From NCBI RefSeq assembly GCF_913060805.1, contig NZ_CAJXTC010000020.1, forward strand, positions 1-64,000: a DNA stretch of 64,000 nucleotides, written 5' to 3'. The notes under the pieces were generated by a model. It ran no database searches. It had not been told where the DNA came from and saw only the letters and a program-made list of their open reading frames with translations. Each line of letters opens with the position of its first letter. The first letter of the stretch is position 1. The translations under genes were made by a program, and so were the position numbers. Positions 1 through 64,000 of this stretch are shown here, one piece after another. This DNA comes from an uncultured Draconibacterium sp. GTDB taxonomy: Bacteria; Bacteroidota; Bacteroidia; Bacteroidales; Prolixibacteraceae.

Positions 1-103
1 CTAATCTCATTTTTACTGGCATAATTCTATTTTTTAATTTTGAAAAATGTGGCGCAAAGATAGTATAAATTTCTGTTTCTGAAACTTTTACTCCTTTATT
101 TAT

Positions 104-139
104 AAAAAAGGATGCCATCTCTTATAAAAGATGGCATCC
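104..139 (-). terminator. Intrinsic terminator of the OmpA-type lipoprotein gene
   Basis: An 11-bp perfect stem (GGATGCCATCT with AGATGGCATCC) and an 8-nt loop are followed, in minus-strand reading, by six U. It lies about 60 nt beyond the stop codon of the lipoprotein gene. Positions 1-103 are AT-rich and I see no gene there. Confidence 0.85.
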
Positions 140-196
140 TCATCACAATGAAAACGAAAAAAATACATTCATTTTCTCCGAATTTCTTATGCGAAA

Positions 197-883
197 TTAA
201 TTCTCGCCAGCCTCTGCTTTTGCAGCATTTACCATGTCTTCGTTAGCCGTGATGGTAAACTCTACGCGACGGTTTTGAGCTTTTCCTTCTTTGGTATCGT
301 TTGTTGCCCGCGGCTGCGATTCACCCATTCCTACCGAATTTAAGCGCGATGCCATAATTCCGTTTGTTTTCAGGAAACTAACAACCGATGCTGCACGTCT
401 TTCCGACAAGGATTGATTGTACGCTTCTGCACCATCGCTGTCGGTATGCCCGATTACCAAAATATCAGTATCCGGATATTTATTGAAAATCTCCACCAGT
501 TTGCCAATATTTGCCTTTGAATCAGCGGTAAGATCTGAACTATCAAATCCAAAACGCACATCGGCATTTTCGTCCAGAATTAACTGAATTCCTTCTTCGC
601 TACGAACAACTTCGGCACCGGGCATTGTTGTTTCAATTTCTTCAGCCTGCTTATCCATTTGTTTGCCAATGACAGCACCGGCACCACCACCAACGGCAGC
701 ACCAACCAAAGCACCTGCCGCACGGTTATCTTTTCCGCCAATTAACGCGCCTAATGCAGCTCCTGCCGCTACACCAATTCCTGCGCCTTTTTGCGAAGAG
801 TTTGCATTTTGCAACGAGCTGCAACTATTTAAAAATATTCCTGCCACAAAAAGGACAAGAACCACTAATGTTGTATTCTTCAT
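197..883 (-). CDS. Gly-zipper OmpA-family peptidoglycan-binding lipoprotein
   Basis: The protein is a 228-aa outer-membrane lipoprotein expected to anchor the envelope to peptidoglycan. Residues 1-21 form a lipoprotein signal ending in the lipobox LNSC (Cys21). Residues about 34-80 are a Gly/Ala-rich glycine zipper (repeated GAALGALIGG-like steps), which usually means a membrane-associated helical hairpin. Residues about 108-215 are an OmpA C-terminal domain, with the GHTDSDG segment and the closing NRRVEF motif that bind diaminopimelate-type peptidoglycan. It ends just before a strong terminator. The lipocalin-like gene upstream lies only 10 nt away on the same strand, so the two may be co-transcribed. 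The family call is secure; the exact physiological role is not visible. Confidence 0.93.
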   Translation of the reverse strand: MKNTTLVVLVLFVAGIFLNSCSSLQNANSSQKGAGIGVAAGAALGALIGGKDNRAAGALVGAAVGGGAGAVIGKQMDKQAEEIETTMPGAEVVRSEEGIQLILDENADVRFGFDSSDLTADSKANIGKLVEIFNKYPDTDILVIGHTDSDGAEAYNQSLSERRAASVVSFLKTNGIMASRLNSVGMGESQPRATNDTKEGKAQNRRVEFTITANEDMVNAAKAEAGEN

Positions 884-893
884 AACTATGATC

Positions 894-1364
894 TTAATTT
901 TTTACGAATTGATAATAAATTGAAATGATGCTGCCCTCGAATGACGCATCCTGGGCCAAAACAAATTCGGTTTCCGATTCCGAAATTAACTTCAGCTTAT
1001 AACCGGCAGTTACATCTTTTGGCTTCACTCCATCGGGAATAAACTTCCACAGGAAATAAATGTCCTGTCCATCTTCTTCCATAAACCATTTAATCGAATG
1101 AGTGGAGTTTATGCAGGCCACATCCATAAAAGAGTAGGTTCCTGAATTGTTATTGCTAACGAAGGTCCATTCGCTGCCCTCGAAACAATCGGGCGATGCC
1201 TGGTTAAACAGCTCTTTAATCTCCACTTTGTTTCCCTGATCGGTTGTGATCGACGACAATGTCCAGTTGCCTTTTAAACCTTTCTGCGAATTCCTCACTT
1301 GTTTTGTAGTGCTGCACGCCGCAAATAAAGCTACAAGCGCCAGCAAAAGAAATTTGTGTTTCAT
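894..1364 (-). CDS. Lipocalin-like lipoprotein
   Basis: A 156-aa lipoprotein with a signal ending at Cys17 (LFAACSTT). The open frame runs upstream to 1574, but the added 70 residues overlap the rfbB 3' end and cover a terminator hairpin, and the lipoprotein signal begins at ATG 1364, so I chose that start. After the signal, the segment GLKGNWTLSSI is the typical opening strand of the lipocalin-like families of Bacteroidota, followed by alternating beta strands and a lone Cys pair (about 59 and 78). Such proteins bind hydrophobic ligands or stabilise the envelope, but no ligand can be inferred here. It lies 10 nt upstream of the OmpA-type lipoprotein on the same strand. Confidence 0.8.
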   Translation of the reverse strand: MKHKFLLLALVALFAACSTTKQVRNSQKGLKGNWTLSSITTDQGNKVEIKELFNQASPDCFEGSEWTFVSNNNSGTYSFMDVACINSTHSIKWFMEEDGQDIYFLWKFIPDGVKPKDVTAGYKLKLISESETEFVLAQDASFEGSIISIYYQFVKN

Positions 1365-1455
1365 ATTTGTGCTTTTAATTTTTGTATGTTTTGAGAACGG
1401 AATTTTGTGTTCGTACAAGTTACAACAATCCATTTTGCATTCAAAAACTAAAACA

Positions 1456-1487
1456 GAAAAGGAGACACAATGTTGTATCTCCTTTTC
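1456..1487 (-). terminator. Intrinsic terminator of rfbB
   Basis: A 15-nt arm GAAAAGGAGACACAA pairs with TTGTATCTCCTTTTC (one C-A mismatch), about 20 nt after the rfbB stop. The T-rich arm end provides the U-tract. It separates rfbB from the lipoprotein genes. Confidence 0.75.
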
Positions 1488-1507
1488 AAAAAATATTTTG
1501 GTAAAAT

Positions 1508-2560
1508 TTATCTTTTCACATACTGCTGCTCGTAGTATTTCTGATAATCTCCCGATGTTAAATTTTCCAGCCACTCGGTATTTTCGAGGTACCAGTCGAT
1601 GGTCTTTTCAATACCTTCTTCAAACTGCAGCGACGGTTCCCAGCCCAGTTCGTTTTTAATTTTTGTGGCATCGATAGCGTAACGTAAGTCATGGCCGGCG
1701 CGGTCTTTCACATAAGTGATCAGTTTTTCCGATTCACCTTCCGGGCGTCCAAGCTTTTCATCCATTTTGCGGCACATCACACGAATCAGGTCGATGTTCG
1801 TCCACTCATTAAAACCTCCAATATTATAGGTTTCGCCAATTTCTCCTTTATGGAAAATTACATCGATGGCACGGGCGTGATCAACCACCCACAACCAGTC
1901 GCGAACGTTTTCGCCTTTACCGTAAACCGGCAGCGGCTTGTTGTTTTTTATGTTGTGGATGAACAGTGGAATCAATTTCTCGGGAAACTGGAACGAACCA
2001 TAATTATTCGAACAGTTTGAAATAACGGTTGGCACACCAAATGTATCGTTGTAAGCACGTACAAAATGATCGGAACTGGCTTTTGACGCCGAATACGGAC
2101 TATGCGGATCGTAAGCAGTTTCTTCGGCAAACATTCCTTCGTCGCCCAGCGAACCATAAACCTCATCGGTTGAAATGTGATAGAAACGTTTGTCCTCAAA
2201 ATTGTCCTTCCAGATGTGTTTTGCAGCGTTCAGCAAATTAACGGTACCAATTACGTTGGTAAAAACAAACTCTGTTGGGTTCGAAATCGAACGATCGACA
2301 TGCGACTCGGCAGCCAAATGGATCACACCATCAAACTGACGCTCTTCAAACAGTTTTTGGATAAAATCGCTGTCAACAATATCGCCTTTTACAAATTCGT
2401 AATTGGGTTTGTCTTCAATATCTTTTAAATTATTGAGATTACCTGCGTAAGTTAGTTTATCGAGATTTACAATTTTGTAATCGGGGTAGTTATTTACAAA
2501 TAAACGAACCACGTGAGATCCGATAAAACCGGCACCTCCGGTAATTAGTATTGTCTTCAT
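1508..2560 (-). CDS. rfbB: dTDP-glucose 4,6-dehydratase
   Basis: A 350-aa short-chain dehydrogenase/reductase of the extended type, full length for RfbB/RmlB. It converts dTDP-glucose to dTDP-4-keto-6-deoxyglucose, the first committed step to dTDP-rhamnose and other deoxysugars of surface polysaccharides. The N-terminal TGGAGFIGSH is the NAD-binding loop. The active-site segment STDEVYGSL carries the Thr-Asp-Glu triad, and YSASK supplies the catalytic Tyr and Lys. The C-terminal substrate-binding part contains NVRDWLWVVDH, typical of this enzyme rather than of GalE. The rest of the rml pathway is not in the window. galE lies 73 nt upstream on the same strand, forming a small nucleotide-sugar cluster. 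Confidence 0.95.
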   Translation of the reverse strand: MKTILITGGAGFIGSHVVRLFVNNYPDYKIVNLDKLTYAGNLNNLKDIEDKPNYEFVKGDIVDSDFIQKLFEERQFDGVIHLAAESHVDRSISNPTEFVFTNVIGTVNLLNAAKHIWKDNFEDKRFYHISTDEVYGSLGDEGMFAEETAYDPHSPYSASKASSDHFVRAYNDTFGVPTVISNCSNNYGSFQFPEKLIPLFIHNIKNNKPLPVYGKGENVRDWLWVVDHARAIDVIFHKGEIGETYNIGGFNEWTNIDLIRVMCRKMDEKLGRPEGESEKLITYVKDRAGHDLRYAIDATKIKNELGWEPSLQFEEGIEKTIDWYLENTEWLENLTSGDYQKYYEQQYVKR

Positions 2561-2578
2561 AATGTGTCTGTTTTATGG

Positions 2579-2586
2579 CAAAAATA
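2579..2586 (-). promoter_or_regulatory. Candidate -7 box upstream of rfbB
   Basis: The minus strand reads TATTTTTG, a full match to TAnnTTTG, about 20 nt upstream of the rfbB ATG. A -33 TTTG at ideal spacing is not obvious. It suggests rfbB can be transcribed independently of galE. Confidence 0.45.
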
Positions 2587-2633
2587 CAGGAATTGATCAA
2601 AATAAAACTGACAAAGGTTTTATTTCGAAAATA

Positions 2634-3662
2634 TTATTGAATTCCGCGAACTTTTTTCTCCCAGTTCCAGGCCGAAAGTAAGGTTTCTTCCGTTCCTTTT
2701 TCAGCTTTCCAACCCAGTTCTTCGTTGGCAAAAGTAGTATCGGCCCAAATTTTTTCAATATCTCCTGCACGACGACCAACAATTTTATAGTTCAGTTTTA
2801 CGCCTGTTGCTTTCTCGAAACCGTTTACGATCTCCAGCACAGACAAACCATTTCCGGTTCCCAGGTTAAAAATTTCGTAGTTCTTTTTGTTTTTGCCTTC
2901 CAGCAGTCGCTCAATGGCAACTACGTGTGCTTTGGCCAAATCAACCACGTTAATGTAATCGCGAACGGCTGAACCATCCACAGTATCGTAATCGTCGCCA
3001 AAAACTTTCAACTCGTCGCGTAAACCGGCGGCGGTTTGTGTAATAAAAGGCACCAGGTTTTGTGGAACGCCCAATGGAAGTTCTCCAATTAACGCAGTTG
3101 GATGTGCTCCAATCGGGTTAAAATAGCGAAGTGCAATTCCTTTCAATTGTGGGAAAGCAGCAATGCTGTCGCTTAAAATATCTTCGTTAACACGTTTGGT
3201 ATTTCCGTATGGCGACTCGGCGTCTTTACGTGGTGTTTCTTCGGTTACCGGCAAAACATCAGGCTGCCCGTAAACGGTACACGACGACGAGAAAACAATA
3301 TTTGCCACATTATATTTCAACTGGCAATCCAGCAAGTTCATCAACGATACCAGGTTGTTGCGGTAGTACAACAATGGTTTTTCAACTGATTCGCCAACTG
3401 CTTTCGAAGCTGCAAAATGAATAATTGCCTCAATATCCGAATTCCTGCTAAAAAACTCATCGGTTTTTGCAGCATCCGCCAAATCAAACTGCTCGAATGC
3501 CGGTTTTTTACCTGAAATTTTTTCGATGTTATCAAGTACGTCAATACTTGAGTTTGAAAGGTCGTCGACAATTACAACATCGTAACCCGAATTCTGTAAT
3601 TCAACAACGGTGTGCGAACCAATGTATCCGGTTCCGCCTGTAACTAAAATCTTTTTTGCCAT
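2634..3662 (-). CDS. galE: UDP-glucose 4-epimerase
   Basis: A 342-aa enzyme that interconverts UDP-glucose and UDP-galactose for the Leloir pathway and for glycan building blocks. The Rossmann loop TGGTGYIGSH is at residues 7-16. Ser-rich SSSCTVYG carries the catalytic Ser, and YGNTK gives the Tyr/Lys pair. The C-terminal region has GRRAGDIEKIWADT, characteristic of GalE, where the arginines and the Asp contact UDP-sugar. Length and motif order are those of bacterial GalE. The gene is divergent from the HU/SPOR gene, with about 150 nt between them. Confidence 0.95.
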   Translation of the reverse strand: MAKKILVTGGTGYIGSHTVVELQNSGYDVVIVDDLSNSSIDVLDNIEKISGKKPAFEQFDLADAAKTDEFFSRNSDIEAIIHFAASKAVGESVEKPLLYYRNNLVSLMNLLDCQLKYNVANIVFSSSCTVYGQPDVLPVTEETPRKDAESPYGNTKRVNEDILSDSIAAFPQLKGIALRYFNPIGAHPTALIGELPLGVPQNLVPFITQTAAGLRDELKVFGDDYDTVDGSAVRDYINVVDLAKAHVVAIERLLEGKNKKNYEIFNLGTGNGLSVLEIVNGFEKATGVKLNYKIVGRRAGDIEKIWADTTFANEELGWKAEKGTEETLLSAWNWEKKVRGIQ

Positions 3663-3683
3663 TACTTTTATTGATTTGAGCCG

Positions 3684-3691
3684 TAAAAGTA
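3684..3691 (-). promoter_or_regulatory. Candidate -7 box upstream of galE
   Basis: The minus strand reads TACTTTTA, one base off TAnnTTTG, about 22 nt upstream of the galE ATG. The same G-to-A variant occurs before several other genes in the window. Confidence 0.35.
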
Positions 3692-3766
3692 GAAAAAAAC
3701 GATGCAGAAATCCACAGTTTACCCACTTGTGTGGCAGGCTTTTGTAAAAACTTAATTTTTGGGCAG

Positions 3767-3796
3767 TTGCAGTTTACTTTATGTTTTGTAATTTTA
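3767..3796 (+). promoter_or_regulatory. Candidate promoter of the HU/SPOR gene
   Basis: TTG at 3767-3769 and TAATTTTA at 3789-3796 are separated by 19 nt, the spacing expected for a Bacteroidota -33/-7 pair; the last base of the -7 box deviates. The box ends 18 nt before the proposed GTG start, which argues against the upstream ATG at 3731. Confidence 0.45.
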
Positions 3797-3814
3797 CCAC
3801 CTAAATTCATTCAA

Positions 3815-4939
3815 GTGAGCTTCGGAAAAGAAATATACACACTTCTGTTACAACACGATATTGTAATCATTCCCGGGTTGGGTGCTTTTGTTTCGGAATA
3901 CCGGCCGGCGGTGATTAGCGATGAGAGCGATGAAATAAAACCTCCGTCGAAAACAATTTCGTTTAACGGGCAACTAAAAAACAACGACGGATTATTGGTT
4001 GGCCATATTGCCGAAAAACTCCACATATCGCATTTTAACGCCTTGGTTCGAATTGAAAAAGAACGCGACGAAATGCTTTTTAAACTCGACAAAGGCGATG
4101 AAGTTTTTGTTGAAGGCGTGGGTACACTTTCGCACAACGAACAGGGTGAAATCGTTTTTGAAGCATCGGAAGAAGAGAATATGTTACTTGATTCGTTTGG
4201 CCTTGGCGCCATGTCGATCAGCGAACCGGAGCCTCCCAAACCGCCTGTTGAGGAAACACCTCCCGCAGCGAAAGAGGAGCAACAACCTGAAGTTGAGCCG
4301 GAGCCCGAAGTAACAGAACCGGAGCCTGAACCAGAACCACAGGAAGAAGAAACCGTTACCGAAGAGCCGGTGGTTGAAAAACCGGAACCAAAAGAAGAAA
4401 AACAAGAAGTTCGTTCGAAAGAAAAAGAGGAGAAAAAGCGGAAACCGTGGATGTTCCTGCTCATTATCATTCCATTGCTCGCTGTTTCTGTATTTATTTT
4501 TCTGAAAGGATTTAACAATAACGAAGGAGACGATAACGAAAAAATGCCACCGGTAAATATTACCGAAGAAGTTGCGACAGAACAGGAACCGGTTGTTATT
4601 GACTCGGCCGCAACCGACTCAGTATCAATTGCCCAAGAAGACACAACTTTGGCTGCCGATACCACACAAAACATACCAGAGCCTGTTAAAGAAATGCCTT
4701 TGGAACAGGACTCGATTAAGTACTATCTGGTAGGCGGAAGTTTTTCGGTAAAAGAAAATGCTGATAATTATTTGCTCGAATTGCAGAAAAAAGGGTACGA
4801 AGCTTTTCATGTTGGCAAAAAAGGTCGTTTCTTTATCGTAGGTATAGCTGGCTATAAAACCTTTAGCGAAGCCGATGCTGCTAAAGTGAAATATATGGAA
4901 GACAATCCGGGGTCGGAAGTTTGGGTTTACAAAAAATAA
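3815..4939 (+). CDS. HU-CCDC81-like and SPOR domain membrane protein
   Basis: A 374-aa single-pass membrane protein found widely in Bacteroidota. The GTG at 3815 is chosen because the family begins at SFGKEIYTLLLQHDIVIIPG and a promoter-like box lies between this GTG and the upstream ATG (3731). Residues 1 to about 75 form a HU-CCDC81-type nucleic-acid-binding fold with PGLGAFV. Residues about 125-205 are a Glu/Pro-rich low-complexity linker, about 210-231 a transmembrane helix (FLLIIIPLLAVSVFIFL) after a basic KKRKP cluster, and about 300-374 a SPOR domain (YYLVGGSF to the C terminus) that binds denuded peptidoglycan. The topology therefore places a possible DNA-binding domain inside and a septal-wall-binding domain outside. 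The family is known; the cellular role is inferred. Confidence 0.9.
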   Translation: MSFGKEIYTLLLQHDIVIIPGLGAFVSEYRPAVISDESDEIKPPSKTISFNGQLKNNDGLLVGHIAEKLHISHFNALVRIEKERDEMLFKLDKGDEVFVEGVGTLSHNEQGEIVFEASEEENMLLDSFGLGAMSISEPEPPKPPVEETPPAAKEEQQPEVEPEPEVTEPEPEPEPQEEETVTEEPVVEKPEPKEEKQEVRSKEKEEKKRKPWMFLLIIIPLLAVSVFIFLKGFNNNEGDDNEKMPPVNITEEVATEQEPVVIDSAATDSVSIAQEDTTLAADTTQNIPEPVKEMPLEQDSIKYYLVGGSFSVKENADNYLLELQKKGYEAFHVGKKGRFFIVGIAGYKTFSEADAAKVKYMEDNPGSEVWVYKK

Positions 4940-5087
4940 ACTTACAGTTATCTCAAATAATTGTAAAAAGCTGGAAAAAGAGAGAGGATTGTTAGGTTAA
5001 AGCAACAATTTAATTAATATTGGGTTACTATTTAACAGTAAGCCCGTAAAATAATAAACAACTCAACGCTAATTAAAAACTGTTATT

Positions 5088-5459
5088 ATGAATATAGCGC
5101 TCTGGATTATTCAAATTGTTATTGCTGCTCTCTTTCTTACAACAGGTTCGCTGAAACTTGTTTTGCCCAAAGACAACTTAAGAAAAGTATTCGAATGGAT
5201 CGAAGATTTCACTGAACAACGACTACGATTAATCGGTGCGTTTGAAGTGTTGGGCGGACTGGGACTTTTCCTGCCGGGCGTTTATTCTGTATTCGAGATT
5301 TTAATTCCGATATCGGCTATCGGACTCACAATTATTATGGTTCTTGCCACTTTTGTTCATTCAAAAAGAAAAGAAACAAAAGACCTGGTATTTAATATAA
5401 TTGTCCTGATTATGCTCTTGCTTGTTGTTGCCGGACGATTGTTCCTGGTTAAGCTGTAG
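5088..5459 (+). CDS. DoxX family membrane protein
   Basis: A 123-aa protein with four hydrophobic segments: residues about 3-23, 45-65, 70-92 and 100-120. The first segment with TTGSLKLV and the second with RLIGAFEVLGGLGLFLPG are the conserved DoxX features. DoxX-like proteins are small integral membrane proteins, some linked to terminal oxidases or oxidative-stress complexes; the substrate is unknown for most. It stands alone between the HU/SPOR gene (149 nt upstream) and dodecin (144 nt downstream) on the same strand. Confidence 0.85.
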   Translation: MNIALWIIQIVIAALFLTTGSLKLVLPKDNLRKVFEWIEDFTEQRLRLIGAFEVLGGLGLFLPGVYSVFEILIPISAIGLTIIMVLATFVHSKRKETKDLVFNIIVLIMLLLVVAGRLFLVKL

Positions 5460-5603
5460 CACACTTCCCCGATTATTACTTCCTCGTTTTTATTGATTAT
5501 AGTGTACAGCTAAAATTAAAGCTGTGTGTATAACTATTTATGGTTACGCTGCGTAAAAGATGAAACCGTTTAAAATTTAGTAATAACCAAAAAACTGAAA
5601 GTT

Positions 5604-5813
5604 ATGCCTAACAGCGTTTACAAAATTGTTGAGCTGGTTGGAAGCAGCCCGGTATCGTGGGAACAAGCCTCTCAAAATGCCATAAAAATGGCCTCAAAAT
5701 CATTACGCGATTTACGAATTGCAGAAGTGTGCCAAATGGACATTCATATTTCCGAAGGCGAAATTGAATGTTACCGTGTAAAACTAAAAGTATCGTTTAA
5801 ATACGAAGATTAA
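5604..5813 (+). CDS. Dodecin family flavin-binding protein
   Basis: A 69-aa protein of typical dodecin length. Dodecins assemble into hollow dodecamers that store flavins or flavin precursors and protect the cell from photoreactive flavin. The pattern VYKIVELVGSSPVSWEQA, the downstream ASKSLRDLRIAEV helix and the closing YRVKLKVSFKYE strand are diagnostic. The Trp at position 19 (SWEQA) is the residue expected to stack on the isoalloxazine ring. The protein is small and soluble, with no signal peptide. The neighbouring DoxX gene may be only coincidentally adjacent. Confidence 0.93.
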   Translation: MPNSVYKIVELVGSSPVSWEQASQNAIKMASKSLRDLRIAEVCQMDIHISEGEIECYRVKLKVSFKYED

Positions 5814-5922
5814 TCGATTACGAATTACATGCCCCAAACTTTTCGATTGCAGAATTGATCGTAATTTCTGAAATATCTTTCAGGGAACAAGTTGTTTTGG
5901 CTGCTGCCAGCCGCTAATTACA

Positions 5923-7377
5923 TTATAACTTTTCGATGGTAAAGATCTGATTTCGGTCGAATTCGCTCCAGTAACGGATGGCTAGTTTTTCAATATACAA
6001 CCAGTATTGTTCGGTTAGCAGACCATGGGTTTGAACACCGTATTTTATCTCCTCCTGCATTTGTGCCGCAATTTCAGGCTTCACCGAGATCTTTATTTTT
6101 TGATTGTTGAAAGTAGCTGTAATTGTTGGAACCTCCAGAATTGTATCGGATACGGTAATTAATCCTTGCCCGATTGTGGCACCGCTACTAATCTGAATAC
6201 CATCGTTAAAACAACTGAGCGGTGGTTTCTTCCCGGCAAAAGTGCTAATCGTAAGATTATTCACCCCAACGTTAAAATACTCCATGGCACGAATCCCCAT
6301 TTTTGCGCCAATAATAGAATAAATGCCGGTGTGCCCGTGAATTTCGTTGGTCATACTAATGGCTTTCCATTCTATCAATCCGTAATTTTCGATGGTAGAT
6401 TCCAACATTTTTGCATAGGCTGGTTTGTACAACTCAGCAGCTACAGGAAAGGAATTAAAAACGCGATTAGTTGTTTGGTTTCCCGACTCCAGAATGGCAG
6501 AAATGGCCTTGTTAACTACTTCGTCAGGTAGCTCGTTTTGCACAGTCACATAACTCACTTCGCCTTCTGCCTTTTCTGTTTGAAATAGAATCGGTACTGT
6601 TAGATAAAGCGCTACCAGATCGTCCCAAAGCTGCAGGTGTTCTGCTTTCTTTCGCGAAACAATCTCCGGGTGTTGGTGCACCCAGGCAATCTGCTTTGCA
6701 TACTTTGAGTTGGTATTTTTAACCGTTTCCTGGTAGGCCTCATCTACATTGTAATGATCCGAGTTATTCCCCACCACTTCCAGCGGAATATTCTTATGCT
6801 TGAAATAAGTGTAACTCTCCGGCGACACCGATTCATTAAAATCGGTATCGATATACGGATTATTATACCACACAATTCGCTCGATTTTATCCACATATTC
6901 CGGGTACTTCTCCACTAATTCCGCATAAGTTTTAAGCGATCCCAAAGCCACCAAAGTAATTTTTTCGGGGTAGTCTTCAAATACCGATGATATCAATTCT
7001 ACTGAGCTGACTTTAGTAGAAACAGGCAGTGTTCGTTTTGCTGATGCCCACTTGATTTTTTGTGTGTAAACAGCCCATGGCGGCAAATCTTTATCCAGTC
7101 TTTTATCCAATCCAACCGGAATTCCCTCGTGATGAAAGGCCGAAAGCAGATTATTTACTTTAACAAAAATTGAATCGGGCGCCAGTGTTCCCTGCGAACA
7201 GGTGATGGCCAAAACCCGTGTATCGTTCTGCGCCAGAAACATCGAAATCGCCCGCATGTCGTCAATCGCGCCATCGGTATCAATAATTACATGATACTTG
7301 GGTTTGCCGGAATGTGCCGACACAACCGCATTAAAAACAAGGCTTACAAACAATAGTGCTAAAATCTTTTTAAACAT
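5923..7377 (-). CDS. Secreted nucleoside hydrolase-like protein fused to FmdE-like domain
   Basis: A 484-aa exported protein. ATG 7377 is chosen because it starts a clean signal peptide (about residues 1-21); the frame opens 16 codons earlier at 7425. Residues about 28-300 resemble inosine-uridine nucleoside hydrolases: DTDGAIDD (33-40) is the calcium-binding motif, and HLQLWDDLVALYL matches the C-terminal WD region. The usual GPLTN segment appears only as GSLKT, so the substrate may differ. Residues about 305-484 match the FmdE family: NEIHGHTG, IGAKMGIRAMEYF, then SCFNDGIQISSGATIG. The FmdE CPG motif is replaced by TGI, while the later Cys is kept. I infer a periplasmic enzyme acting on a ribosylated compound, with a metal or cofactor-binding C-terminal half. 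Confidence 0.8.
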   Translation of the reverse strand: MFKKILALLFVSLVFNAVVSAHSGKPKYHVIIDTDGAIDDMRAISMFLAQNDTRVLAITCSQGTLAPDSIFVKVNNLLSAFHHEGIPVGLDKRLDKDLPPWAVYTQKIKWASAKRTLPVSTKVSSVELISSVFEDYPEKITLVALGSLKTYAELVEKYPEYVDKIERIVWYNNPYIDTDFNESVSPESYTYFKHKNIPLEVVGNNSDHYNVDEAYQETVKNTNSKYAKQIAWVHQHPEIVSRKKAEHLQLWDDLVALYLTVPILFQTEKAEGEVSYVTVQNELPDEVVNKAISAILESGNQTTNRVFNSFPVAAELYKPAYAKMLESTIENYGLIEWKAISMTNEIHGHTGIYSIIGAKMGIRAMEYFNVGVNNLTISTFAGKKPPLSCFNDGIQISSGATIGQGLITVSDTILEVPTITATFNNQKIKISVKPEIAAQMQEEIKYGVQTHGLLTEQYWLYIEKLAIRYWSEFDRNQIFTIEKL

Positions 7378-7501
7378 GGGCAAACGGTTATTTTGATTGG
7401 CTAAAGTATTTATTATTTTGAACATTATCTACTTTCAAAAACTCTGTCGAAAAAGATTTCCAATTGATTTAAAAACAATCGCGAATATTTCTATTCCATA
7501 A

Positions 7502-7534
7502 AAAACAAAGCCGGTAATCAATTTTACCGGCTTT
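7502..7534 (-). terminator. Terminator after the S4 protein gene
   Basis: An 11-bp stem AAAGCCGGTAA / TTACCGGCTTT with a T-rich exit on the minus strand lies 7 nt beyond the stop codon of the S4-domain gene. It ends the S4/aminopeptidase transcription unit. Confidence 0.8.
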
Positions 7535-7540
7535 ATCTAT

Positions 7541-7747
7541 TTATACTATTTTAATGGTTTCTCCCATAATTTCGAGCACATCGCCTTTCACCAGCTTCGC
7601 TCTTTTTCTGAACTCGGGTTCACCGTTCCGAACCACTTCACCATCCTCAATGATGATTTTTGCGTGGCCGCCCGTTTGTGCAATTCGCAAGAGCTTTAGA
7701 AGCTTTACCAGTTCAATATATTCGGTGCTCAGCTGAAATTCGCGCAT
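7541..7747 (-). CDS. YbcJ-like S4 RNA-binding protein
   Basis: A 68-aa protein made of a single S4 fold. The segments IELVKLLKLLRIAQTGGHAK and GEVVRNGEPEFRKRAKL match the YbcJ/YaaA-like S4 family, in which the GGxAK and the VxVNGxxExRKR-type loop contact structured RNA. Members are thought to bind rRNA or tRNA, but the target is not known. Its ATG overlaps the stop of the upstream aminopeptidase gene by one base (TAATG arrangement at 7745-7749), so translation is probably coupled. A terminator follows immediately. Confidence 0.88.
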   Translation of the reverse strand: MREFQLSTEYIELVKLLKLLRIAQTGGHAKIIIEDGEVVRNGEPEFRKRAKLVKGDVLEIMGETIKIV

Positions 7748-8826
7748 TATATTCCGAGTTTTGATTTTACTGCATCAGGAATGGCATCTTTATGCAACAT
7801 AATTCCGATGGTTTTCAAACGCACATAATCTTCAGTCATGTGCAGGTAACCGCCAAAGTCGTTGCTATCTGCACCCCACGAGTTCTTCGTGTAGAAGCAA
7901 TCTTTTCCGTCGGCATCTTTCGATAAACCAACCAGGTGCATCAGGTGATCGTCGGTAGTTGTGCGGTCGTAGAACGTTTTCTGACGCTCTTCCTGATCAA
8001 CTTTTCCCTGCAATTTTTTAGGCACATCGGCTTTCCCCTCTTTGTGTACAAAGGTTTCCTCGCTGGTATCGCCGTCCCAGGCAATACTAAAACCATTGTT
8101 CAGCGCATAATGCATTACTTCCAACAACTCATCGATTGGCAGGTTGTAATACGATGCATGCGCCCAGTTATCAGGCACTTCAACAACACATTGTCCGTAA
8201 AACGGGTGATGACTGAACGAGGTCAATTCCACATAATCATCAGGATTTATTTCAAATTTATCACGAAGTTCTGCCGCCGAATATTTTCCGTCTTCCAGTT
8301 CAGCTTCCGCCGGTAACTTGCCCAGCTCGTTCTTCAATGCAGACTTAAATCCTTTTAAATCAGAAACATCAATTTTGCCTCTTTTCTCGCTGTCAATTTT
8401 ATCTGTTTCATCGCGCAGCTCTTTTATCAACGCCGAGTGGTTGTATTTTCCCTCCTTCTGAATTCCGGGAAATTCATCGTACAACATCACGCCCTGATCA
8501 GCCACAACTTTTAATACATCGTGCGACAGACTTCCTTCTCCGAAATTGTTTTTACCATGATAAAGCAAGTACTGAAACGCCTTGTTTTTATAGTTGTAAT
8601 ACACAAAAAACATTTCCGAAAGATTGGTTTCAGGAAATCCTTTGCGCATAATTTCCGATTCTAAAAAACTGGTGGTAGCAAAACTCCAGCAAGTTCCGGT
8701 GCGTCCCTGGCTAATAACCGGCGTGTGTTTCACTTCCTTAACAATGGTAAAATCCTCTTTATCTCCCTTGGCAGAAACCGCCGAAACTGACAGCAGCAAT
8801 GCCGCAAACAACGTTAATAACTTCAT
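7747..8826 (-). CDS. C1-family aminopeptidase (bleomycin hydrolase-like)
   Basis: A 359-aa papain-fold cysteine peptidase with a signal peptide (residues 1 to about 19), so it probably works in the periplasm, unlike cytoplasmic PepC. The oxyanion Gln and nucleophile sit in SQGRTGTCWSFA (Gln40, Cys46). The catalytic His is in HLMHLVGL and the Asn in KNSWG. The overall pattern FLESEIMRKG and FFVYYNYKNKAFQYL is that of bleomycin hydrolase/aminopeptidase C. It is shorter than classical PepC (about 440 aa) but carries every catalytic residue. It overlaps the S4 gene by one base and follows the YjbR gene by 5 nt, so three genes appear co-transcribed. Confidence 0.9.
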   Translation of the reverse strand: MKLLTLFAALLLSVSAVSAKGDKEDFTIVKEVKHTPVISQGRTGTCWSFATTSFLESEIMRKGFPETNLSEMFFVYYNYKNKAFQYLLYHGKNNFGEGSLSHDVLKVVADQGVMLYDEFPGIQKEGKYNHSALIKELRDETDKIDSEKRGKIDVSDLKGFKSALKNELGKLPAEAELEDGKYSAAELRDKFEINPDDYVELTSFSHHPFYGQCVVEVPDNWAHASYYNLPIDELLEVMHYALNNGFSIAWDGDTSEETFVHKEGKADVPKKLQGKVDQEERQKTFYDRTTTDDHLMHLVGLSKDADGKDCFYTKNSWGADSNDFGGYLHMTEDYVRLKTIGIMLHKDAIPDAVKSKLGI

Positions 8827-8831
8827 AGTGC

Positions 8832-9182
8832 TTATAAATTTTTCAATTCTTCTTTTAACTTTTTTGTGAGGCTCGCAACGATTAAATCGTACGATTCATC
8901 GATCATTTCTGCCATCAGTTTTGCCGGAACTGTTCCATTCAATTCGATGGTATTCCACATTTGTTTGTGTAAATGATAGCCCTCGTAAATGGACGGAAAC
9001 TGCGCCCGTAGCTCAATATTTTTATCCGGATCGTTTTTTAAACTCACACGGTGATTATCGAGACCCAGCAAACAAAACATTTTATTCATCACCTTAAAAA
9101 CCAAAGTGGTTTCATCAAAAGGAAAACTTTCGGTAACTCCTTTTTTCTGCAGGCAATACTCGCGAATCTCTTCAATGTTCAT
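8832..9182 (-). CDS. MmcQ/YjbR family protein
   Basis: A 116-aa protein (119 aa if the in-frame ATG at 9191 is used). MNIEEIREYCLQKKGVTESF is the usual family start, and FDETTLVFKVMNKMFCLLG and QMWNTIELNG are the conserved core of the YjbR (CyaY-like) fold. The fold is described as DNA-binding-like, yet no function has been settled for most members. The gene ends 5 nt before the aminopeptidase start codon, suggesting a shared transcript. The 192 nt upstream hold only low-complexity word repeats. Confidence 0.88.
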   Translation of the reverse strand: MNIEEIREYCLQKKGVTESFPFDETTLVFKVMNKMFCLLGLDNHRVSLKNDPDKNIELRAQFPSIYEGYHLHKQMWNTIELNGTVPAKLMAEMIDESYDLIVASLTKKLKEELKNL

Positions 9183-9374
9183 GATGTCCAATTTGGAAAG
9201 TCTAAAAATAGTAGATTCGGGAAGAAATAAAAATGATGTGGTGGTTTAATGCTGAAAAAAGATTGATGCAGATTGAATGAGATTGTGAAACTGTTAAAAT
9301 TACCAACCGAGACTGCAAACTGCGACTGGTCACTGAACTTTTGACTTTCTACTTTTGCCTTTTGCCTTGACGCT

Positions 9375-9737
9375 TTACATCGTTGGATAGAATGCATCCT
9401 TAAAATGCTCCAGCTCGTGACCTTGCTGAAAGAAAATAACTGTGATTACATCAAAGCGCGTGTCCAGTTCGCTATTGTGTTCAATGATGTAGGCATCGGC
9501 AGCTTCTACAATTCGTTTGATCTTTGAGTTGGTCACCGCTTCCGACGGATGCTCATAACGTAATCCCGACCGCGCTTTCACCTCCACAATCACCAGCTCG
9601 TCGCCATCCTGCGCAACAATATCCAGCTCCAAATGGCCATGGTACCAGTTGGTGGCTTTAATCTCATACCCCAGCTTTCGGAGATAATCCTGTGCCAGGC
9701 CCTCAGCCAAATCACCCAATTCGCGTGTTGATACCAT
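9375..9737 (-). CDS. YraN/UPF0102 family nuclease-like protein
   Basis: A 120-aa protein with the restriction-endonuclease-like fold of the UPF0102 family. GDLAEGLAQDYLRKLGYEI is the conserved N-terminal helix, and ELDIVAQDGDELVIVEVKAR gives the PD-(D/E)xK-type catalytic set (Glu, Asp, then ExK in VEVKAR). The later KIKRIVEAADAYI helix is also family-typical. The length is standard. YraN homologues are linked to DNA processing, but no substrate is established. It sits between low-complexity spacers and is not obviously in an operon. Confidence 0.92.
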   Translation of the reverse strand: MVSTRELGDLAEGLAQDYLRKLGYEIKATNWYHGHLELDIVAQDGDELVIVEVKARSGLRYEHPSEAVTNSKIKRIVEAADAYIIEHNSELDTRFDVITVIFFQQGHELEHFKDAFYPTM

Positions 9738-9964
9738 TTTGTTAGAGTTTAAAGTTCAGTGTTCAAGGTAAAAGTAAAAAGGCAAAAGTACAAAGGAAAA
9801 GTTGAGCGTAGCGAAATCCCGGCCGTAGTGTCGGGAGCAAAAGTAAGAATGTAAAAACCAGAACTTGTTTCATTTCTCGCCAAGACGCGAAAACGCAAAG
9901 CAATTTTACAATTTATCAGTTTAACAATACTTGGGTTCTCTCACGGTCGCGTATTCAATCTGCA

Positions 9965-10876
9965 TCAATCTTCTTTCAATCTCAAGCTCGTTCCGCTTTC
10001 AGCAACTTCCAACTCCCATTCGCGGCCAAAAGCCAGTGCCAGGTTCTTTTTATCGTGTCCTCCCGGAAATCCGTAACAAACAGGGTAATTAAAATCTTTT
10101 ACTGCCTCCGCAAATATCTCATGAACCGTTTGCCCAAAAGGTGATTCATTGTCTTTCATGTCGGTAAAATCGCCAAGAATCAATCCGGCCAGCTTATCAA
10201 ATTTCCCACTCATTTTTAGTTGATGCACCATCCGATCGGTGTGATACAAAAACTCATCAATGTCTTCCAGAAATAGTATTTTTCCATCAGTATCAATGTC
10301 ATATTTTGTGCCGTGCAAACTGTTTACTATCGACAAATTTCCACCAACCAAATAACCGGAAGCTACACCTGGTCGATCAAATTCATTGGCATCTACCTCG
10401 TAACTGATCCCCTCTCCTTTTACCAGTTTCATCATCGAAGTTAAATCCTCGCACGGTTGGCCGGACTCATCAAAAAAGTAGCGTGGCATCACACCGTGAA
10501 TAGTCGGAACTTCAAGATTATGCAATCGCGAATGCAAAATAGTAATGTCGCTAAAACCCACCAGCCACTTTGGGTTTTCCAAAAATTTCGAGAAATCAAG
10601 TCGCTCGATAATTCGCACTGTTCCATAACCGCCTCGCGAGCAGATTATGGCGTCGCAATCGGGATCGTCAAGCGCTTCCTGCACATCGGCAGCGCGTTGC
10701 TCGTCGGCACCTGCAAACTGGAAATGTTGTGCAAAAACATGTTCGCCAAGTAGTACGGTGTATCCTTGTTCTTCCAGCCATTTAACGGCGGGCATCACAT
10801 GTTTTTCTTCTATTTTCCCGGCCGGAGAAACAATTCGTATTGTTGAGCCGGGTTGTATGGGTTGTAGTGTAATCAT
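9965..10876 (-). CDS. Murein LD-carboxypeptidase (S66)
   Basis: A 303-aa cytosolic peptidase of the LdcA family that removes the terminal D-Ala from murein tetrapeptides during cell-wall recycling. The N terminus GSTIRIVSPAGKIEE is conserved. The catalytic Ser lies in ICSRGGYGTVRIIE, and HGVMPRYF and YLVGGNLSIVNSL match the substrate groove. The Glu/His pair expected in the C-terminal half can be placed in FLEDIDEFLYHTDRM and GFPGGHDKKNLAL. The length is as expected. Neighbouring genes on the same strand are YraN (227 nt away) and a HAD phosphatase (105 nt away). Confidence 0.93.
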   Translation of the reverse strand: MITLQPIQPGSTIRIVSPAGKIEEKHVMPAVKWLEEQGYTVLLGEHVFAQHFQFAGADEQRAADVQEALDDPDCDAIICSRGGYGTVRIIERLDFSKFLENPKWLVGFSDITILHSRLHNLEVPTIHGVMPRYFFDESGQPCEDLTSMMKLVKGEGISYEVDANEFDRPGVASGYLVGGNLSIVNSLHGTKYDIDTDGKILFLEDIDEFLYHTDRMVHQLKMSGKFDKLAGLILGDFTDMKDNESPFGQTVHEIFAEAVKDFNYPVCYGFPGGHDKKNLALAFGREWELEVAESGTSLRLKED

Positions 10877-10981
10877 AAAATATGTCAGAAGTTTGAAGAT
10901 CGAAGTCGGAAGTAATTTACGTCAACTCTCCGCTTCAATTAATTTCTATTTGTAAAAATACAAAGTAATTGGCAAACGACA

Positions 10982-11635
10982 TTAAAGAGTTAATAGCTCA
11001 AACAACTCTTCCACATCCTCGGCAAAATAATCAGGATTGGCAGCACGCAGATCTTCTTCTTTTCCAAAACCGTAGCCCACTGCAATGGTAGAAATTTCGT
11101 TTTCGTTACCGCCTTCAATATCGTAAACCGTATCGCCAACCATCACAATTTCTTCCGAAGGAACCAATTGTTGCATCGTAAGCACATCTGCAATAATCTG
11201 GTTTTTAGTGGCTTTTTTCGCATGATAATCCGCGCCTTTTAACTGAATAATGTAGCGGTCCATTTCAAAATGCTCGATAATTTTATTGGCGTACTTTTCC
11301 AGTTTTGCGGTGGCCACATACATTCTTTTTCCCTGAGCATCCAACTCGGCCAGCAATTCCATAATTCCATCGTACGGATCGTTTTGGTGCCAGCCGTGCT
11401 CACCATAATATTCGCGAAAATAATCCACCGCCAGTTTTGTGTCGCGCTCGTTCATTCCAAACTGCGTGCTAAATCCCCACTGCAGCGGAGGCCCGATAAA
11501 AGTGTCCAGAATATTTTCGTGATAACCGTCAACCTGCATTTGCTCCAACGCATATTTCAGCGAGTTTTTAATGCCCTGCGTATTGTCGGTGAGCGTGCCG
11601 TCGAGGTCGAATATAATGTGTGAAAATTGTGCCAT
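10982..11635 (-). CDS. HAD-superfamily phosphatase (Gph/PpaX-like)
   Basis: A 217-aa HAD hydrolase. Motif I is DLDGTLTDN with the nucleophile Asp, motif II the T in YVATAKLEKYA, motif III the Lys in the KKATKNQI segment, and motif IV MVGDTVYDIEGG. The alpha-helical cap between motifs I and II is of the PGMB type, so phosphoglycolate phosphatase, pyrophosphatase or sugar-phosphate phosphatase activity is possible. The LQWGFSTQFG segment after motif I is typical of the 5'-nucleotidase-like subfamily in Bacteroidota. The substrate cannot be fixed. It is divergent from metG. Confidence 0.9.
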   Translation of the reverse strand: MAQFSHIIFDLDGTLTDNTQGIKNSLKYALEQMQVDGYHENILDTFIGPPLQWGFSTQFGMNERDTKLAVDYFREYYGEHGWHQNDPYDGIMELLAELDAQGKRMYVATAKLEKYANKIIEHFEMDRYIIQLKGADYHAKKATKNQIIADVLTMQQLVPSEEIVMVGDTVYDIEGGNENEISTIAVGYGFGKEEDLRAANPDYFAEDVEELFELLTL

Positions 11636-11689
11636 TCAACTAAAATTTTTGCGAAGGTAATAGTTTTAAAATAGCTCTCTGATTTTTGT

Positions 11690-11697
11690 TATCTTTG
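11690..11697 (+). promoter_or_regulatory. Candidate -7 box of metG
   Basis: TATCTTTG matches TAnnTTTG fully and lies 42 nt upstream of the metG ATG. A TTTT-rich tract takes the place of the -33 element. Confidence 0.5.
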
Positions 11698-11739
11698 CAG
11701 CCCTAAAATTGATTTTCAAGAACGACAAAATATTTCGAA

Positions 11740-13773
11740 ATGAGTAAGTTCAAACGTACGCTGATAACAACAGCACTGCCTTATGCCAACGGTCCGATTC
11801 ACATCGGTCACCTTGCCGGAGTTTATGTTCCTGCCGATATTTATGCACGTTACCTTCGCCTGAAAAACGAGGATGTAATTATGATCGGTGGTTCTGACGA
11901 ACACGGTGTTCCAATTACGCTGAAGGCTAAAAACGAAGGCATTACACCGCAGGATGTGGTTGACCGCTATCACGGAATTATTAAGGAATCGTTCGAGAAA
12001 TTTGGTATCTCGTTTGACGTTTACTCACGTACCAGCTCGCCTGTTCATCACGAAACGGCTGCCGAGTTTTTTAAGAAATTGTACGACGAAGGTAAGTTTG
12101 TTGAAAAAACATCGGAGCAATATTACGACGAAGCCAACAACCAGTTTTTGGCCGACCGTTATATAATTGGAACCTGCCCGAAATGTAGTTTTGAAAAAGC
12201 TTACGGCGACCAGTGCGAAAGCTGTGGAACTTCCTTAAGCCCGACCGAACTTATCAATCCAACTTCGACAATTAGCGGAAACCAGCCAGTTTTGAAAGAA
12301 ACCACACACTGGTACCTGCCACTCGATCAATACGAGCCATGGTTGAAAGAATGGATTTTGGAAGGCCACAAAGAGTGGAAAACCAACGTGTATGGCCAGT
12401 GCAAATCGTGGATCGATAGTGGTTTAATGCCACGCGCCGTAACCCGCGACCTCGACTGGGGCGTGCCGGTTCCGGTAGAAGGTGTTGAAGGCAAAGTGCT
12501 TTACGTTTGGTTCGATGCGCCTATCGGTTATATTTCGGCAACAAAAGAATTGACCGAAGACTGGGAAACTTACTGGAAAGATCCGGAAACACGGATGTTG
12601 CATTTCATCGGAAAAGACAATATTGTTTTCCACTGTATCATTTTCCCAAGTATGTTGAAGGCTGAAGGAACTTTCAATCTACCTGAAAACGTACCGGCTA
12701 ACGAATTCCTGAATTTAGAAAACGATAAAATTTCAACTTCACGAAACTGGGCCGTTTGGCTACACGAATATTTGGATGATTTCCCGGGTAAAGAAGATGT
12801 GCTGAAATATGTATTGACTGCCAACGCGCCGGAAACAAAAGACAACGATTTTACCTGGAAAGATTTCCAGAACCGCAATAATAATGAGTTGGTAGCAGTG
12901 CTCGGAAACTTTGTAAACCGTGCATTGGTACTTACACAGAAATACTACGATGGCGAAGTTCCTGCCCGTGGCGAACTAACCGACCACGACAAGGAAACAC
13001 TGGCTGAAATTGCAAAAATTAAAGGAGAAGTTGAAAAAAGTATCGACAGTTTCCGTATTCGCGAGTCACTGAAAAATGCCATGGACCTGGCACGTTTGGG
13101 TAACAAATATCTGGCCGACGAAGAGCCCTGGAAAGTAGTAAAAACAGATGCAGAGCGTGTAAAAACGATCATGAATATCTGTTTGCAAATTACCGCCAAC
13201 CTTACCATTTGCCTGGAGCCGTTTTTGCCATTCAGCATGGATAAACTGCGCGGCTTCCTGAACCTGGAGAAAATGGATTGGGAAAAACTGGGTGAAACTG
13301 ATTTGTTGCCTGTTGGACACAAAGTAAACAAGCCTGAATTGCTTTTCGAAAAAATTGAAGACAAAGTAATAGAAGCGCAACTGCAAAAACTGGCCGACAC
13401 CAAAAAAGCCAACGAAATTGCGGAAGCTACTGCAGCGCCAGCAAAAGAAAATATTGAATTCGACGACTTTGTAAAAATGGATGTTCGTGCCGGAACCGTG
13501 ATCGAATGTGAAAAAGTAGCCAAAACCAAAAAGCTGCTAAAATTGAAAATCGACACCGGAATCGACCAGCGAACTGTTGTTTCGGGAATTGCCGAGTATT
13601 ATCAGCCGGAAGAACTGATTGGAAAACAGGTTTCAATTTTGGTAAACCTGGCACCAAAAAAATTGCGTGGTATTGAGTCGCAGGGAATGATTCTTTGTGC
13701 TGAAAATGCAGATGGAACTTTGTCAATCGTTTCGCCGGATAAGACGGTTAAAAACGGATCGGAGATACGATAG
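11740..13773 (+). CDS. metG: Methionyl-tRNA synthetase
   Basis: A 677-aa class I aminoacyl-tRNA synthetase that charges tRNA-Met. HIGH is present as PIHIGHL near residue 22. The zinc-binding knuckle has CPKC and CESC about 15 residues apart. The KMSKS loop is KISTS (in [14 protein letters not shown]), a variant common in this enzyme. The anticodon-binding helical domain follows, and residues about 570-677 form the extra tRNA-binding (EMAP/Trbp111-like) domain ([12 protein letters not shown] to the end), which supports dimerisation and tRNA binding. It is full length with both ends intact, monocistronic, and divergent from the HAD gene. Confidence 0.97.
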
Positions 13774-13780
13774 TAGCTGT

Positions 13781-13855
13781 CATTTCGACGACATAGGAGG
13801 AGAAATCTGCTTTTGTACAGATAGATTTCTCTCCGTCAGTTGACGGATCGAAATG
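13781..13855. repeat. Interspersed palindromic repeat after metG
   Basis: Nested inverted repeats: CATTTCGA (13781-13788) pairs with TCGAAATG (13848-13855), and GAGAAATCT (13800-13808) with AGATTTCTC (13823-13831). Dispersed repeats with a CATTTCGAC...GAGAAATCT core are common in Bacteroidota genomes as far as I recall; the copy number here cannot be checked. Confidence 0.6.
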
Positions 13856-13956
13856 ATATGAACATTGATTAAGACTACAAGTGCCAACATAGCGTTGGCG
13901 CTTTTCCGTAAGGTTTCTTGCCGCACAAGCGGGTAGAAAACTTACTCAACATATAT

Positions 13957-13987
13957 AACCGTTCTTGTACGCAGGAACGGTTTTTTT
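13957..13987 (+). terminator. Terminator downstream of metG
   Basis: The stem AACCGTTC / GAACGGTT is followed by seven T. It lies 184 nt after the metG stop and abuts the convergent HTH gene. Between metG and this terminator two further hairpins occur, at about 13882-13897 (GCCAAC/GTTGGC) and at 13910-13946. Confidence 0.75.
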
Positions 13988-14180
13988 AATCTTCCAGCTC
14001 GAACAACTCTTCTACCGAAAGCTTAAAATACTTTGCCAAAAGCATGGCCGTTTGCACCGACGGAACAAACTTATTCTTCTCGATAGCATGAATCGTTTGT
14101 CGCGATACGCCTATCGCATCGGCTAATTCCTGCTGGGTTTTATCGAGCATTACCCGGTGAAATTTAAGTTTGTTCTTCAT
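13986..14180 (-). CDS. Small XRE-family HTH regulator
   Basis: A 64-aa protein that is almost only a Cro/C1-type helix-turn-helix. QQELADAIGVSRQTIHAIE is the HTH core, and FVPSVQTAMLLAKYFKLSVEELF the C-terminal helices. Such minimal regulators usually control their own operon together with a small membrane protein. Its start codon lies inside the 3' end of the upstream membrane-protein gene (17-nt overlap), giving a tight two-gene unit. No operator is evident. Confidence 0.93.
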   Translation of the reverse strand: MKNKLKFHRVMLDKTQQELADAIGVSRQTIHAIEKNKFVPSVQTAMLLAKYFKLSVEELFELED

Positions 14181-14595
14181 AATTTCCTCCCAAAATAGCT
14201 TTCCTCTTTATCAATCGGATAAACAAATAACCAAGCATCTCTAGAAAAAGAAAAATTCCTGGTTTTATCTCAAAATTCGGATTAACCATATTTACAAAAA
14301 TCAGAATAAGAATTGTTATAACCAGAACAATAAATGCTGATTCGTAACGAATTTTTTGAGCCAACTCATCTTCTGTTTTATTCTTAGCCAAAATGTAGGC
14401 AAGTAGCCCTAACAAAAGTACATAATCCGAAATTTGTGTGAAGAATTCAGGAAATACAGGTGTAAAATCGTTATTATACTCTCGTCCTGAGATGCCATCC
14501 AAAAAACCGTGGATAAAGCCGTCAAGTCCCAGGATTATCGATACAAGCAATAAGCCAATTCCAATCTTTTTAAAGTAGTGTGGTAGTAATTTCAT
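14164..14595 (-). CDS. Four-TM membrane protein paired with HTH regulator
   Basis: A 143-aa protein with four hydrophobic segments at about residues 10-30, 55-72, 86-104 and 112-130. No catalytic motif is visible. The gene overlaps the small XRE regulator by 17 nt. Membrane protein plus mini-HTH pairs of this kind are frequent in Gram-positive bacteria and Bacteroidota and are generally unassigned. I cannot name a function; a regulated membrane-stress or immunity-like role is only a guess. Confidence 0.75.
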   Translation of the reverse strand: MKLLPHYFKKIGIGLLLVSIILGLDGFIHGFLDGISGREYNNDFTPVFPEFFTQISDYVLLLGLLAYILAKNKTEDELAQKIRYESAFIVLVITILILIFVNMVNPNFEIKPGIFLFLEMLGYLFIRLIKRKAILGGNYEEQT

Positions 14596-14700
14596 TGTGC
14601 AATAAGTTAGGATTACATGACAAATGTAAAGAATAATTTACAAAAGACAAACAAAATAGAAATTAAGGGAGTTTAAAATTAAAAATCAGTTGTTTTGAAA

Positions 14701-15201
14701 TCAGACAATCACAAAGAACAACACCACCAAAATCAGCAGCACAAAAAGAATGAACTGGTTGCGGACAAACAATCCCAGGAGAATAAGAATCTCCACCTCT
14801 TCGTTCATGGGTGTTGCCAGTTCTATTGTTCCTTTGTCTTTTGAAAAGAATTCGTGCGAGGCAAACGTTACGATCTCAGCGCCGTTGTATTTCCAGCTCC
14901 AGCGCGATTGCCAAAAGTTTTTTATTTCCAGCTCAAAACGTTTGCCATTTATCAACACATCGCTGCGCGGATTAAACACATTTACCATTACCATGGCCAG
15001 CAACGATTTACTGTTGCCGTCGTATATTTCGAGTTTCGAAAGGAAAAACTCACGATTAAGCGTAAAATAGCGGCCATTAATTATAGCCTGCGCTTTTGAA
15101 CCCACCATGCTTTCCCAATCAATATTACCAACCTTCTCATCGCCCTGCATGATCTCCAGCTTCGACCCAAATATTTGCTTACTCCATCTTAGCTCTTCCA
15201 T
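14701..15201 (-). CDS. Tail-anchored hypothetical protein
   Basis: A 166-aa protein I do not recognise. Residues 1 to about 130 are a soluble, Trp-rich beta-type region (ELRWSKQIFG, NFWQSRWSWKYNG), and the last 30 residues are a strongly hydrophobic stretch ending in the C terminus (FILFVLLILVVLFFVIV). That pattern suggests a C-tail-anchored cytosolic domain. There is no signal peptide. The flanking genes are unrelated. The coding character (codon use and no internal shadow of better quality) makes it likely real. Confidence 0.7.
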   Translation of the reverse strand: MEELRWSKQIFGSKLEIMQGDEKVGNIDWESMVGSKAQAIINGRYFTLNREFFLSKLEIYDGNSKSLLAMVMVNVFNPRSDVLINGKRFELEIKNFWQSRWSWKYNGAEIVTFASHEFFSKDKGTIELATPMNEEVEILILLGLFVRNQFILFVLLILVVLFFVIV

Positions 15202-15300
15202 TCAAAATATCCTCCTTTTCAAGAAACGCAATTTATAAAAATTAGCAGGAATAATTAAAAGGATTTGGGCAGCTTCATTTCATTTTTACAATCTTTAACG

Positions 15301-15329
15301 AAAAAACCGGCTCCTTTCGAAGCCGGTTC
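15301..15329 (-). terminator. Terminator of the FAS1 genes
   Basis: The stem AACCGGCT / AGCCGGTT with an eight-nt loop is followed on the minus strand by six U. It lies about 70 nt beyond the stop of the small fasciclin gene. Confidence 0.8.
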
Positions 15330-15397
15330 AAAGTCATGGAAATCTTTACTTAAGTGTCATAGCGTATTTTTGCACTCAAAATCTGTTCGCCTGATTT

Positions 15398-15901
15398 CTA
15401 TTCAGGAATAAGCACTTTATCAATTACATGTATTACTCCGTTTTTCCCTTTAATGTCGGCTGCAATTACATTGCTATCGTTAATTTTTACTCCGTCTGAC
15501 AAGTCGATTTGAATCTTCTCTCCATTCAGTGTTTTTACCGAAGTGTTCGACAGATCGCTCGACATAACATTTCCCGAAACTACGTGGTAAGTTAAAATCG
15601 GCGTAAGCTGTTCGGCTGTCAGATCCTCAACACCTTTCACTCCCAAAGTGGCAAACAATGATTTGAACGCGTCGTTTGTTGGTGCAAAAACGGTAAACGG
15701 ACCGTCAGCACTTAAAGCACCTGCCAAATCGGCTTTTGTTACGGCTTCAACCAGGATTGAAAAATCAGGATTTGAAACCGCAATCTCTACTACTGTCGAC
15801 GATGAAGTGTCGTCGCTTCCTTTTGCTGTTGAATTTAAAGTCAGACCAAAAGTCATTACTGCCACAAGGGCGATCGAAAAAATTTGTTTTACTGTTTTCA
15901 T
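15398..15901 (-). CDS. Secreted single-domain fasciclin (FAS1) protein
   Basis: A 167-aa exported protein: signal peptide about residues 1-26, a short Ser/Asp-rich spacer, then one FAS1 domain (about 36-167). The FAS1 H1 box is FTVFAPTNDAF and the H2 box ends in NGVIHVIDKVLIP. The YHVV segment between them is conserved. FAS1 domains mediate adhesion between cells or to matrix. The gene lies 90 nt downstream of a four-domain FAS1 lipoprotein and shares long stretches with its last and second domains (LTAEQLTPIL, LAGALSADGPFTVFAPTN), so it probably arose by domain duplication. Confidence 0.92.
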   Translation of the reverse strand: MKTVKQIFSIALVAVMTFGLTLNSTAKGSDDTSSSTVVEIAVSNPDFSILVEAVTKADLAGALSADGPFTVFAPTNDAFKSLFATLGVKGVEDLTAEQLTPILTYHVVSGNVMSSDLSNTSVKTLNGEKIQIDLSDGVKINDSNVIAADIKGKNGVIHVIDKVLIPE

Positions 15902-15940
15902 GGTTCTAGTATTTATATGTTTACTAATTCTTTTTTGAGA

Positions 15941-15973
15941 AGTCAGGATTTCACTCGAAGTGAAGTCCTGACT
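15941..15973. other. Stem-loop between the two FAS1 genes
   Basis: A 14-nt arm (AGTCAGGATTTCAC) pairs with GTGAAGTCCTGACT across a five-nt loop. On the minus strand it is not followed by a U-tract, so it may be an mRNA-processing or stability element between two co-oriented genes rather than a strong terminator. Confidence 0.55.
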
Positions 15974-15991
15974 AAAATATATTGCATCAAA

Positions 15992-17776
15992 TTATGGGAT
16001 CAATACTTTATCGATTACATGCACCACACCGTTTGCTCCCTGAACATCGGCGGCTACTACATTACTTTCGTTTATCATCACTCCCGATGAAAGATCGACA
16101 GTAATGTTATTTCCTTCGTTTAAGGTTGGTACTTCGCCATCCATTAAACTGGTCGACAATACATTTCCTGAAACCACGTGGTACAATAGAATTGGAGTCA
16201 ACTGCTCAGCAGTTAGGTCATCAATTCCTGAAACTCCCAGGTCAGCAAACAATGCATCGAAAGCAGCATTTGTTGGAGCAAACACGGTAAACGGTCCTTC
16301 AGCGCTCAACGCATCAACCAAACCGGCTTTTACAACTGCACTTACCAGCGTGCTGAAATTTTCGTTTGCAATGGCAATATCAACTACCGACGGCGGAAGA
16401 ATAACTTTATCTACCACATGAATCACTCCATTATCGGCTTCAATATCGGCAGCAGTTACCATTGTGCTTCCGTTGATCGTTACACCCTCGCCAACTTCAA
16501 TGTACATCGACAGGTTGTTGTCGCTGAATGTTGACAAAGTAGGGAAATAACCACTTGCTAAATCGGTTGACATGGCTTTGCTACCAATCACATGGTACAA
16601 TAAGATATCGGTTAAAGTTTCTACCGGAATATCGTCGAGCGAAGTAGCTCCCAAGTCTGCTAGAAGCGCCGTAAAAGCATCGTTGGTTGGTGCAAAAACA
16701 GTCAACTCTGCCTCACTATCCGCAACAGCGCCAACCAAGTCAGCTTTCATAAGCGCTTCAACCAGAATCGAAAACTCCGAATTTGCCACAGCAATATCAG
16801 CTATGGTATTCGACATTTGCGTTTCAGGAACCAAAACAGCATCAATTACATGAATTACACCATTTGTTCCCTGTATATCGGTAGCAACCACTTTAATTGT
16901 TCCGTTAAGCGTCACATCTCCGTCAATGGCAACTTCAAATTCATCTCCCGAAATTGCAGCAACAGATCCGGTCGAAAGTTCGGTTGACAATACATTGTCG
17001 CCAACTACATGATAAGTTAATATTGATGTCAGATCTTCTACCGAAACATCATCCAAACCAGAAATCTCGAGTGCTGCAAAAAGTGCTGCAAAAGCATCGT
17101 TTGTTGGTGCAAACACGGTAAAAGGCCCGTCGGCACTTAATGCTCCTGCCAAATCGGCTTTCACAACGGCGCTTACCAACGATGAGAAATTATCTGAATA
17201 GGTAGCCAGATCAACTACGGTTGGTGGCAATAGCACTTTGTCGATTACATGGATTACCCCGTTCGAGGCCATTACATCGGCTGCGGTTACATTGGCATCG
17301 TTAATCATTACTCCGCCATCAACATTTACCAATAATGAAAGTGGAGTTTCGTCCGGTGAGTCGGTATTTAAAGTTGCCACTGCTCCCGACATAAGGTTGT
17401 TCGAATATGCCAAATCGCCAACAACATGATACTTTAAAACTGCTGCTAATGTAGCTGCATCCAAATCATCAAGACTACTTGCACCCAGGTCGGTCAATAA
17501 AGCTGCAAAAGCATCATCGGTTGGTGCAAAAACGGTAATGTTTTGCTCGGTACTTAAAAAATCAGCCAGACCGGCTTTTTGCGCTGCCTGAATTAACACG
17601 TTAAACGAACCTGCCTCGGCAGCCACGTCTACAATAGTTTGTTCCATCTCAGGATCCGGCATCGGATCATCATCGTCGTCATCGCACGAAGTAAAACCTA
17701 TAGCCAAAACCAATAATAAAACCGGTAGTAAACTAAACCGGATTTTTGTCTTCTTAAAAAATTCAATCGTTTTCAT
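15992..17776 (-). CDS. Four-domain fasciclin (FAS1) lipoprotein
   Basis: A 594-aa surface lipoprotein. The signal ends in a lipobox (GFTSC, Cys31) followed by an Asp-rich stretch (DDDDDDPMPDPE), an arrangement seen in exported surface lipoproteins of Bacteroidota. Four FAS1 repeats follow, at about residues 45-185, 186-322, 325-460 and 462-594, each with a VFAPT(D/N) box and an NGVIHVIDKVL-type end. Multi-FAS1 proteins usually promote adhesion or biofilm structure. Domains two and four share near-identical DNA segments with the downstream one-domain FAS1 gene, pointing to internal duplication or gene conversion. Confidence 0.93.
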   Translation of the reverse strand: MKTIEFFKKTKIRFSLLPVLLLVLAIGFTSCDDDDDDPMPDPEMEQTIVDVAAEAGSFNVLIQAAQKAGLADFLSTEQNITVFAPTDDAFAALLTDLGASSLDDLDAATLAAVLKYHVVGDLAYSNNLMSGAVATLNTDSPDETPLSLLVNVDGGVMINDANVTAADVMASNGVIHVIDKVLLPPTVVDLATYSDNFSSLVSAVVKADLAGALSADGPFTVFAPTNDAFAALFAALEISGLDDVSVEDLTSILTYHVVGDNVLSTELSTGSVAAISGDEFEVAIDGDVTLNGTIKVVATDIQGTNGVIHVIDAVLVPETQMSNTIADIAVANSEFSILVEALMKADLVGAVADSEAELTVFAPTNDAFTALLADLGATSLDDIPVETLTDILLYHVIGSKAMSTDLASGYFPTLSTFSDNNLSMYIEVGEGVTINGSTMVTAADIEADNGVIHVVDKVILPPSVVDIAIANENFSTLVSAVVKAGLVDALSAEGPFTVFAPTNAAFDALFADLGVSGIDDLTAEQLTPILLYHVVSGNVLSTSLMDGEVPTLNEGNNITVDLSSGVMINESNVVAADVQGANGVVHVIDKVLIP

Positions 17777-18223
17777 AATTCTAGTTTAAAATGGATTAAA
17801 AAATGTTTCTGTTTTTGTTCTCTGAAATTGTTTTCTTGTTTTCATTTTGTTTAACTACCAATAAGACAATCTTAAACACTTTTTTGTTTATCTTTTTTTC
17901 TTACTCATTAAACACTTTGGTTTTTAATACGCGCATAACCCCTCATTTTCTGACACTTAAATAGTTTTGTTAATTTTTGTTAATTTTCAAATTCACGAAA
18001 ATATAAAGGGAGAAAGCTCAATTAATATTCTGGGGTAAATGCTATTTTACTTGTTCGAAAATGAACAAGATTAAGAATGAAAACCTATCTTTTTGATAGA
18101 CACTACAAACTCAATTACGATAAAGTTTTTCTGGCTTTTTTAGTTACAAATCATACCTTTACGGAACATAATAATAAACCTCTGGTACATCCCAGACATA
18201 TCATTCAACTTAAAATATTTACT
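17777..18223. other. AT-rich divergent intergenic region
   Basis: There are 447 nt without a gene. The region is strongly AT-rich and contains a perfect dyad CTTGTTCgaaaatGAACAAG (18050-18069) that could be an operator, and a -7-like TACCTTTA (18154-18161) 62 nt before the ATG of the small barrel gene. No other structure was recognised. Confidence 0.5.
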
Positions 18224-18676
18224 ATGAAATCCGTTAAAACCTTTATCACATTAGCCTTTATTCTTTTTTCGTTGTCATGTTTTAGCCAGCTAAAAGTTAC
18301 CAGCTACTCAATTTACGCCCTTGGAGTTTCCGCGCCTTTTAACGATCTGTTTGCCGGAGAAATAAAAGTATTTACCAATCAAGGTCAGCTTGAGAACACC
18401 AGCATCGAACTCAGCGGAAGCTATAAATTTGTGCCACAACCCTACCATCAGTTTTCTGTTGGCTTAGGATTTGGACTAATTCCCGAATCAGGAGAAGATG
18501 CCTTTATTTCCGCCCCTCTTTCCTTGGAAATTTTCCCGATACAATCGTTTAAACAACTTTCGCTTGTAATTGAACTTGCGCCGGAATACTATTTCGAATA
18601 CGAAAATCTTAATCTGCGACATTTGTGGGGAATCAGGTATTCCTTTGAAAAAAGTGCCAAAAATCAGGCTTTTTGA
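18224..18676 (+). CDS. Small outer-membrane beta-barrel-like protein
   Basis: A 150-aa protein starting at ATG 18224, where a signal peptide begins (TFITLAFILFSLSCFSQ); the frame itself opens at 18077 but the extra 49 residues look non-coding. After the signal come amphipathic strands such as NTSIELSGSYKFV, HQFSVGLGFGLIP and LVIELAPEYYFEYE, as in small outer-membrane barrels. Eight-strand barrels are usually longer (170 or more), so it may be a lipid-exposed half-barrel or a beta-sandwich. Function unknown. It lies between the FAS1 gene and mutA and appears monocistronic. Confidence 0.7.
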   Translation: MKSVKTFITLAFILFSLSCFSQLKVTSYSIYALGVSAPFNDLFAGEIKVFTNQGQLENTSIELSGSYKFVPQPYHQFSVGLGFGLIPESGEDAFISAPLSLEIFPIQSFKQLSLVIELAPEYYFEYENLNLRHLWGIRYSFEKSAKNQAF

Positions 18677-18824
18677 ACAATTTAAGCCCGGCAAAAACAA
18701 GACCTTTTTATCCCAATTTCTCCCAGTCTTACCTCAACATTAATTTGAGCCCATGATTAATATGATTTTTGTTAACATTAGTCAAAAAGCATAGTGATTC
18801 TGAGGTGCGTACATTTAAAACCCC

Positions 18825-18832
18825 TAATTTTG
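18825..18832 (+). promoter_or_regulatory. Candidate -7 box of mutA
   Basis: TAATTTTG is a full match to TAnnTTTG, 29 nt upstream of the mutA ATG at 18862. Its position inside the longer open frame supports the shorter mutA start. Confidence 0.55.
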
Positions 18833-18861
18833 CCACTCGATTTTCAATAACAATTTTCAAC

Positions 18862-20724
18862 ATGGCAGATAAAGAGCAAAAACTGTTCACCGATTTTGCA
18901 CCCATCACAACGGAAGAGTGGGAAGCAAAAATTAATGCCGATTTAAAAGGCAAAGACTACGAGCGCTCTCTCGTTTGGAAAACTTACGAGGGATTCAAAG
19001 TACGCCCGTATTACCGTCAGGAAAACCTTGCAGGAAAAGACTACCTGGAAAGCTTACCGGGAGAATTTCCATATGTGCGGGGAAACAATAAAACCAACAA
19101 CGATTGGTTCATTCGTCAAAACATCTTTGTTACCGATTTTGAAGAAGCTAACAAAAAAGCTTTAGAAGTGCTTGGAAAAGGTATCACCTCTTTGGGATTC
19201 CTTTTCAGCGAGTGTGGTTCGGTTACCAAGGAAAGCCTGGGTGTGTTGTTAAAAGACATTTGTCTGGAAGCAGCCGAAATTAACCTGGTTTGCCCTTGCG
19301 ATAACAACAACTGCGCAGAAGCTTTTGCAGCTTACGTAACAGAAGGCAAGTGGGATAACGATAAAGTGATCGCTTCGGCATCGCTCGATCCTATTGGTAC
19401 TTTCGTGTTAAAAGGTAAAATTGAAGAAGATGCAGTAGCAAAACTGGTTCCGGCTGTTGAGGCGGCAAAAGCCGTTAAGAATTTCCGCGTAATTGGCGTT
19501 CACGGAAAATTCTTCGCAAACAGCGGATCATCTATCGCTCAGGAGTTGGCGTTCGCGCTGGCACAAGGAGCTGAGTACTTAACACAATTAACCGAAGCCG
19601 GTGTTAGTGTTGACGATGCAGCTAAAGCGATTAAATTCAACATGGGTATCAGCAACAACTATTTCATGGAAATAGCCAAGTTGCGTGCCGGCCGACTTTT
19701 ATGGTCGAAAATTGTTGAAGCTTACGGACCGGAGTGCAAGTGTTCGGCAAAAATGATCGTTCACAGCGAAACCAACCGTTTCAACAAAACGGTTTACGAT
19801 CCGTATGTAAACATGCTGCGTACTCAAACCGAAGCTATGTCAGCCACTTTAGGTGGTGCACACTCGGTTACTGTACTTCCTTTTAACGCTATTTACGAAG
19901 AAACTACTCCGTTCTCGGAGCGTATCGCTCGTAACCAGCAGATCCTGTTAAAAGAAGAATCGCATTTTGATAAGATTGCCGATCCTTCAGCAGGTTCGTA
20001 CTACATTGAAACACTTACTGAAGCGTTGGCCGATCAAGCTTGGGAACTTTTCCTTGCTGTTCAGGAAAAAGGTGGTTTCATTGCTGCTTTCAAAGAAGGA
20101 TTTGTTCAGGCAGAGGTTAAAGCAATGGCTGCTGATCGTGATAAAAAAATCGCTCAGCGTCGCGAAAACCTATTAGGAACCAACCAGTTCCCTAACTTCA
20201 CTGAAAACATGAAAGCTGATTTCGACGGTTCGTTGTTCGAAGCAGTTGACCTGACTGAAGAAGGTGCTGAAGTGGAAACACTGAAACCTTACCGCGGTGC
20301 TCAACCATTTGAGACATTGCGTTACACAACCGATATGTACGCTCGTGAGAACAAACGCCCGCTGGCATTTATGCTTACCATTGGTAACCTTACTTTCCGT
20401 AAGGCACGTGCACAGTTCAGCTGTAATTTCTTTGCAGTTGCCGGTTTCGATGTGCAGGATAATAACGGATTCGCAACAGTTGAAGAAGGTGTTGCCGCAG
20501 CAAAAGCAGCAGGCGCCGACATTGTTGTAGTTTGTAGTTCGGATGATGAGTATGCTGAAATTGTTCCTGCAGTAGCAGAGCAATTGGATGAAGAAATTTT
20601 GGTTGTTGCCGGAGCTCCTGCCTGTGCAGACGAGTTGAAAGCAAAAGGAATTACCAACTTCGTTCATGTAAAAAGCAACATTCTTGAGGAACTTAAAGCG
20701 TATCAAACAAAGCTAGGTATCTAA
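18862..20724 (+). CDS. mutA: Methylmalonyl-CoA mutase small subunit
   Basis: A 620-aa beta subunit of the heterodimeric adenosylcobalamin-dependent mutase that interconverts succinyl-CoA and methylmalonyl-CoA in propionate metabolism. ATG 18862 (MADKEQKLF) is preferred over the frame opening at 18769, because a -7 box lies between them. The TIM-barrel half includes KVRPYYRQENL and the FMEIAKLRAGRLLW segment that parallels the catalytic subunit. The C-terminal cobalamin-like domain (about 480-620) lacks the DxHxxG motif, as expected for the non-catalytic subunit. The catalytic subunit gene follows after 89 nt. Confidence 0.95.
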   Translation: MADKEQKLFTDFAPITTEEWEAKINADLKGKDYERSLVWKTYEGFKVRPYYRQENLAGKDYLESLPGEFPYVRGNNKTNNDWFIRQNIFVTDFEEANKKALEVLGKGITSLGFLFSECGSVTKESLGVLLKDICLEAAEINLVCPCDNNNCAEAFAAYVTEGKWDNDKVIASASLDPIGTFVLKGKIEEDAVAKLVPAVEAAKAVKNFRVIGVHGKFFANSGSSIAQELAFALAQGAEYLTQLTEAGVSVDDAAKAIKFNMGISNNYFMEIAKLRAGRLLWSKIVEAYGPECKCSAKMIVHSETNRFNKTVYDPYVNMLRTQTEAMSATLGGAHSVTVLPFNAIYEETTPFSERIARNQQILLKEESHFDKIADPSAGSYYIETLTEALADQAWELFLAVQEKGGFIAAFKEGFVQAEVKAMAADRDKKIAQRRENLLGTNQFPNFTENMKADFDGSLFEAVDLTEEGAEVETLKPYRGAQPFETLRYTTDMYARENKRPLAFMLTIGNLTFRKARAQFSCNFFAVAGFDVQDNNGFATVEEGVAAAKAAGADIVVVCSSDDEYAEIVPAVAEQLDEEILVVAGAPACADELKAKGITNFVHVKSNILEELKAYQTKLGI

Positions 20725-20743
20725 ATCAAGATCCTGGATGTTA

Positions 20744-20777
20744 GATCCTCGATTCTGGATATTCAGAATCAAGGATC
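20744..20777 (+). other. Large stem-loop between mutA and mutB
   Basis: GATCCTCGATTCTG (20744-20757) pairs with CAGAATCAAGGATC (20764-20777) with one mismatch and a six-nt loop. The rest of the 89-nt spacer is built from imperfect copies of the same words (ATCCTGGAT, ATCCAGAATC). It could tune the ratio of the two subunits by RNA processing or attenuation; it has no U-tract. Confidence 0.65.
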
Positions 20778-20813
20778 CAGAATCAAGAATCCAGTATCTA
20801 AAATCAAGTTAAA

Positions 20814-22970
20814 ATGAAACCGAATTTTAAAGATATAAATATCAAAGCAGCGGCGGCACAGAAAGACCTGGCTGACTGGACTGCAAAAAATAACATCAAA
20901 AAAGACTGGGTAACACCGGAGCAGATTCCTGTTAAACCGGTTTACACCAAAGAAGACCTTGAAGGAATGGAGCACCTGAACTATGCAGCAGGTTTGGCAC
21001 CTTACCTTCGCGGACCTTACTCGGCAATGTACGCTATGCGTCCCTGGACCATCCGTCAGTACGCTGGTTTCTCAACTGCCGAAGAATCAAACGCATTCTA
21101 CCGTCGTAACCTTGCGGCCGGTCAGAAAGGTTTGTCAGTGGCATTCGACCTGGCAACACACCGCGGATACGACTCAGATCACGAACGTGTGGTTGGAGAC
21201 GTTGGTAAAGCAGGTGTTGCTATCGACTCAATCCTGGATATGAAGATCCTTTTCGATCAGATTCCTTTGGATAAGATGTCGGTATCGATGACCATGAACG
21301 GCGCGGTTCTTCCTGTATTGGCATTCTATATTGTTACAGGATTGGAACAAGGCGCTACTTTGGAGCAACTTTCAGGAACAATTCAGAACGATATTCTGAA
21401 AGAATTTATGGTGCGTAACACATACATTTACCCACCTGAGTTCTCGATGAAAATTATTGCCGACATTTTTGAATTCACTTCTCAAAATATGCCGAAGTTT
21501 AACTCGATCTCAATTTCGGGTTACCATATGCAGGAAGCCGGTGCAACTGCCGACATTGAAATGGCATACACACTTGCCGACGGTTTGGATTACTTACGTA
21601 CAGGTGTTAAAGCCGGTTTAGATATCGATGCTTTTGCGCCACGTTTGTCGTTCTTCTGGGCAATTGGTATGAACCACTTTATGGAGATTGCAAAAATGCG
21701 TGCTGCACGTATGATTTGGGCAAAACTGGTTAAACAATTTAACCCGAAAAACCCAAAATCGATGGCATTGCGTACACACTCGCAAACTTCAGGTTGGTCG
21801 TTAACTGAGCAGGATCCGTTTAACAACGTTGGCCGTACTGCTATTGAAGCAATGGCTTCAACATTGGGTGGAACTCAAAGTTTGCACACTAACGCGCTTG
21901 ATGAAGCGATTGCATTGCCAACCGACTTCTCGGCACGTATTGCACGTAACACTCAGTTGTACATCCAACAGGAAACTGAAATTTGTCGTTCAGCCGATCC
22001 ATGGGCAGGTTCGTACTACGTTGAGGCGTTAACACACGAGCTGGCACAAAAAGCATGGGCACATATCGAAGAAGTTGAGAAACTTGGAGGTATGGCCAAA
22101 GCGATTGAAACCGGTGTACCAAAAATGCGTATTGAAGAAGCTGCAGCACGTGCACAAGGACGTATCGATGGTGGATCGCAAACAATTGTAGGTATCAACA
22201 AATACCGTTTAGAGAAAGAAGATCCGATCGACATTCTGGATATCGATAACACTGCAGTTCGTAAATCGCAAATCGAGCGTTTGGAAAAACTGCGTGCTGA
22301 GCGTAACGAAGAAGACGTACAAAAAGCGTTGGCAGCAATTACAAAAGCTGCCGAAACAGGCGAAGGCAACTTATTGGCCTTGTCGGTTGAAGCCGCTAAA
22401 AAACGTGCTTCGTTAGGTGAAATTTCAGATGCTTGCGAGAAAATTGCAGGACGTTACAAAGCAGTAATCAGAACTATTGAAGGCGTGTATAAAGCAGAAG
22501 CACAAGACAAGTCTGAGTTCCAGGAAGCTCAGGAGCTGGCTAAGAAATTTGCAGAAATGGAAGGTCGCCAGCCACGTATTATGATCGCTAAAATGGGTCA
22601 GGATGGTCACGACCGTGGTGCAAAAGTTGTTGCTACCGGTTATGCCGACCTTGGTTTCGACGTTGATATGGGACCATTATTCCAGACTCCGGAAGAAAGC
22701 GCTAAACAAGCCGTTGAAAACGACGTGCATGTTGTAGGTGTTTCTTCACTGGCAGCAGGTCATAAAACACTGGTTCCTGCGATTATCGAGGAGCTGAAAA
22801 AACTGGGTAGAGAAGACATCATGGTTATTTGCGGTGGTGTAATTCCTCACCAGGATTACCAATACTTGTACGATGCAGGTGCAGTTGCAATTTTTGGCCC
22901 TGGTACCAGCGTTGCAGGTGCAGGTAAAAAAATCCTTGAGATTTTGATCGAAGCTTATAAAGAAGACTAA
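20814..22970 (+). CDS. mutB: Methylmalonyl-CoA mutase large (catalytic) subunit
   Basis: A 718-aa catalytic subunit. The N-terminal TIM barrel carries [20 protein letters not shown], with the substrate-binding Tyr and Arg, and [19 protein letters not shown]. The C-terminal cobalamin domain has the base-off signature DGHDRG followed by [13 protein letters not shown] and VSSLAAGH, with the His ligand of cobalt in DGHDRG. The length is that of MutB/ScpA. With mutA it forms a two-gene operon, and a terminator with two extra hairpins follows. Epimerase and decarboxylase partners are not in the window. Confidence 0.97.
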
Positions 22971-22976
22971 GGGATT

Positions 22977-23016
22977 CGCGGTTTTCAACCGCGAGCACAG
23001 GAGGTTACAAACCTCC
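22977..23016 (+). other. Two hairpins in the mutB 3' region
   Basis: CGCGGTT ttc AACCGCG (22977-22993) and GGAGGTT aca AACCTCC (23000-23016) are compact perfect stems with three-nt loops, directly after the mutB stop codon and before the terminator. They may protect the 3' end of the mRNA or be palindromic repeat units. Confidence 0.65.
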
Positions 23017-23032
23017 CAACCCGTTAAGATAT

Positions 23033-23066
23033 AAAGCCGGTTCCGTTTGGGACCGGCTTTTATTTT
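23033..23066 (+). terminator. Terminator of the mutA-mutB operon
   Basis: AAAGCCGGTTCC pairs with GGGACCGGCTTT (one G-U) across a GTTT loop and is followed by TATTTT. Almost the same terminator occurs after the M28 peptidase gene (26273-26303). Confidence 0.85.
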
Positions 23067-23073
23067 GCCTGAA

Positions 23074-23261
23074 ATATCCAACCCGCACCGGGTTGTGTTT
23101 GCAACATTTTACAATGTTGCTATTATAATCGAACGCATTCTGCGTTCTTTTCTTTCGTTAATTTAAACCAAATGATTAAACTCGGTACGAGTTTGATTTT
23201 AGTAGCAAGAATATCAATCAAAAAAAAGAATCCGGTACGGATTCGATTATAGTAACAATAC
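23074..23261. repeat. Left palindromic repeat block of the transposase locus
   Basis: The block is an ordered set of short hairpins: AACCCG/CGGGTT, GCAACATT/AATGTTGC, GAACGCA/TGCGTTC, then AAACTCG-gta-CGAGTTT and GAATCCG-gta-CGGATTC. Each of the last two is followed by a GAT(T)ATAGTA-like tail. The block is about 75-80% identical to 23812-24003 in the same orientation. A sixth hairpin AAACCCG-gta-CGGGTTT (23285-23301) abuts the transposase stop. Confidence 0.8.
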
Positions 23262-23314
23262 CAAATATGTGAATAGGAAAACCAAAACCCGGTACGGGTT
23301 TGATAAACCACCGG

Positions 23315-23779
23315 CTAATCAAAAAATTCAAACAGGTAACTGGTATCAAAATCCACCTCAAATTTCTCCAGGAAATCAAGATATTCCTCCCGAAATGATT
23401 TCTTCCGGTGATGTTCCTTCTGATTCAGAATATAATTCACGACCCTGTCAATCTGCGATTTGCTGTACGAAAAACAACCATAACCCGCCTGCCATTGAAA
23501 CTTGCCCGGAAACCAATTCTTTTCGTTTATAAAATTCGACGATGCACGTTTTATCTCTTTAATCGTTTCCGATGGTGAATGTTTCGGATTAAAGCTCATA
23601 AAAACATGAACATGGTCGGGCATTCCATTAACAGCGTAACTTTTGTGTCCCATCGAATCAATCAAGCCTGCAATAAACGGGAAGACTTCTTTCTGATGAT
23701 TGGGTTGAATTAAAGCCTCGCGAAATTTGACTGCAAAAACAAATTGTAGATAGATTTGGGTGTAGGTGCCTGGTGACAT
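23315..23779 (-). CDS. IS200-like (Y1/HUH) transposase
   Basis: A 154-aa HUH-family transposase (Transposase_17/Y1_Tnp). ATG 23779 (MSPGTYTQIYLQFVFAVK) is the usual family start; the open frame continues upstream to 23845 into repeat DNA. The metal-binding HUH motif is in GMPDHVHVFMSF, and the nucleophilic Tyr is probably in the C-terminal RVVNYILNQKEHH helix. The closing YLFEFFD is typical of the Bacteroidota group. These enzymes act on single-stranded hairpin ends. No TnpB partner is present. The gene lies between two direct-repeat blocks made of hairpins, like the REP-associated RAYT elements. Confidence 0.9.
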   Translation of the reverse strand: MSPGTYTQIYLQFVFAVKFREALIQPNHQKEVFPFIAGLIDSMGHKSYAVNGMPDHVHVFMSFNPKHSPSETIKEIKRASSNFINEKNWFPGKFQWQAGYGCFSYSKSQIDRVVNYILNQKEHHRKKSFREEYLDFLEKFEVDFDTSYLFEFFD

Positions 23780-23811
23780 TTTTCTTTTAAAGGTACAAAA
23801 CTGTAGATAAA

Positions 23812-24003
23812 ATATCCAACCCGTACCGGGTTGTATTTGCAACATCTTACAATGTTGCTATTAAAATCGAACGCTTACTGCGTTCTTTTTCTGCGTATTC
23901 TAATTCGTTCAAATAATTTAAAACTTGTTACGAGTTTGATTATAGTAACAACAACCGCAATCCAAAAAAAGAATCCCGTACGGATTCGATTATAGCAACA
24001 GTA
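23812..24003. repeat. Right palindromic repeat block of the transposase locus
   Basis: The same order of hairpins as the left block: AACCCG/CGGGTT, GCAACAT/ATGTTGC, GAACGC/GCGTTC, a degenerate AAACTTG-tta-CGAGTTT, and GAATCCC-gta-CGGATTC, each with a GATTATAG tail. It overlaps the start of the open frame of the transposase and lies before the M28 peptidase promoter. Confidence 0.8.
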
Positions 24004-24106
24004 CACAAAATGTTGCAAAATGCAAATAATAGCAAACGTTTTATTACAAGGGAAAACATTGTATTGCAAATATGACATCAATCAGCTCACAAAAATGAAA
24101 TTATGC

Positions 24107-24114
24107 TACTTTTA
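24107..24114 (+). promoter_or_regulatory. Candidate -7 box of the M28 peptidase gene
   Basis: TACTTTTA is a one-base variant of TAnnTTTG, 35 nt upstream of the ATG. No clear -33 partner. Confidence 0.35.
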
Positions 24115-24149
24115 CCAACACAATTAAGTCAAAAACTAAAATCATCAAC

Positions 24150-26222
24150 ATGAAGAAAAATCTCTCTTTTATTTTACTATTTCTATTCAGTGTTACCAGT
24201 GCAGTTGCACAATACACACCGTTTTACCAATACACTTTGCTGCCTCCTGAAGTGATGGATGAAATTATAGGAGAATCATCAGGCGAAACCGCAATAAACC
24301 ATGTAATTGAAATGGTGGGTTATCAGCGTAACCGACCTGTAAGTGAATATGGTTCAGCCTACTTCCGTGAAGGCAAATACGTACTAGACAAACTAAATGA
24401 ATACGGAATAGCCGGTGCCAAAATAGAACGTTTCGACGGCGGCGAAACCTGGGACGGAATAAAAGGAGAATTATGGGAAGTTGAGCCGGGCAGAATAAAA
24501 CTGGCCGATTATAAAGATATTGCCCTTTCGCTAGCGGAAGGAAGCAAACCAACCGATGTAACTGCCGAATTAATTTGGGTGGAAGAAGGCCTGGAAAACG
24601 ACTTTGAAGGATTGGATGTAAAAGACAAAATTGTAGTAACATCCGGAATGGTGAGCAGAGTTCACAACACAGCTATTGAAAAAGGTGCACTTGGTGTTGT
24701 TGCCTTTGGCTCGAGCCGCGAACTTACTGCTCCGCTTGCCATTCCCGCCAGTGGAATCAGAGGCGAAAACGCCACTTTTGGTTTTTACCTCACACCACGT
24801 GAAGGTTACAAATTACGCGACCGCCTGATTCGTGGCGAAAAAATTAAAGTGCATGCCGTTGTCGAGTCGCAAATGTTGCCTTACGATTTACAGGTGCCAA
24901 CCTGTGTTATTCCGGGCAGCGATCCAGATGCCGGCGAAGTTATTCTTTCCGCACATATTTTCGAAGGATATACCAAACAGGGAGCCAACGACAACGTTTC
25001 GGGTGGTGCTGCCATTCTCGAAGTGGCGCGTATTATCAACCAGTTGGTTGCTGACGGCCGCGTTCCACAACCCAAAAGAAGTATTCGTTTTATCTGGGTG
25101 CCTGAATTCTCGGGAACAATTCCATGGGTGAGCGCCCATGCCGATATTATGGAACAAACGCTTTGTAACATTAACCTCGACATGGTTGGACTGCACCTGA
25201 AAAGCAACAATTCGTTTTTTAGTATGATGCGCACCACATTTGGGAATCCGCACTATATTAATGATGTGATGGAAAATTACTTTGTGTACATGGGCGAAGC
25301 AAACCGCGAAATTCTTGCCAACCGGAGAAACAAAAGAATTGCGAACCAGATTATCGCGCCGAGTGGAACCGATGATGCCTTTTATTACCAGATCGAGCAA
25401 CATTACGGTTCATCCGACCACGAAGTATTTAATAACTGGACCACACATGTGCCGGGAGTTATGCTGATTACCTGGCCCGATATGTACTACCACACCTCGC
25501 AGGATACTCCGGATAAACTTGATGCTACACAAATGAGACGCGCTGCGGTTATTGCTGCAGCAGGCGCTTATAACATCGCCTCTGCCGACGAAGAAATGGC
25601 CGGGTCGATTGCAGAAACTTCATTTACTTACGGATCGAAAAGAATGGGTATTGAACTGGGTCGTGCTTTAGATGAATTAAGATATGCCGATGCGGAGTCG
25701 TTTGAAACCACCTGCAAAAAAGTTAAAGCTTATCTGGAAACAACTTCCAATAGCGAGCTAGCAACACTTCAATCGGTTACAGAACTGGCTCCGGATAGTA
25801 AAATGTTGGCATCGCAATTGGAAACACTGTCTGCATCAACAAAGCAGCTTTTTGATGCCAACTCGGTAATTCTGGATAATCAAATTGAACTGACAGCCTC
25901 AAAACTTGGCGTAAAATTTCCGTCGTACAAGCTTACAAAACTGGAAAAAGAAGCCAGCGAATTTATTCCTGTTCCTTCGGAGAAAATACAGGTTGGTGCT
26001 TTCCGTGTTGAAGGTGCGGTGCGTCAATTACCAAAAGATGTTCAGGAAAAATATCCTTACAAAAACATTGCATCCACTACCGAACTTTGTACTTTGATTA
26101 ACGGAAAAAACAGCGCTTTAGATATTAAAAAGATGCTGGATACCCAACACAAAGAAGTTTCGGATTTGCAAGATGTTTTAAATTATTGCGAGTTACTGAA
26201 AGAAGCAGAACTTATTAAATAA
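24150..26222 (+). CDS. Secreted M28-family metallopeptidase with PA domain
   Basis: A 690-aa exported zinc peptidase with a signal peptide at residues 1 to about 21. A protease-associated (PA) domain occupies about residues 130-240 (VTAELIWVEEG to GALGVVAFGSS). The M28 catalytic core follows: His in ILSAHIFEG, the bridging Asp in GANDNVSGGAA, Glu in VPEFSGT, Asp in NLDMVGL, and a late His in YGSSDHEVFNNW, so the metal set is complete. The C-terminal 200 residues are helical, with a DUF4910-like or winged-helix-like character. It is monocistronic, with a strong hairpin and terminator behind. It probably degrades peptides in the periplasm or outside the cell. Confidence 0.88.
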   Translation: MKKNLSFILLFLFSVTSAVAQYTPFYQYTLLPPEVMDEIIGESSGETAINHVIEMVGYQRNRPVSEYGSAYFREGKYVLDKLNEYGIAGAKIERFDGGETWDGIKGELWEVEPGRIKLADYKDIALSLAEGSKPTDVTAELIWVEEGLENDFEGLDVKDKIVVTSGMVSRVHNTAIEKGALGVVAFGSSRELTAPLAIPASGIRGENATFGFYLTPREGYKLRDRLIRGEKIKVHAVVESQMLPYDLQVPTCVIPGSDPDAGEVILSAHIFEGYTKQGANDNVSGGAAILEVARIINQLVADGRVPQPKRSIRFIWVPEFSGTIPWVSAHADIMEQTLCNINLDMVGLHLKSNNSFFSMMRTTFGNPHYINDVMENYFVYMGEANREILANRRNKRIANQIIAPSGTDDAFYYQIEQHYGSSDHEVFNNWTTHVPGVMLITWPDMYYHTSQDTPDKLDATQMRRAAVIAAAGAYNIASADEEMAGSIAETSFTYGSKRMGIELGRALDELRYADAESFETTCKKVKAYLETTSNSELATLQSVTELAPDSKMLASQLETLSASTKQLFDANSVILDNQIELTASKLGVKFPSYKLTKLEKEASEFIPVPSEKIQVGAFRVEGAVRQLPKDVQEKYPYKNIASTTELCTLINGKNSALDIKKMLDTQHKEVSDLQDVLNYCELLKEAELIK

Positions 26223-26229
26223 CACAACA

Positions 26230-26262
26230 ATTCATCGTATGACTTTGAGTCATACGATGAAT
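26230..26262 (+). other. Perfect 14-bp hairpin after the peptidase gene
   Basis: ATTCATCGTATGAC pairs perfectly with GTCATACGATGAAT across TTTGA, 8 nt after the stop codon. It has no U-tract and precedes a separate terminator. Confidence 0.75.
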
Positions 26263-26272
26263 AAGAAAGTTG

Positions 26273-26303
26273 AAGCCGGTTCCGTTTGGGGCCGGCTTTT
26301 ATT
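26273..26303 (+). terminator. Terminator of the M28 peptidase gene
   Basis: AAGCCGGTTCC pairs with GGGGCCGGCTT (two G-U pairs) with a GTTT loop and a TTATT tail. It is near-identical to the mutB terminator 3.2 kb away. Confidence 0.85.
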
Positions 26304-26308
26304 GTGCA

Positions 26309-26343
26309 TAAAAAAGGCGGACTCCCGTGCAGGAATCCGCCTT
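26309..26343 (-). terminator. Terminator of secreted paralog 1
   Basis: Read on the minus strand, AAGGCGGATTCC pairs with GGAGTCCGCCTT (one G-U) and is followed by six U. It lies 25 nt past the stop of the gene at 26368. Confidence 0.85.
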
Positions 26344-26367
26344 CAACCTTTTCTCTTAAAACGCGCC

Positions 26368-26949
26368 TTAATCAATTACTACACTATGCTCGTAGATATT
26401 CATTTTGTTGGTTAAAACTACATCGTAAACACCGGAATTCAGATCCGACAAATCGATGGCTTTATGTATCTTAAAATCTTTACCTAAGGCAACTTCTTCT
26501 AATAATGTTCGATTCTCGTATACGTACAATTTAATGTCTTCATTTTCAAAGTTCAAATACGATAATTTAATTAGGTCGCCTTCCCTGTGAAAATAAGGAT
26601 CAACCGTTTTTCGTACATCTTCTACTTCAACTTCGCCGTAATTAATTGACAACTGCTTACTAATTTCCTCATCACCTGTTCTCACATAATACCAGTATGT
26701 TCCATTGTCAAGATCCGAAAAGTCGTAACGTTTCTCCAGTTCAGCTCTTGGAATTTCTGTTTCCATCTGATAAATACTGTTTCCGTATTCATCGGTTAAT
26801 TCAATTTCGAAATGTTGCATTTCGCCTGTTGAAATCTCCACCACTGTTGCGTCAGCTTCACCAGCCTCCATGTTTACTCTTAAGTTTCCTGTTGCCATTG
26901 CAACGCTTGCTACAAGCATTGCAAAAAGTCCTACAAATAATGTTTTCAT
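26368..26949 (-). CDS. Secreted two-repeat beta-sandwich protein, paralog 1
   Basis: A 193-aa exported protein with a signal peptide (about residues 1-19, ending in MATGN). I do not know a named family. It belongs to a set of five paralogs in this window that share a layout. Repeat one (about 40-105) ends in YDFSDLDNGTYWYYV, and a linker carries VDPYF. Repeat two (about 125-193) reads KLSYLNFENEDIKLYVYE and ends in IDLSDLNSGVYDVVLTNK. The DLS-L-(N/S)G-Y pattern resembles the type IX secretion C-terminal domain, but it occurs twice and fills the whole protein. A cell-surface structural or sensing role is conceivable. It is co-oriented with paralog 2, 396 nt upstream. Confidence 0.8.
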   Translation of the reverse strand: MKTLFVGLFAMLVASVAMATGNLRVNMEAGEADATVVEISTGEMQHFEIELTDEYGNSIYQMETEIPRAELEKRYDFSDLDNGTYWYYVRTGDEEISKQLSINYGEVEVEDVRKTVDPYFHREGDLIKLSYLNFENEDIKLYVYENRTLLEEVALGKDFKIHKAIDLSDLNSGVYDVVLTNKMNIYEHSVVID

Positions 26950-27274
26950 GATTCTAATTTTTAATTTTCTGTTCTTTCTTGTTTTCTATAAGTGAAAGGA
27001 ATCAAGACCTTGTTTTGTTTATTCTTTTCGGGCATATCTTAAACAAATGGCAAGTAAACAGATTCAAACATCAATAATAACAACCTTTTCCGAATGATGT
27101 TAATGTGTTGTTAAAACCTAAATATGACGAAGAAAGCATTGGATTGATGCCTGAGCAAACAAAAAGTAATTCAGAGGCTTGCAGTTAAGAAATTAGATTT
27201 GGTCAATGATAAAAGCAGCTCATTTCTGCAAAAAAATACAACAGAGACCATTTCTTTGGCTCATATTTTAGCAC
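26950..27274. other. Upstream region of paralog 1
   Basis: AT-rich intergenic DNA of about 325 nt. There is no open frame and no convincing -7/-33 pair in the minus direction; I see no repeat here. Confidence 0.4.
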
Positions 27275-27303
27275 AAAAAAAAGCGAATCCGTGGATTCGC
27301 TTT
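27275..27303 (-). terminator. Terminator of secreted paralog 2
   Basis: AAGCGAATCC pairs perfectly with GGATTCGCTT, with a very short loop and seven to eight U on the minus strand. It lies 42 nt past the stop at 27346. Confidence 0.85.
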
Positions 27304-27345
27304 ACCAAAACTAACTAATTTAACTACCTAAACTTACGAAAAATA

Positions 27346-27942
27346 TTAATTGAGAGTTATTTCATATTCATAAACACCATGCTTACTTACCAATACAGCT
27401 TCGTAGCTGCCATTGTCAAGTTTCGAAAGATCGATGGCGTGGTTAACTGCAAACTCCGATCCCAACACATCTTCGTGAACCAGACTGTTACTTTTTTCAT
27501 CGTACACATATAATGTAACATCACCAGCACCATGATTCAGGTATGAGATATTCAATTGATCATTGTTCATTCCGAAATAAGGATCTACCTGTTTCATTTG
27601 GTCGATAACTTTTACATCGCCGTTTTTTACGGCCAACGTAGTTACATTTTTCTCGTTATCAAGTTTTACCGAGAAAGTGTATTCGCCGTTACTTAATTTC
27701 GAAAAATCATACGTATTCAAAACCAGCGTTAGCGGTTGCTGAATTTGTTTGTAATAAATAAGGTCGTTGCTACTGTTGCGGATTTCCATTTCAAATTGGC
27801 TTTCTACCGCGTTGGTAACACGAACGTGTGCTTCAGCACCTTCGCCTTCCGAAATGTTTACACTTAGATTTCCTGTCGCCATTACGGCTCCTGCACTTAG
27901 TGCAAGAGCAACTGTTAAAAGAATTTTGTTTAATCGTTTCAT
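27346..27942 (-). CDS. Secreted two-repeat beta-sandwich protein, paralog 2
   Basis: A 198-aa exported protein, closest in layout to paralog 1. The signal peptide covers about residues 1-22 (again ending in MATGN). Repeat one ends in YDFSKLSNGEYTFSV; the linker has KQVDPYF; repeat two opens with LNISYLNHGAGDVTLYVYDE and ends in IDLSKLDNGSYEAVLVSKH. The conserved Asn/Asp-Gly-x-Tyr turn occurs in both repeats. There is no catalytic motif. It is divergent from the LytTR response regulator gene (291 nt apart), so the regulator's binding array at 28137-28188 could in principle also affect it. Confidence 0.8.
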   Translation of the reverse strand: MKRLNKILLTVALALSAGAVMATGNLSVNISEGEGAEAHVRVTNAVESQFEMEIRNSSNDLIYYKQIQQPLTLVLNTYDFSKLSNGEYTFSVKLDNEKNVTTLAVKNGDVKVIDQMKQVDPYFGMNNDQLNISYLNHGAGDVTLYVYDEKSNSLVHEDVLGSEFAVNHAIDLSKLDNGSYEAVLVSKHGVYEYEITLN

Positions 27943-28136
27943 AACTTGCTATTATTTAATTGTTTTCAGTTCTATGACAGCAATATATGGATAAAGTTTA
28001 ATTCGATCACGTTAACTAATTGTTAAAGACCTTTTTGTCTTTTATTATCAGGTAGTTATACCCGTGTTAATGTCATGTTAACTGCTAAAATCGTCGAAAA
28101 CGGGCTCAAACCGGGCGATTCGAAAAGAGTAAAAAT

Positions 28137-28188
28137 TACCGTTTATTCGCCAGAACCTACCGCTTATTTGCCAGAACCTACCGCTTAT
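28137..28188 (+). promoter_or_regulatory. LytTR-type direct-repeat array upstream of the response regulator
   Basis: TACCG(T/C)TTAT occurs three times at 28137, 28158 and 28179, exactly 21 bp apart. The 11-nt spacers are TCGCCAGAACC and TTGCCAGAACC. The 9-mer ACCGTTTAT fits the published LytTR consensus [TA][AC][CA]GTTN[AG][TG], and 9 plus 12 nt is the classical spacing of LytTR sites. The array ends 32 nt before a -7 box. Confidence 0.85.
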
Positions 28189-28219
28189 ATAAAAACAAAA
28201 TATTTTTTACAATTAATCC

Positions 28220-28227
28220 TATCTTTG
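28220..28227 (+). promoter_or_regulatory. Candidate -7 box of the LytTR regulator gene
   Basis: TATCTTTG fully matches TAnnTTTG. It lies only 7 nt before the ATG at 28234, so the transcript would be leaderless or nearly so. No TTTG lies at -33, which fits a promoter that needs an activator bound at the upstream array. Confidence 0.6.
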
Positions 28228-28233
28228 TTAGTA

Positions 28234-29028
28234 ATGACTAAATACAACGCCATAATTATCGACGACGAAAAGAATGTGCAGGAGGCTTTAAAGATCTTAC
28301 TTCAGCGCAATTGTCCGAATATTAACATCTGCGACACGGCCGGTTCGGCCAGCCAGGGACGCGATTTGTTAAATCAGTGGGATGTGCAATTAATCTTCCT
28401 CGATATTTCGATGCCCGGAGAGAATGGATTCGATTTTTTGGCCAGTATTCCGAAAGAAGATTACGCTATTATTTTTACCACAGCCTACGAAGAATATGCC
28501 TTGCGAGCCATTAAAACAAACGCAATTGATTACCTGCTAAAACCCATCGATCCGGAGGAGTTGAAAGAAGCAGTAATCAAAGCAACATCGCACCTCGATC
28601 TTCGCAAGCAAAACCAGGACATTCAAAAAACATATGGCGAATCGTTGAACAATCTAACCGAGCAAGCGAACGACGGATTTGTTTATGCCCCCAAAATAAC
28701 GGTAATCGAAAAATTTGGTTTTAAAATAATTGAAGTAGACAAGATCAGGTATATTGAAGCCGATGGCGCTTATTCCGTAATTCATTTATCGGATTTGGAC
28801 AAAGTAGTGTCGAGTAAACCGGTAGGAGACATTGAAAAAATTCTCGATCCTTCCTACTTTGTGCGCATTCATAAATCCACGTTGATAAATCTAAATTACC
28901 TCCGTGGTTTTTCGAGTTTCGAAGGCAACTACGCCGTAATGGACGACCAAACAGAACTGGCCATTTCGCGCAGAAAATACACCGAGTTCAAGGAAGCTGT
29001 TTCAAAATATTCCAAATCAATTGAATAG
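28234..29028 (+). CDS. LytTR-family response regulator
   Basis: A 264-aa regulator. The frame opens at 28075, but the upstream part runs through the binding array, and ATG 28234 gives the standard receiver start MTKYNAIIIDDEKN. The receiver domain (1 to about 120) has Asp10/Asp11 and phospho-acceptor Asp57 in IFLDISMPGENG, Thr in FTTAY and Lys in LLKPI. The LytTR DNA-binding domain (about 155-260) has RYIEADGAYSVIHL, FVRIHKSTLINL and AISRRKYTEF. The kinase gene starts on the last base of its stop codon. It is very likely autoregulated through the upstream array. Confidence 0.95.
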   Translation: MTKYNAIIIDDEKNVQEALKILLQRNCPNINICDTAGSASQGRDLLNQWDVQLIFLDISMPGENGFDFLASIPKEDYAIIFTTAYEEYALRAIKTNAIDYLLKPIDPEELKEAVIKATSHLDLRKQNQDIQKTYGESLNNLTEQANDGFVYAPKITVIEKFGFKIIEVDKIRYIEADGAYSVIHLSDLDKVVSSKPVGDIEKILDPSYFVRIHKSTLINLNYLRGFSSFEGNYAVMDDQTELAISRRKYTEFKEAVSKYSKSIE

Positions 29029-31934
29029 TGAAAAAATTCCTGTTAATACCTGCACTTATTTTATTCATCACTCAGCTTGTTTGCGGACAAAATCCGTTTA
29101 TAACAAACTATACAATTGCCGATGGATTGCCCACCAACAAGGTGTTTTGTGTATTGCAGGATAAGAATGATTTTATGTGGTTTGGTACTTCTGCCGGCGT
29201 TGTTCGTTTCGACGGGACAAGCTACGTTCGGTACACTACCAAAGACGGGATGAGCTACAATCGCGTCGTTCGTATGAAAGAAGATTTGGAGGGCCGGATT
29301 TGGTGCCTGAATATTGATGGTTCGGTTAACTATATTTATAAGAACAAGGTTTTTAATGAGAAAAATGCCCCCTTCCTGAGTGAAGTAAGAACCAATTTTT
29401 ATTATCACGATCTGTATCAGGATAAAGACTCAACCATATACTTCTTTAATGGCACCGGAGAAGTTTCAGTTGTAAAAGGCAACACTTTTATCGATTATTT
29501 ACCGTCGAGTTTAAACGGGGCTGTTATTTTTAATATCACCCGAAACACAAACGACAACCTCCTTTTTTGGGACAGTAACCGGATAGTTGAAAAACGTACT
29601 GTTGATGAAATAATAGAAACTCATCCGCTTGATTTTAACGTTACCCGTGTTACCACATCGCCCGAAGGAGTTACCTACGTGTGCGATATGGATGGAAATA
29701 TTCATCTGTTTCAAGGCTCGCGACTGGTTTCGAGAAACTTTGTACACATTGATGCGCAGGTAGTAAACGACATGCTTATTAAGGATGAATTGTTGTGGGT
29801 GTCGACATTCGACAACGGACTGTATTGTTTTAAAAACGACAGCCTGATCTTTCATCATGCGATGAATAAAATTCAAAACCTGGTGCTCGATGCTCAAAAC
29901 AATTTATGGACAAGCTCAACTACCTACGGTGTTTTAAAAATAAACGACGGCATACTAAAATACCAAACAATTGAGGCCGAACAGTTTGAAGAAAAGGGAG
30001 TAAGAGCAATTGCCCCATCGAACGATGATTTTTTGTGGCTGACCAATGGCGAGTCAATATATATTTTTAAAGATGGAAAACTCTTCGATAAGAAAATCGA
30101 TGTTGGCGAATACATTCTCGACGAAATTACCCAAGTAAGCGATAACACATTGCTGATAAGCGGCATAAGTACGCCCTTATACATTTACAAGAACCTTAGA
30201 ATAGATACGCGAAGCAACACCATAAAATACGATGATTTAAACAAGTCGAATATCCATGTGAGGAAACCGGTAGTCGATCCTTCCGAATCGAGGGTGAGTT
30301 TTTATTTAAACGACAATTTATTCTTTCGCGAGTTGAGAGACAACTACCCGCAATTTCGCATTCCCTATACCGACTGGGGCCGAATACGCAATATATTTCT
30401 GAATTACAAAAACGATTTAATTGTAAATGGAAACACAAACCATGTGGTTTCAGGTGGCCGTATTTCCGACGATTCAATTTACAGCGCATTCAACGGGAAA
30501 TGGATCGCTTCGAACATTACAATCGACTCAAGCAGCGAGATTTTACAGATTGAAGAAGCCGATAAATCGGAACTCTTTTTAGTACATAACGATAGTACTT
30601 ACCAACTTATCGACAATCTTGAAGATCATATCAGTCTAAAAATAAAGGATATGATTTACTACGACAAAACGCTTTTTCTGTTTAATCAGCAAACGGTTTA
30701 TTTCATTACCAATCCTTCAGCAATAATCCATGGCGAACCTGCAGTGCTTAACCGCCTGAACATCGCTTTCAACAATATTAACGACCTGTATTGCCAAAAC
30801 GAAGTTTTGTATGTTGCTTCCGACGACGGCCTAACATTAATTCCGGTAAGCGAATGTGTTAATGCCGTTTTGATACCTACAAAACCTTATTTTTCGAAAG
30901 TTACAGTCGACGAGAATGAGATCGATCTGGCCGAAAGAGAAATTGCATACAAAAGTAAAGACCGTTTAAATATTGAATTTTCGAGTCTTAATTTCTCCTC
31001 ATCAGCATCAAACTACGCCTACATGCTCGAAGGTGTAAACAACGATTGGATTACCGGTTCCGAAAAACAGGTGGTGTATTTTAACCTAAAACCTGGCCAC
31101 TACACGTTTAAGCTAAAATCGAGAAAAAATATGGAGCCTTACAGCGAAGTAATCGAACTTCCGATTACTGTCGTTCCTACTTTCTTTCAACGTTTAATTA
31201 CAAAAATCGGGGCACTACTCATCCTGTTGTTTTTGGGATTTCTGATAGTTAGAGGCTACTACCGCCGACAACTTCGTGAGCGCGAAAAAGACAACCAGTT
31301 GGTTACCCTCGAAAACCGGGCTTTACAATCGATGATGAATCCTCATTTTATTTTCAATTCGCTGGGATCGATTCAGAAATTTCTTCTTCAAAATAAATCG
31401 GAAGAAGCCGGTGCTTATCTTTCACGTTTTGCGCGACTGATCAGGCAAACCATGAATTCGATTAAATCGAACTCTGTCTTGCTGGATGATGAAGTGGAAC
31501 GTTTGAGAAACTACATTGAGCTGGAACAATTCAGAATGGAAAACCATTTTGATTTTAGCGTTCTTATAGACGAGCAGTTGGAACAAGACGATTATTTTAT
31601 TCCGTCGATGATTGTTCAACCCTTTGTTGAAAACGCCATTTGGCACGGTGTTTCGCAACTTTCGGACAAAGGAAAAATTACCATCCGTTTTAACTACGTA
31701 AATGAAAAAAGTATCCGCATTGTAATTGAAGACAACGGCATTGGTTTCGAGAAATCAAAAGCATTCTCGAAAAACAAAAGCCACCTGAACATGGCATCGA
31801 ACCTTACGCAAAAACGGATTCAGCTAATTGGCGAAAAATACCAGGTAAAAACGCAACTGAGTTACGAAGAACTCTCCCCCGGCGAGACAAATCCGGGTGC
31901 AAAAATTACACTTTTGGTTCCAATAGTTGAATAA
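29028..31934 (+). CDS. Propeller-sensing LytS-type histidine kinase
   Basis: A 968-aa membrane kinase starting at GTG 29028; the GTG shares a base with the regulator's TAG stop, so translation is coupled. There is a signal peptide (1 to about 20), then a periplasmic part made of two-component-propeller repeats (ADGLPTNKVFCVLQD, MWFGTSAGVVRFDG near the start) and a Y_Y_Y domain (about 645-715, LNIEFSSLNFS to YTFKLKSR). A single TM helix at about 722-745 follows. The cytoplasmic part has the LytS-type His773 in MNPHFIFNSLGSIQ and an ATPase lid with FVENAIWHGV and EDNGIGFE. Unlike HTCS proteins, the DNA-binding domain is on a separate polypeptide. Confidence 0.95.
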   Translation: MKKFLLIPALILFITQLVCGQNPFITNYTIADGLPTNKVFCVLQDKNDFMWFGTSAGVVRFDGTSYVRYTTKDGMSYNRVVRMKEDLEGRIWCLNIDGSVNYIYKNKVFNEKNAPFLSEVRTNFYYHDLYQDKDSTIYFFNGTGEVSVVKGNTFIDYLPSSLNGAVIFNITRNTNDNLLFWDSNRIVEKRTVDEIIETHPLDFNVTRVTTSPEGVTYVCDMDGNIHLFQGSRLVSRNFVHIDAQVVNDMLIKDELLWVSTFDNGLYCFKNDSLIFHHAMNKIQNLVLDAQNNLWTSSTTYGVLKINDGILKYQTIEAEQFEEKGVRAIAPSNDDFLWLTNGESIYIFKDGKLFDKKIDVGEYILDEITQVSDNTLLISGISTPLYIYKNLRIDTRSNTIKYDDLNKSNIHVRKPVVDPSESRVSFYLNDNLFFRELRDNYPQFRIPYTDWGRIRNIFLNYKNDLIVNGNTNHVVSGGRISDDSIYSAFNGKWIASNITIDSSSEILQIEEADKSELFLVHNDSTYQLIDNLEDHISLKIKDMIYYDKTLFLFNQQTVYFITNPSAIIHGEPAVLNRLNIAFNNINDLYCQNEVLYVASDDGLTLIPVSECVNAVLIPTKPYFSKVTVDENEIDLAEREIAYKSKDRLNIEFSSLNFSSSASNYAYMLEGVNNDWITGSEKQVVYFNLKPGHYTFKLKSRKNMEPYSEVIELPITVVPTFFQRLITKIGALLILLFLGFLIVRGYYRRQLREREKDNQLVTLENRALQSMMNPHFIFNSLGSIQKFLLQNKSEEAGAYLSRFARLIRQTMNSIKSNSVLLDDEVERLRNYIELEQFRMENHFDFSVLIDEQLEQDDYFIPSMIVQPFVENAIWHGVSQLSDKGKITIRFNYVNEKSIRIVIEDNGIGFEKSKAFSKNKSHLNMASNLTQKRIQLIGEKYQVKTQLSYEELSPGETNPGAKITLLVPIVE

Positions 31935-31943
31935 TGCCCAAAA

Positions 31944-31995
31944 AACCACTTATTCGCTAAAACCTACCGCTTATTCGCCAGAACCTACCGTTTAT
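31944..31995 (+). promoter_or_regulatory. Second LytTR-type direct-repeat array, after the kinase gene
   Basis: TACCGCTTAT (31965) and TACCGTTTAT (31986) are 21 bp apart, with a degenerate copy AACCACTTAT 21 bp earlier (31944). The spacers TCGCTAAAACC and TCGCCAGAACC match the first array. It ends 33 nt before a -7-like box, the same geometry as the array before the regulator. Confidence 0.85.
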
Positions 31996-32027
31996 AAATT
32001 ACCAAATTTTATTTCACATCATTTGCC

Positions 32028-32035
32028 TAATATTG
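32028..32035 (+). promoter_or_regulatory. Candidate -7 box of the small transcript
   Basis: TAATATTG has one mismatch to TAnnTTTG and lies 33 nt after the second array (32 nt in the first). It would start a transcript near 32041. Confidence 0.5.
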
Positions 32036-32040
32036 TATCA

Positions 32041-32269
32041 CAATTAAGAAATAGTTCTTTTCATACTTAATAAATAGAAACAAGAAGAATTTATCTCCTC
32101 ACATTCGGTTCCTTGTTCAAGCTTGATTAAAGTTAAAGCACCGCGGTTTTAACTATAACAAACACAAACTGTCCTTCACTGTCCCTGAAAGCAAACTAAT
32201 GGTTAGATCAAGAAAAAAACAAAACAAGGAATACAAAGCCAACCCACTCCTTTAGGGTTGGCTTTTTTT
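32041..32269 (+). ncRNA. Candidate LytTR-controlled small transcript
   Basis: A 460-nt gap follows the kinase gene. It starts with the LytTR array and -7-like box and ends in a strong terminator at 32235-32269, predicting a transcript of about 230 nt. It contains possible stems (AGTTAAA/TTTAACT around 32130-32153). The only short frame I see near the 3' end is an 18-codon one from ATG 32200 to TAG 32254 with a basic start (MVRSRKKQNK), whose stop lies inside the terminator loop. It may be a small RNA or encode a basic peptide. Positions 32270-32397 hold nothing I recognise. Confidence 0.4.
32235..32269 (+). terminator. Strong terminator of the small transcript
   Basis: A perfect 11-bp stem AAAGCCAACCC / GGGTTGGCTTT with a 9-nt loop and a run of T. 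It isolates the region after the kinase gene from the acyl-CoA ligase gene. Confidence 0.9.
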
Positions 32270-32397
32270 ATGCCTCAATTCCAAACATTTCAGTTAATTA
32301 TTGGTTTCTCCTCCAACAGCATCCATATTTACGCGCAAACAATTTGTTTTAATGCGAAATATGGTATTTTTAAAAGTTAAATATTAAACTGCTCGAA

Positions 32398-34038
32398 ATG
32401 CGTGATCAAACATTAGCAAAACTATTTACTACTGCTTTTCATGAAAACTGGGAGGAACTGGCTTTTTCCGATTTTGAAGGCGGAGATTACACCTATAAAG
32501 ACATTGCCGGAACCATAAAATCGCTGCACCTATTTTATCAACTTGCCGGCTTGCAACGCGGCGATAAAATTGCTGTTTTGGGCAGAAACTCATCGCATTG
32601 GGCAGCCACTTTTTTGTCGGCCATTTCTGCCGGACTGGTAATTGTTCCAATCCTGCCCGATTTTAATAAGAGCGATACAAACCACATTATCAACCACTCC
32701 GAATCGAAACTGATTATTGGAGCCAACGCACTTTTGGAAAAGGTTGATCTCGAATTCTCCGAAAAACTGCAGGCAATAATTAAACTCGAAGATTTTAGTT
32801 TATATGCCGCAAAAGATGAAAATATACAGTACAAACTCAACGACGGATTTCAGTATTACAAGGAAAATAAGTTAAGCAAAGAGGCTTTTGTTTTTGAAGA
32901 ATGGGAGTCCGAAGAAATGTGTATTATCTCTTATACATCGGGCACTTCGGGCTTTACGAAAGGTGTAATGATACCCGAACGAAGCCTGCTTTCGAACGTA
33001 ATTTTTGCACAGGAACACATGCCATTAACAGCCGGAAATAAAATTGTTTCGTTCCTTCCAATGGCACACGTTTACGGACTTCTTTTCGAATTTTTATTCC
33101 CGATAAGTAAAGGATGCCACATTACCTTTTTGAGCAAAATGCCATCGCCGGCAGTTATCACAAAAGCTTTTGGCGAAATAAAACCACACCTCATTTTATC
33201 GGTTCCGCTGGTAATTGAGAAAATCTACAAAAAACGTATTCTGCCTGCCATCGAAAAACCATCGGTAAAATTTATGCTGAAAGTGCCGATCATTTCGAAT
33301 ATCATTCTGAAAAAGATCAGAACAACAATGGTTGAAACATTTGGCGGACGATTCTTCGAAATCGTGATTGGCGGAGCACCGCTGAGTGCCGATGTTGAAG
33401 CATTCTTTAAACGCATAAATTTTCCGTTTACCATTGGCTACGGGATGACCGAATGTGGCCCGCTGATTAGTTACGAAGCGTGGGATAAAACAATGCCATC
33501 ATCGGCCGGAACGCTTGTCGACCGCATGGAAGTTCGCATCGATTCGGAAGATCCGTACAACGTGGTTGGCGAAATTCAGGTAAAAGGAGAAAATGTAATG
33601 TTGGGTTATTACAAAAACGATAAGGAGACAAAAGCGGTGCTCACCGAAGATGGCTGGCTAAAAACCGGCGACCTTGGTGTAACCGACGAGAACAAGTTTA
33701 TTTATATCCGTGGCCGCTCGAAAAATATGCTGCTTGGCCCGTCGGGGCAAAATATTTATCCCGAAGAAATTGAGGCAAAACTTTGCAATCAAAATTACAT
33801 TGCCGAGTGCGTGGTTGTTGAGCGGGATCACAAACTGGTGGCACTGGTTTACCCTGATTTTGAAGCAATGAAAACCGATAATGTTGATGAAAAAGAGTTG
33901 CCGGCAATAATGGCCGAAAACCAAAAAAAGGCCAATGCAGAGTTACCGCGTTACGAACATGTTAGCCGCATTGAGTTGGTTGATGAAGAGTTTGAGAAAA
34001 CGCCAAAACGAAATATAAAACGCTACAAATACGTATAA
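32398..34038 (+). CDS. AMP-dependent acyl-CoA synthetase/ligase
   Basis: A 546-aa member of the ANL superfamily, probably a fatty-acid CoA ligase or acyl-acyl-carrier ligase. The phosphate loop is SYTSGTSGFTKGVM, motif A5 is GYGMTECGPLISYE, and the hinge region is TGDLGVTDENKFIYIRGR. The C-terminal domain carries the catalytic Lys in KTPKRNIKRYKYV. FLPMAHVYGLLFEFLFP is the A4-type motif of long-chain enzymes. The N terminus is shorter than in FadD (546 aa against about 560). The gene is monocistronic with its own terminator. Confidence 0.9.
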   Translation: MRDQTLAKLFTTAFHENWEELAFSDFEGGDYTYKDIAGTIKSLHLFYQLAGLQRGDKIAVLGRNSSHWAATFLSAISAGLVIVPILPDFNKSDTNHIINHSESKLIIGANALLEKVDLEFSEKLQAIIKLEDFSLYAAKDENIQYKLNDGFQYYKENKLSKEAFVFEEWESEEMCIISYTSGTSGFTKGVMIPERSLLSNVIFAQEHMPLTAGNKIVSFLPMAHVYGLLFEFLFPISKGCHITFLSKMPSPAVITKAFGEIKPHLILSVPLVIEKIYKKRILPAIEKPSVKFMLKVPIISNIILKKIRTTMVETFGGRFFEIVIGGAPLSADVEAFFKRINFPFTIGYGMTECGPLISYEAWDKTMPSSAGTLVDRMEVRIDSEDPYNVVGEIQVKGENVMLGYYKNDKETKAVLTEDGWLKTGDLGVTDENKFIYIRGRSKNMLLGPSGQNIYPEEIEAKLCNQNYIAECVVVERDHKLVALVYPDFEAMKTDNVDEKELPAIMAENQKKANAELPRYEHVSRIELVDEEFEKTPKRNIKRYKYV

Positions 34039-34070
34039 AAAAACTCCGGGAATTTTCCCGGAGTTTTTTT
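34037..34070. terminator. Bidirectional terminator between ligase and MscS genes
   Basis: AAACTCCGGGAA pairs with TTCCCGGAGTTT, flanked by A and T runs on both sides. It serves two convergent genes. Confidence 0.9.
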
Positions 34071-34089
34071 ATCAATATATCGTCTGAAT

Positions 34090-34914
34090 CTATTTTTCGA
34101 GCTTGTTTAAATGCACATCCATTTGTGGGAAAGGAATGGTAATTCCAGCCTCATCAAGTGCAACTTTACCAGCTTCGTACACATCAAAATATACAGCCCA
34201 GTAATCGGCAGGCAATGTATAAGGCCGAACAGCCAGATTCACTGAACTGTCGCCCAAGCCTTTTACGCCAACAAAAGGTGCCGGATCTTTCAACACTTTC
34301 GGGTGACTTTCGATGATTTTCAAAAGCACATCTTTGGCCTGTTTAATATTGGATCCATAAGAAATTCCAAAATCCATATCCACCCTTATCAAACCTTCAG
34401 TGGTATAATTTACAATGTCGTTGCTCGACACGGCGGCATTTGGCAAAATAACGGTCTTGTTTTCCGGTGTCAGAAGAATGGTAACAAAAATATGTATCTC
34501 CTTCACGGTTCCGAGATGCCCCTGCGAAACGATAAGGTCACCCACTTTAAAGGGCTTAAACACCAGTATCATCACACCTCCGGCAAAATTCGATAAAGTA
34601 CCCTGCAAGGCCATACCAACAGCCAGTCCGGCAGCACCCAGCACCGCAATAAACGATGTGGTTTCGATACCTACCATTTTGGCGATACTGATCAAAAGCA
34701 TCACCTTTAAAAGTATGTTTATCAAACTTTTTAAGAAACCACGAACCGAAACATTAACATCGCGTTTCTCCATAATTTTTGTAGTTCTCCGGGTAATAAT
34801 TTTTATAACCCACAAACCCAGAATCAGAACCACGATGGCTGCAATTACTTTTAATCCGTAAGTAATCAGCAGGTCATAAGCCATTTCCAAATATTCATTC
34901 ACTTGTTCATTCAT
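34090..34914 (-). CDS. Small-conductance mechanosensitive channel (MscS family)
   Basis: A 274-aa membrane channel that opens on hypo-osmotic stress. ATG 34914 (MNEQVNEYLEMAYD) is chosen; the frame opens at 34983. TM helices lie at about residues 18-38, 65-85 and 95-115; the pore-lining third helix is GAAGLAVGMALQGTLSNFAGGVM, with the alternating Gly/Ala packing of MscS. The beta domain has FKPFKVGDLIVSQGHLGTV and PNAAVSSNDIVNYT, followed by the C-terminal alpha-beta region. The length is close to E. coli MscS (286 aa). Confidence 0.95.
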   Translation of the reverse strand: MNEQVNEYLEMAYDLLITYGLKVIAAIVVLILGLWVIKIITRRTTKIMEKRDVNVSVRGFLKSLINILLKVMLLISIAKMVGIETTSFIAVLGAAGLAVGMALQGTLSNFAGGVMILVFKPFKVGDLIVSQGHLGTVKEIHIFVTILLTPENKTVILPNAAVSSNDIVNYTTEGLIRVDMDFGISYGSNIKQAKDVLLKIIESHPKVLKDPAPFVGVKGLGDSSVNLAVRPYTLPADYWAVYFDVYEAGKVALDEAGITIPFPQMDVHLNKLEK

Positions 34915-35016
34915 TGTGTCAATTGTTAAATTTCTCATCAAGGTAGGCAAATTACACTTCTGAGTCAAGTGCTTGTAGAACACATGTTCATTCTGATCTC
35001 AAAATGGAAATATTGC

Positions 35017-35024
35017 TACATTTG
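35017..35024 (+). promoter_or_regulatory. Candidate -7 box of the DUF5009-like gene
   Basis: TACATTTG matches TAnnTTTG and lies 21 nt before ATG 35046. Because it is inside the longer open frame (from 35004), it supports the shorter start. Confidence 0.5.
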
Positions 35025-35045
35025 TTCAAACTAACTAATACCTTA

Positions 35046-36170
35046 ATGAACTTAAAGTCAAGTAAACGCTTTTCTGAAGATCGGCTTTTGTCGCTCGATT
35101 TTTTTCGTGGAATTACGATGTTTTTGTTAGTTGCCGAAGGCACACATTTGTGGTCGGTATTGGTTGAACCACCGGTTGACGGAACCATTTTCGAAAGTGT
35201 CTTTCTGCAATTTCATCATCACCCCTGGAACGGCTTACGGTTTTGGGATCTAATTCAGCCCTTTTTCATGTTTATCGTTGGTGTGGCAATGCCCTTTTCT
35301 TATGCCAAACGAAAAAAACGTGGCGACTCAACAGCTACAATCACACGGCATATTATAAAACGCTGCATTATTCTTTTGGCATTTGGTGTTGGGCTGCACT
35401 GTGTTTACAACCGAAAACTGGTTTGGGAGTTGTGGAACGTTTTATCGCAACTTTCGATAACCATTTTAATCGCTTACTTTTTAATGCGCTACAAATGGTC
35501 AACTCAAATTGTTGTTTCGATTGGATTATTACTGTTAACCGAAGTACTTTACAGAACTTTCCCGCTCGAGGGCTACAATCAACCTTTTGTAAAAGACCAT
35601 AATTTTGGAAGTTGGGTAGACATGATGCTGATGGGAAAAATAAACAACGGTGGCGGCTGGGTGGCCATCAACTGCATACCTACAGCGGCACATACTATTT
35701 GGGGCGTTGTTGCCGGACAATTGTTGCAATCGGGAAAAAGCCAGACTGAAAAAGTAAAACGATTGGTAATTGGCGGTTCTATCATTTTAGTTTTAGGTTA
35801 TTTGCTCGACTGGACTACGGTAACCCCAATTATAAAACGTATCTCCACCTCGTCGTTTGTTTTGGCGTCGGGTGGCTGGGCACTGCTGGTACTGGCTTTT
35901 AGCTACTGGCTCATCGACATAAAAAAGATCAACAGCTGGATTTTTCCTTTTGTGGTTGTTGGTACCAATTCCATTTTTATCTACCTTTTTTCGAATACAA
36001 TTGGCGGACAATGGTTAAACGGATTCGTGGCCATTTTCACCAATGGTTTTCTGAGCTGGTTTAAAACTCCCGAATTTTTGATAAACCTCATAACCGCTTT
36101 AAGTGTTCTCACACTGGAATGGCTGCTTTGCTATTACCTGTTTATAAAACGAATATATTTTAGAGTTTAA
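35046..36170 (+). CDS. DUF5009-like membrane acyltransferase (HGSNAT-related)
   Basis: A 374-aa polytopic membrane protein. The start at ATG 35046 (MNLKSSKRFSEDR) follows a -7 box. RLLSLDFFRGITMFLLVAEG is the conserved N-terminal motif of the family related to heparan-alpha-glucosaminide N-acetyltransferase and acyltransferase 3. The segment HHPWNGLRFWDLIQPFFMFI contains the conserved His and Trp. About ten TM helices follow. The family is thought to acetylate sugars using acetyl-CoA across the membrane. It precedes a TIM-barrel sugar isomerase gene by 30 nt, which suggests a joint role in sugar metabolism. Confidence 0.85.
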   Translation: MNLKSSKRFSEDRLLSLDFFRGITMFLLVAEGTHLWSVLVEPPVDGTIFESVFLQFHHHPWNGLRFWDLIQPFFMFIVGVAMPFSYAKRKKRGDSTATITRHIIKRCIILLAFGVGLHCVYNRKLVWELWNVLSQLSITILIAYFLMRYKWSTQIVVSIGLLLLTEVLYRTFPLEGYNQPFVKDHNFGSWVDMMLMGKINNGGGWVAINCIPTAAHTIWGVVAGQLLQSGKSQTEKVKRLVIGGSIILVLGYLLDWTTVTPIIKRISTSSFVLASGGWALLVLAFSYWLIDIKKINSWIFPFVVVGTNSIFIYLFSNTIGGQWLNGFVAIFTNGFLSWFKTPEFLINLITALSVLTLEWLLCYYLFIKRIYFRV

Positions 36171-36200
36171 AACTTACTTGATATCAACTAAATTTATAAA

Positions 36201-37112
36201 ATGATGAAAACAAATCGTAGGAACTTTTTAAGAACTACAGCTGCTGCTACGGCAGGTACAATGCTTGTTTCGCCGGCATTTGCAATGAACGGTGCCAAAT
36301 CGCGTTACCAGATTTCACTGGCTGAATGGTCATTCCATAAAGCTTTGTTTGCCGACGAAATGACAAATCTCGACTTTCCGAAAGTTACCCGTGAACTGGG
36401 AATTGACGGAGTGGAGTATGTAAACCAGTTTTTTAAAGACAAAGCAAAGGATGAAAAATACCTGGGCGAATTAAAGAAAATTGCAAAAAACGAAGGTGTT
36501 ACCAACGTGCTGATTATGTGTGATGGCGAAGGAATGGTGGGACATCCGGAAAAAGCCGAACGTGAAAAAACCGTTGAAAATCATAAAAAGTGGATTGATG
36601 CTGCTGCCTTTTTAGGCTGTCATTCAATTCGTGTAAATGCCGGAAGTCGTGGTACTTTTGAAGAGCAACAAAAACTGGCTGCCGACGGTTTACGTATGCT
36701 TTGCGAATATGGCGACACCAAAAAAATCAATGTTATTGTTGAAAACCATGGCGGACTTTCGAGCAACGGCGAATGGCTTTCGGGAGTGATGAAAATGGTT
36801 GACCACAAACGCGTGGGAACATTGCCCGATTTCGGAAACTTCATGATTAACCGCGACACCGGCGAAGAATACGACCGCTACAAAGGTGTTGAACTTTTAA
36901 TGCCTTATGCAAAAGGCGTGAGTGCCAAAACCAATGTGTTTAATGCTGCCGGCGATGAAGCCAACATGGATTATTACCGCCTGATGAAAATTGTTGACGA
37001 TGCAGGATACAAAGGTTTTGTGGGTATCGAATTTGAAGGTACCGAGCTTTCGGAGCGTGATGGAGTAATTGCCACAAAAGCACTTCTTGAGAAAGTATTT
37101 AAAACATTATAG
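36201..37112 (+). CDS. Tat-exported sugar phosphate isomerase/epimerase-like protein
   Basis: A 303-aa TIM-barrel protein of the xylose isomerase-like/AP-endonuclease 2 superfamily. The N terminus has a twin-arginine signal ([16 protein letters not shown], cleaved after about 28), so it probably folds in the cytoplasm and acts in the periplasm. Metal ligands can be placed in [12 protein letters not shown] (Glu/His), [10 protein letters not shown] (Asp) and [11 protein letters not shown] (Glu). Members with Tat signals in Bacteroidota often act in polyol or glycoside catabolism. It is probably co-transcribed with the acyltransferase upstream (30 nt). Confidence 0.88.
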
Positions 37113-37303
37113 GCAAAATAACATCGGTATAATTACCTCAACTATTGTTATTTACCATTAATTTTTGTTAATCCTGCTTTATTTCGAAACAATAAAGTTT
37201 TGTGCCCGTAAGTTTAAACAACTTTGTATTCCTAAAAGGACTTAAAGGGGTTGATTGAAAAAATTAATACAAAGTTGAAAAGGTAATTAGTTGTTTGTCT
37301 TTC

Positions 37304-37340
37304 AAAAAAAGGAAGCGATGAAAATTCATCGCTTCCTTTA
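37304..37340. terminator. Bidirectional terminator
   Basis: A 15-bp perfect stem AAAGGAAGCGATGAA / TTCATCGCTTCCTTT with a 2-nt loop and A/T tracts on both sides. It lies between the convergent isomerase and barrel genes. Confidence 0.9.
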
Positions 37341-37359
37341 CTTTTATATCAACCTTATC

Positions 37360-38226
37360 CTAATTTTTGTTTCGGTAGAATGGGAAATTCGGATCAACCC
37401 TTCCGCCGCTGCCTCGTCCTCTTCCGTCGCCAATTTCAAGCAAGTAAACCAAACCTGCACTAATCTGGGCAGTTAACGACAAACGGCGGTTATAGCGCAA
37501 TAAATCAACGCCTTCGTTTTGCTCGTACGTAAAATTCGGAACACCGTCAAGTATCCCGGAATTCAACACTGTACATGTACCATCAATTTCAAACAACAAA
37601 CGGTCGCTTATGGCATAATCAAAACCAAGTCCTCCGCCTACATGAAATGCCGGCCAGCTGTCTTGCTCGCTGTTTTTTGTTCCTCTCGAATACAGCACAT
37701 CCCAATCCAAATCCGGATCAGGTAATTCGCGATAGGTCAAATCCGTTCGAACAAATGCCACAACACCGGTAAGTTTTACAAACGGCGAGAAGGTTTTGTC
37801 GGGCATAAAATAGTACTTGTAGTTAACTGCCAGGTTAAACAAACGCGTGTTGTATTCCAGCGGAGTAATAAAAAATTCATCCTGATAATACTGATAATAA
37901 GGCGTTAGAAAATAGTTGAAAACCGGCGGATCGTCATTAAAACCTTTCAGATGTGAATAATCCAACTCCACACCAAAGTAAGTTTTTTCGGTAACTTGGA
38001 ACAGAATTTCACCCTCGAGACCTGCCGATAATTGTGGTGTAAATTTTTCGCTGCTGGTAGGTGGCGAAACGAGCAAAGCATCGGGATGTGGCACATCGGA
38101 AGTTCCAAACTCGGAAATTAACATGCCGGAATTGACTGCCACTCGAAATCCAATTAACTGAGCATTAACCGAAAAACTGGCCGCCACAAGTAAAACACCG
38201 ATGAAAATCAATCTTCTCACATCCAT
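37360..38226 (-). CDS. Outer-membrane beta-barrel protein
   Basis: A 288-aa exported protein with a signal peptide (about 1-22). The body shows alternating amphipathic strands (AGLEGEILFQV, YFGVELDYSHL, FHVGGGLGFDYAI) and ends in a YNRRLSLTAQISAGLVYLLEIG strand followed by a Gly/Arg-rich tail (GRGRGSGGR). This is the pattern of the OMP_b-brl families in Bacteroidota. No enzymatic residues stand out, and the substrate is not evident. It lies between a terminator and the U32 peptidase gene. Confidence 0.85.
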   Translation of the reverse strand: MDVRRLIFIGVLLVAASFSVNAQLIGFRVAVNSGMLISEFGTSDVPHPDALLVSPPTSSEKFTPQLSAGLEGEILFQVTEKTYFGVELDYSHLKGFNDDPPVFNYFLTPYYQYYQDEFFITPLEYNTRLFNLAVNYKYYFMPDKTFSPFVKLTGVVAFVRTDLTYRELPDPDLDWDVLYSRGTKNSEQDSWPAFHVGGGLGFDYAISDRLLFEIDGTCTVLNSGILDGVPNFTYEQNEGVDLLRYNRRLSLTAQISAGLVYLLEIGDGRGRGSGGRVDPNFPFYRNKN

Positions 38227-38291
38227 CTCTTTGACTTACAGCCATTAATTTAAGCCGTTTTTGTCAAAAAAGGAAACAATGTAAAATAAAT

Positions 38292-39551
38292 CTATCGTCT
38301 TTCTTTTACCTGCGAGGCATCAACCATCTTGTAAAGTTTGTCGGCGCGGCGTATCACTTCGTCGATAGGCACAGAGATTCGTTGCCCTTTTAAGCCTTCT
38401 TCAACGGGTTTTAAATCGAAACGAATTTCGCTTACAGTGTTTTGATAAACTCCTGTTGTTGGGCCGGTAACTACAATCTCATCGCCAACTTGCAGGTTGT
38501 TTGTTTCGAGCTTAAATTCGGCCACACCAATTTTTTTGAAGTAGTTGGTACATTTGCCAATATACAATTTGCGTTTGCTGGCCCTTGAACCGTAATTTTT
38601 GCTCCACTCGCCCAATCGCTGACCAAGGTAATAACCATCCCAAAATCCGCGATTGAAAACAGTAGTTAAACGGTTGTTCCAGTCTTCCACTTTCTCTTCG
38701 GTAAACTCTTCGTCGAAATAAGCGTCAACAGCCTCGCGGTAACACTGAGCAACAGTTTTTACGTATTCGGCTGAACGGGCGCGTCCTTCGATTTTAAGTA
38801 CCGAAACTCCGGCATCGAGTATTTTATTCAGAAAATGAATGGTTTTCAAATCTTTGGGCGACATGATGTACTCATTGTCGATCTCCAGTTCAGCACCGGT
38901 TTGTTTATCGGTAACCGTGTAAGCCCGGCGGCAAGTTTGCAAACAAGCCCCGCGGTTAGCCGACGAGTTCATTTCGTGTAAACTCAGGTAACACTTTCCG
39001 CTGGTGGCCATACACAGCGCACCGTGCACAAACATTTCAATTTTCATCAACTCGCCGTTTGAGCCGGTAATATTTTGCTTTTTAATCTGGTCGCTTATTT
39101 CCCAAACGCGGCCAAGATTCATTTCGCGTGCCAGCACCACAACGTCGGCAAAATTTGAATAGAATTTTACGGCTTCAATGTTGGTAATATTTACCTGCGT
39201 TGAAATATGCACTTCAAGGTTAATGGAACGCGCGTACTGAATTACTGAAATATCGGCTGCAATAACTGCAGAAACTCCTGCTTCTTTGGCGGCATCGATA
39301 ACTTCGTGCATTTTATCCAACTCGCCATCAAAAATTTCCACGTTCATGGTAAGGTAAGTTTTTACCTTATTTTCGGTGGCAATACGCACAATTTTACGCA
39401 GGTCGTCGAGATTAAAATTATTAGACGAGCGCGAACGCATGTTAAGGTTTTCAACACCAAAGTAAACCGATCCGGCTCCTCCCTGAATGGCTGCCATTAA
39501 CGATTCGTACGATCCTACGGGCGCCATTATTTCCACATCTCTTCTTTCCAT
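38292..39551 (-). CDS. U32-family peptidase/RNA-hydroxylation-type protein
   Basis: A 419-aa protein of the U32 family (TrhP/RlhA-like). MAPVGSYESLMAAIQGGAGSVYFG is the conserved N terminus. The signature ESKxCYxSG-like segment appears as HGALCMATSGKCYLSLHEM, and the cluster NRGACLQTCRRAY gives the conserved Cys residues that likely bind an Fe-S cluster. Family members take part in prephenate-dependent tRNA or 23S rRNA hydroxylation; others are called collagenases. The function should therefore be read as RNA modification rather than proteolysis. A -7 box lies upstream. Confidence 0.93.
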   Translation of the reverse strand: MERRDVEIMAPVGSYESLMAAIQGGAGSVYFGVENLNMRSRSSNNFNLDDLRKIVRIATENKVKTYLTMNVEIFDGELDKMHEVIDAAKEAGVSAVIAADISVIQYARSINLEVHISTQVNITNIEAVKFYSNFADVVVLAREMNLGRVWEISDQIKKQNITGSNGELMKIEMFVHGALCMATSGKCYLSLHEMNSSANRGACLQTCRRAYTVTDKQTGAELEIDNEYIMSPKDLKTIHFLNKILDAGVSVLKIEGRARSAEYVKTVAQCYREAVDAYFDEEFTEEKVEDWNNRLTTVFNRGFWDGYYLGQRLGEWSKNYGSRASKRKLYIGKCTNYFKKIGVAEFKLETNNLQVGDEIVVTGPTTGVYQNTVSEIRFDLKPVEEGLKGQRISVPIDEVIRRADKLYKMVDASQVKERR

Positions 39552-39583
39552 TGCTTATGCGTGAAGTTTTAAAAATTGCGGTG

Positions 39584-39591
39584 CAAAGTTA
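39584..39591 (-). promoter_or_regulatory. Candidate -7 box of the U32 gene
   Basis: The minus strand reads TAACTTTG, a full match to TAnnTTTG, 32 nt upstream of the ATG. Confidence 0.45.
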
Positions 39592-39639
39592 AGAGTTTTT
39601 GGGAATTACAGTTATGCTCTGGTAATTCCAAATCACTAA

Positions 39640-40120
39640 TGTCAATACTATAGAAAAAGGTATTTGCTCTATCGAGCGGATTTTACTTTTTGTCTTGAGA
39701 CAATAAGTAAACAAAAAACTCAAGGCTGCGCCCGCTTCACTCGGAAAAGCTACGTAGTGCCGGCTAAAATTCCTGAAACTCGTCGTACCTCCTCAAACAG
39801 CAGTAATTTTTTAACGCCGTCACCACTTGTTTTCCGGCTCACCGGCCGAGGCCGAAGCTTCGAAGCAGCTTTTATTATAGTACTAACGAGACATAAGTGG
39901 AACGGCCTCTTTTGGTCTTTGTCCGTAGTTGAAATAAAACCTTAATGAGAGCGGGAAGCTCCGAGTATGCGAGGAGATCACCCGTCCGAATTTGGGTTTT
40001 ATGAAAATGGAGGATAAAGATTAAAAGTAGCCTTGAACTTTCTGCTTCGTCTTTGCTTTAAGGCAAAGATGAAGGCCTCCGGCAGGATAGTAATTAGAGT
40101 AAAATCTGATCAATTTATAA
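39640..40120. repeat. Unassigned repeat-like intergenic block
   Basis: The 650-nt gap between the U32 gene and the transporter cluster differs from the usual AT-rich spacers: it is richer in GC and in hairpins. TTACTTTTTGTCT / AGACAATAAGTAA (39683-39710) is a 13-bp stem with one mismatch; GAGCGGGAAGCTC and CTCC...GGAG stems lie near 39949-39975. A 93-codon frame (39664-39945, +) has a biased, Ser/Arg-rich composition and no family I know. I read the block as a decayed multi-copy element, not a gene. Confidence 0.4.
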
Positions 40121-40139
40121 TCTAAACGATCTATTAATG

Positions 40140-40200
40140 CAATAGAAACAACGATGCCCTCACTCATTCTCAGAGCAAGGGCATCACTTCTGTTCTATTG
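40140..40200 (-). terminator. Long inverted repeat ending the transporter cluster
   Basis: CAATAGAA (40140-40147) pairs with TTCTATTG (40193-40200), and GATGCCCT (40153-40160) with AGGGCATC (40178-40185). It begins 2 nt after the stop codon of the last gene. The U-tract is weak, so it may be a stability hairpin as well as a terminator. Confidence 0.65.
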
Positions 40201-40201
40201 T

Positions 40202-40924
40202 TTAAACAAACTTTTCGCGTTTCTGTAAATTAAAAAGGCCGTACAAAACGAACACCAAAGTGGCGATCCCCATAAAAATCCGGTTCTTGCGGATAATTCC
40301 AATCCAAATTACCTCGTTCAGGTTATCCGGTATTTCGAACGGATTCAGAAAAATATCCCACTGTGTATTCCGCATTCCGGTATCCTGTAGAATAATTAAT
40401 GCCACTCCAATTAACACCATTGCCACAGCTGTTCCGTTTCCGTTTTTAATGACAGTTGAGAACATAAACGACATCGATCCTAAAAATATGATCGGGTACA
40501 TTAACTGGTACGACATTTCCAGCAGGTTAATTTTGTACAGCAGTACCGAAGCCAACGCTGAAAAAAGAACGATAATGACAAATACGAGCGTATAAATCAT
40601 TACCAAACGCACCAGCCAAACTTTATAACGGTAGTTCGGAATTCCGAAAAGTATTTCAAGCATTCGCGAATCATCGTCGTTTTGTATGCCAAAAACCGAC
40701 GGATAGAAAATGAGCAACACGCCCGGGAAAATCAGCAGTGTATAAACCACATCTTCCGACATGGAGCCGCCGTTATAAACCGTTTGAATGGCAAAAAACA
40801 AAAAGAATGCAAGTGCTGCTATTAAAAACCAAATAAACCGGTTGGCAAAGATGATTCTTAAGTTATACCGTATCATTTTAATTAAAATATACAGCCTGTT
40901 TTTTATATCGAATTGTCTTTCCAT
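40202..40924 (-). CDS. ABC-2-type membrane protein
   Basis: A 240-aa polytopic protein, last gene of the ABC/RND cluster. Six hydrophobic segments are visible, with FIWFLIAALAFFLFF, VVYTLLIFPGVLLIF, YTLVFVIIVLFSALASVLL, LMYPIIFLGSMSFMFST, VAMVLIGVALIIL and a final one near the C terminus. The QNDDDSRMLEILFGIPNYRYKVW segment after TM2 is the coupling-helix-type region of ABC-2 permeases of this group. It lies 6 nt after the RND-ABC fusion and probably supplies the membrane half for the ATPase fused there. The substrate is unknown. Confidence 0.8.
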   Translation of the reverse strand: MERQFDIKNRLYILIKMIRYNLRIIFANRFIWFLIAALAFFLFFAIQTVYNGGSMSEDVVYTLLIFPGVLLIFYPSVFGIQNDDDSRMLEILFGIPNYRYKVWLVRLVMIYTLVFVIIVLFSALASVLLYKINLLEMSYQLMYPIIFLGSMSFMFSTVIKNGNGTAVAMVLIGVALIILQDTGMRNTQWDIFLNPFEIPDNLNEVIWIGIIRKNRIFMGIATLVFVLYGLFNLQKREKFV

Positions 40925-40930
40925 AATTCC

Positions 40931-43900
40931 TTAAACAAAGTCTTTTAACAAACACAAATAAGCATCCTCGAGATTTGGCAACACACTAACTGCGTCGGGT
41001 GCCGGCTTTTCTTTCGCCAAACAACGCATCTTAATATTTTCGCCATCGCGCATGTGGTGAACAATCATTTGTTTATTGGCCATATTATCGAATTCCTTAG
41101 CCGGAACCGAGAACTGCCACACAAAATTATTACCCATATTCACCATATCGTTTGGTGTTCCGAAATATTTCAGATTCCCTCGGTTAATTACCGCTACCTG
41201 GTTACACGAGCTCGAAATATCCTCGATAATGTGCGTCGAGAAAATTACGATACGTTCGCGACTCAGCTCTACCAACAAGTTACGGAAACGAATACGTTCG
41301 CGCGGGTCGAGACCTGCGGTAGGTTCGTCAACCACCAAAATACGTGGCAGATTCAGCAGAATTTGTGCAATACCAATACGTTGTTTCATACCGCCCGAGA
41401 ATGCACCGATTTTATCTGTCCGGCGTTCCCACATATGAACACTTTTCAGTACATATTCCAAACGGTCTTCGCGCGTTTTGGTGTCTTTTATACCTTTTAG
41501 AATGGCCTGATAATCGAGGAATTCCCAGGCCGACATATTTTCGTAGGTACCAAAAGCCTGTGGCAAATAACCAATCAAACCTTGCAGCTCTTCGCGGTAT
41601 TTTTGGGTGTCCATTCCGTTTATCCAGATCTTACCGTAACTCTGCTCGAGCACACCGGTGATAATCCGCATCATGGTTGATTTACCGGCGCCGTTTGGTC
41701 CAAGCAAACCAAACATACCCGTTTTAATTTCCAGCGAAACACCGTTTAACGCCCTGAATGGTTTCTTGCGTTTTCCGATAACCGGAATCTGGCGAACCAT
41801 GTTAAAGTAACCACGGCGAAGTCCGCCAAAACGTCCTTCAATTCGCGCAATATTCACATCTTTATTATGGATGTATTCTGCCGTTGCATAGAACACCAGC
41901 AAAATGTACCAGATAATTGCAATGAAAATAACCATTCCAAGGTTATCCCAATCTTTGTAGAAATAGAGAAGGAAAACAAGTGGTACGATCCAGAATAGAA
42001 TATTATAAATCCATTTATTCAGCTTCAGATAAAAAGCTTTTCCTGTTGCTTCGTGTTTATTGATAAGCACCTGATTTAGCGGCACTCTTAACAAGAACAG
42101 GAAGAAGAAAACGCCGTGCGACAACACCCACATCCACAAATGACTTTCGATGTAAAAGAAGGTGAAATAAGTCACAAAAATAAACAGCGGCACCTCCCAA
42201 ATGAGATCTGAAAAATCGCGGAGATGTTTATAATCTTTTGTCAGGCCGGCACGTTCACGAATTTTTAATCCCGATTTCCACTCGCGCATAAAACGCGAAT
42301 CGCGGTCGTAAATTTTCACCAGCCTGCGAACTGTAATTCTTATCGGTTCGTTTTCATCCACAACTTTTTCGCTGGCCTGGCGCAAACTGGTCATTGTAAA
42401 AGCTACAACTCCCGGCACCAAAACAATCAGGAGAATAAAATCGAGCAGTTGCCAAACAAAACTATCCACGCGCAGATAGATAAAAATGGCTCCGACAATA
42501 AACACCGTTAACATTCCCAATTTTAGGCCAAGATGTAAGGATTTAATCCAATCGAGCGCATTTTCCATTCCGGCGTATAATGTTGGAATGAAAACCAAAG
42601 TAAGGATTGTACTTAACGCCAAACCGCCAATTACAGTAATGGCAAACGGTGCGCCAATGGCACCAACATATTCAGCCTGTCCCATTGCCAGTGGGAATAA
42701 CGCAACAATGGTTGTAATAGCTGTAATCAGAATCGGGCGAACACGCGAAAGACCGGCGGCCATTAAAGCACGAGATTTCCGGTAGCCCCGCTTTCGGAGA
42801 ATGTTGGTGTAATCAATCAGAATAATTCCGTTGTTCACCACCACTCCAATCAGGATAATAAAGCCCATTAAAGTGTTGGCGTTAAACAGGCTGTTTCCTG
42901 TAAAGATCAGTGCCAGGAATGATCCGATGGCAGCCAACGGAATAGAGAAAATAAGTACAAACGGTGTTGATACTGATTCGAAAACCGACGCCAAAATCAT
43001 TAAAATTAGAATGAATGCCGCGGCAATCAAGAACTTGAATTCGGCATACTGATCTTCTTCGTGAATTACCTCTACAGCAACTCCCGAAGGCAGTTTGTAA
43101 GCACCGATTATATCGTCAATTTCAAGACGATAAGCTTCAAGCAGATCATTCGATTCGCTGGCTTCGTCAACAAAACTATAGGTTAATTCAATCTGTTTTT
43201 CCTGGTTTACACGGGTAACGCTGGCCATTCCTTCGGCATACACCATATCGGCCAGCTCGTCCATATCGTAAGTAGCGCCCTGCGTATTGCTAACCTGCAA
43301 ACGACGAAGATCTTCAATTCCCTTTTCATCTTCATCCTCTTCAACACCATCGGGCAATTTTTCTTTGATAACAATCTCGTACTCATCCGTGCCCTGCTTA
43401 AAATTCACACCGGAGGTAAACTCGCGGGTAAACGTTCCCAGCTCCGACATAATATTCTGAAGCGTAATTCCATATTCGGTAAGCAGCATCTGGTTGAAAT
43501 ACATATGTACTTCGGGCCGGTTGTTCGACACGCTGATGTTTGCGCGACGAATCGATTCCAGGTCTTCGATGTAGTAGAGTAAATCTTCGGCTACACCTTT
43601 CATTACCTCAAAGTTTTCGCCTTTTATAACTACCCGCTCTTGGTTCGAGCCGATCCCCATAAACTGCTGAAATCCCTGAGTTCCTGAACGACCACCGCCG
43701 CCACCACGGAAACTGGCACTCGATGTTGGTGCTTCAAGTCCAACTTCTCCCTGCGAAACGTTGCCAATGCGGTCTTCAACATCTTGTTTGATTTCTGCAA
43801 TGGTACGGTCATCAATATCTTTATAATCTTCGCGGAGAATGAAAGTCAGAATTGCTTCTTCAGCCTCAATATTTGCTGACAAGTCTTGTTTTTCGGCAAT

Positions 43901-45649
43901 GTCTTCCAGGCGGCTTTCCACATCGGCAACAACTTTGTCGGTTGCTTCCAGCGTTGTTCCGGTTGGCATGGTTACATAAATATTGAACTGCTCTTCTTCA
44001 ACTTCCTGCAGGTTGGTAACACTAACTGCCAACACAATAAATACAGTTAAAAAGAAGAACACCAACGCACCAATTATGGTACGTGCCGGTACGCGCATAC
44101 TGGCTTTCAGCAGCAGAATATAAATTTGGATTATGCGGTTATTGGTCGTAACCTTTTCGTAAAATACGTTGTGTTGCCGTTTTTTACGCAACAGTAAGTG
44201 AGCTGCCATTGGAATTAACAGCAAGGCCACAAATAACGAAACAATCAGCGTTGAAATAATGGAAACGCCAACGTGGTTACCCAGCAGTTTCACCATGTAA
44301 TCGGTAGAGAAAACGAATGGTAAAAATACCGTAACGGTTGTAAGCGTTGCCGCTACAATTGAGCGCCAAACCTCTTTTGTTCCCTGCGTTACCGATTGCT
44401 CGGGACTCATTTTATTCCCCGAGAGCCGGTATATATTTTCGAGCACCACAATACTATTGTCGAGCAGCATACCAATGGCCAAAACAAGACCTACCAGTGT
44501 TAAACTGTTCAGCGAAATATTAAATGCATAAAACAGGTTAAAAGCAGTAAATACCGAAATTGGAATGGCCAGAGCAATAAATGAAACAATGCGCAGATTT
44601 TTCAGGAACATCCAAAGTACAAAAATGGCCAACAAACCTCCAACCAGTGCCAAATCAATAATCTGATCGATGTTTTTCTCCATGGTATCGGCCAGGTTGG
44701 TCTGCACCACAATTTGTACATCTTTGGCAGCCAGCTTTTTATTGAGTTCGGCAATCTCTTCCTGCACGTTATGCGACAATTCGATAAGGTTGGCCTGCGA
44801 ATCGCTCACCAGGCTCATCGAAACCGCGTCCAATCCGTTTATACGACTTATCGATGTTTCTTCTTTAACCCCAAAAAATACGTCGGCTACATCTTTTAAG
44901 TAGATCGGGCCATCGGCCACAACAATATTTTCGATGTCAGAAACTTTATCGTATTCGGCCGTAACGTGCACAAAATATTGTTTTTGTGCATCATGCAGAT
45001 AACCGGTAAATGTTCGGTTGGTAGAGTTGCTTGAAATAGCACTCTGAATTTGCGCCGGCGTAATTCCGTAAGCTTCGCAGGCACCTGCATCGTAAGTTAC
45101 TTCAATCGAACGTTCTTTACCACCGTAAACCGACACAGAAGCTACCCCGTCGATGTTTTCCATCTGAGCGGTAATTTCCTGGTCAACGATATTACGCACA
45201 CGATCAACTCCCCCGCTACCACGAATCTGCAGCTCCATAAACTGGTTGGTGAGCTGATCCATATCAACGCGGTTAACCGTTACAATGAAGTTATCGTCGA
45301 GTTCGCCTGCAATCAGGTCGATCTTTTCCTGCAATTTCAGGAAGGTGTATTTAAAGTTGACGTTCTGTTTAAAATTTACCTGTATGGATGCCGAGCGGTT
45401 GTTGATAAACGACTCCATATCTTCAATGCCTTCCATCGTCCCGATCGCTCCTTCAACCGGAATAACCGCCTGGTTTTCCAGGTAGCTCGGATCCACCTCA
45501 ATCCGCGACTGAATCTGGACGAACAGCATCGGGAGCTCGGCATTTGGCATGAGTTCCACCGGCAACTGTTTGTATGAGATATAACCCAACATGGTTAATC
45601 CCAAAAACAGCATACTGATGAATATTTTTCTGTTGATAATGAATTTCAT
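40931..45649 (-). CDS. RND efflux pump fused to membrane domain and ABC ATPase
   Basis: One uninterrupted 1572-aa frame. Residues 1 to about 1025 are an RND permease: TM1 MKFIINRKIFISMLFLG, porter domains, and TM4 GMLLDNSIVVLENIYR, in which the usual second Asp is Asn. The second TM bundle reads LMGFIILIGVVVNNGIILIDY. Residues about 1028-1297 add roughly six further TM helices not found in RND pumps (for example LLDFILLIVLVPGVVAF and GVFFFLFLLRVPL). Residues about 1298-1572 form a full ABC ATPase: Walker A GPNGAGKST (from 1317), signature FSGGMKQRIGIAQ, Walker B ILVVDEPTAGLDP and switch STHIIED. The ATPase resembles the stand-alone ATPase at 55313-56206. A Gly-rich loop (FRGGGGGRSG) lies in the porter region. 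I know of no characterised protein of this architecture. Confidence 0.92.
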   Translation of the reverse strand: MKFIINRKIFISMLFLGLTMLGYISYKQLPVELMPNAELPMLFVQIQSRIEVDPSYLENQAVIPVEGAIGTMEGIEDMESFINNRSASIQVNFKQNVNFKYTFLKLQEKIDLIAGELDDNFIVTVNRVDMDQLTNQFMELQIRGSGGVDRVRNIVDQEITAQMENIDGVASVSVYGGKERSIEVTYDAGACEAYGITPAQIQSAISSNSTNRTFTGYLHDAQKQYFVHVTAEYDKVSDIENIVVADGPIYLKDVADVFFGVKEETSISRINGLDAVSMSLVSDSQANLIELSHNVQEEIAELNKKLAAKDVQIVVQTNLADTMEKNIDQIIDLALVGGLLAIFVLWMFLKNLRIVSFIALAIPISVFTAFNLFYAFNISLNSLTLVGLVLAIGMLLDNSIVVLENIYRLSGNKMSPEQSVTQGTKEVWRSIVAATLTTVTVFLPFVFSTDYMVKLLGNHVGVSIISTLIVSLFVALLLIPMAAHLLLRKKRQHNVFYEKVTTNNRIIQIYILLLKASMRVPARTIIGALVFFFLTVFIVLAVSVTNLQEVEEEQFNIYVTMPTGTTLEATDKVVADVESRLEDIAEKQDLSANIEAEEAILTFILREDYKDIDDRTIAEIKQDVEDRIGNVSQGEVGLEAPTSSASFRGGGGGRSGTQGFQQFMGIGSNQERVVIKGENFEVMKGVAEDLLYYIEDLESIRRANISVSNNRPEVHMYFNQMLLTEYGITLQNIMSELGTFTREFTSGVNFKQGTDEYEIVIKEKLPDGVEEDEDEKGIEDLRRLQVSNTQGATYDMDELADMVYAEGMASVTRVNQEKQIELTYSFVDEASESNDLLEAYRLEIDDIIGAYKLPSGVAVEVIHEEDQYAEFKFLIAAAFILILMILASVFESVSTPFVLIFSIPLAAIGSFLALIFTGNSLFNANTLMGFIILIGVVVNNGIILIDYTNILRKRGYRKSRALMAAGLSRVRPILITAITTIVALFPLAMGQAEYVGAIGAPFAITVIGGLALSTILTLVFIPTLYAGMENALDWIKSLHLGLKLGMLTVFIVGAIFIYLRVDSFVWQLLDFILLIVLVPGVVAFTMTSLRQASEKVVDENEPIRITVRRLVKIYDRDSRFMREWKSGLKIRERAGLTKDYKHLRDFSDLIWEVPLFIFVTYFTFFYIESHLWMWVLSHGVFFFLFLLRVPLNQVLINKHEATGKAFYLKLNKWIYNILFWIVPLVFLLYFYKDWDNLGMVIFIAIIWYILLVFYATAEYIHNKDVNIARIEGRFGGLRRGYFNMVRQIPVIGKRKKPFRALNGVSLEIKTGMFGLLGPNGAGKSTMMRIITGVLEQSYGKIWINGMDTQKYREELQGLIGYLPQAFGTYENMSAWEFLDYQAILKGIKDTKTREDRLEYVLKSVHMWERRTDKIGAFSGGMKQRIGIAQILLNLPRILVVDEPTAGLDPRERIRFRNLLVELSRERIVIFSTHIIEDISSSCNQVAVINRGNLKYFGTPNDMVNMGNNFVWQFSVPAKEFDNMANKQMIVHHMRDGENIKMRCLAKEKPAPDAVSVLPNLEDAYLCLLKDFV

Positions 45650-45682
45650 TTTTTTCTTTTTTGGAACGCTGATGACGCAGGT

Positions 45683-46081
45683 TTAGCTGATATTCACAGA
45701 TTTTTTATTGGTAAATAATTTCCTCCGTATTTCTGGTTTCTTCCCAAAGTTTAGTAGCAAACCAACTTCTATATTCGTCGCTTTTAAGTAATTTATCAGT
45801 TGATACTCATGCGCTTCAGTCACAGTTTCGGTTGCTTTTAGCTCAAGCATTACAACATCCTCAACAATAATATCCGCATAATATTCTCCAACTACATCAC
45901 CCTGATAACTTACTTTTATTGGTTTCTGCGATTCAACTTTCAACTCCTCATTTTGCAACTCTATTAAAAGCGCATTGTGATAGACTTTTTCAAGAAAACC
46001 ATATCCCAATTCATTGTAAACCTTATAGAAGCATTTAATTATCGCTTCGGTTAAATCAGAATATTTATAATCCATTTTCAT
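45683..46081 (-). CDS. GxxExxY family protein
   Basis: A 132-aa protein named after the motif seen here as GYGFLEKVY. The fold is PD-(D/E)xK nuclease-like: YYADIIVEDVVMLELKA carries the Asp and ExK. Homologues are widely scattered in Bacteroidota, often as single genes in odd places with similar flanking sequence. Here it sits between two RND pump genes (33 and 39 nt away). The flanks contain ATCAGCG/GATGACG words at both ends, suggesting insertion. A role in transport is unlikely. Confidence 0.93.
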   Translation of the reverse strand: MKMDYKYSDLTEAIIKCFYKVYNELGYGFLEKVYHNALLIELQNEELKVESQKPIKVSYQGDVVGEYYADIIVEDVVMLELKATETVTEAHEYQLINYLKATNIEVGLLLNFGKKPEIRRKLFTNKKSVNIS

Positions 46082-46120
46082 CTATCAGCGAGTTTCAGTT
46101 AAATCAACGTCATCTGTGTT

Positions 46121-49100
46121 CTAATTCTTCTTCACAAAAACACTCCTCACCCTATCCAAAACATCGTAAACACAAGGGATTACAATAAGTGTAAGTAAGG
46201 TTGAAGTTACCAAACCGCCAACCACTGCCAGTGCCATTGGCGAACGCAACGATGCACTTTCGCCAAAACCAACGGTAAGTGGTAACAGGGCTAATATGGT
46301 TGTTAAACTGGTCATAACAATTGGACGTATACGTTGCTGCCCGGCTTGCAGAATAGCTTGTTTTCGTTCTACTCCCTCGCGGATAAGCTGATTGATCCGG
46401 TCGACCAGAATAATCGAGTCGTTTACGGCAATACCCACCAACATAATCACCCCGATAATGGCCATAATGTTGAATGTTTTTCCGAGAATGAAGAAGACAA
46501 GAACACTACCCACCACAGCCAGCGGAATAGTTAAAAGAATAGTAAACGGATGAATAAGCGACTCGAACTGAGAAGCCAGCACCATGTATACCAACACAAT
46601 AGAAAGCAACAGTGCAAAAGTCAGGTTCGTCAACGATTCCTGACGTTTTTCTTCTTCACCGGTTACCATAATACGATAATCGGGTAATAAGTCGATACTT
46701 CCTGTTTGCAAGCGAATATCGTTTGCCACATGATCCAACGGAATACCGTCTTCCAATTGGGCTGTAACTTTTCCTATGCGGTTTTGATTTCTTCTGAAAA
46801 TTTCTTTTGGCGATACGCCATAACTGATATCGGCAATTTCGCTTAAGCGGAAAACCTGGTCGCCCGAAGTGATGATCAGCGAACCAATTTCATCGATACT
46901 TTTCTCCGGAACTTTAATGGTAATGTCCTGCATCTCGCCACTGCGTTCCAGTTCGCCGGCATCTTTACCCTGCAACTGATCCTGCATTTGCGTAATTACA
47001 CTGCTGATATCAATATTGTACATTCCGGCGCGCATGCGGTCAACATGAATTTCAACCTCAGGAGCACCGTCTTCAATCGATGTTTGAATATTAAACAGGC
47101 CGTTAACCCCCTGCATTTTTTCTTTCACCTGGTTAACAACGCGCTCAATTTCGTCCAGCTCTTCGCCACGAACTTCAACAACGACAGGTGCTTCGTCGGT
47201 TCCAAGAATCGACTGCAGTGCACTTTCTTCCTGCGAAAAACTTACTTCCAGTCCCTCGATATTTGCGGTTAACTGATCGAGTGTTTTTACAATACTTTCG
47301 GTTGAAATGGTTGATTCAGGCTTCAGAATTACTTTTAACTCTGCTGTATTTTCACCTTCGAAAACAGCATTTTGATCGCCCGAAATACTTGACGATGGAC
47401 CAGCCTGCGAATAAATTTTATCCAAATTTTCGCCCAGGTAATCCATTAAAATACCTTCCAGGTTTCTCACTGTCGACTCCGTGCGCTCCAACTCTGTTCC
47501 TTCCTGCAATTTCAGATTAACAGTAAGTTCGTGTGTTTGTGTTTTTGGCATAAATTCTGTACCGATGTGCGGAATCAACAATCCGGCTCCTCCAATGGCC
47601 AAAGTTGTAATAAGAATTACTACCCACTTGGCATCAATTACTTTTGACAAGAAACGACCGTAACCGCCAACTTTTACCGATTTTGATTTCATCGGAGCTT
47701 TCTTGTTTCGGTAGAAACGGTGGTACATCATCGGGATTAAAAAGATAGCCACAACCAACGACGATATCAGCGAAAATGCTACCGTCCAGGCCTGATCTTT
47801 AAACAACTCGCCCGAAGCACCGTGCAAATAAACAATTGGCAAGAAAACGATGATGGTGGTAAGCGTTGATGCGGTAATTGCCCCGCCAACCTCGGCGGTT
47901 CCGTTAATTGCTGCATCTTTTACACTCATGCCGTTTTCGTGGTTCCGGAAGATATTTTCGAGAACCACAATGGCATTATCAACCAACATACCCGCACCCA
48001 AGGCGAGCCCTCCCAAAGTCATAATATTTATGGTGAGATGGTTGAAATACATGAGGTTGAACGTGGCCACAATCGAAATTGGAATAGCAACACTTACAAT
48101 CAGTGTAGTTCCGAAACGGCGCAGGAAAACAAATAAAACAACAATTGCCAGCAGAATACCCAGCAAAGCAGTTTCCTGCACTTCGCCAATGGCACTGCTG
48201 ATAAAGCGGCCCTGGTTGGTTACGCCAATCAGTTCGTAGCCCGGAAGTGCCTTTTCAATATTTACCAATGCTTCGTTGATCTGATCAACCGCATTTACCG
48301 TATTGAATTTTGTCTCTTTATAAATGGAAAGCCCCAAACAACGTTCGCCGTTAATGTGAACAATGTTTGTTGGTTCTTTATTACCGATAGAAACCGCAGC
48401 CACATCTTTCAGATAAACCGGGGCCATTGAAACCCGGTTTTGATTGGTAGTAGTAGTTTCGGTGCTGCTAACAGCTTTATAACCAACAATCAGATTCTCA
48501 AAATCCTCAACGGTTTGCAACATCGATACACCTTTTACAATGTATTGTGTACCCATGTCGGTAATTTGTCCACCGGATACGTTACGGTTAAAATTCTGGA
48601 TGCGCGATGCCACTTCGTCCATGGTAAGTCCCTGCGCATCGAGACGGTAAATATCGGTTTCAATTACTATTTCACTCTCTTCCTGACCCGAGATTTCAAC
48701 CTCGGCAACACCTTCCAAACGTACCAACTCGTTTCTCACGTAGTTTTCAGCCACTTTTCGCAGCTCGTTCATATTGGTAATTTCGTTGTGCTTAAGCCCA
48801 ATTATCATTACCGGGGTTGTGTTCGGATCGTGTTGAGTAATCTGTAGTTCGTCAATATCAGAATTCTGGGTAAGCGTATTCAAGGCCTTTTGCAGGTCGA
48901 GAAAAGCTTCATCCATATCTTTATTCCATGCGTATTCTACTGTTATTTGTGCCGATCCTACCCGCGATGAAGAAGTTACCTGAATTACGTCGGACTGGCG
49001 AATGGCAAGCGCTTCGATGTTTTCGACAAACTGCTGCTCCATTTCTTCCGGAGGCCGCTCGCCCGAAGTCACTTCCACAAAAATGCGTGGCGAATTCAGA

Positions 49101-49219
49101 TCGGGAAACAGATCGACTCCCAGCTTATCGTACGAAATGTAGCCCAGCAACAAAACGCCAAGCACCACCATTAATACGGTAACCGGGTAATCGACAGAAA
49201 ATTTCGTTAATTTTTTCAT
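46121..49219 (-). CDS. RND efflux transporter permease
   Basis: A 1032-aa HAE/MFP-type RND pump of standard length. The N terminus has KFSVDYPVTVLMVVLGVLLL (TM1) and the PDLNSPRIFVEVTS opening of the porter domain. TM4 is GMLVDNAIVVLENIF, with the second charged position Asn, and the C-terminal TM bundle has AIIGVIMLVGIAVNDSIILVD. It probably forms trimers that use the proton gradient to push substrates into the adaptor-TolC channel. It is encoded with its own adaptor and TolC protein and followed by the RND-ABC fusion. The two pumps are too different to be a recent duplication. Confidence 0.95.
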   Translation of the reverse strand: MKKLTKFSVDYPVTVLMVVLGVLLLGYISYDKLGVDLFPDLNSPRIFVEVTSGERPPEEMEQQFVENIEALAIRQSDVIQVTSSSRVGSAQITVEYAWNKDMDEAFLDLQKALNTLTQNSDIDELQITQHDPNTTPVMIIGLKHNEITNMNELRKVAENYVRNELVRLEGVAEVEISGQEESEIVIETDIYRLDAQGLTMDEVASRIQNFNRNVSGGQITDMGTQYIVKGVSMLQTVEDFENLIVGYKAVSSTETTTTNQNRVSMAPVYLKDVAAVSIGNKEPTNIVHINGERCLGLSIYKETKFNTVNAVDQINEALVNIEKALPGYELIGVTNQGRFISSAIGEVQETALLGILLAIVVLFVFLRRFGTTLIVSVAIPISIVATFNLMYFNHLTINIMTLGGLALGAGMLVDNAIVVLENIFRNHENGMSVKDAAINGTAEVGGAITASTLTTIIVFLPIVYLHGASGELFKDQAWTVAFSLISSLVVAIFLIPMMYHRFYRNKKAPMKSKSVKVGGYGRFLSKVIDAKWVVILITTLAIGGAGLLIPHIGTEFMPKTQTHELTVNLKLQEGTELERTESTVRNLEGILMDYLGENLDKIYSQAGPSSSISGDQNAVFEGENTAELKVILKPESTISTESIVKTLDQLTANIEGLEVSFSQEESALQSILGTDEAPVVVEVRGEELDEIERVVNQVKEKMQGVNGLFNIQTSIEDGAPEVEIHVDRMRAGMYNIDISSVITQMQDQLQGKDAGELERSGEMQDITIKVPEKSIDEIGSLIITSGDQVFRLSEIADISYGVSPKEIFRRNQNRIGKVTAQLEDGIPLDHVANDIRLQTGSIDLLPDYRIMVTGEEEKRQESLTNLTFALLLSIVLVYMVLASQFESLIHPFTILLTIPLAVVGSVLVFFILGKTFNIMAIIGVIMLVGIAVNDSIILVDRINQLIREGVERKQAILQAGQQRIRPIVMTSLTTILALLPLTVGFGESASLRSPMALAVVGGLVTSTLLTLIVIPCVYDVLDRVRSVFVKKN

Positions 49220-49288
49220 AATATATAGTTAGAAGCACGAAGCACGAAGCTGGAAGATTTTTACTTCCGGCTTGCAGCTTCCGACTTA

Positions 49289-50347
49289 TTATAAAATCAC
49301 TTTAACTTTTGAATTATCGCGGAGTGTTTCAAATCCTTTAATAATCAAACGGTCGTTTTGGCTGAGGCCTTCAGTAACCTCAATTTCATCCTGGTTTGAA
49401 ATACCTGTTGTGATTCGACGATCGTTGGCAGCGCTGTTACGCCCAACAATAAATACATATTTTCCGCGCGAACCGGTCATAATCACGTCTTTCGGGATTA
49501 CAATGGTACTGTCTTTTTGCGCTGTAATAATGTTCGCTTTTATAAACATTCCCGGGCGCAGTTTCAGCTCAGGGTTATCAATTTCGAGTTTACCAGCAAA
49601 TGTGCGTGTTTCGTCGCTGATAATTGGCGACAACTCAGTTACATGTCCGGTAAGCGTATCTTCAGTAAGCGTATAATTTGTAATCATTACTTCCTGTCCG
49701 GTGGTTACTTCCGAAATGTTTTTTTCCGGTAAGTTGATCTCAACGTACATTTTGTTGTAGTTCATCAGGCTAACCATGCTTTCGCCGGCCGACACACGAA
49801 CGCCTTCGGTGTAATATGGCAGCGCAACAATAATTCCCGAGAAAGGAGCCACAACCTGCATTTTTGCCAACTGAATTTCAGAGCTTTCGTAGTTGTTTTT
49901 GGCAGTAATCATCGACACTTCCGAGTTACGCATTTCGAGCAGTGTAACACCACCTTTTTCGTACAACGACTTCTGCTTTTCGTATTCCTGCTCCGAAATC
50001 TCAAGATTCAGTTTTGTCGACTCGATATTCAGTCCGTTCAGGTATTCTGCATTTTCCAGTTTCACAATAACCTGACCTTTTTCAACGCGGTCGCCCAATT
50101 GAAATTTGCGCCCCGTTCTCGGATTGGTTTGCAACAGGTAATTTCCTTCAATTTCAGAACTCAATTCGGTATCGTACACGGCTTTTGCAGTTCCGGTAGT
50201 ACTTACAAATTGCTGAATACTTTTAAGTTTGATGTTTTCAACTGAAACAGGAACAGCTAACTCAGTTGACTCAGAACCGGTTTGGTTGTTACACGAAATG
50301 GCGGCAACAACAACACCTAACAGGATAAGTAATTTTATATGCTTCAT
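49289..50347 (-). CDS. RND periplasmic adaptor (HlyD/MFP family)
   Basis: A 352-aa membrane fusion protein. The N-terminal signal ends with a lipobox (AAISCNNQ, Cys19), so it is a lipid-anchored adaptor. The barrel-sandwich part includes LGDRVEKGQVIVKLEN and VVAPFSGIIVALPYYTEGVRV, with a coiled-coil hairpin between them (about 105-150). The beta-barrel domain ends in VPKDVIMTGSRGKYVFIV. It bridges the RND pump encoded downstream and the TolC channel encoded upstream. Spacing to the TolC gene is 20 nt and to the RND gene 69 nt. Only one adaptor is present for two RND-type pumps. Confidence 0.95.
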   Translation of the reverse strand: MKHIKLLILLGVVVAAISCNNQTGSESTELAVPVSVENIKLKSIQQFVSTTGTAKAVYDTELSSEIEGNYLLQTNPRTGRKFQLGDRVEKGQVIVKLENAEYLNGLNIESTKLNLEISEQEYEKQKSLYEKGGVTLLEMRNSEVSMITAKNNYESSEIQLAKMQVVAPFSGIIVALPYYTEGVRVSAGESMVSLMNYNKMYVEINLPEKNISEVTTGQEVMITNYTLTEDTLTGHVTELSPIISDETRTFAGKLEIDNPELKLRPGMFIKANIITAQKDSTIVIPKDVIMTGSRGKYVFIVGRNSAANDRRITTGISNQDEIEVTEGLSQNDRLIIKGFETLRDNSKVKVIL

Positions 50348-50367
50348 TTTTGGTATAATTTTCTGGT

Positions 50368-51864
50368 TTATTCTTGATTGTCAATCATATACAATTCCTC
50401 AGGAATAATAGCTTCGTTTGTTTCGAAATCGTAAAGCGACTGTATTTTAAGGTTTAGTAATTCAATTTTATAATTTATAAGTGCCTGACTTAGGGCAACT
50501 TTTTGCGACGAAAGCTGGTTTTGATACAGGTTCAAATCCATACCTGTCAGGTCGCCGTTTTCGTAACGTTCCAGGTTGATTTCGTAAGTTAACTGGGCGT
50601 TACGCTCATTTTGTTTTGCCAAATCAATCTGGTTTAACTGGTTTTGAATGTTACGGTAAACCTGGCGAATATCAACCACAATTTGTTTACGCTCCTGATC
50701 GAGGTTCAACTCTTGCGACTGTATCGCTGCTTCGGCAGCGGCAATTCGGGCTTTACGCTCGCCCCAGTCGAAAATCGGGATATTGAAACTAATGCCTACC
50801 GACGGGCTTTTTGTAGGATTCTGGTAAATATTACCCAGGTCGCTATTATCGCCGGTAATACCAAAACGCAGGTTCACATCTCCACGGAACTCATTCTGAG
50901 CTTTGGTACGGATAAGATCGAACTGACTGGTTTCCACATCAATTTCGCGCTGGCGTAATTCCATTCTCGAAGCCAAACCGTTTTCAATGGCTTTGTCCAG
51001 ATCAACAGGAACAGGATTTACGCTTACATCAGCCAAAATCATAATGTCTTCGAAAAGATCCATTCCCAGGTAAAGTTTCAACTGGTCTTTGGCATTTTCG
51101 AAAGTTACTTCGCTATTTTGCAAAGTAGATTTTGCCGATGCAAGGTTTAACTCAGCCTGGTACTCTTCTTCTTTTGCAGCCAAACCGGCTTCAACCTTGT
51201 TTTTAATTATATCGTAACTTTTCTGTGTATTTTCCAGCTCGTCTTTTGCAATCGACAAATTCATTTGCGCCATGTAAACATTGTAAAAGAACTCGGTAAC
51301 ACTTCTCTCCAAATTCAGGTACTGCATGGCGTAGCTGATGCGGGCATTTTCGAAATTCAGCTCCAATTCCTTTAACTCCAGTTTTAAAGTATTGTAGGTG
51401 AATAATGGCTGATTCAGGTTCAGATACAGGTTATTAAAAAAGACCTCACTTTCCGTGTTCGACGAAGTAGAATTATTACTCGACCAGCCAAATTCGTTGG
51501 TTAACGAGATAGTACCATCGGTTATTAAAATTGGCTGAGCCACTGTAAACAAGGCACTTGACTCAAAGTTTTCGTTGGTGTACCACTCCGACACACGGTT
51601 ATCGAAACGTCGTTGATTACTGTAGTTTACCGGATCAACCTGCAACGAAAAGCGCGATTTCAGTGCGGCTCGCTGGGCTTCCAGGTTTTTCTGGTAGCGC
51701 TCAAGATTTAATAACGACAGCCTCAAATCCGGACTCCCCACTTCGGCAATACTCATTGCCCTGTCGAGGGTTAAGGCCTCTTGCGCCTGAACAGCAAAAG
51801 TTGCAGTCGCCAAAAAGAATAGGGCAATTGCCAGCTTTCGCATAAGTTTGATTTTTGTTTTCAT
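50368..51864 (-). CDS. TolC-family outer-membrane channel
   Basis: A 498-aa protein with a signal peptide (about residues 1-27). It has the two repeated TolC halves: ALTLDRAMSIAEVGSPDLRL opens the first helical hairpin, and long helices with heptads follow (LELKELELNFENARISY, LSIAKDELENTQKSYDIIKN). The second half has SPSVGISFNIPIFDWGERKARI, the typical strand-helix transition. The length is slightly above E. coli TolC. It would form the trimeric exit duct shared by the pumps in the cluster. The 87 nt between it and the permease gene contain no strong terminator. Confidence 0.94.
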   Translation of the reverse strand: MKTKIKLMRKLAIALFFLATATFAVQAQEALTLDRAMSIAEVGSPDLRLSLLNLERYQKNLEAQRAALKSRFSLQVDPVNYSNQRRFDNRVSEWYTNENFESSALFTVAQPILITDGTISLTNEFGWSSNNSTSSNTESEVFFNNLYLNLNQPLFTYNTLKLELKELELNFENARISYAMQYLNLERSVTEFFYNVYMAQMNLSIAKDELENTQKSYDIIKNKVEAGLAAKEEEYQAELNLASAKSTLQNSEVTFENAKDQLKLYLGMDLFEDIMILADVSVNPVPVDLDKAIENGLASRMELRQREIDVETSQFDLIRTKAQNEFRGDVNLRFGITGDNSDLGNIYQNPTKSPSVGISFNIPIFDWGERKARIAAAEAAIQSQELNLDQERKQIVVDIRQVYRNIQNQLNQIDLAKQNERNAQLTYEINLERYENGDLTGMDLNLYQNQLSSQKVALSQALINYKIELLNLKIQSLYDFETNEAIIPEELYMIDNQE

Positions 51865-51951
51865 ACAATTAAAAATTTTTTCTTCAATGGTCCCGTTTCA
51901 AATTCGCTTCTGTTTTGCAAGAACTCCGTTCGAAACGTATGTTGATTTATT

Positions 51952-54900
51952 TTATAATTCCACGATTTTTACCGCGTCGGCGTATATCATTCGCAGATCG
52001 GTTTTATCCGTTAATTCAATAACTGCTTTATCACTTGAGAAATAAAATGAGCCCAAATGTACCCAACCGGTTTCGGCACTTTGCGAATCGAGGTAAGCTT
52101 CTTCCTCACCGTCGTCGGCATGAATAATAAAGTTCAAGCTTCCCTTTTCCTCTCCACGGTTACGGCCAAATCCACGGCCTTTATAAAAGTGGTAATACAC
52201 ATCGTAATAACCGGCTTCTTTCACCGGAACATTCCAGCGGGCAACCTGCTCGCCATTTCCACCTTTTATGTAATAAGCCGAACGAACGTACTCGCCATAA
52301 AACTCGTCGCTGGTAGTGGCGGTCCAGCTAATTGGAGGCCTCCACCAGTTTACTCTTGCATATTTTTGTTTTGTCTCTTCCTCTTTTACAATCAGTTTTT
52401 CGAGCAAACTCACCTGGTGATTTTCGGTCACTTCAAACCCCGGATCTTCGTTATCTACGATCTCTTCATTCGGTAATTTTGTTTGTACCGCTGTTGAACT
52501 GATACGTTCACCTTCCCAAACCCGCGCTTTCAGATCTTCTTCCACATCGCGGAACATTTCCATGTAAGTTTGCGGAACGTTTTTCGATGTCAACGAATTG
52601 AATACCACCATTCGCGGAGTTCCATCAAAAAGGTAGCTCATTTCTTTGGTTTGGTGAGCTGTTAACTCAATCAGTTTGTCAACCGTATCTTCCGAGCCCA
52701 TTCCCGGAGGGCCAAAACCACGGCCTCCGCCACCACCTCCGCCGGCAAGACGGAAGGTCAATTTTATTAATCCATCAACATCCGAGAAGTTGGTAACTTT
52801 CAGCGAAATCATGGTTTTCATGGCATCGCCCGATTTTACTTTTACACCTTTTATTGGCGAAACCAGGTAACCCGGCAGCGCTTTGGCTTTAAACCAGCTG
52901 TTCATCATTGGTTCCAGCTCGATGCCAAATTTGGCTTTAATCTCTTCGTCGAATTCTTCGAACGAAATATTCTGGTACTTGTACTTTTCGAGTACACCAC
53001 GCAGAAAATCTTCAAAATCTTCCTGTCCGGCTTCCAGTTTTATGGTTGAGAAAAGCACATCGCCTTTCAGTTTAATCACATCGTTTACAATATCGCTCTG
53101 ATCGGGATCTGCGAGAATTTCTTCGAACGAATAATCCTGCAAAGCAATGTTGGCCATAATCTCGGGACTTTCGCCACTCATACTACTCATAAACAACGAG
53201 CGCATATCGGTTGACTGGCTTTTCAAATAAGCCTCGAAAACACGGTTGGTGATCGGCCATTTATCCGATTGAATATTGTTTTGGAAATTGTACAACCAAG
53301 GAAAAATAAAATACGGATTTGGCGACTGTGTCATGCTCATTTCTCCTCGCGACCATTGACGATCGGTCTCATTTTGTTCGGTAAATTTCTCTAAAAACTG
53401 CCCGATAACGCGCAACTCCTTATCTTCATCGGTCATTTCGGCACCGCCGCCACGGCCTCTCCAACGGCCCATTCGTTCTTTTTGCTGTTCAAAATCGGCT
53501 TCGCGGAACATGTAACCTTTTTCCTGAATCAAAACCTGTCCGGGCTGAATAACTTCCTGCACCGATGTCCACATGCGTTCGTAGGTTTTAAACTGCGCCG
53601 GAACCTCGACCAATGCCAGTTTATCGGAATTGTACTCGAGGTTATAACCACGTTTAAAATCTTCGAAACGTTCGTAAATTACCGAAGCCAGCGTGTCTTT
53701 CGATTCCGGGAAAGCCTGGCTGAAATGGTCGTGACCTTCGATGAGCCAAACGCCAAATTCAAAATCATTATGCTTCAGACTTTTATATTCGTATTTTCCA
53801 ATTGCCAGCGAAAGTTGTGTTAGCGGTGTTTGCGGCTCAAAATGGAATTTACCAGCCGAAACTTCTGTCATAACACCTTCCGAAACCGGCTGTAATCCTG
53901 CTTTTGTGTTAACTGTTAACGAATAATCCACAAACTCAGGTTTATACCAACTCACATCATCCGAACTATAGGTAACCCCAACTTTCGGATACCAGTTGGC
54001 TTCGCGAGTAAGTAGCACGTAATCAGGCGTTACAAACGCGTAACGTTTATCAACATTCAGTACAAACTGTCCGTATTTCTCTTGTCGCAATTCTTCGTCA
54101 ACATCCAGGTAACAATACGATTCGTCGATAGTTCCGTCGTAAGTAAATTCAACTTTTGTACTGTCGCCAGGTTGCAAATTCCTATCAGAAACGATCACCA
54201 AATGATCTTCGCGCGAAAATGGTGTTGTCTTTCCGTTTACTTTCAGATCGGTAATTTCCAGGCCGGCATTCAAACTAAAAATCAGTTTCGACAGTGGCTG
54301 TTGCAAATTATTTTTCAACATCATTGCCGACTGTACACTTAACGATTCGCCATTATGATCGAGCACAATATCGTGCGAAAGTACATCGGCCAACGGCTCG
54401 CTAACGTATTGATTATTCAGCTCGACAACATCAGCGCGTAAAGCTTCTGTTTTTTTGAAACTGTTTATATGATTGAAGGCCAGATATCCGGCACCAACAA
54501 TAAATACCAAACTAAAAATAAGCGAAACATAAGTCATCGCTTCCGACTGTGGCAAACGTTTCAGCAAGAAAATGGTAAGGAAAATGAAGCCGGAACCCAA
54601 TCCGAAATATATTCCGCGGTGAATGAGAATTACCCCAAGATTACCAAAGCCAACAATATCGGAACTTAGCATCGGGATGCTGAAAGCCATGTAATCGAAA
54701 ATGTAATAATATTTTGCCTGCAACAAAAAGAGGGTGATACCAATATAACCAAGCACCAGCACAAAAGTAATGGCCTGGTTACGAATTACGCTCATCAGCA
54801 AAAACGACAAACCCATTATAAATACAAGGGTTGGGATGCTTATCAGCACCAGATAAACGCCGTACGAAACCCAATCGATGGGAGTACCTTTGGCCAGCGC

Positions 54901-55302
54901 ATTAAATACAAGTGCCAGAATTACCACCGCAACGTTAAGGATCATAAACACCTGCATGTTACCCAGTGTTTTTCCAATAACGTATTCGCCATTGGTCATC
55001 GAGCGCATGTAAATTACTTCGGTGGTATCTAATTTTTTATCGCGTTTTAAAAAGTCGGAGGCCAAAAACACAGCAATTACAGCCTGGGCCACATTTAAAA
55101 TCAGCAAGTTAAAATACGGGATAGCACTTGGAATTGCGCGAATGGCCCAGCTTTCGCCACCGCCGCCTTCAATCACCATTCCGAAGTTTAATCCGAACAA
55201 TACCAGCAAAGAAAGGATACTGAATATGCGGAAAAACCAGCTGCGAAAAAGTGTTTTCCGCTCGTATTTTGCTATCGAAAATATGTTATGTAACGAAATC
55301 AT
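51952..55302 (-). CDS. ABC-2 permease fused to M1-like region and golvesin-like domain
   Basis: A 1116-aa protein. Residues 1 to about 290 are an ABC-2 permease with about eight TM helices. Residues about 300-780 resemble the periplasmic M1-aminopeptidase region fused to such permeases in other Bacteroidota (KLIFSLNAGLEITDLKVNG, LALVEVPAQFKTYERMW, GQVLIQEKGYMF), but I find no HExxH zinc motif and the region where it should lie is a Gly/Arg-rich stretch (RWRGRGGGAEM), so it is probably inactive. A Gly-rich loop (AGGGGGGGRGFGPPG) precedes a linker. Residues 1001-1116 form a golvesin/xanthan-lyase-like domain (GYYDVYYHFY, GWVHLGSFYF, YADAVKIVEL). It pairs with the ATPase encoded 10 nt upstream. 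Confidence 0.85.
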   Translation of the reverse strand: MISLHNIFSIAKYERKTLFRSWFFRIFSILSLLVLFGLNFGMVIEGGGGESWAIRAIPSAIPYFNLLILNVAQAVIAVFLASDFLKRDKKLDTTEVIYMRSMTNGEYVIGKTLGNMQVFMILNVAVVILALVFNALAKGTPIDWVSYGVYLVLISIPTLVFIMGLSFLLMSVIRNQAITFVLVLGYIGITLFLLQAKYYYIFDYMAFSIPMLSSDIVGFGNLGVILIHRGIYFGLGSGFIFLTIFLLKRLPQSEAMTYVSLIFSLVFIVGAGYLAFNHINSFKKTEALRADVVELNNQYVSEPLADVLSHDIVLDHNGESLSVQSAMMLKNNLQQPLSKLIFSLNAGLEITDLKVNGKTTPFSREDHLVIVSDRNLQPGDSTKVEFTYDGTIDESYCYLDVDEELRQEKYGQFVLNVDKRYAFVTPDYVLLTREANWYPKVGVTYSSDDVSWYKPEFVDYSLTVNTKAGLQPVSEGVMTEVSAGKFHFEPQTPLTQLSLAIGKYEYKSLKHNDFEFGVWLIEGHDHFSQAFPESKDTLASVIYERFEDFKRGYNLEYNSDKLALVEVPAQFKTYERMWTSVQEVIQPGQVLIQEKGYMFREADFEQQKERMGRWRGRGGGAEMTDEDKELRVIGQFLEKFTEQNETDRQWSRGEMSMTQSPNPYFIFPWLYNFQNNIQSDKWPITNRVFEAYLKSQSTDMRSLFMSSMSGESPEIMANIALQDYSFEEILADPDQSDIVNDVIKLKGDVLFSTIKLEAGQEDFEDFLRGVLEKYKYQNISFEEFDEEIKAKFGIELEPMMNSWFKAKALPGYLVSPIKGVKVKSGDAMKTMISLKVTNFSDVDGLIKLTFRLAGGGGGGGRGFGPPGMGSEDTVDKLIELTAHQTKEMSYLFDGTPRMVVFNSLTSKNVPQTYMEMFRDVEEDLKARVWEGERISSTAVQTKLPNEEIVDNEDPGFEVTENHQVSLLEKLIVKEEETKQKYARVNWWRPPISWTATTSDEFYGEYVRSAYYIKGGNGEQVARWNVPVKEAGYYDVYYHFYKGRGFGRNRGEEKGSLNFIIHADDGEEEAYLDSQSAETGWVHLGSFYFSSDKAVIELTDKTDLRMIYADAVKIVEL

Positions 55303-55312
55303 TTTTCCGGGT

Positions 55313-56206
55313 TTAAGCGTTAGACCATTGGTTTAGTTTGTTTTCCATAAAATGCACATAAGCGTGCTCCAGATTCGGATCCATGGGTTTTCCCTGGTAA
55401 CCGTCAATTTCATTGGCAACAACCTGCACTTCCCAACCTCCGTCAATCGGGATAGTAGAAATTACAGGGTATTTTTCATTTATCTCAAGGTATTCTTGTT
55501 CAGTTGCTTCAATCAGCCAAACATGGCCTTCGGCTTGTTTTACCAGCTGCTCGGGCGATCCGGCAAAAGCCAGTTTCCCCTGGTTTAACAGCGCCATATT
55601 ATCGCAGGTACTCGAAATATCGCCAACAATGTGTGTCGACAGGATAATAATTACGTCGCGGGTACTAATGGTTGAAAGCAGGTTACGGAAACGGATACGT
55701 TCCTCGGGGTCGAGACCGGTAGTTGGCTCATCAACAATAATAATCTTCGGATCGTTTATCAGCGCCTGGGCAATTCCCAAACGGCGTTTCATACCTCCTG
55801 AAAGTTTATTTGCATTTCTGTCGCGCACTTCAAACAAACCTACTTCTTCAAGCATTTGGTCAACTGCGCTCCGGCGTGCTGCACCGCTTGTCATTCCTGC
55901 CAAACGGGCTGTATAATCAAGAAATTCAGAGGTTTTCAGTTTCGAGAAAAAACTAAAATCCTGGGGTAAATAACCCAACATGGAGCGAATTTCGCGCCGA
56001 TGTTTCGAAAGTTCGTAATCGTTGTAATATACTTTGCCGCTTGTTGGTTTCATTAGAGTTACCAAAATGCGCATAAGGGTTGATTTTCCAGCCCCGTTTG
56101 GCCCTAAAAGGCCAAACATGCCATTCGGTATTTCAAGGTTGAGGTTATTTACAGCGTAACTGCCTCCCTTGTAGATTTTGTTTAGATTTTCTATTTTAAT
56201 ATGCAC
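55313..56206 (-). CDS. ABC transporter ATP-binding protein
   Basis: A 297-aa ATPase, first gene of the ABC/RND cluster. Walker A is GLLGPNGAGKSTLMR, the Q-loop is MLGYLPQDFSFF, the signature LSGGMKRRLGIAQ, Walker B IIIVDEPTTGLDPE, and the switch His STHIVGD. The C-terminal extension (about 215-297) has a small regulatory-type fold. Its sequence parallels the ATPase fused to the RND pump (RIRFRNLL, FGLLGPNGAGKST), indicating paralogs. It lies 10 nt upstream of the permease-golvesin gene and energises it. A near-match TATGCTTTG on the minus strand (56246-56254) may be a promoter element. Confidence 0.95.
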   Translation of the reverse strand: MHIKIENLNKIYKGGSYAVNNLNLEIPNGMFGLLGPNGAGKSTLMRILVTLMKPTSGKVYYNDYELSKHRREIRSMLGYLPQDFSFFSKLKTSEFLDYTARLAGMTSGAARRSAVDQMLEEVGLFEVRDRNANKLSGGMKRRLGIAQALINDPKIIIVDEPTTGLDPEERIRFRNLLSTISTRDVIIILSTHIVGDISSTCDNMALLNQGKLAFAGSPEQLVKQAEGHVWLIEATEQEYLEINEKYPVISTIPIDGGWEVQVVANEIDGYQGKPMDPNLEHAYVHFMENKLNQWSNA

Positions 56207-56393
56207 CTTGCAATAAAATTTTAAGAGAACACTGCCTTGGACTTACAAAGCATAAAATCGTTTAATAGTGTTGGTGCACTTTTATTATTAAAATTACATA
56301 CTACAGCAGATTACTTTCGTTTTTTATGATCACCGGGAAGAAATTACAATCGACAATTGTTCATTAACTGTCAATCAGTCAAGAGTCAGGAAA

Positions 56394-56424
56394 CAAAAAA
56401 AGCTCTGCAAAATATTGCAAAGCT
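56394..56424 (-). terminator. Terminator of secreted paralog 3
   Basis: Minus-strand AGCTTTGC pairs with GCAGAGCT (one G-U) across an AT loop, followed by seven U. It lies about 70 nt past the stop at 56492. Confidence 0.7.
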
Positions 56425-56491
56425 GCTCCGGTTGTCTGTTTTTAAAAAGGGAGTCAGGGAGTTAACAATTACAGATTAAAAACACCATCGT

Positions 56492-57073
56492 TTATAGTTT
56501 TAGCGTAAATCTATGATCTTTTACATAGTCGGTTAACACAACTTCGTAGGTACCTCTTCTTAAATGACTAAAATCTAAGCGGGTTTGAATACTAACATCG
56601 CGGCCAAGATTCGATCCGTCAACATATTCTCCATCCTGATATATATTAATATATACCGGTTTATTCCAGGTATTTAAAAACGACACATTTACTTTTTTAC
56701 CGCTTACCTTAAAATAAGGCTCGTAACAAAATGAAGGACTGCTTACGGTAATTTTCTTGTCCTTTACGTTTACTACCCGGTTAATACTCTGGTTGCCGTA
56801 GTTTACACTTACACAATACAGACCATCGCCTAATTCAGAAAAATCGAGCATTTTCTTAAACTCGGTCTGATGCTCGGTTTCGTTGTGATAAAGTAATTCG
56901 CCATCGGAATTTGTAAGACTCACCTGCAACGGTGCTTCGTGCGAGAAACTGTAGGCAAGCATTGCCGTGTTCTCTTCAACCTGGATAACATTCATTTTTG
57001 GTAATTCGGTGGCACATGCTGCTCCCGCAACAAAAAATGCCAGGACTATAACAGCCCAAACTTTTGTTTTCAT
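56492..57073 (-). CDS. Secreted two-repeat beta-sandwich protein, paralog 3
   Basis: A 193-aa exported protein and the most divergent of the five paralogs. The signal peptide covers about residues 1-21 (AAC followed by ATELPK; the Cys could make it a lipoprotein). Repeat one ends in LDFSELGDGLYCVSVN, the linker has CYEPYF instead of IDPYF, and repeat two has VNVSFLNTWNKPVYINIYQDG and ends in LDFSHLRRGTYEVVLTDY. It contains two extra Cys. The other two paralogs of this island follow upstream on the same strand. Function unknown. Confidence 0.78.
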   Translation of the reverse strand: MKTKVWAVIVLAFFVAGAACATELPKMNVIQVEENTAMLAYSFSHEAPLQVSLTNSDGELLYHNETEHQTEFKKMLDFSELGDGLYCVSVNYGNQSINRVVNVKDKKITVSSPSFCYEPYFKVSGKKVNVSFLNTWNKPVYINIYQDGEYVDGSNLGRDVSIQTRLDFSHLRRGTYEVVLTDYVKDHRFTLKL

Positions 57074-57244
57074 GACTTTTCATTTAATTGTTTCTTATAT
57101 AATAGACACAAAAACAGCACCTTTCGTTACGCTATTTGGCAACTTGTCGACCAACGACAACTCAGCGTCGACCAACACAAAAAAAACCGACTTCAACAAC
57201 CGGCTCTTACAATTAAAATTTGGGGTAAATTAAAGTAACAGGCA

Positions 57245-57278
57245 GAAAAAAGGCCATCAGTTAATTTCTGACAGCCTT
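57245..57278 (-). terminator. Terminator of secreted paralog 4
   Basis: Minus-strand AAGGCTGTCAG pairs with CTGATGGCCTT (two wobble pairs), followed by a run of U. It has the same position relative to its gene as the terminator of paralog 5. Confidence 0.75.
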
Positions 57279-57302
57279 ATCTAAACCAATAACATTTTCT
57301 GA

Positions 57303-57887
57303 CTATTTTTCTAAACTAAACGTAAATTCATTATTTAAAGAACTCAAAATCACTTCGTATTTTCCACCTTTCAGTGCTGAAAGATCGTATCCTGAAGCTA
57401 CATTAAAATCTTTACCCAAATCTGATTTGTAAACCAAACCTTTTTCGTCGTAAATATTCAAGCTCAGTTTTTCTTCATCGAAGTTCAAATAAGAAAGTTT
57501 CAATACATCATCGGCAAATGCGAAGTAAGGATCAATTCTTAGTTTCGACTCGCCAACATAAATACCTGTTGAAGCCACTTCGATATCTTTAATTAAACGA
57601 GTGTCGTTTACACGAAGATCCATTGTATAATTTCCGTTCTCAAGATTTTTGAAATCATAGATCTTTTGGTAAGAGCTTAATGGCTTTGTTGTTTGTTTGT
57701 AATAAACCAACTCACCATTTTCTGCATGAATGCTCAATTCGAACAACGATGCATTCTCATTCATAATTGTTACTACCGCTCTGTCGGCTGACAACGGAGT
57801 TACATTCATTTTCGGTTTCTCAACGGCTGTTGCAACTGCTACAATTGCTACTGCCAATACTGTAGATAATAATTTAATTGTTTTCAT
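57303..57887 (-). CDS. Secreted two-repeat beta-sandwich protein, paralog 4
   Basis: A 194-aa exported protein; start chosen at ATG 57887 (MKTIKLLSTV) by comparison with paralog 5, since an ATG two codons earlier (57893) would add MV only. The signal peptide ends near residue 20 (ATAVEKP). Repeat one carries FELSIHAENGELVYYKQ and YDFKNLENGNYTMDLRVND, the linker LRIDPYF, and repeat two LNIYDEKGLVYKSDLG and YDLSALKGGKYEVILSS. It is roughly 70% identical to paralog 5 (by eye) and shares its promoter and terminator, so it is a recent tandem duplicate. Confidence 0.8.
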   Translation of the reverse strand: MKTIKLLSTVLAVAIVAVATAVEKPKMNVTPLSADRAVVTIMNENASLFELSIHAENGELVYYKQTTKPLSSYQKIYDFKNLENGNYTMDLRVNDTRLIKDIEVASTGIYVGESKLRIDPYFAFADDVLKLSYLNFDEEKLSLNIYDEKGLVYKSDLGKDFNVASGYDLSALKGGKYEVILSSLNNEFTFSLEK

Positions 57888-57924
57888 AACCATTCGTTTT
57901 TTAGTTTAACATTGAATGACAGTA

Positions 57925-57957
57925 CAAACATACATGTTTTACAGCATATATGCCAAA
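57925..57957 (-). promoter_or_regulatory. Promoter of paralog 4
   Basis: On the minus strand TTTG (57954-57957) and TATGTTTG (57925-57932) are separated by 21 nt, a good Bacteroidota -33/-7 pair. An identical pair precedes paralog 5. Confidence 0.7.
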
Positions 57958-58382
57958 TAACATGTTTAAAAAATTAAATAACTCCGCAATATTTAACATT
58001 AGCCTTAACATTCGAACTATTAACAATGTCTTAACGTGCTGTTTTACAGGCTTTCTAGAATTGAATTTCGCACATTACAATTATCGTGCCATTCAATTTG
58101 GAATGATGTTAAATAAATTTTAGATTATCCTCAACAAACGGTTAAACCCTATATTTAAATACCTTATTGTCTTTATTTACAGACAAATAACACATCCGTG
58201 ATTTTCATACAACAGGAGCTATTTTTGCCACCGATTCCACCGAAAAGACATAAAAAGTATTATCATTTGCATAAAACCCCAGTCCACAACATTCTACTTT
58301 CCCAAAAGCAAAAACTTTAAAACCCAAACCTCCCGAATTAACAAACAAAAAAAAATCCGGCTTACAACCGGATCATTAAAAC

Positions 58383-58416
58383 AAAAAAAGGCTGTTGGAA
58401 TACTCCAACAGCCTTT
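58383..58416 (-). terminator. Terminator of secreted paralog 5
   Basis: A 13-bp perfect stem AAAGGCTGTTGGA / TCCAACAGCCTTT with a 4-nt loop and U run on the minus strand. Confidence 0.9.
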
Positions 58417-58439
58417 CTAAACCAATAACATTTTCTAAT

Positions 58440-59024
58440 CTATTTTTCTAAACTAAATGAAAAATCGTTGTTCATTGAAGTCAGAACCACTTCGTATTGT
58501 CCGGCAGCTAAAGCTGAAAGATCAAATCCGGTTGCAATATTAAAGTCCTGACCTAATTTCGATTCGTAAACCAAACCGTTTTTGTCGTAAATATTCAAAC
58601 TCAGGTTTTCCTGGTCGAAATTCAAATAAGTAAGTTTTAATACGTCGTTTGAAAATCCAAAGTAAGGATCGATTCTCATTTTCGACTCACCTACTGCGAT
58701 ACCTTTTGCAGAAACTGTAAGATTTTTAATCAATCGTGTATCGTTTACGCGAAGATCCATTGTGTAATCTCCGTCTTCAATATTTTTAAAATCAAAAATT
58801 TTCTGGTAAGTGTTTGATGGATTTGTTGCTTGTTTATAATATACCAACTCTCCATCTTCAGCACGAATGCTTAATTCGAATAAAGCCTCAGTACCATTAA
58901 GAATAGAAACAACTGCTCTATCTTCAGACAAAGGAACAATATCCATTTTCGGTTTCTCTACGGCTGTTGCAACTACTACAATTGCCAGCGCCATTACTGT
59001 TGTTAAAAATTTAATCGTTTTCAT
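58440..59024 (-). CDS. Secreted two-repeat beta-sandwich protein, paralog 5
   Basis: A 194-aa exported protein, sister of paralog 4. The signal peptide ends around residue 20. Repeat one shows FELSIRAEDGELVYYKQ and FDFKNIEDGDYTMDLRVND, the linker MRIDPYF, and repeat two LNIYDKNGLVYESKLG and FDLSALAAGQYEVVLTS. The segments TMDLRVNDTRLIK and GELVYYKQ are identical to paralog 4, and substitutions lie mainly in loops. The gene is divergent from comB, with 263 nt between them. Function is unknown; the secretory signal and beta-sandwich pattern suggest a surface or periplasmic role. Confidence 0.8.
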   Translation of the reverse strand: MKTIKFLTTVMALAIVVVATAVEKPKMDIVPLSEDRAVVSILNGTEALFELSIRAEDGELVYYKQATNPSNTYQKIFDFKNIEDGDYTMDLRVNDTRLIKNLTVSAKGIAVGESKMRIDPYFGFSNDVLKLTYLNFDQENLSLNIYDKNGLVYESKLGQDFNIATGFDLSALAAGQYEVVLTSMNNDFSFSLEK

Positions 59025-59064
59025 AACTATTTTCTTTAATTGTATTCATTTTTAAATCACTCTG

Positions 59065-59097
59065 CAAACATACATGTTTTTCAGCATGCATGCCAAA
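59065..59097 (-). promoter_or_regulatory. Promoter of paralog 5
   Basis: Minus-strand TTTG (59094-59097) and TATGTTTG (59065-59072) with a 21-nt spacer, the same arrangement as in paralog 4. Confidence 0.7.
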
Positions 59098-59287
59098 TAA
59101 CATACTAAAATAATTAAGTATGTTGAAATAATTTAACATTGAAGTTAACTTACTATTTTCTAATTTTGCAGAACACCCTTATTTACAGGCTTTATGTAAA
59201 TGAGACACTAAGTATATCAAATATTGTGCCATTTTTAATTTTGGTGTGTTAAATAATTTTTAGATATTTCTGAATAAACAGTAAAAT

Positions 59288-59977
59288 ATGCATATAAATA
59301 TCCTGCATCTCGCAGAAGGTGCTATAGAGGCAAAAGGAACGGCTGTGATAATTGATGTATTGCGGGCCTTTTCCACAGCCTGTTACGCTATAAACAAAGG
59401 CATTGAAACCATTATTCCGGTTGGCGATATCGATTTAGCTTATCGCTTAAAAAAGGAGAATCCCGATTATCTTTTAATTGGCGAACGACACGAGCGAAAA
59501 CCCGAAGGTTTTGATTTTGGTAATTCGCCAACACATATTAACGATGCTGTTATTTCGGCCAAAACGATGGTTCAAACCACTAGTTCGGGCACGCAGGGAA
59601 TTGCCAACGCCATAAATGCCGACGAAATAATTACAGGCAGTTTTGTTAATGCAGGCGCCATTATTAATTATATACGAAAAACCAATCCGAAAGAGGTATC
59701 GCTGGTTTGTATGGGTTTTGCCCTCCAGTACCCCACTGCCGAAGATACGCTGTGTGCCGAATACATAAAAAACGAATTGGAAGGACGGCCAAACGATTTT
59801 CCGGCGATGGTGAAGCAGATTAAAGAAACCGATGGCGCCCGTTTTTTCGATCCGGCTACCGAAAGCTGGTCACCCGAAAGCGATTTTCACCTGTGTATGG
59901 ATTTAAACCGTTTTGATTTTATATTGAAAGTTGAAAAGGTTGGCGATTTAAATTATTTAAGAAAAATGACGGTTTGA
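59288..59977 (+). CDS. comB: 2-phosphosulfolactate phosphatase-like protein
   Basis: A 229-aa protein of the ComB family, which removes phosphate from 2-phosphosulfolactate in coenzyme M-type sulfonate synthesis. In bacteria without methanogenesis the true substrate is unknown. AVIIDVLRAFSTACYA is the conserved N-terminal motif with the metal-binding Asp and Arg; TTSSGTQGIANA and EDTLCAEYIKNEL are the other family blocks. The length is typical. It begins immediately after the repeat-bearing upstream region of paralog 5 and is not clustered with other sulfonate genes. Confidence 0.9.
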   Translation: MHINILHLAEGAIEAKGTAVIIDVLRAFSTACYAINKGIETIIPVGDIDLAYRLKKENPDYLLIGERHERKPEGFDFGNSPTHINDAVISAKTMVQTTSSGTQGIANAINADEIITGSFVNAGAIINYIRKTNPKEVSLVCMGFALQYPTAEDTLCAEYIKNELEGRPNDFPAMVKQIKETDGARFFDPATESWSPESDFHLCMDLNRFDFILKVEKVGDLNYLRKMTV

Positions 59978-60109
59978 TCAGGACAATCTGCAATAGGATC
60001 TTTTGTCTTTATTTCTATATTACGCTATTTGTTCTATTTATTTGTACAAAAACATTAATATTGGGATTACAAACAAGTATGAACACAATTTACAGAAACT
60101 CGACCTAAC

Positions 60110-61219
60110 ATGCTGAAGTCAATACAAACCTATGCAATATTCCTCAGCTCACTACTATATATTATATGTAGCTCATCCCTGGTCTTTTCTCAGGAAAGTA
60201 TCGATATTTCCTATATTAAAGGCTCCGTACTGGTTCACGCAAAAAAAATAGAACCGATATCCGATCCGCCTGTCGATGGCCTTTCAATTAGCTACACCTT
60301 TAATAACAAGGCAGGCGAACACTGGCGAAAATTCTATAACTACCCCAACTATGGTATTAATTATACGTTTAAAACGTTTAATAATCCCGATGTAGTTGGA
60401 AATTCGCATGCACTAACCACATTCTTGCAATTATCGTTTCTGAAACGGCATAATGTTTTCGACATTGGATTTAAAGGTTCTGCAGGCCTCGCCTATTTAA
60501 CTGAAACGTACGACGAGCTCACCAATCCCGACAACCAGGCCATTAGCACCCACCTTAATATTGCAGGCGAACTTGAGTTTTATACCCGATTAACTTTTCA
60601 CCCTATATATATTGGATTTTCCTACGGACTCAACCACTTTTCCAACGGGCTTGTTAAATCACCCAATCTCGGGCTGAATACATTAAACAATCACATAACT
60701 CTTGGCTGGGAGTTTGAAAAACAAGCGGAAAAAATAAAACCGACCGAAGAAGAACGCGGTCAACCGACAAAAAATGAATTCTGGGCTTATGCCTCCACCG
60801 GCATAAATACAGTGAGAGACTATGATCGACACTTTGTCTTTTTTGCCACATCTTTGAATTATTCCAAGCAAATTAATCCGATAAACAAAATCGGAATCGG
60901 GATTGATTTTATTAACGACGAGGCTTTAAATCAATATGCAATAAACAACTACAGCTATAACGGAGAATCTGATCTCAGTTTTCGTTTCGGGCCAAATCTC
61001 CAGGGTGAATTTATGTTTGGCAACTTCAGCTTTCTCGGAGCCTACGGTTTTTTCTTCGGCAACACTACTAACTACATTTCACGTGCCTATTATAAAGTAG
61101 GCGGAAAGTATTATGCCAAAAACATTATCGGAATTGCAATGATTAGAGCAGTACCTTTATTTAAGGCTCAGGTTATTGAATTCGGACTGGGATTTCGATT
61201 TCCGCGAATTAAGAATTGA
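60110..61219 (+). CDS. PagL-like lipid A deacylase/acyloxyacyl hydrolase family protein
   Basis: A 369-aa outer-membrane protein. A signal peptide (about 1-28) is followed by a barrel similar to the acyloxyacyl hydrolase/PagL family of Bacteroidota. The catalytic His-Ser pair is in YGLNHFSNGLVKSPNLGLN, the signature of this family. Beta strands run throughout (SISYTFNNKAGEHW, TLGWEFEKQ, FRFGPNLQGEFMFG). It is longer than PagL (about 185 aa), as usual in this phylum, and may form more strands. The role would be lipid A remodelling. It is apparently monocistronic. Confidence 0.85.
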   Translation: MLKSIQTYAIFLSSLLYIICSSSLVFSQESIDISYIKGSVLVHAKKIEPISDPPVDGLSISYTFNNKAGEHWRKFYNYPNYGINYTFKTFNNPDVVGNSHALTTFLQLSFLKRHNVFDIGFKGSAGLAYLTETYDELTNPDNQAISTHLNIAGELEFYTRLTFHPIYIGFSYGLNHFSNGLVKSPNLGLNTLNNHITLGWEFEKQAEKIKPTEEERGQPTKNEFWAYASTGINTVRDYDRHFVFFATSLNYSKQINPINKIGIGIDFINDEALNQYAINNYSYNGESDLSFRFGPNLQGEFMFGNFSFLGAYGFFFGNTTNYISRAYYKVGGKYYAKNIIGIAMIRAVPLFKAQVIEFGLGFRFPRIKN

Positions 61220-61302
61220 GAAAAAAAAGAATTCAATTATCTTCGGCGAACGAAATTTCCCGGCAAATGTTTTTTGCCACATTAATTTAGATTTCTGCAG
61301 TC

Positions 61303-62472
61303 ATGAAAACATACAATTTCGACGAAATAGTTCCGCGCAAAGGAACCAACTGTTTAAAACACGATGCCCTTGAACAATTTTTCAAATCGGCCGATGCCCT
61401 GCCACTTTGGGTGGCCGACATGGATTTAAAAACACCCGATTTTATTGTAGACGCCATAAAAAAGCGTGCCGAGCACGAGATTTATGGTTACACCTTCCGT
61501 TCCGATTCGTATTACGAGGCGGTTATTAACTGGATGAGCCGACGTCATCAGTGGGACATCAAAAAAGAATGGATATCGTTTAGCCCGGGCGTTGTAGCAG
61601 GACTGACTTACGCAATAGAAAGTTTTTCGAAACCGGGCGACGGCGTTATCGTTCAGCCACCGGTGTATTTCCCGTTTTTCGACAGTGTGAAAGGCACAAA
61701 GCGAAAAATGATCGAGAACCCGTTGAAAAAAGAAAACGGTCGTTATACTTTCGATTTGGAAGACCTGAAATCGAAAATCGATGAAAACACAAAACTGCTG
61801 CTGCTTTGTAATCCGCAAAATCCGGGCGGCATGGTTTGGACTCGCGAAGAACTGGTTGCACTGACAGATATTTGTCTGGAAAATAACATCATGATTATTT
61901 CGGATGAAATTCATTCCGACTTAATTTATAACGGTCATAAACATATTCCGCTTGCCAGCATATCAGAAGAGGTAGCACAAAACTGTATGGTTAGCATGGC
62001 ACCAAGTAAAACCTTTAATGTTGCAGGGCTTACGTCTTCGTTGGTCATCATTCCGAATAAACGAAAACTGGCGGCTTACGAGCGCACCATTGGCGTTGGG
62101 CATTTACACATGGGAAATATTTTCGGAACAGTTGCTCTTGAAGCAGCTTACACACACGGCGACGAATGGCTGAGCCAACTTTTAGACTACCTCTGGGGAA
62201 ATTATCAGTTACTCGAGACTTTTATTCAGGAAAAGCTGCCACGTGTAAAAGTAATGAAACCGGAAGCTACTTACCTGATCTGGATGGATTTTTCGGATTA
62301 CGGCATGATAAACGAGGAGCTGGCAAAATACACCGTTGAAAAAGCAGGTGTAGCACTTAACGATGGCGGACGTTTCGGAACCGGCGGTGATGGTTTCCTT
62401 CGACTGAACATAGGCTGTCAACGCAGTGTTCTGCAGGAAGCGCTTGAGCGTTTGGAGAAAGCTTTTGCTTAA
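61303..62472 (+). CDS. MalY/PatB-type pyridoxal-phosphate lyase
   Basis: A 389-aa fold-type I PLP enzyme of the MalY/PatB group, usually a C-S lyase that splits cystathionine. The sequence PRKGTNCLKHDALEQFF is typical of the N terminus, LPLWVADMDLKTPDFIVDA of the substrate-binding loop. The PLP Lys is in SMAPSKTFNVAGL; the Asp contacting the pyridine nitrogen is in IISDEIHSDL; the C-terminal Arg that holds the carboxylate is in FLRLNIGCQR. The length is standard. It ends 3 nt before a MITE-like inverted repeat. Confidence 0.92.
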   Translation: MKTYNFDEIVPRKGTNCLKHDALEQFFKSADALPLWVADMDLKTPDFIVDAIKKRAEHEIYGYTFRSDSYYEAVINWMSRRHQWDIKKEWISFSPGVVAGLTYAIESFSKPGDGVIVQPPVYFPFFDSVKGTKRKMIENPLKKENGRYTFDLEDLKSKIDENTKLLLLCNPQNPGGMVWTREELVALTDICLENNIMIISDEIHSDLIYNGHKHIPLASISEEVAQNCMVSMAPSKTFNVAGLTSSLVIIPNKRKLAAYERTIGVGHLHMGNIFGTVALEAAYTHGDEWLSQLLDYLWGNYQLLETFIQEKLPRVKVMKPEATYLIWMDFSDYGMINEELAKYTVEKAGVALNDGGRFGTGGDGFLRLNIGCQRSVLQEALERLEKAFA

Positions 62473-62474
62473 TA

Positions 62475-62628
62475 ATTTTTTGCACCGTCTTTCAAGGCGG
62501 TGATACGGAATTCGCCTTCTTAGAGAGATTTTTAAGGATTTTTGTAGTATTGAATTTACAAAAATCCTTAAAAATCAATTACTCTGTTACTGCCTTCAGA
62601 CACCGCTCTAAAGAACGGTGCAAAAAAT
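62475..62628. repeat. MITE-like 154-bp inverted repeat
   Basis: The element is a near-palindrome: the ends ATTTTTTGCACCGT and ACGGTGCAAAAAAT are inverted, and a perfect 20-bp core stem (62527-62546 with 62557-62576) has a 10-nt loop. The whole arm of about 72 nt matches its partner with few mismatches. It fills the space between malY-type and ruvC genes, both pointing towards it, so it may also act as a bidirectional terminator. It has no coding capacity. Confidence 0.8.
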
Positions 62629-62660
62629 ACAATTAACGGCGATCCTATTCTGAATCAAAC

Positions 62661-63212
62661 TTATTTTACTTTCCCTGGATTCTTTTTAACAAAGTCGCCC
62701 CAGTTTTTATACTCCTTTGATTTTTGCGGCTTGTTCATTTGTATAAAATGACAAATGGCCACCGCCACGGCATCGGTTTCGTCGAGTACCTGATCCATGT
62801 CTTTCAGGTCGTATACTTTTTGCAGAAAATAAGCTACCTGCTCTTTCGAGGCACGCCCCATTCCGGTTATAGCTTGTTTTACCAGCAAGGGTGCATATTC
62901 GTGAATCGGCACGTCGAACATCAGTGCCGCCGCCATTAATACGCCCTGTCCGCGCCCCAGTTTTAACATCGACTGTACGTTTTTGCCGTAAAAGGGCGCT
63001 TCAATGGCCATCACATCCGGACGATATTCTTTTACCAGGTGCAATGCCCGCTCGTGCAAATACTTCAATCGCATGTAATGATCAGAGTATCGCTTGGGCG
63101 TAATGTTTCCCATGTGCAAAATCACCGGTTTTTTATCTCTCACCTCTACCAAACCATAGCCGGTTACCGTTGTTCCGGGGTCGATGCCCAATATACGAAG
63201 CGGTTTATCCAT
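62661..63212 (-). CDS. ruvC: Crossover junction endodeoxyribonuclease RuvC
   Basis: A 183-aa Holliday junction resolvase. ATG 63212 (MDKPLRILGIDPGT) is chosen; the frame opens at 63311 but the extra 33 residues are not like RuvC. Catalytic acidic residues are visible in GIDPGTTVTGYG (Asp), AIEAPFYGKN (Glu) and the DETDAVAVAICH end (two Asp). QSMLKLGRGQGVLMAAAL is the DNA-binding helix. The length fits bacterial RuvC (about 170-190). RuvA/RuvB are not in the window. Confidence 0.97.
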   Translation of the reverse strand: MDKPLRILGIDPGTTVTGYGLVEVRDKKPVILHMGNITPKRYSDHYMRLKYLHERALHLVKEYRPDVMAIEAPFYGKNVQSMLKLGRGQGVLMAAALMFDVPIHEYAPLLVKQAITGMGRASKEQVAYFLQKVYDLKDMDQVLDETDAVAVAICHFIQMNKPQKSKEYKNWGDFVKKNPGKVK

Positions 63213-63378
63213 TCGATGAAAATAGTAATTTGTTGCTAACCTGCAGGCAAAAGTACTGATATTGTTTTCTTGAACCACAATAGACACATAGATCACGATA
63301 GTCTTTAACAAAGCTTGTAGTTTTTGTTGATTGCCTATTGCTATTTGCCAATTGCCAATTCAATCAGAATTCGCAGAT

Positions 63379-64000
63379 CTAAACTTGCTTCCGTTTTCTC
63401 CGATCGAGTTGCTGCACCAAAACACCCGAGATAATAAATATCAAACCGACAAAGGTTGTGAAATAGATGGTTTCTTTTAAGATAAGGTGTATAAATACCA
63501 ACGACAGGAATGGTGCAAAAAACACTAGGTTGCCTATTTTAGCGTTGCTGCTGGTCAGGTTCATGGCCTTTAACCACAACACATAGGTAATTCCCACCTC
63601 AAAAATTCCGGAGTAAATGGTGGCGATAAATGCTTCTCCCCAATATACTTTAAACGAAGAGAAAAGTGCCACAACCGGAGTAAGGTAGATAAGCCCGATA
63701 GCAAAGTTAAGAAAGAGTTTCACCACCTGGTCACGCGTGTCTTTTACATTAAATATCCAGTACAACGACCACAGTATTGAACTTCCAACCGCCAGCACAA
63801 CACCCAGCGGATTGGTGTTACTAAATCCATCGAAACCACCCTGCGACGATATAAAAAACACGCCAACAAAACTAATCAGCAGCGCCACAAAACTTATCCA
63901 GCTGATCTTTTGCTTAAGCATGGGCACCGAAAGCAGCGCCAGCGTAATCGGCCAGATCATATTCAGTGGTTGAGCCACCTGCGCCGGAAGCAATGAATAG
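63379..64000 (-). CDS. EamA-family (DMT) transporter, N terminus cut by window edge
   Basis: The visible part is the C-terminal two thirds (about 204 residues from the first in-frame ATG, 63993) of a drug/metabolite transporter. About seven TM helices are visible; family members have ten in two EamA repeats. The second repeat starts around SSILWSLYWIFNVKDTRD and ends with LVFIHLILKETIYFTTFVGL. The frame remains open to the right edge, so the gene continues past position 64000. The substrate is not predictable. The stop is followed by low-complexity spacer and ruvC. Confidence 0.88.
   Translation of the reverse strand, partial: YSLLPAQVAQPLNMIWPITLALLSVPMLKQKISWISFVALLISFVGVFFISSQGGFDGFSNTNPLGVVLAVGSSILWSLYWIFNVKDTRDQVVKLFLNFAIGLIYLTPVVALFSSFKVYWGEAFIATIYSGIFEVGITYVLWLKAMNLTSSNAKIGNLVFFAPFLSLVFIHLILKETIYFTTFVGLIFIISGVLVQQLDRRKRKQV

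Follow-up and report, generated by a model that had tools for sequence, protein, structure and literature searches.

A conserved RND permease and ABC ATPase on a single chain, encoded in an exporter-like gene cluster of Draconibacterium and its relatives

RND and ABC pumps are the textbook alternatives for powering tripartite efflux, the former being expected to use the proton gradient and the latter to burn ATP. A protein of 1572 residues and an estimated ~175 kDa, encoded in a stretch of 64,000 nucleotides of an uncultured Draconibacterium sp. (contig NZ_CAJXTC010000020.1, assembly GCF_913060805.1; hereafter the window), joins a full RND permease and a complete ABC ATPase within a single chain, and its gene is the sixth in a cluster of seven lying on one strand in the order ABC2, M1perm, OEP, MFP, RND-1, fusion, PERM (Table 1). 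This architecture, of the protein and of the cluster, is well supported, and the cluster as a whole looks like an export machine. The interpretation that we favour, with a confidence slightly above even, is that it encodes an exporter spanning the envelope, with a heterodimeric ABC-2 transporter that would be linked covalently to a heteromeric RND trimer, giving a single system with two kinds of energiser. The component families are known; their combination, and an ATPase interrupted in the manner predicted below, were not found described in titles and abstract openings of the literature or in passages of a review (PMC8277102), which is not proof of their absence from print.

Table 1. Features of the fusion protein and of its gene cluster, in positions of the window
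Feature	Position	Strand	Basis
RND-ABC fusion protein (FUS), 1572 aa	40931..45649	(-)	single ORF; Pfam; kept as a single frame across relatives
RND permease part, residues 1-1028	42566..45649	(-)	Pfam ACR_tran 2-1026; sister to RND-1 in tree
Extra helices TM13-TM14, residues 1040-1089	42383..42532	(-)	AlphaFold helices; hydropathy
Predicted first beta strand of ATPase, residues ~1103-1115	42305..42343	(-)	AlphaFold; alignment to solved ATPases; invariant residues
Predicted four-helix bundle inserted inside ATPase, residues 1143-1262	41864..42223	(-)	AlphaFold
Rest of ATPase and C-terminal extension, residues 1298-1572	40934..41758	(-)	
PERM, 240-aa membrane protein, weakly ABC-2-like	40202..40924	(-)	gene order; ABC2_membrane_3 in some members
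RND-1, unfused RND permease	46121..49219	(-)	Pfam; best other RND match of fusion; tree
Membrane fusion protein (MFP, periplasmic adaptor)	49289..50347	(-)	Pfam HlyD_D23
TolC-like outer membrane factor (OEP)	50368..51864	(-)	Pfam OEP, 3 stretches
M1perm: ABC-2-like membrane part, M1-like peptidase region without HEXXH, Golvesin_C	51952..55302	(-)	Pfam; motif check
ABC2, stand-alone ABC ATPase	55313..56206	(-)	Pfam; 41% match; tree; intact motifs

The fusion gene is read from 45649 to 40931 as a single open frame of 1572 codons followed by a stop, the plus strand of the same interval being rich in stop codons; a preliminary description made from the sequence had placed the gene correctly, with no mention of its strand. 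Pfam detects ACR_tran over residues 2-1026 (E 2.4e-162), corresponding to profile positions 3-1018 of 1021 with both RND halves full-length, and ABC_tran over residues 1301-1445 (E 1.7e-27). An ABC ATPase (NBD) fold was found in the chain, and Walker A (GPNGAGKST at 1317), the Q-loop Gln 1364, the signature SGG at 1418, the Walker B Glu 1442 and the switch His 1473 were all located. The continuous frame, the full RND permease (placed at about 1-1025) and the complete ATPase with Walker A, signature, Walker B and switch His that the preliminary description had put forward are thus borne out. Among the 25 NCBIfam matches listed, of 196, none reaches its cut-off; of the ATPase models in that set, GldA and DrrA score best with the fusion ATPase, far below their thresholds. 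In this respect the domain resembles the GldA-/DrrA-type ATPases of ABC-2 exporters, from which it would differ in being broken by a membrane bundle and in being joined to an RND permease. A defence system was considered and rejected, the 10 PADLOC matches all falling within the ABC part (1290-1491) and looking generic.

The fusion might in principle have been missing from every related genome, as the preliminary description had allowed, but a search of the genomes of 41 relatives found it in 24 of the 25 genomes of the genus, its own included, and the sole genome of the genus without it (G014) is 70% complete. Three of these carriers are single-contig genomes (G005, G007, G012). Among the relatives examined the chain is split nowhere except at contig ends, as in G022, where the gene is spread over two of them, and in G038, where a 1021-aa frame ends at one. 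A profile of the middle region (alignment A1, 18 rows chosen from genus and order matches) identified the fusion in 31 of 247 genomes of the order, belonging to 26 of 173 genera; frames of 1536-1640 aa are present in 27 of these carriers, and the gene of the other four (1252, 914, 567 and 940 aa) is located at the end of a contig. The missing part of the fusion was located on another contig in G046, G112 and G161. In a sample of the phylum 6 of 395 genomes were positive, two of them being the genome studied here and another of the same order, and further carriers were counted in the class of G385 (3/294) and in the order of G333 (2/248); the genus, order, phylum and class samples overlap. Outside its own order the fusion is therefore rare within the phylum, where one further order and one further class contribute a few carriers. 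A scan of named genomes gave 35 loci whose titles include Draconibacterium, Maribellus, Mariniphaga, Tangfeifania and Puteibacter; the 35 loci do not stand for 35 genomes, two of them (L041 and L051) coming from one, and the patterns used were tuned to this group, so that the scan is no measure of spread beyond it. The carriers are a group of environmental bacteria, with Draconibacterium orientale as a cultured example. When the RND part alone was searched in 149 genomes of the order at E 1e-120, no unfused orthologue was found, all 18 positive genomes having the fused form or a form cut at contig ends.

These data bear on the most trivial explanation, an assembly error or frameshift that joined two genes, for which no supporting evidence was found. 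Because the same frame is conserved in independent genomes, of the genus (single-contig genomes included), of the order, of another order and of another class, and because the first strand of the ATPase is placed ahead of the inserted bundle, this explanation is discarded as having a negligible chance of being correct; retention of an open frame of this length across many genomes is far beyond what chance would allow.

The region between the two recognised parts had been described beforehand as one roughly six-helix membrane segment spanning residues ~1028-1297. Hydropathy does give six hydrophobic stretches, over residues 1037-1261, but they do not constitute one inserted domain: according to the AlphaFold model and structure alignment, TM13-14 are followed by the first beta strand of the ATPase and then by a four-helix bundle lying inside the ATPase. 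The strand at ~1103-1115 is present when the region is modelled with the ATPase and is not formed when the ATPase is omitted, and four residues in it (I1105, V1111, K1112 and Y1114) are invariant. The alignment to solved ATPases starts at this strand, model residues 76..542 matching 1vpl 2..239 over 234 aligned residues at 1.7 A, with an output that consists of the end points only. Taken together, these predictions indicate that the fusion ATPase is interrupted after its first beta strand by the bundle; such an arrangement, if true, would be an unusual way to attach a motor to the membrane. The MacB family combines an ATPase with a four-helix ABC permease that has a large periplasmic domain; the inserted bundle has four helices joined in the AlphaFold model by short loops, and a fold search of the PDB gave no confident match for it. 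Profile comparison of the middle region with PERM and with the membrane part of M1perm gave no significant match, and a search of plasmids gave none. In one locus of the order (L112, from G102) a fusion frame of 1536 aa matches the middle-region profile at positions 1-106 and 184-273 only, which suggests that the bundle is shortened or diverged there.

Conservation of the key residues was followed in 67 fusion sequences (the window and 66 others), of which 50 are distinct; grouping at 90% identity reduces them to 35 clusters, and the most divergent member is 49% identical to that of the window. Lys 1323, Gln 1364, SGG 1418-1420, Asp-Glu 1441-1442 and His 1473 of the ATPase are invariant in all 35 clusters, and so are Asp 397 and Arg 971 of the RND part. 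In AcrB the proton relay is formed by a TM4 Asp pair, a TM10 Lys and a TM11 Arg. The fusion retains one TM4 Asp (397); the adjacent position 398 is Asn in 33 of 35 clusters and Thr in two, where the alignment gives Asp in MdtB, and position 939 is Asn in 35/35, where MdtB has Lys in TM10, both being positions with a role in proton coupling in AcrB. The two Asn residues agree with a reading that we regard as improbable, namely that the RND half has become a structural periplasmic conduit of an ATP-driven exporter and is no longer a proton pump, which could hold alongside any of the other views of the ATPase's role; the invariance of Asp 397 and Arg 971 in 35/35 clusters argues against it, as does the finding of Asp-Asn in proteins that are not fused. 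In RND-1, TM4 has Asp-Asn in all 42 of the 65 rows that carry letters there (the gap in the other 23 probably comes from cut loci) and TM10 has Asn in 65/65, and a further RND of the window genome (L007, identified by pattern) also has Asp-Asn. The Asp-Asn pair is consequently not peculiar to the fusion, which, as RND-1 has the same residue pattern, has lost nothing that its unfused sister retains. To judge from these residues both engines seem to be retained, with some reserve about the proton coupling of the RND half. If that is true, a chain whose ATPase motifs and one RND Asp-Arg set are so strictly constrained would offer a direct system for studying how work is divided between ATP and the proton gradient.

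The neighbourhood of the fusion is conserved as well. Its stop codon is separated by a gap of six bases from the start of PERM (ORF 40924-40202), and PERM lies downstream of it in 34 of the 35 named-genome loci and in 12 of 12 further loci; the one locus without PERM (L053) has ~670 bases of sequence past the fusion. In L061, a close relative of L053, PERM lies ~675 bases downstream. Upstream, the 35 loci have RND-1 in 30 cases, MFP in 29, and OEP and M1perm in 27 each, with the misses falling at contig starts or ends. All 12 further loci contain OEP, MFP, RND-1, fusion and PERM, and 10 contain M1perm, the analysed stretch of the other two (L113 and L119) beginning inside or beside OEP. As in tripartite efflux, a membrane fusion protein and a TolC-like factor are encoded beside the inner membrane pump. 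In samples of the order drawn alike, the fusion occurs in 18/149 genomes and M1perm in 18/149, both being present in 17, and ABC2 at an identity of at least 60% was found in 19/148, among 22 matching genomes; of the two discordant genomes, G035 is 61% complete and has its own ABC2 at a contig end, and the contig of G160 stops right after MFP. Alignment A2 comprises the window and 56 loci (without L066, L086, L101, L102 and rows at least 93% alike), and alignment A4 the window and 49 of those 56 loci with segment ends set by hand (without L016, L051, L059, L068, L095, L100 and L107).

The two permease-like proteins of the cluster are less readily classified. ABC2_membrane_3 is matched by 6 of 46 PERM members with E values of 1 or less, the best being 8e-5, and the PERM of the window gives no match (alignment A3, the window and 45 of 48 selected permeases, without L059, L081 and L099). 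In the M1perm of the window Golvesin_C scores above its cut-off, and ABC2_membrane_2 and Peptidase_M1 below theirs (Peptidase_M1 22.2 bits against a cut-off of 27.7); Peptidase_M1 is likewise under its cut-off or absent in six of six relatives. No significant profile similarity was detected between PERM and the membrane part of M1perm, so that the two do not show up as a pair of paralogues.

The ATPases and the RND proteins do form such pairs. When the fusion is compared with the rest of the genome studied here, its closest RND is RND-1 and its closest ATPase is ABC2 (41%), which has the full set of ATPase motifs intact. In a tree of 36 ATPase domains, the 12 from fusions group with nine ABC2s (support 99), apart from 15 others of the genome, which represent 15 of 20 own-genome stretches (five were dropped by a length and Walker A rule) and a subset of its matching ATPases; in the RND tree, 11 fusion RNDs group with 11 RND-1s (support 99), apart from 11 other RNDs of the genome. 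The outgroups of both trees are same-genome proteins only (15 ATPases and 11 RNDs). Elsewhere, three ATPases in other genomes are 41-45% identical to ABC2 and each is followed by a stand-alone protein of ~1200 aa with weak similarity to M1perm (19-25% over parts); we take these pairs to be the ABC ATPase and permease/M1 aminopeptidase of Bacteroidota. They have no RND match beside them in the stretches examined and keep HEXXH...E in 3/3 cases, whereas HEXXH is absent from the M1perm of the cluster in 11/11 members, window included. These comparisons suggest that in this cluster such a stand-alone ABC pair may have been joined to an RND system. The peptidase region of M1perm may have become non-catalytic, perhaps serving as a binding module.

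Since a sister of each half (ABC2 and RND-1) and a second permease are encoded in the cluster, the fusion is probably a subunit of a larger complex, and the sister relationship of the ATPases together with the co-occurrence of the genes in the order favours one complex over two. In the envelope-spanning exporter proposed here, the single chain of the fusion would supply both an RND subunit and the ABC ATPase attached to it, with TM13-14 and the bundle inserted past the first beta strand holding the ATPase at the membrane. The fusion ATPase and ABC2 would form a heterodimer working two ABC-2-type permeases, PERM with the former and M1perm with the latter, and these would load substrate from the inner membrane or the cytoplasm into an RND trimer composed of fusion and RND-1, heteromeric as in the 2:1 trimer of MdtB and MdtC. 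Export would then proceed through the MFP and the TolC-like channel to the outside, ATP-driven loading coming first and proton-driven efflux second. The cargo is, at a guess, a lipid-like or lipopeptide envelope component. A difficulty of the model is that an RND trimer and an ABC dimer differ in symmetry; speculatively, if one or two of the three RND subunits were fusions, a single ATPase pair would be possible, which would ease the mismatch. The most specific version, in which one chain ties the ABC-2 heterodimer to the heteromeric RND trimer so that ATP-driven loading is mechanically linked to proton-driven expulsion, and in which the ATPase itself is threaded through the membrane by the inserted four-helix bundle, is held, as a whole, as a tentative proposal with somewhat less than an even chance.

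The gene order agrees with the earlier suggestion that the fused ATPase may drive the 240-aa permease encoded next, and makes PERM probably its partner. The constancy of this order (34/35 and 12/12 loci) would also suit a rather unlikely alternative in which the fusion ATPase drives PERM only, as a homodimeric ABC-2 exporter merely co-localised with the RND permease for hand-over of substrate, ABC2 and M1perm being a separate exporter. ABC2 adjoins M1perm as in the stand-alone two-gene relatives, and with full motif sets in both ATPases each could work as a homodimer; it is the sister relationship of the ATPases and the co-occurrence of the genes in the sampled order genomes that speak against this separation. 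MacB and FtsEX work by mechanotransmission, and it may also be imagined that the RND pump itself is the target of the ATPase and is opened or assembled on ATP binding, in a MacB- or FtsEX-like manner with the bundle carrying the motion and PERM as an accessory. One chain does tie the ATPase to the RND part via the bundle and TM13-14, and the ATPase motifs are strictly conserved, but PERM is nearly always downstream, some of its members resemble ABC-2 permeases and no precedent turned up in the literature search, which leaves this possibility with a low probability, slightly below that of the structural conduit.

Compared with known systems, the heterodimer-trimer exporter favoured here resembles MdtABC and AcrAB-TolC in having an RND permease, an MFP and a TolC-like factor in one cluster and, as with MdtB and MdtC, two paralogous RNDs; unlike them, one of its RNDs bears TM13-14, the four-helix bundle and an ATPase, and the cluster adds a second ATPase and two permease-like proteins. 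With MacAB-TolC it shares an ABC ATPase alongside an adaptor and a TolC-like channel; to our knowledge, the chain of SecDF, another possible comparison, has no ATPase. According to the review cited above (PMC8277102), the MacB ATPase is joined to its own ABC permease, whereas here the ATPase is joined to an RND, and SecDF is a protein of the RND superfamily through which the proton gradient helps an ATP-driven machine. A conserved chain with both engines would, if true, show that RND and ABC can be combined in one machine.

Some loci contain additional sequence. In L119 (G261), ~930 bases lie between RND-1 and the fusion (5494-6422) and ~880 bases with a 214-aa ORF between the fusion and PERM (11128-12007). 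In the window, a 132-aa PDDEXK_3 ORF, which we take to be of the GxxExxY type, lies between RND-1 and the fusion (45683-46081, minus strand); a relative occurs at that spot in five of the 35 named-genome loci (L038, L039, L040, L044 and L057), so that it looks like an occasional guest of the cluster. Downstream on the same strand, the window has a gene for a U32-family peptidase (38292-39551, minus strand); 19 of the 35 named-genome loci have a relative close to the cluster.
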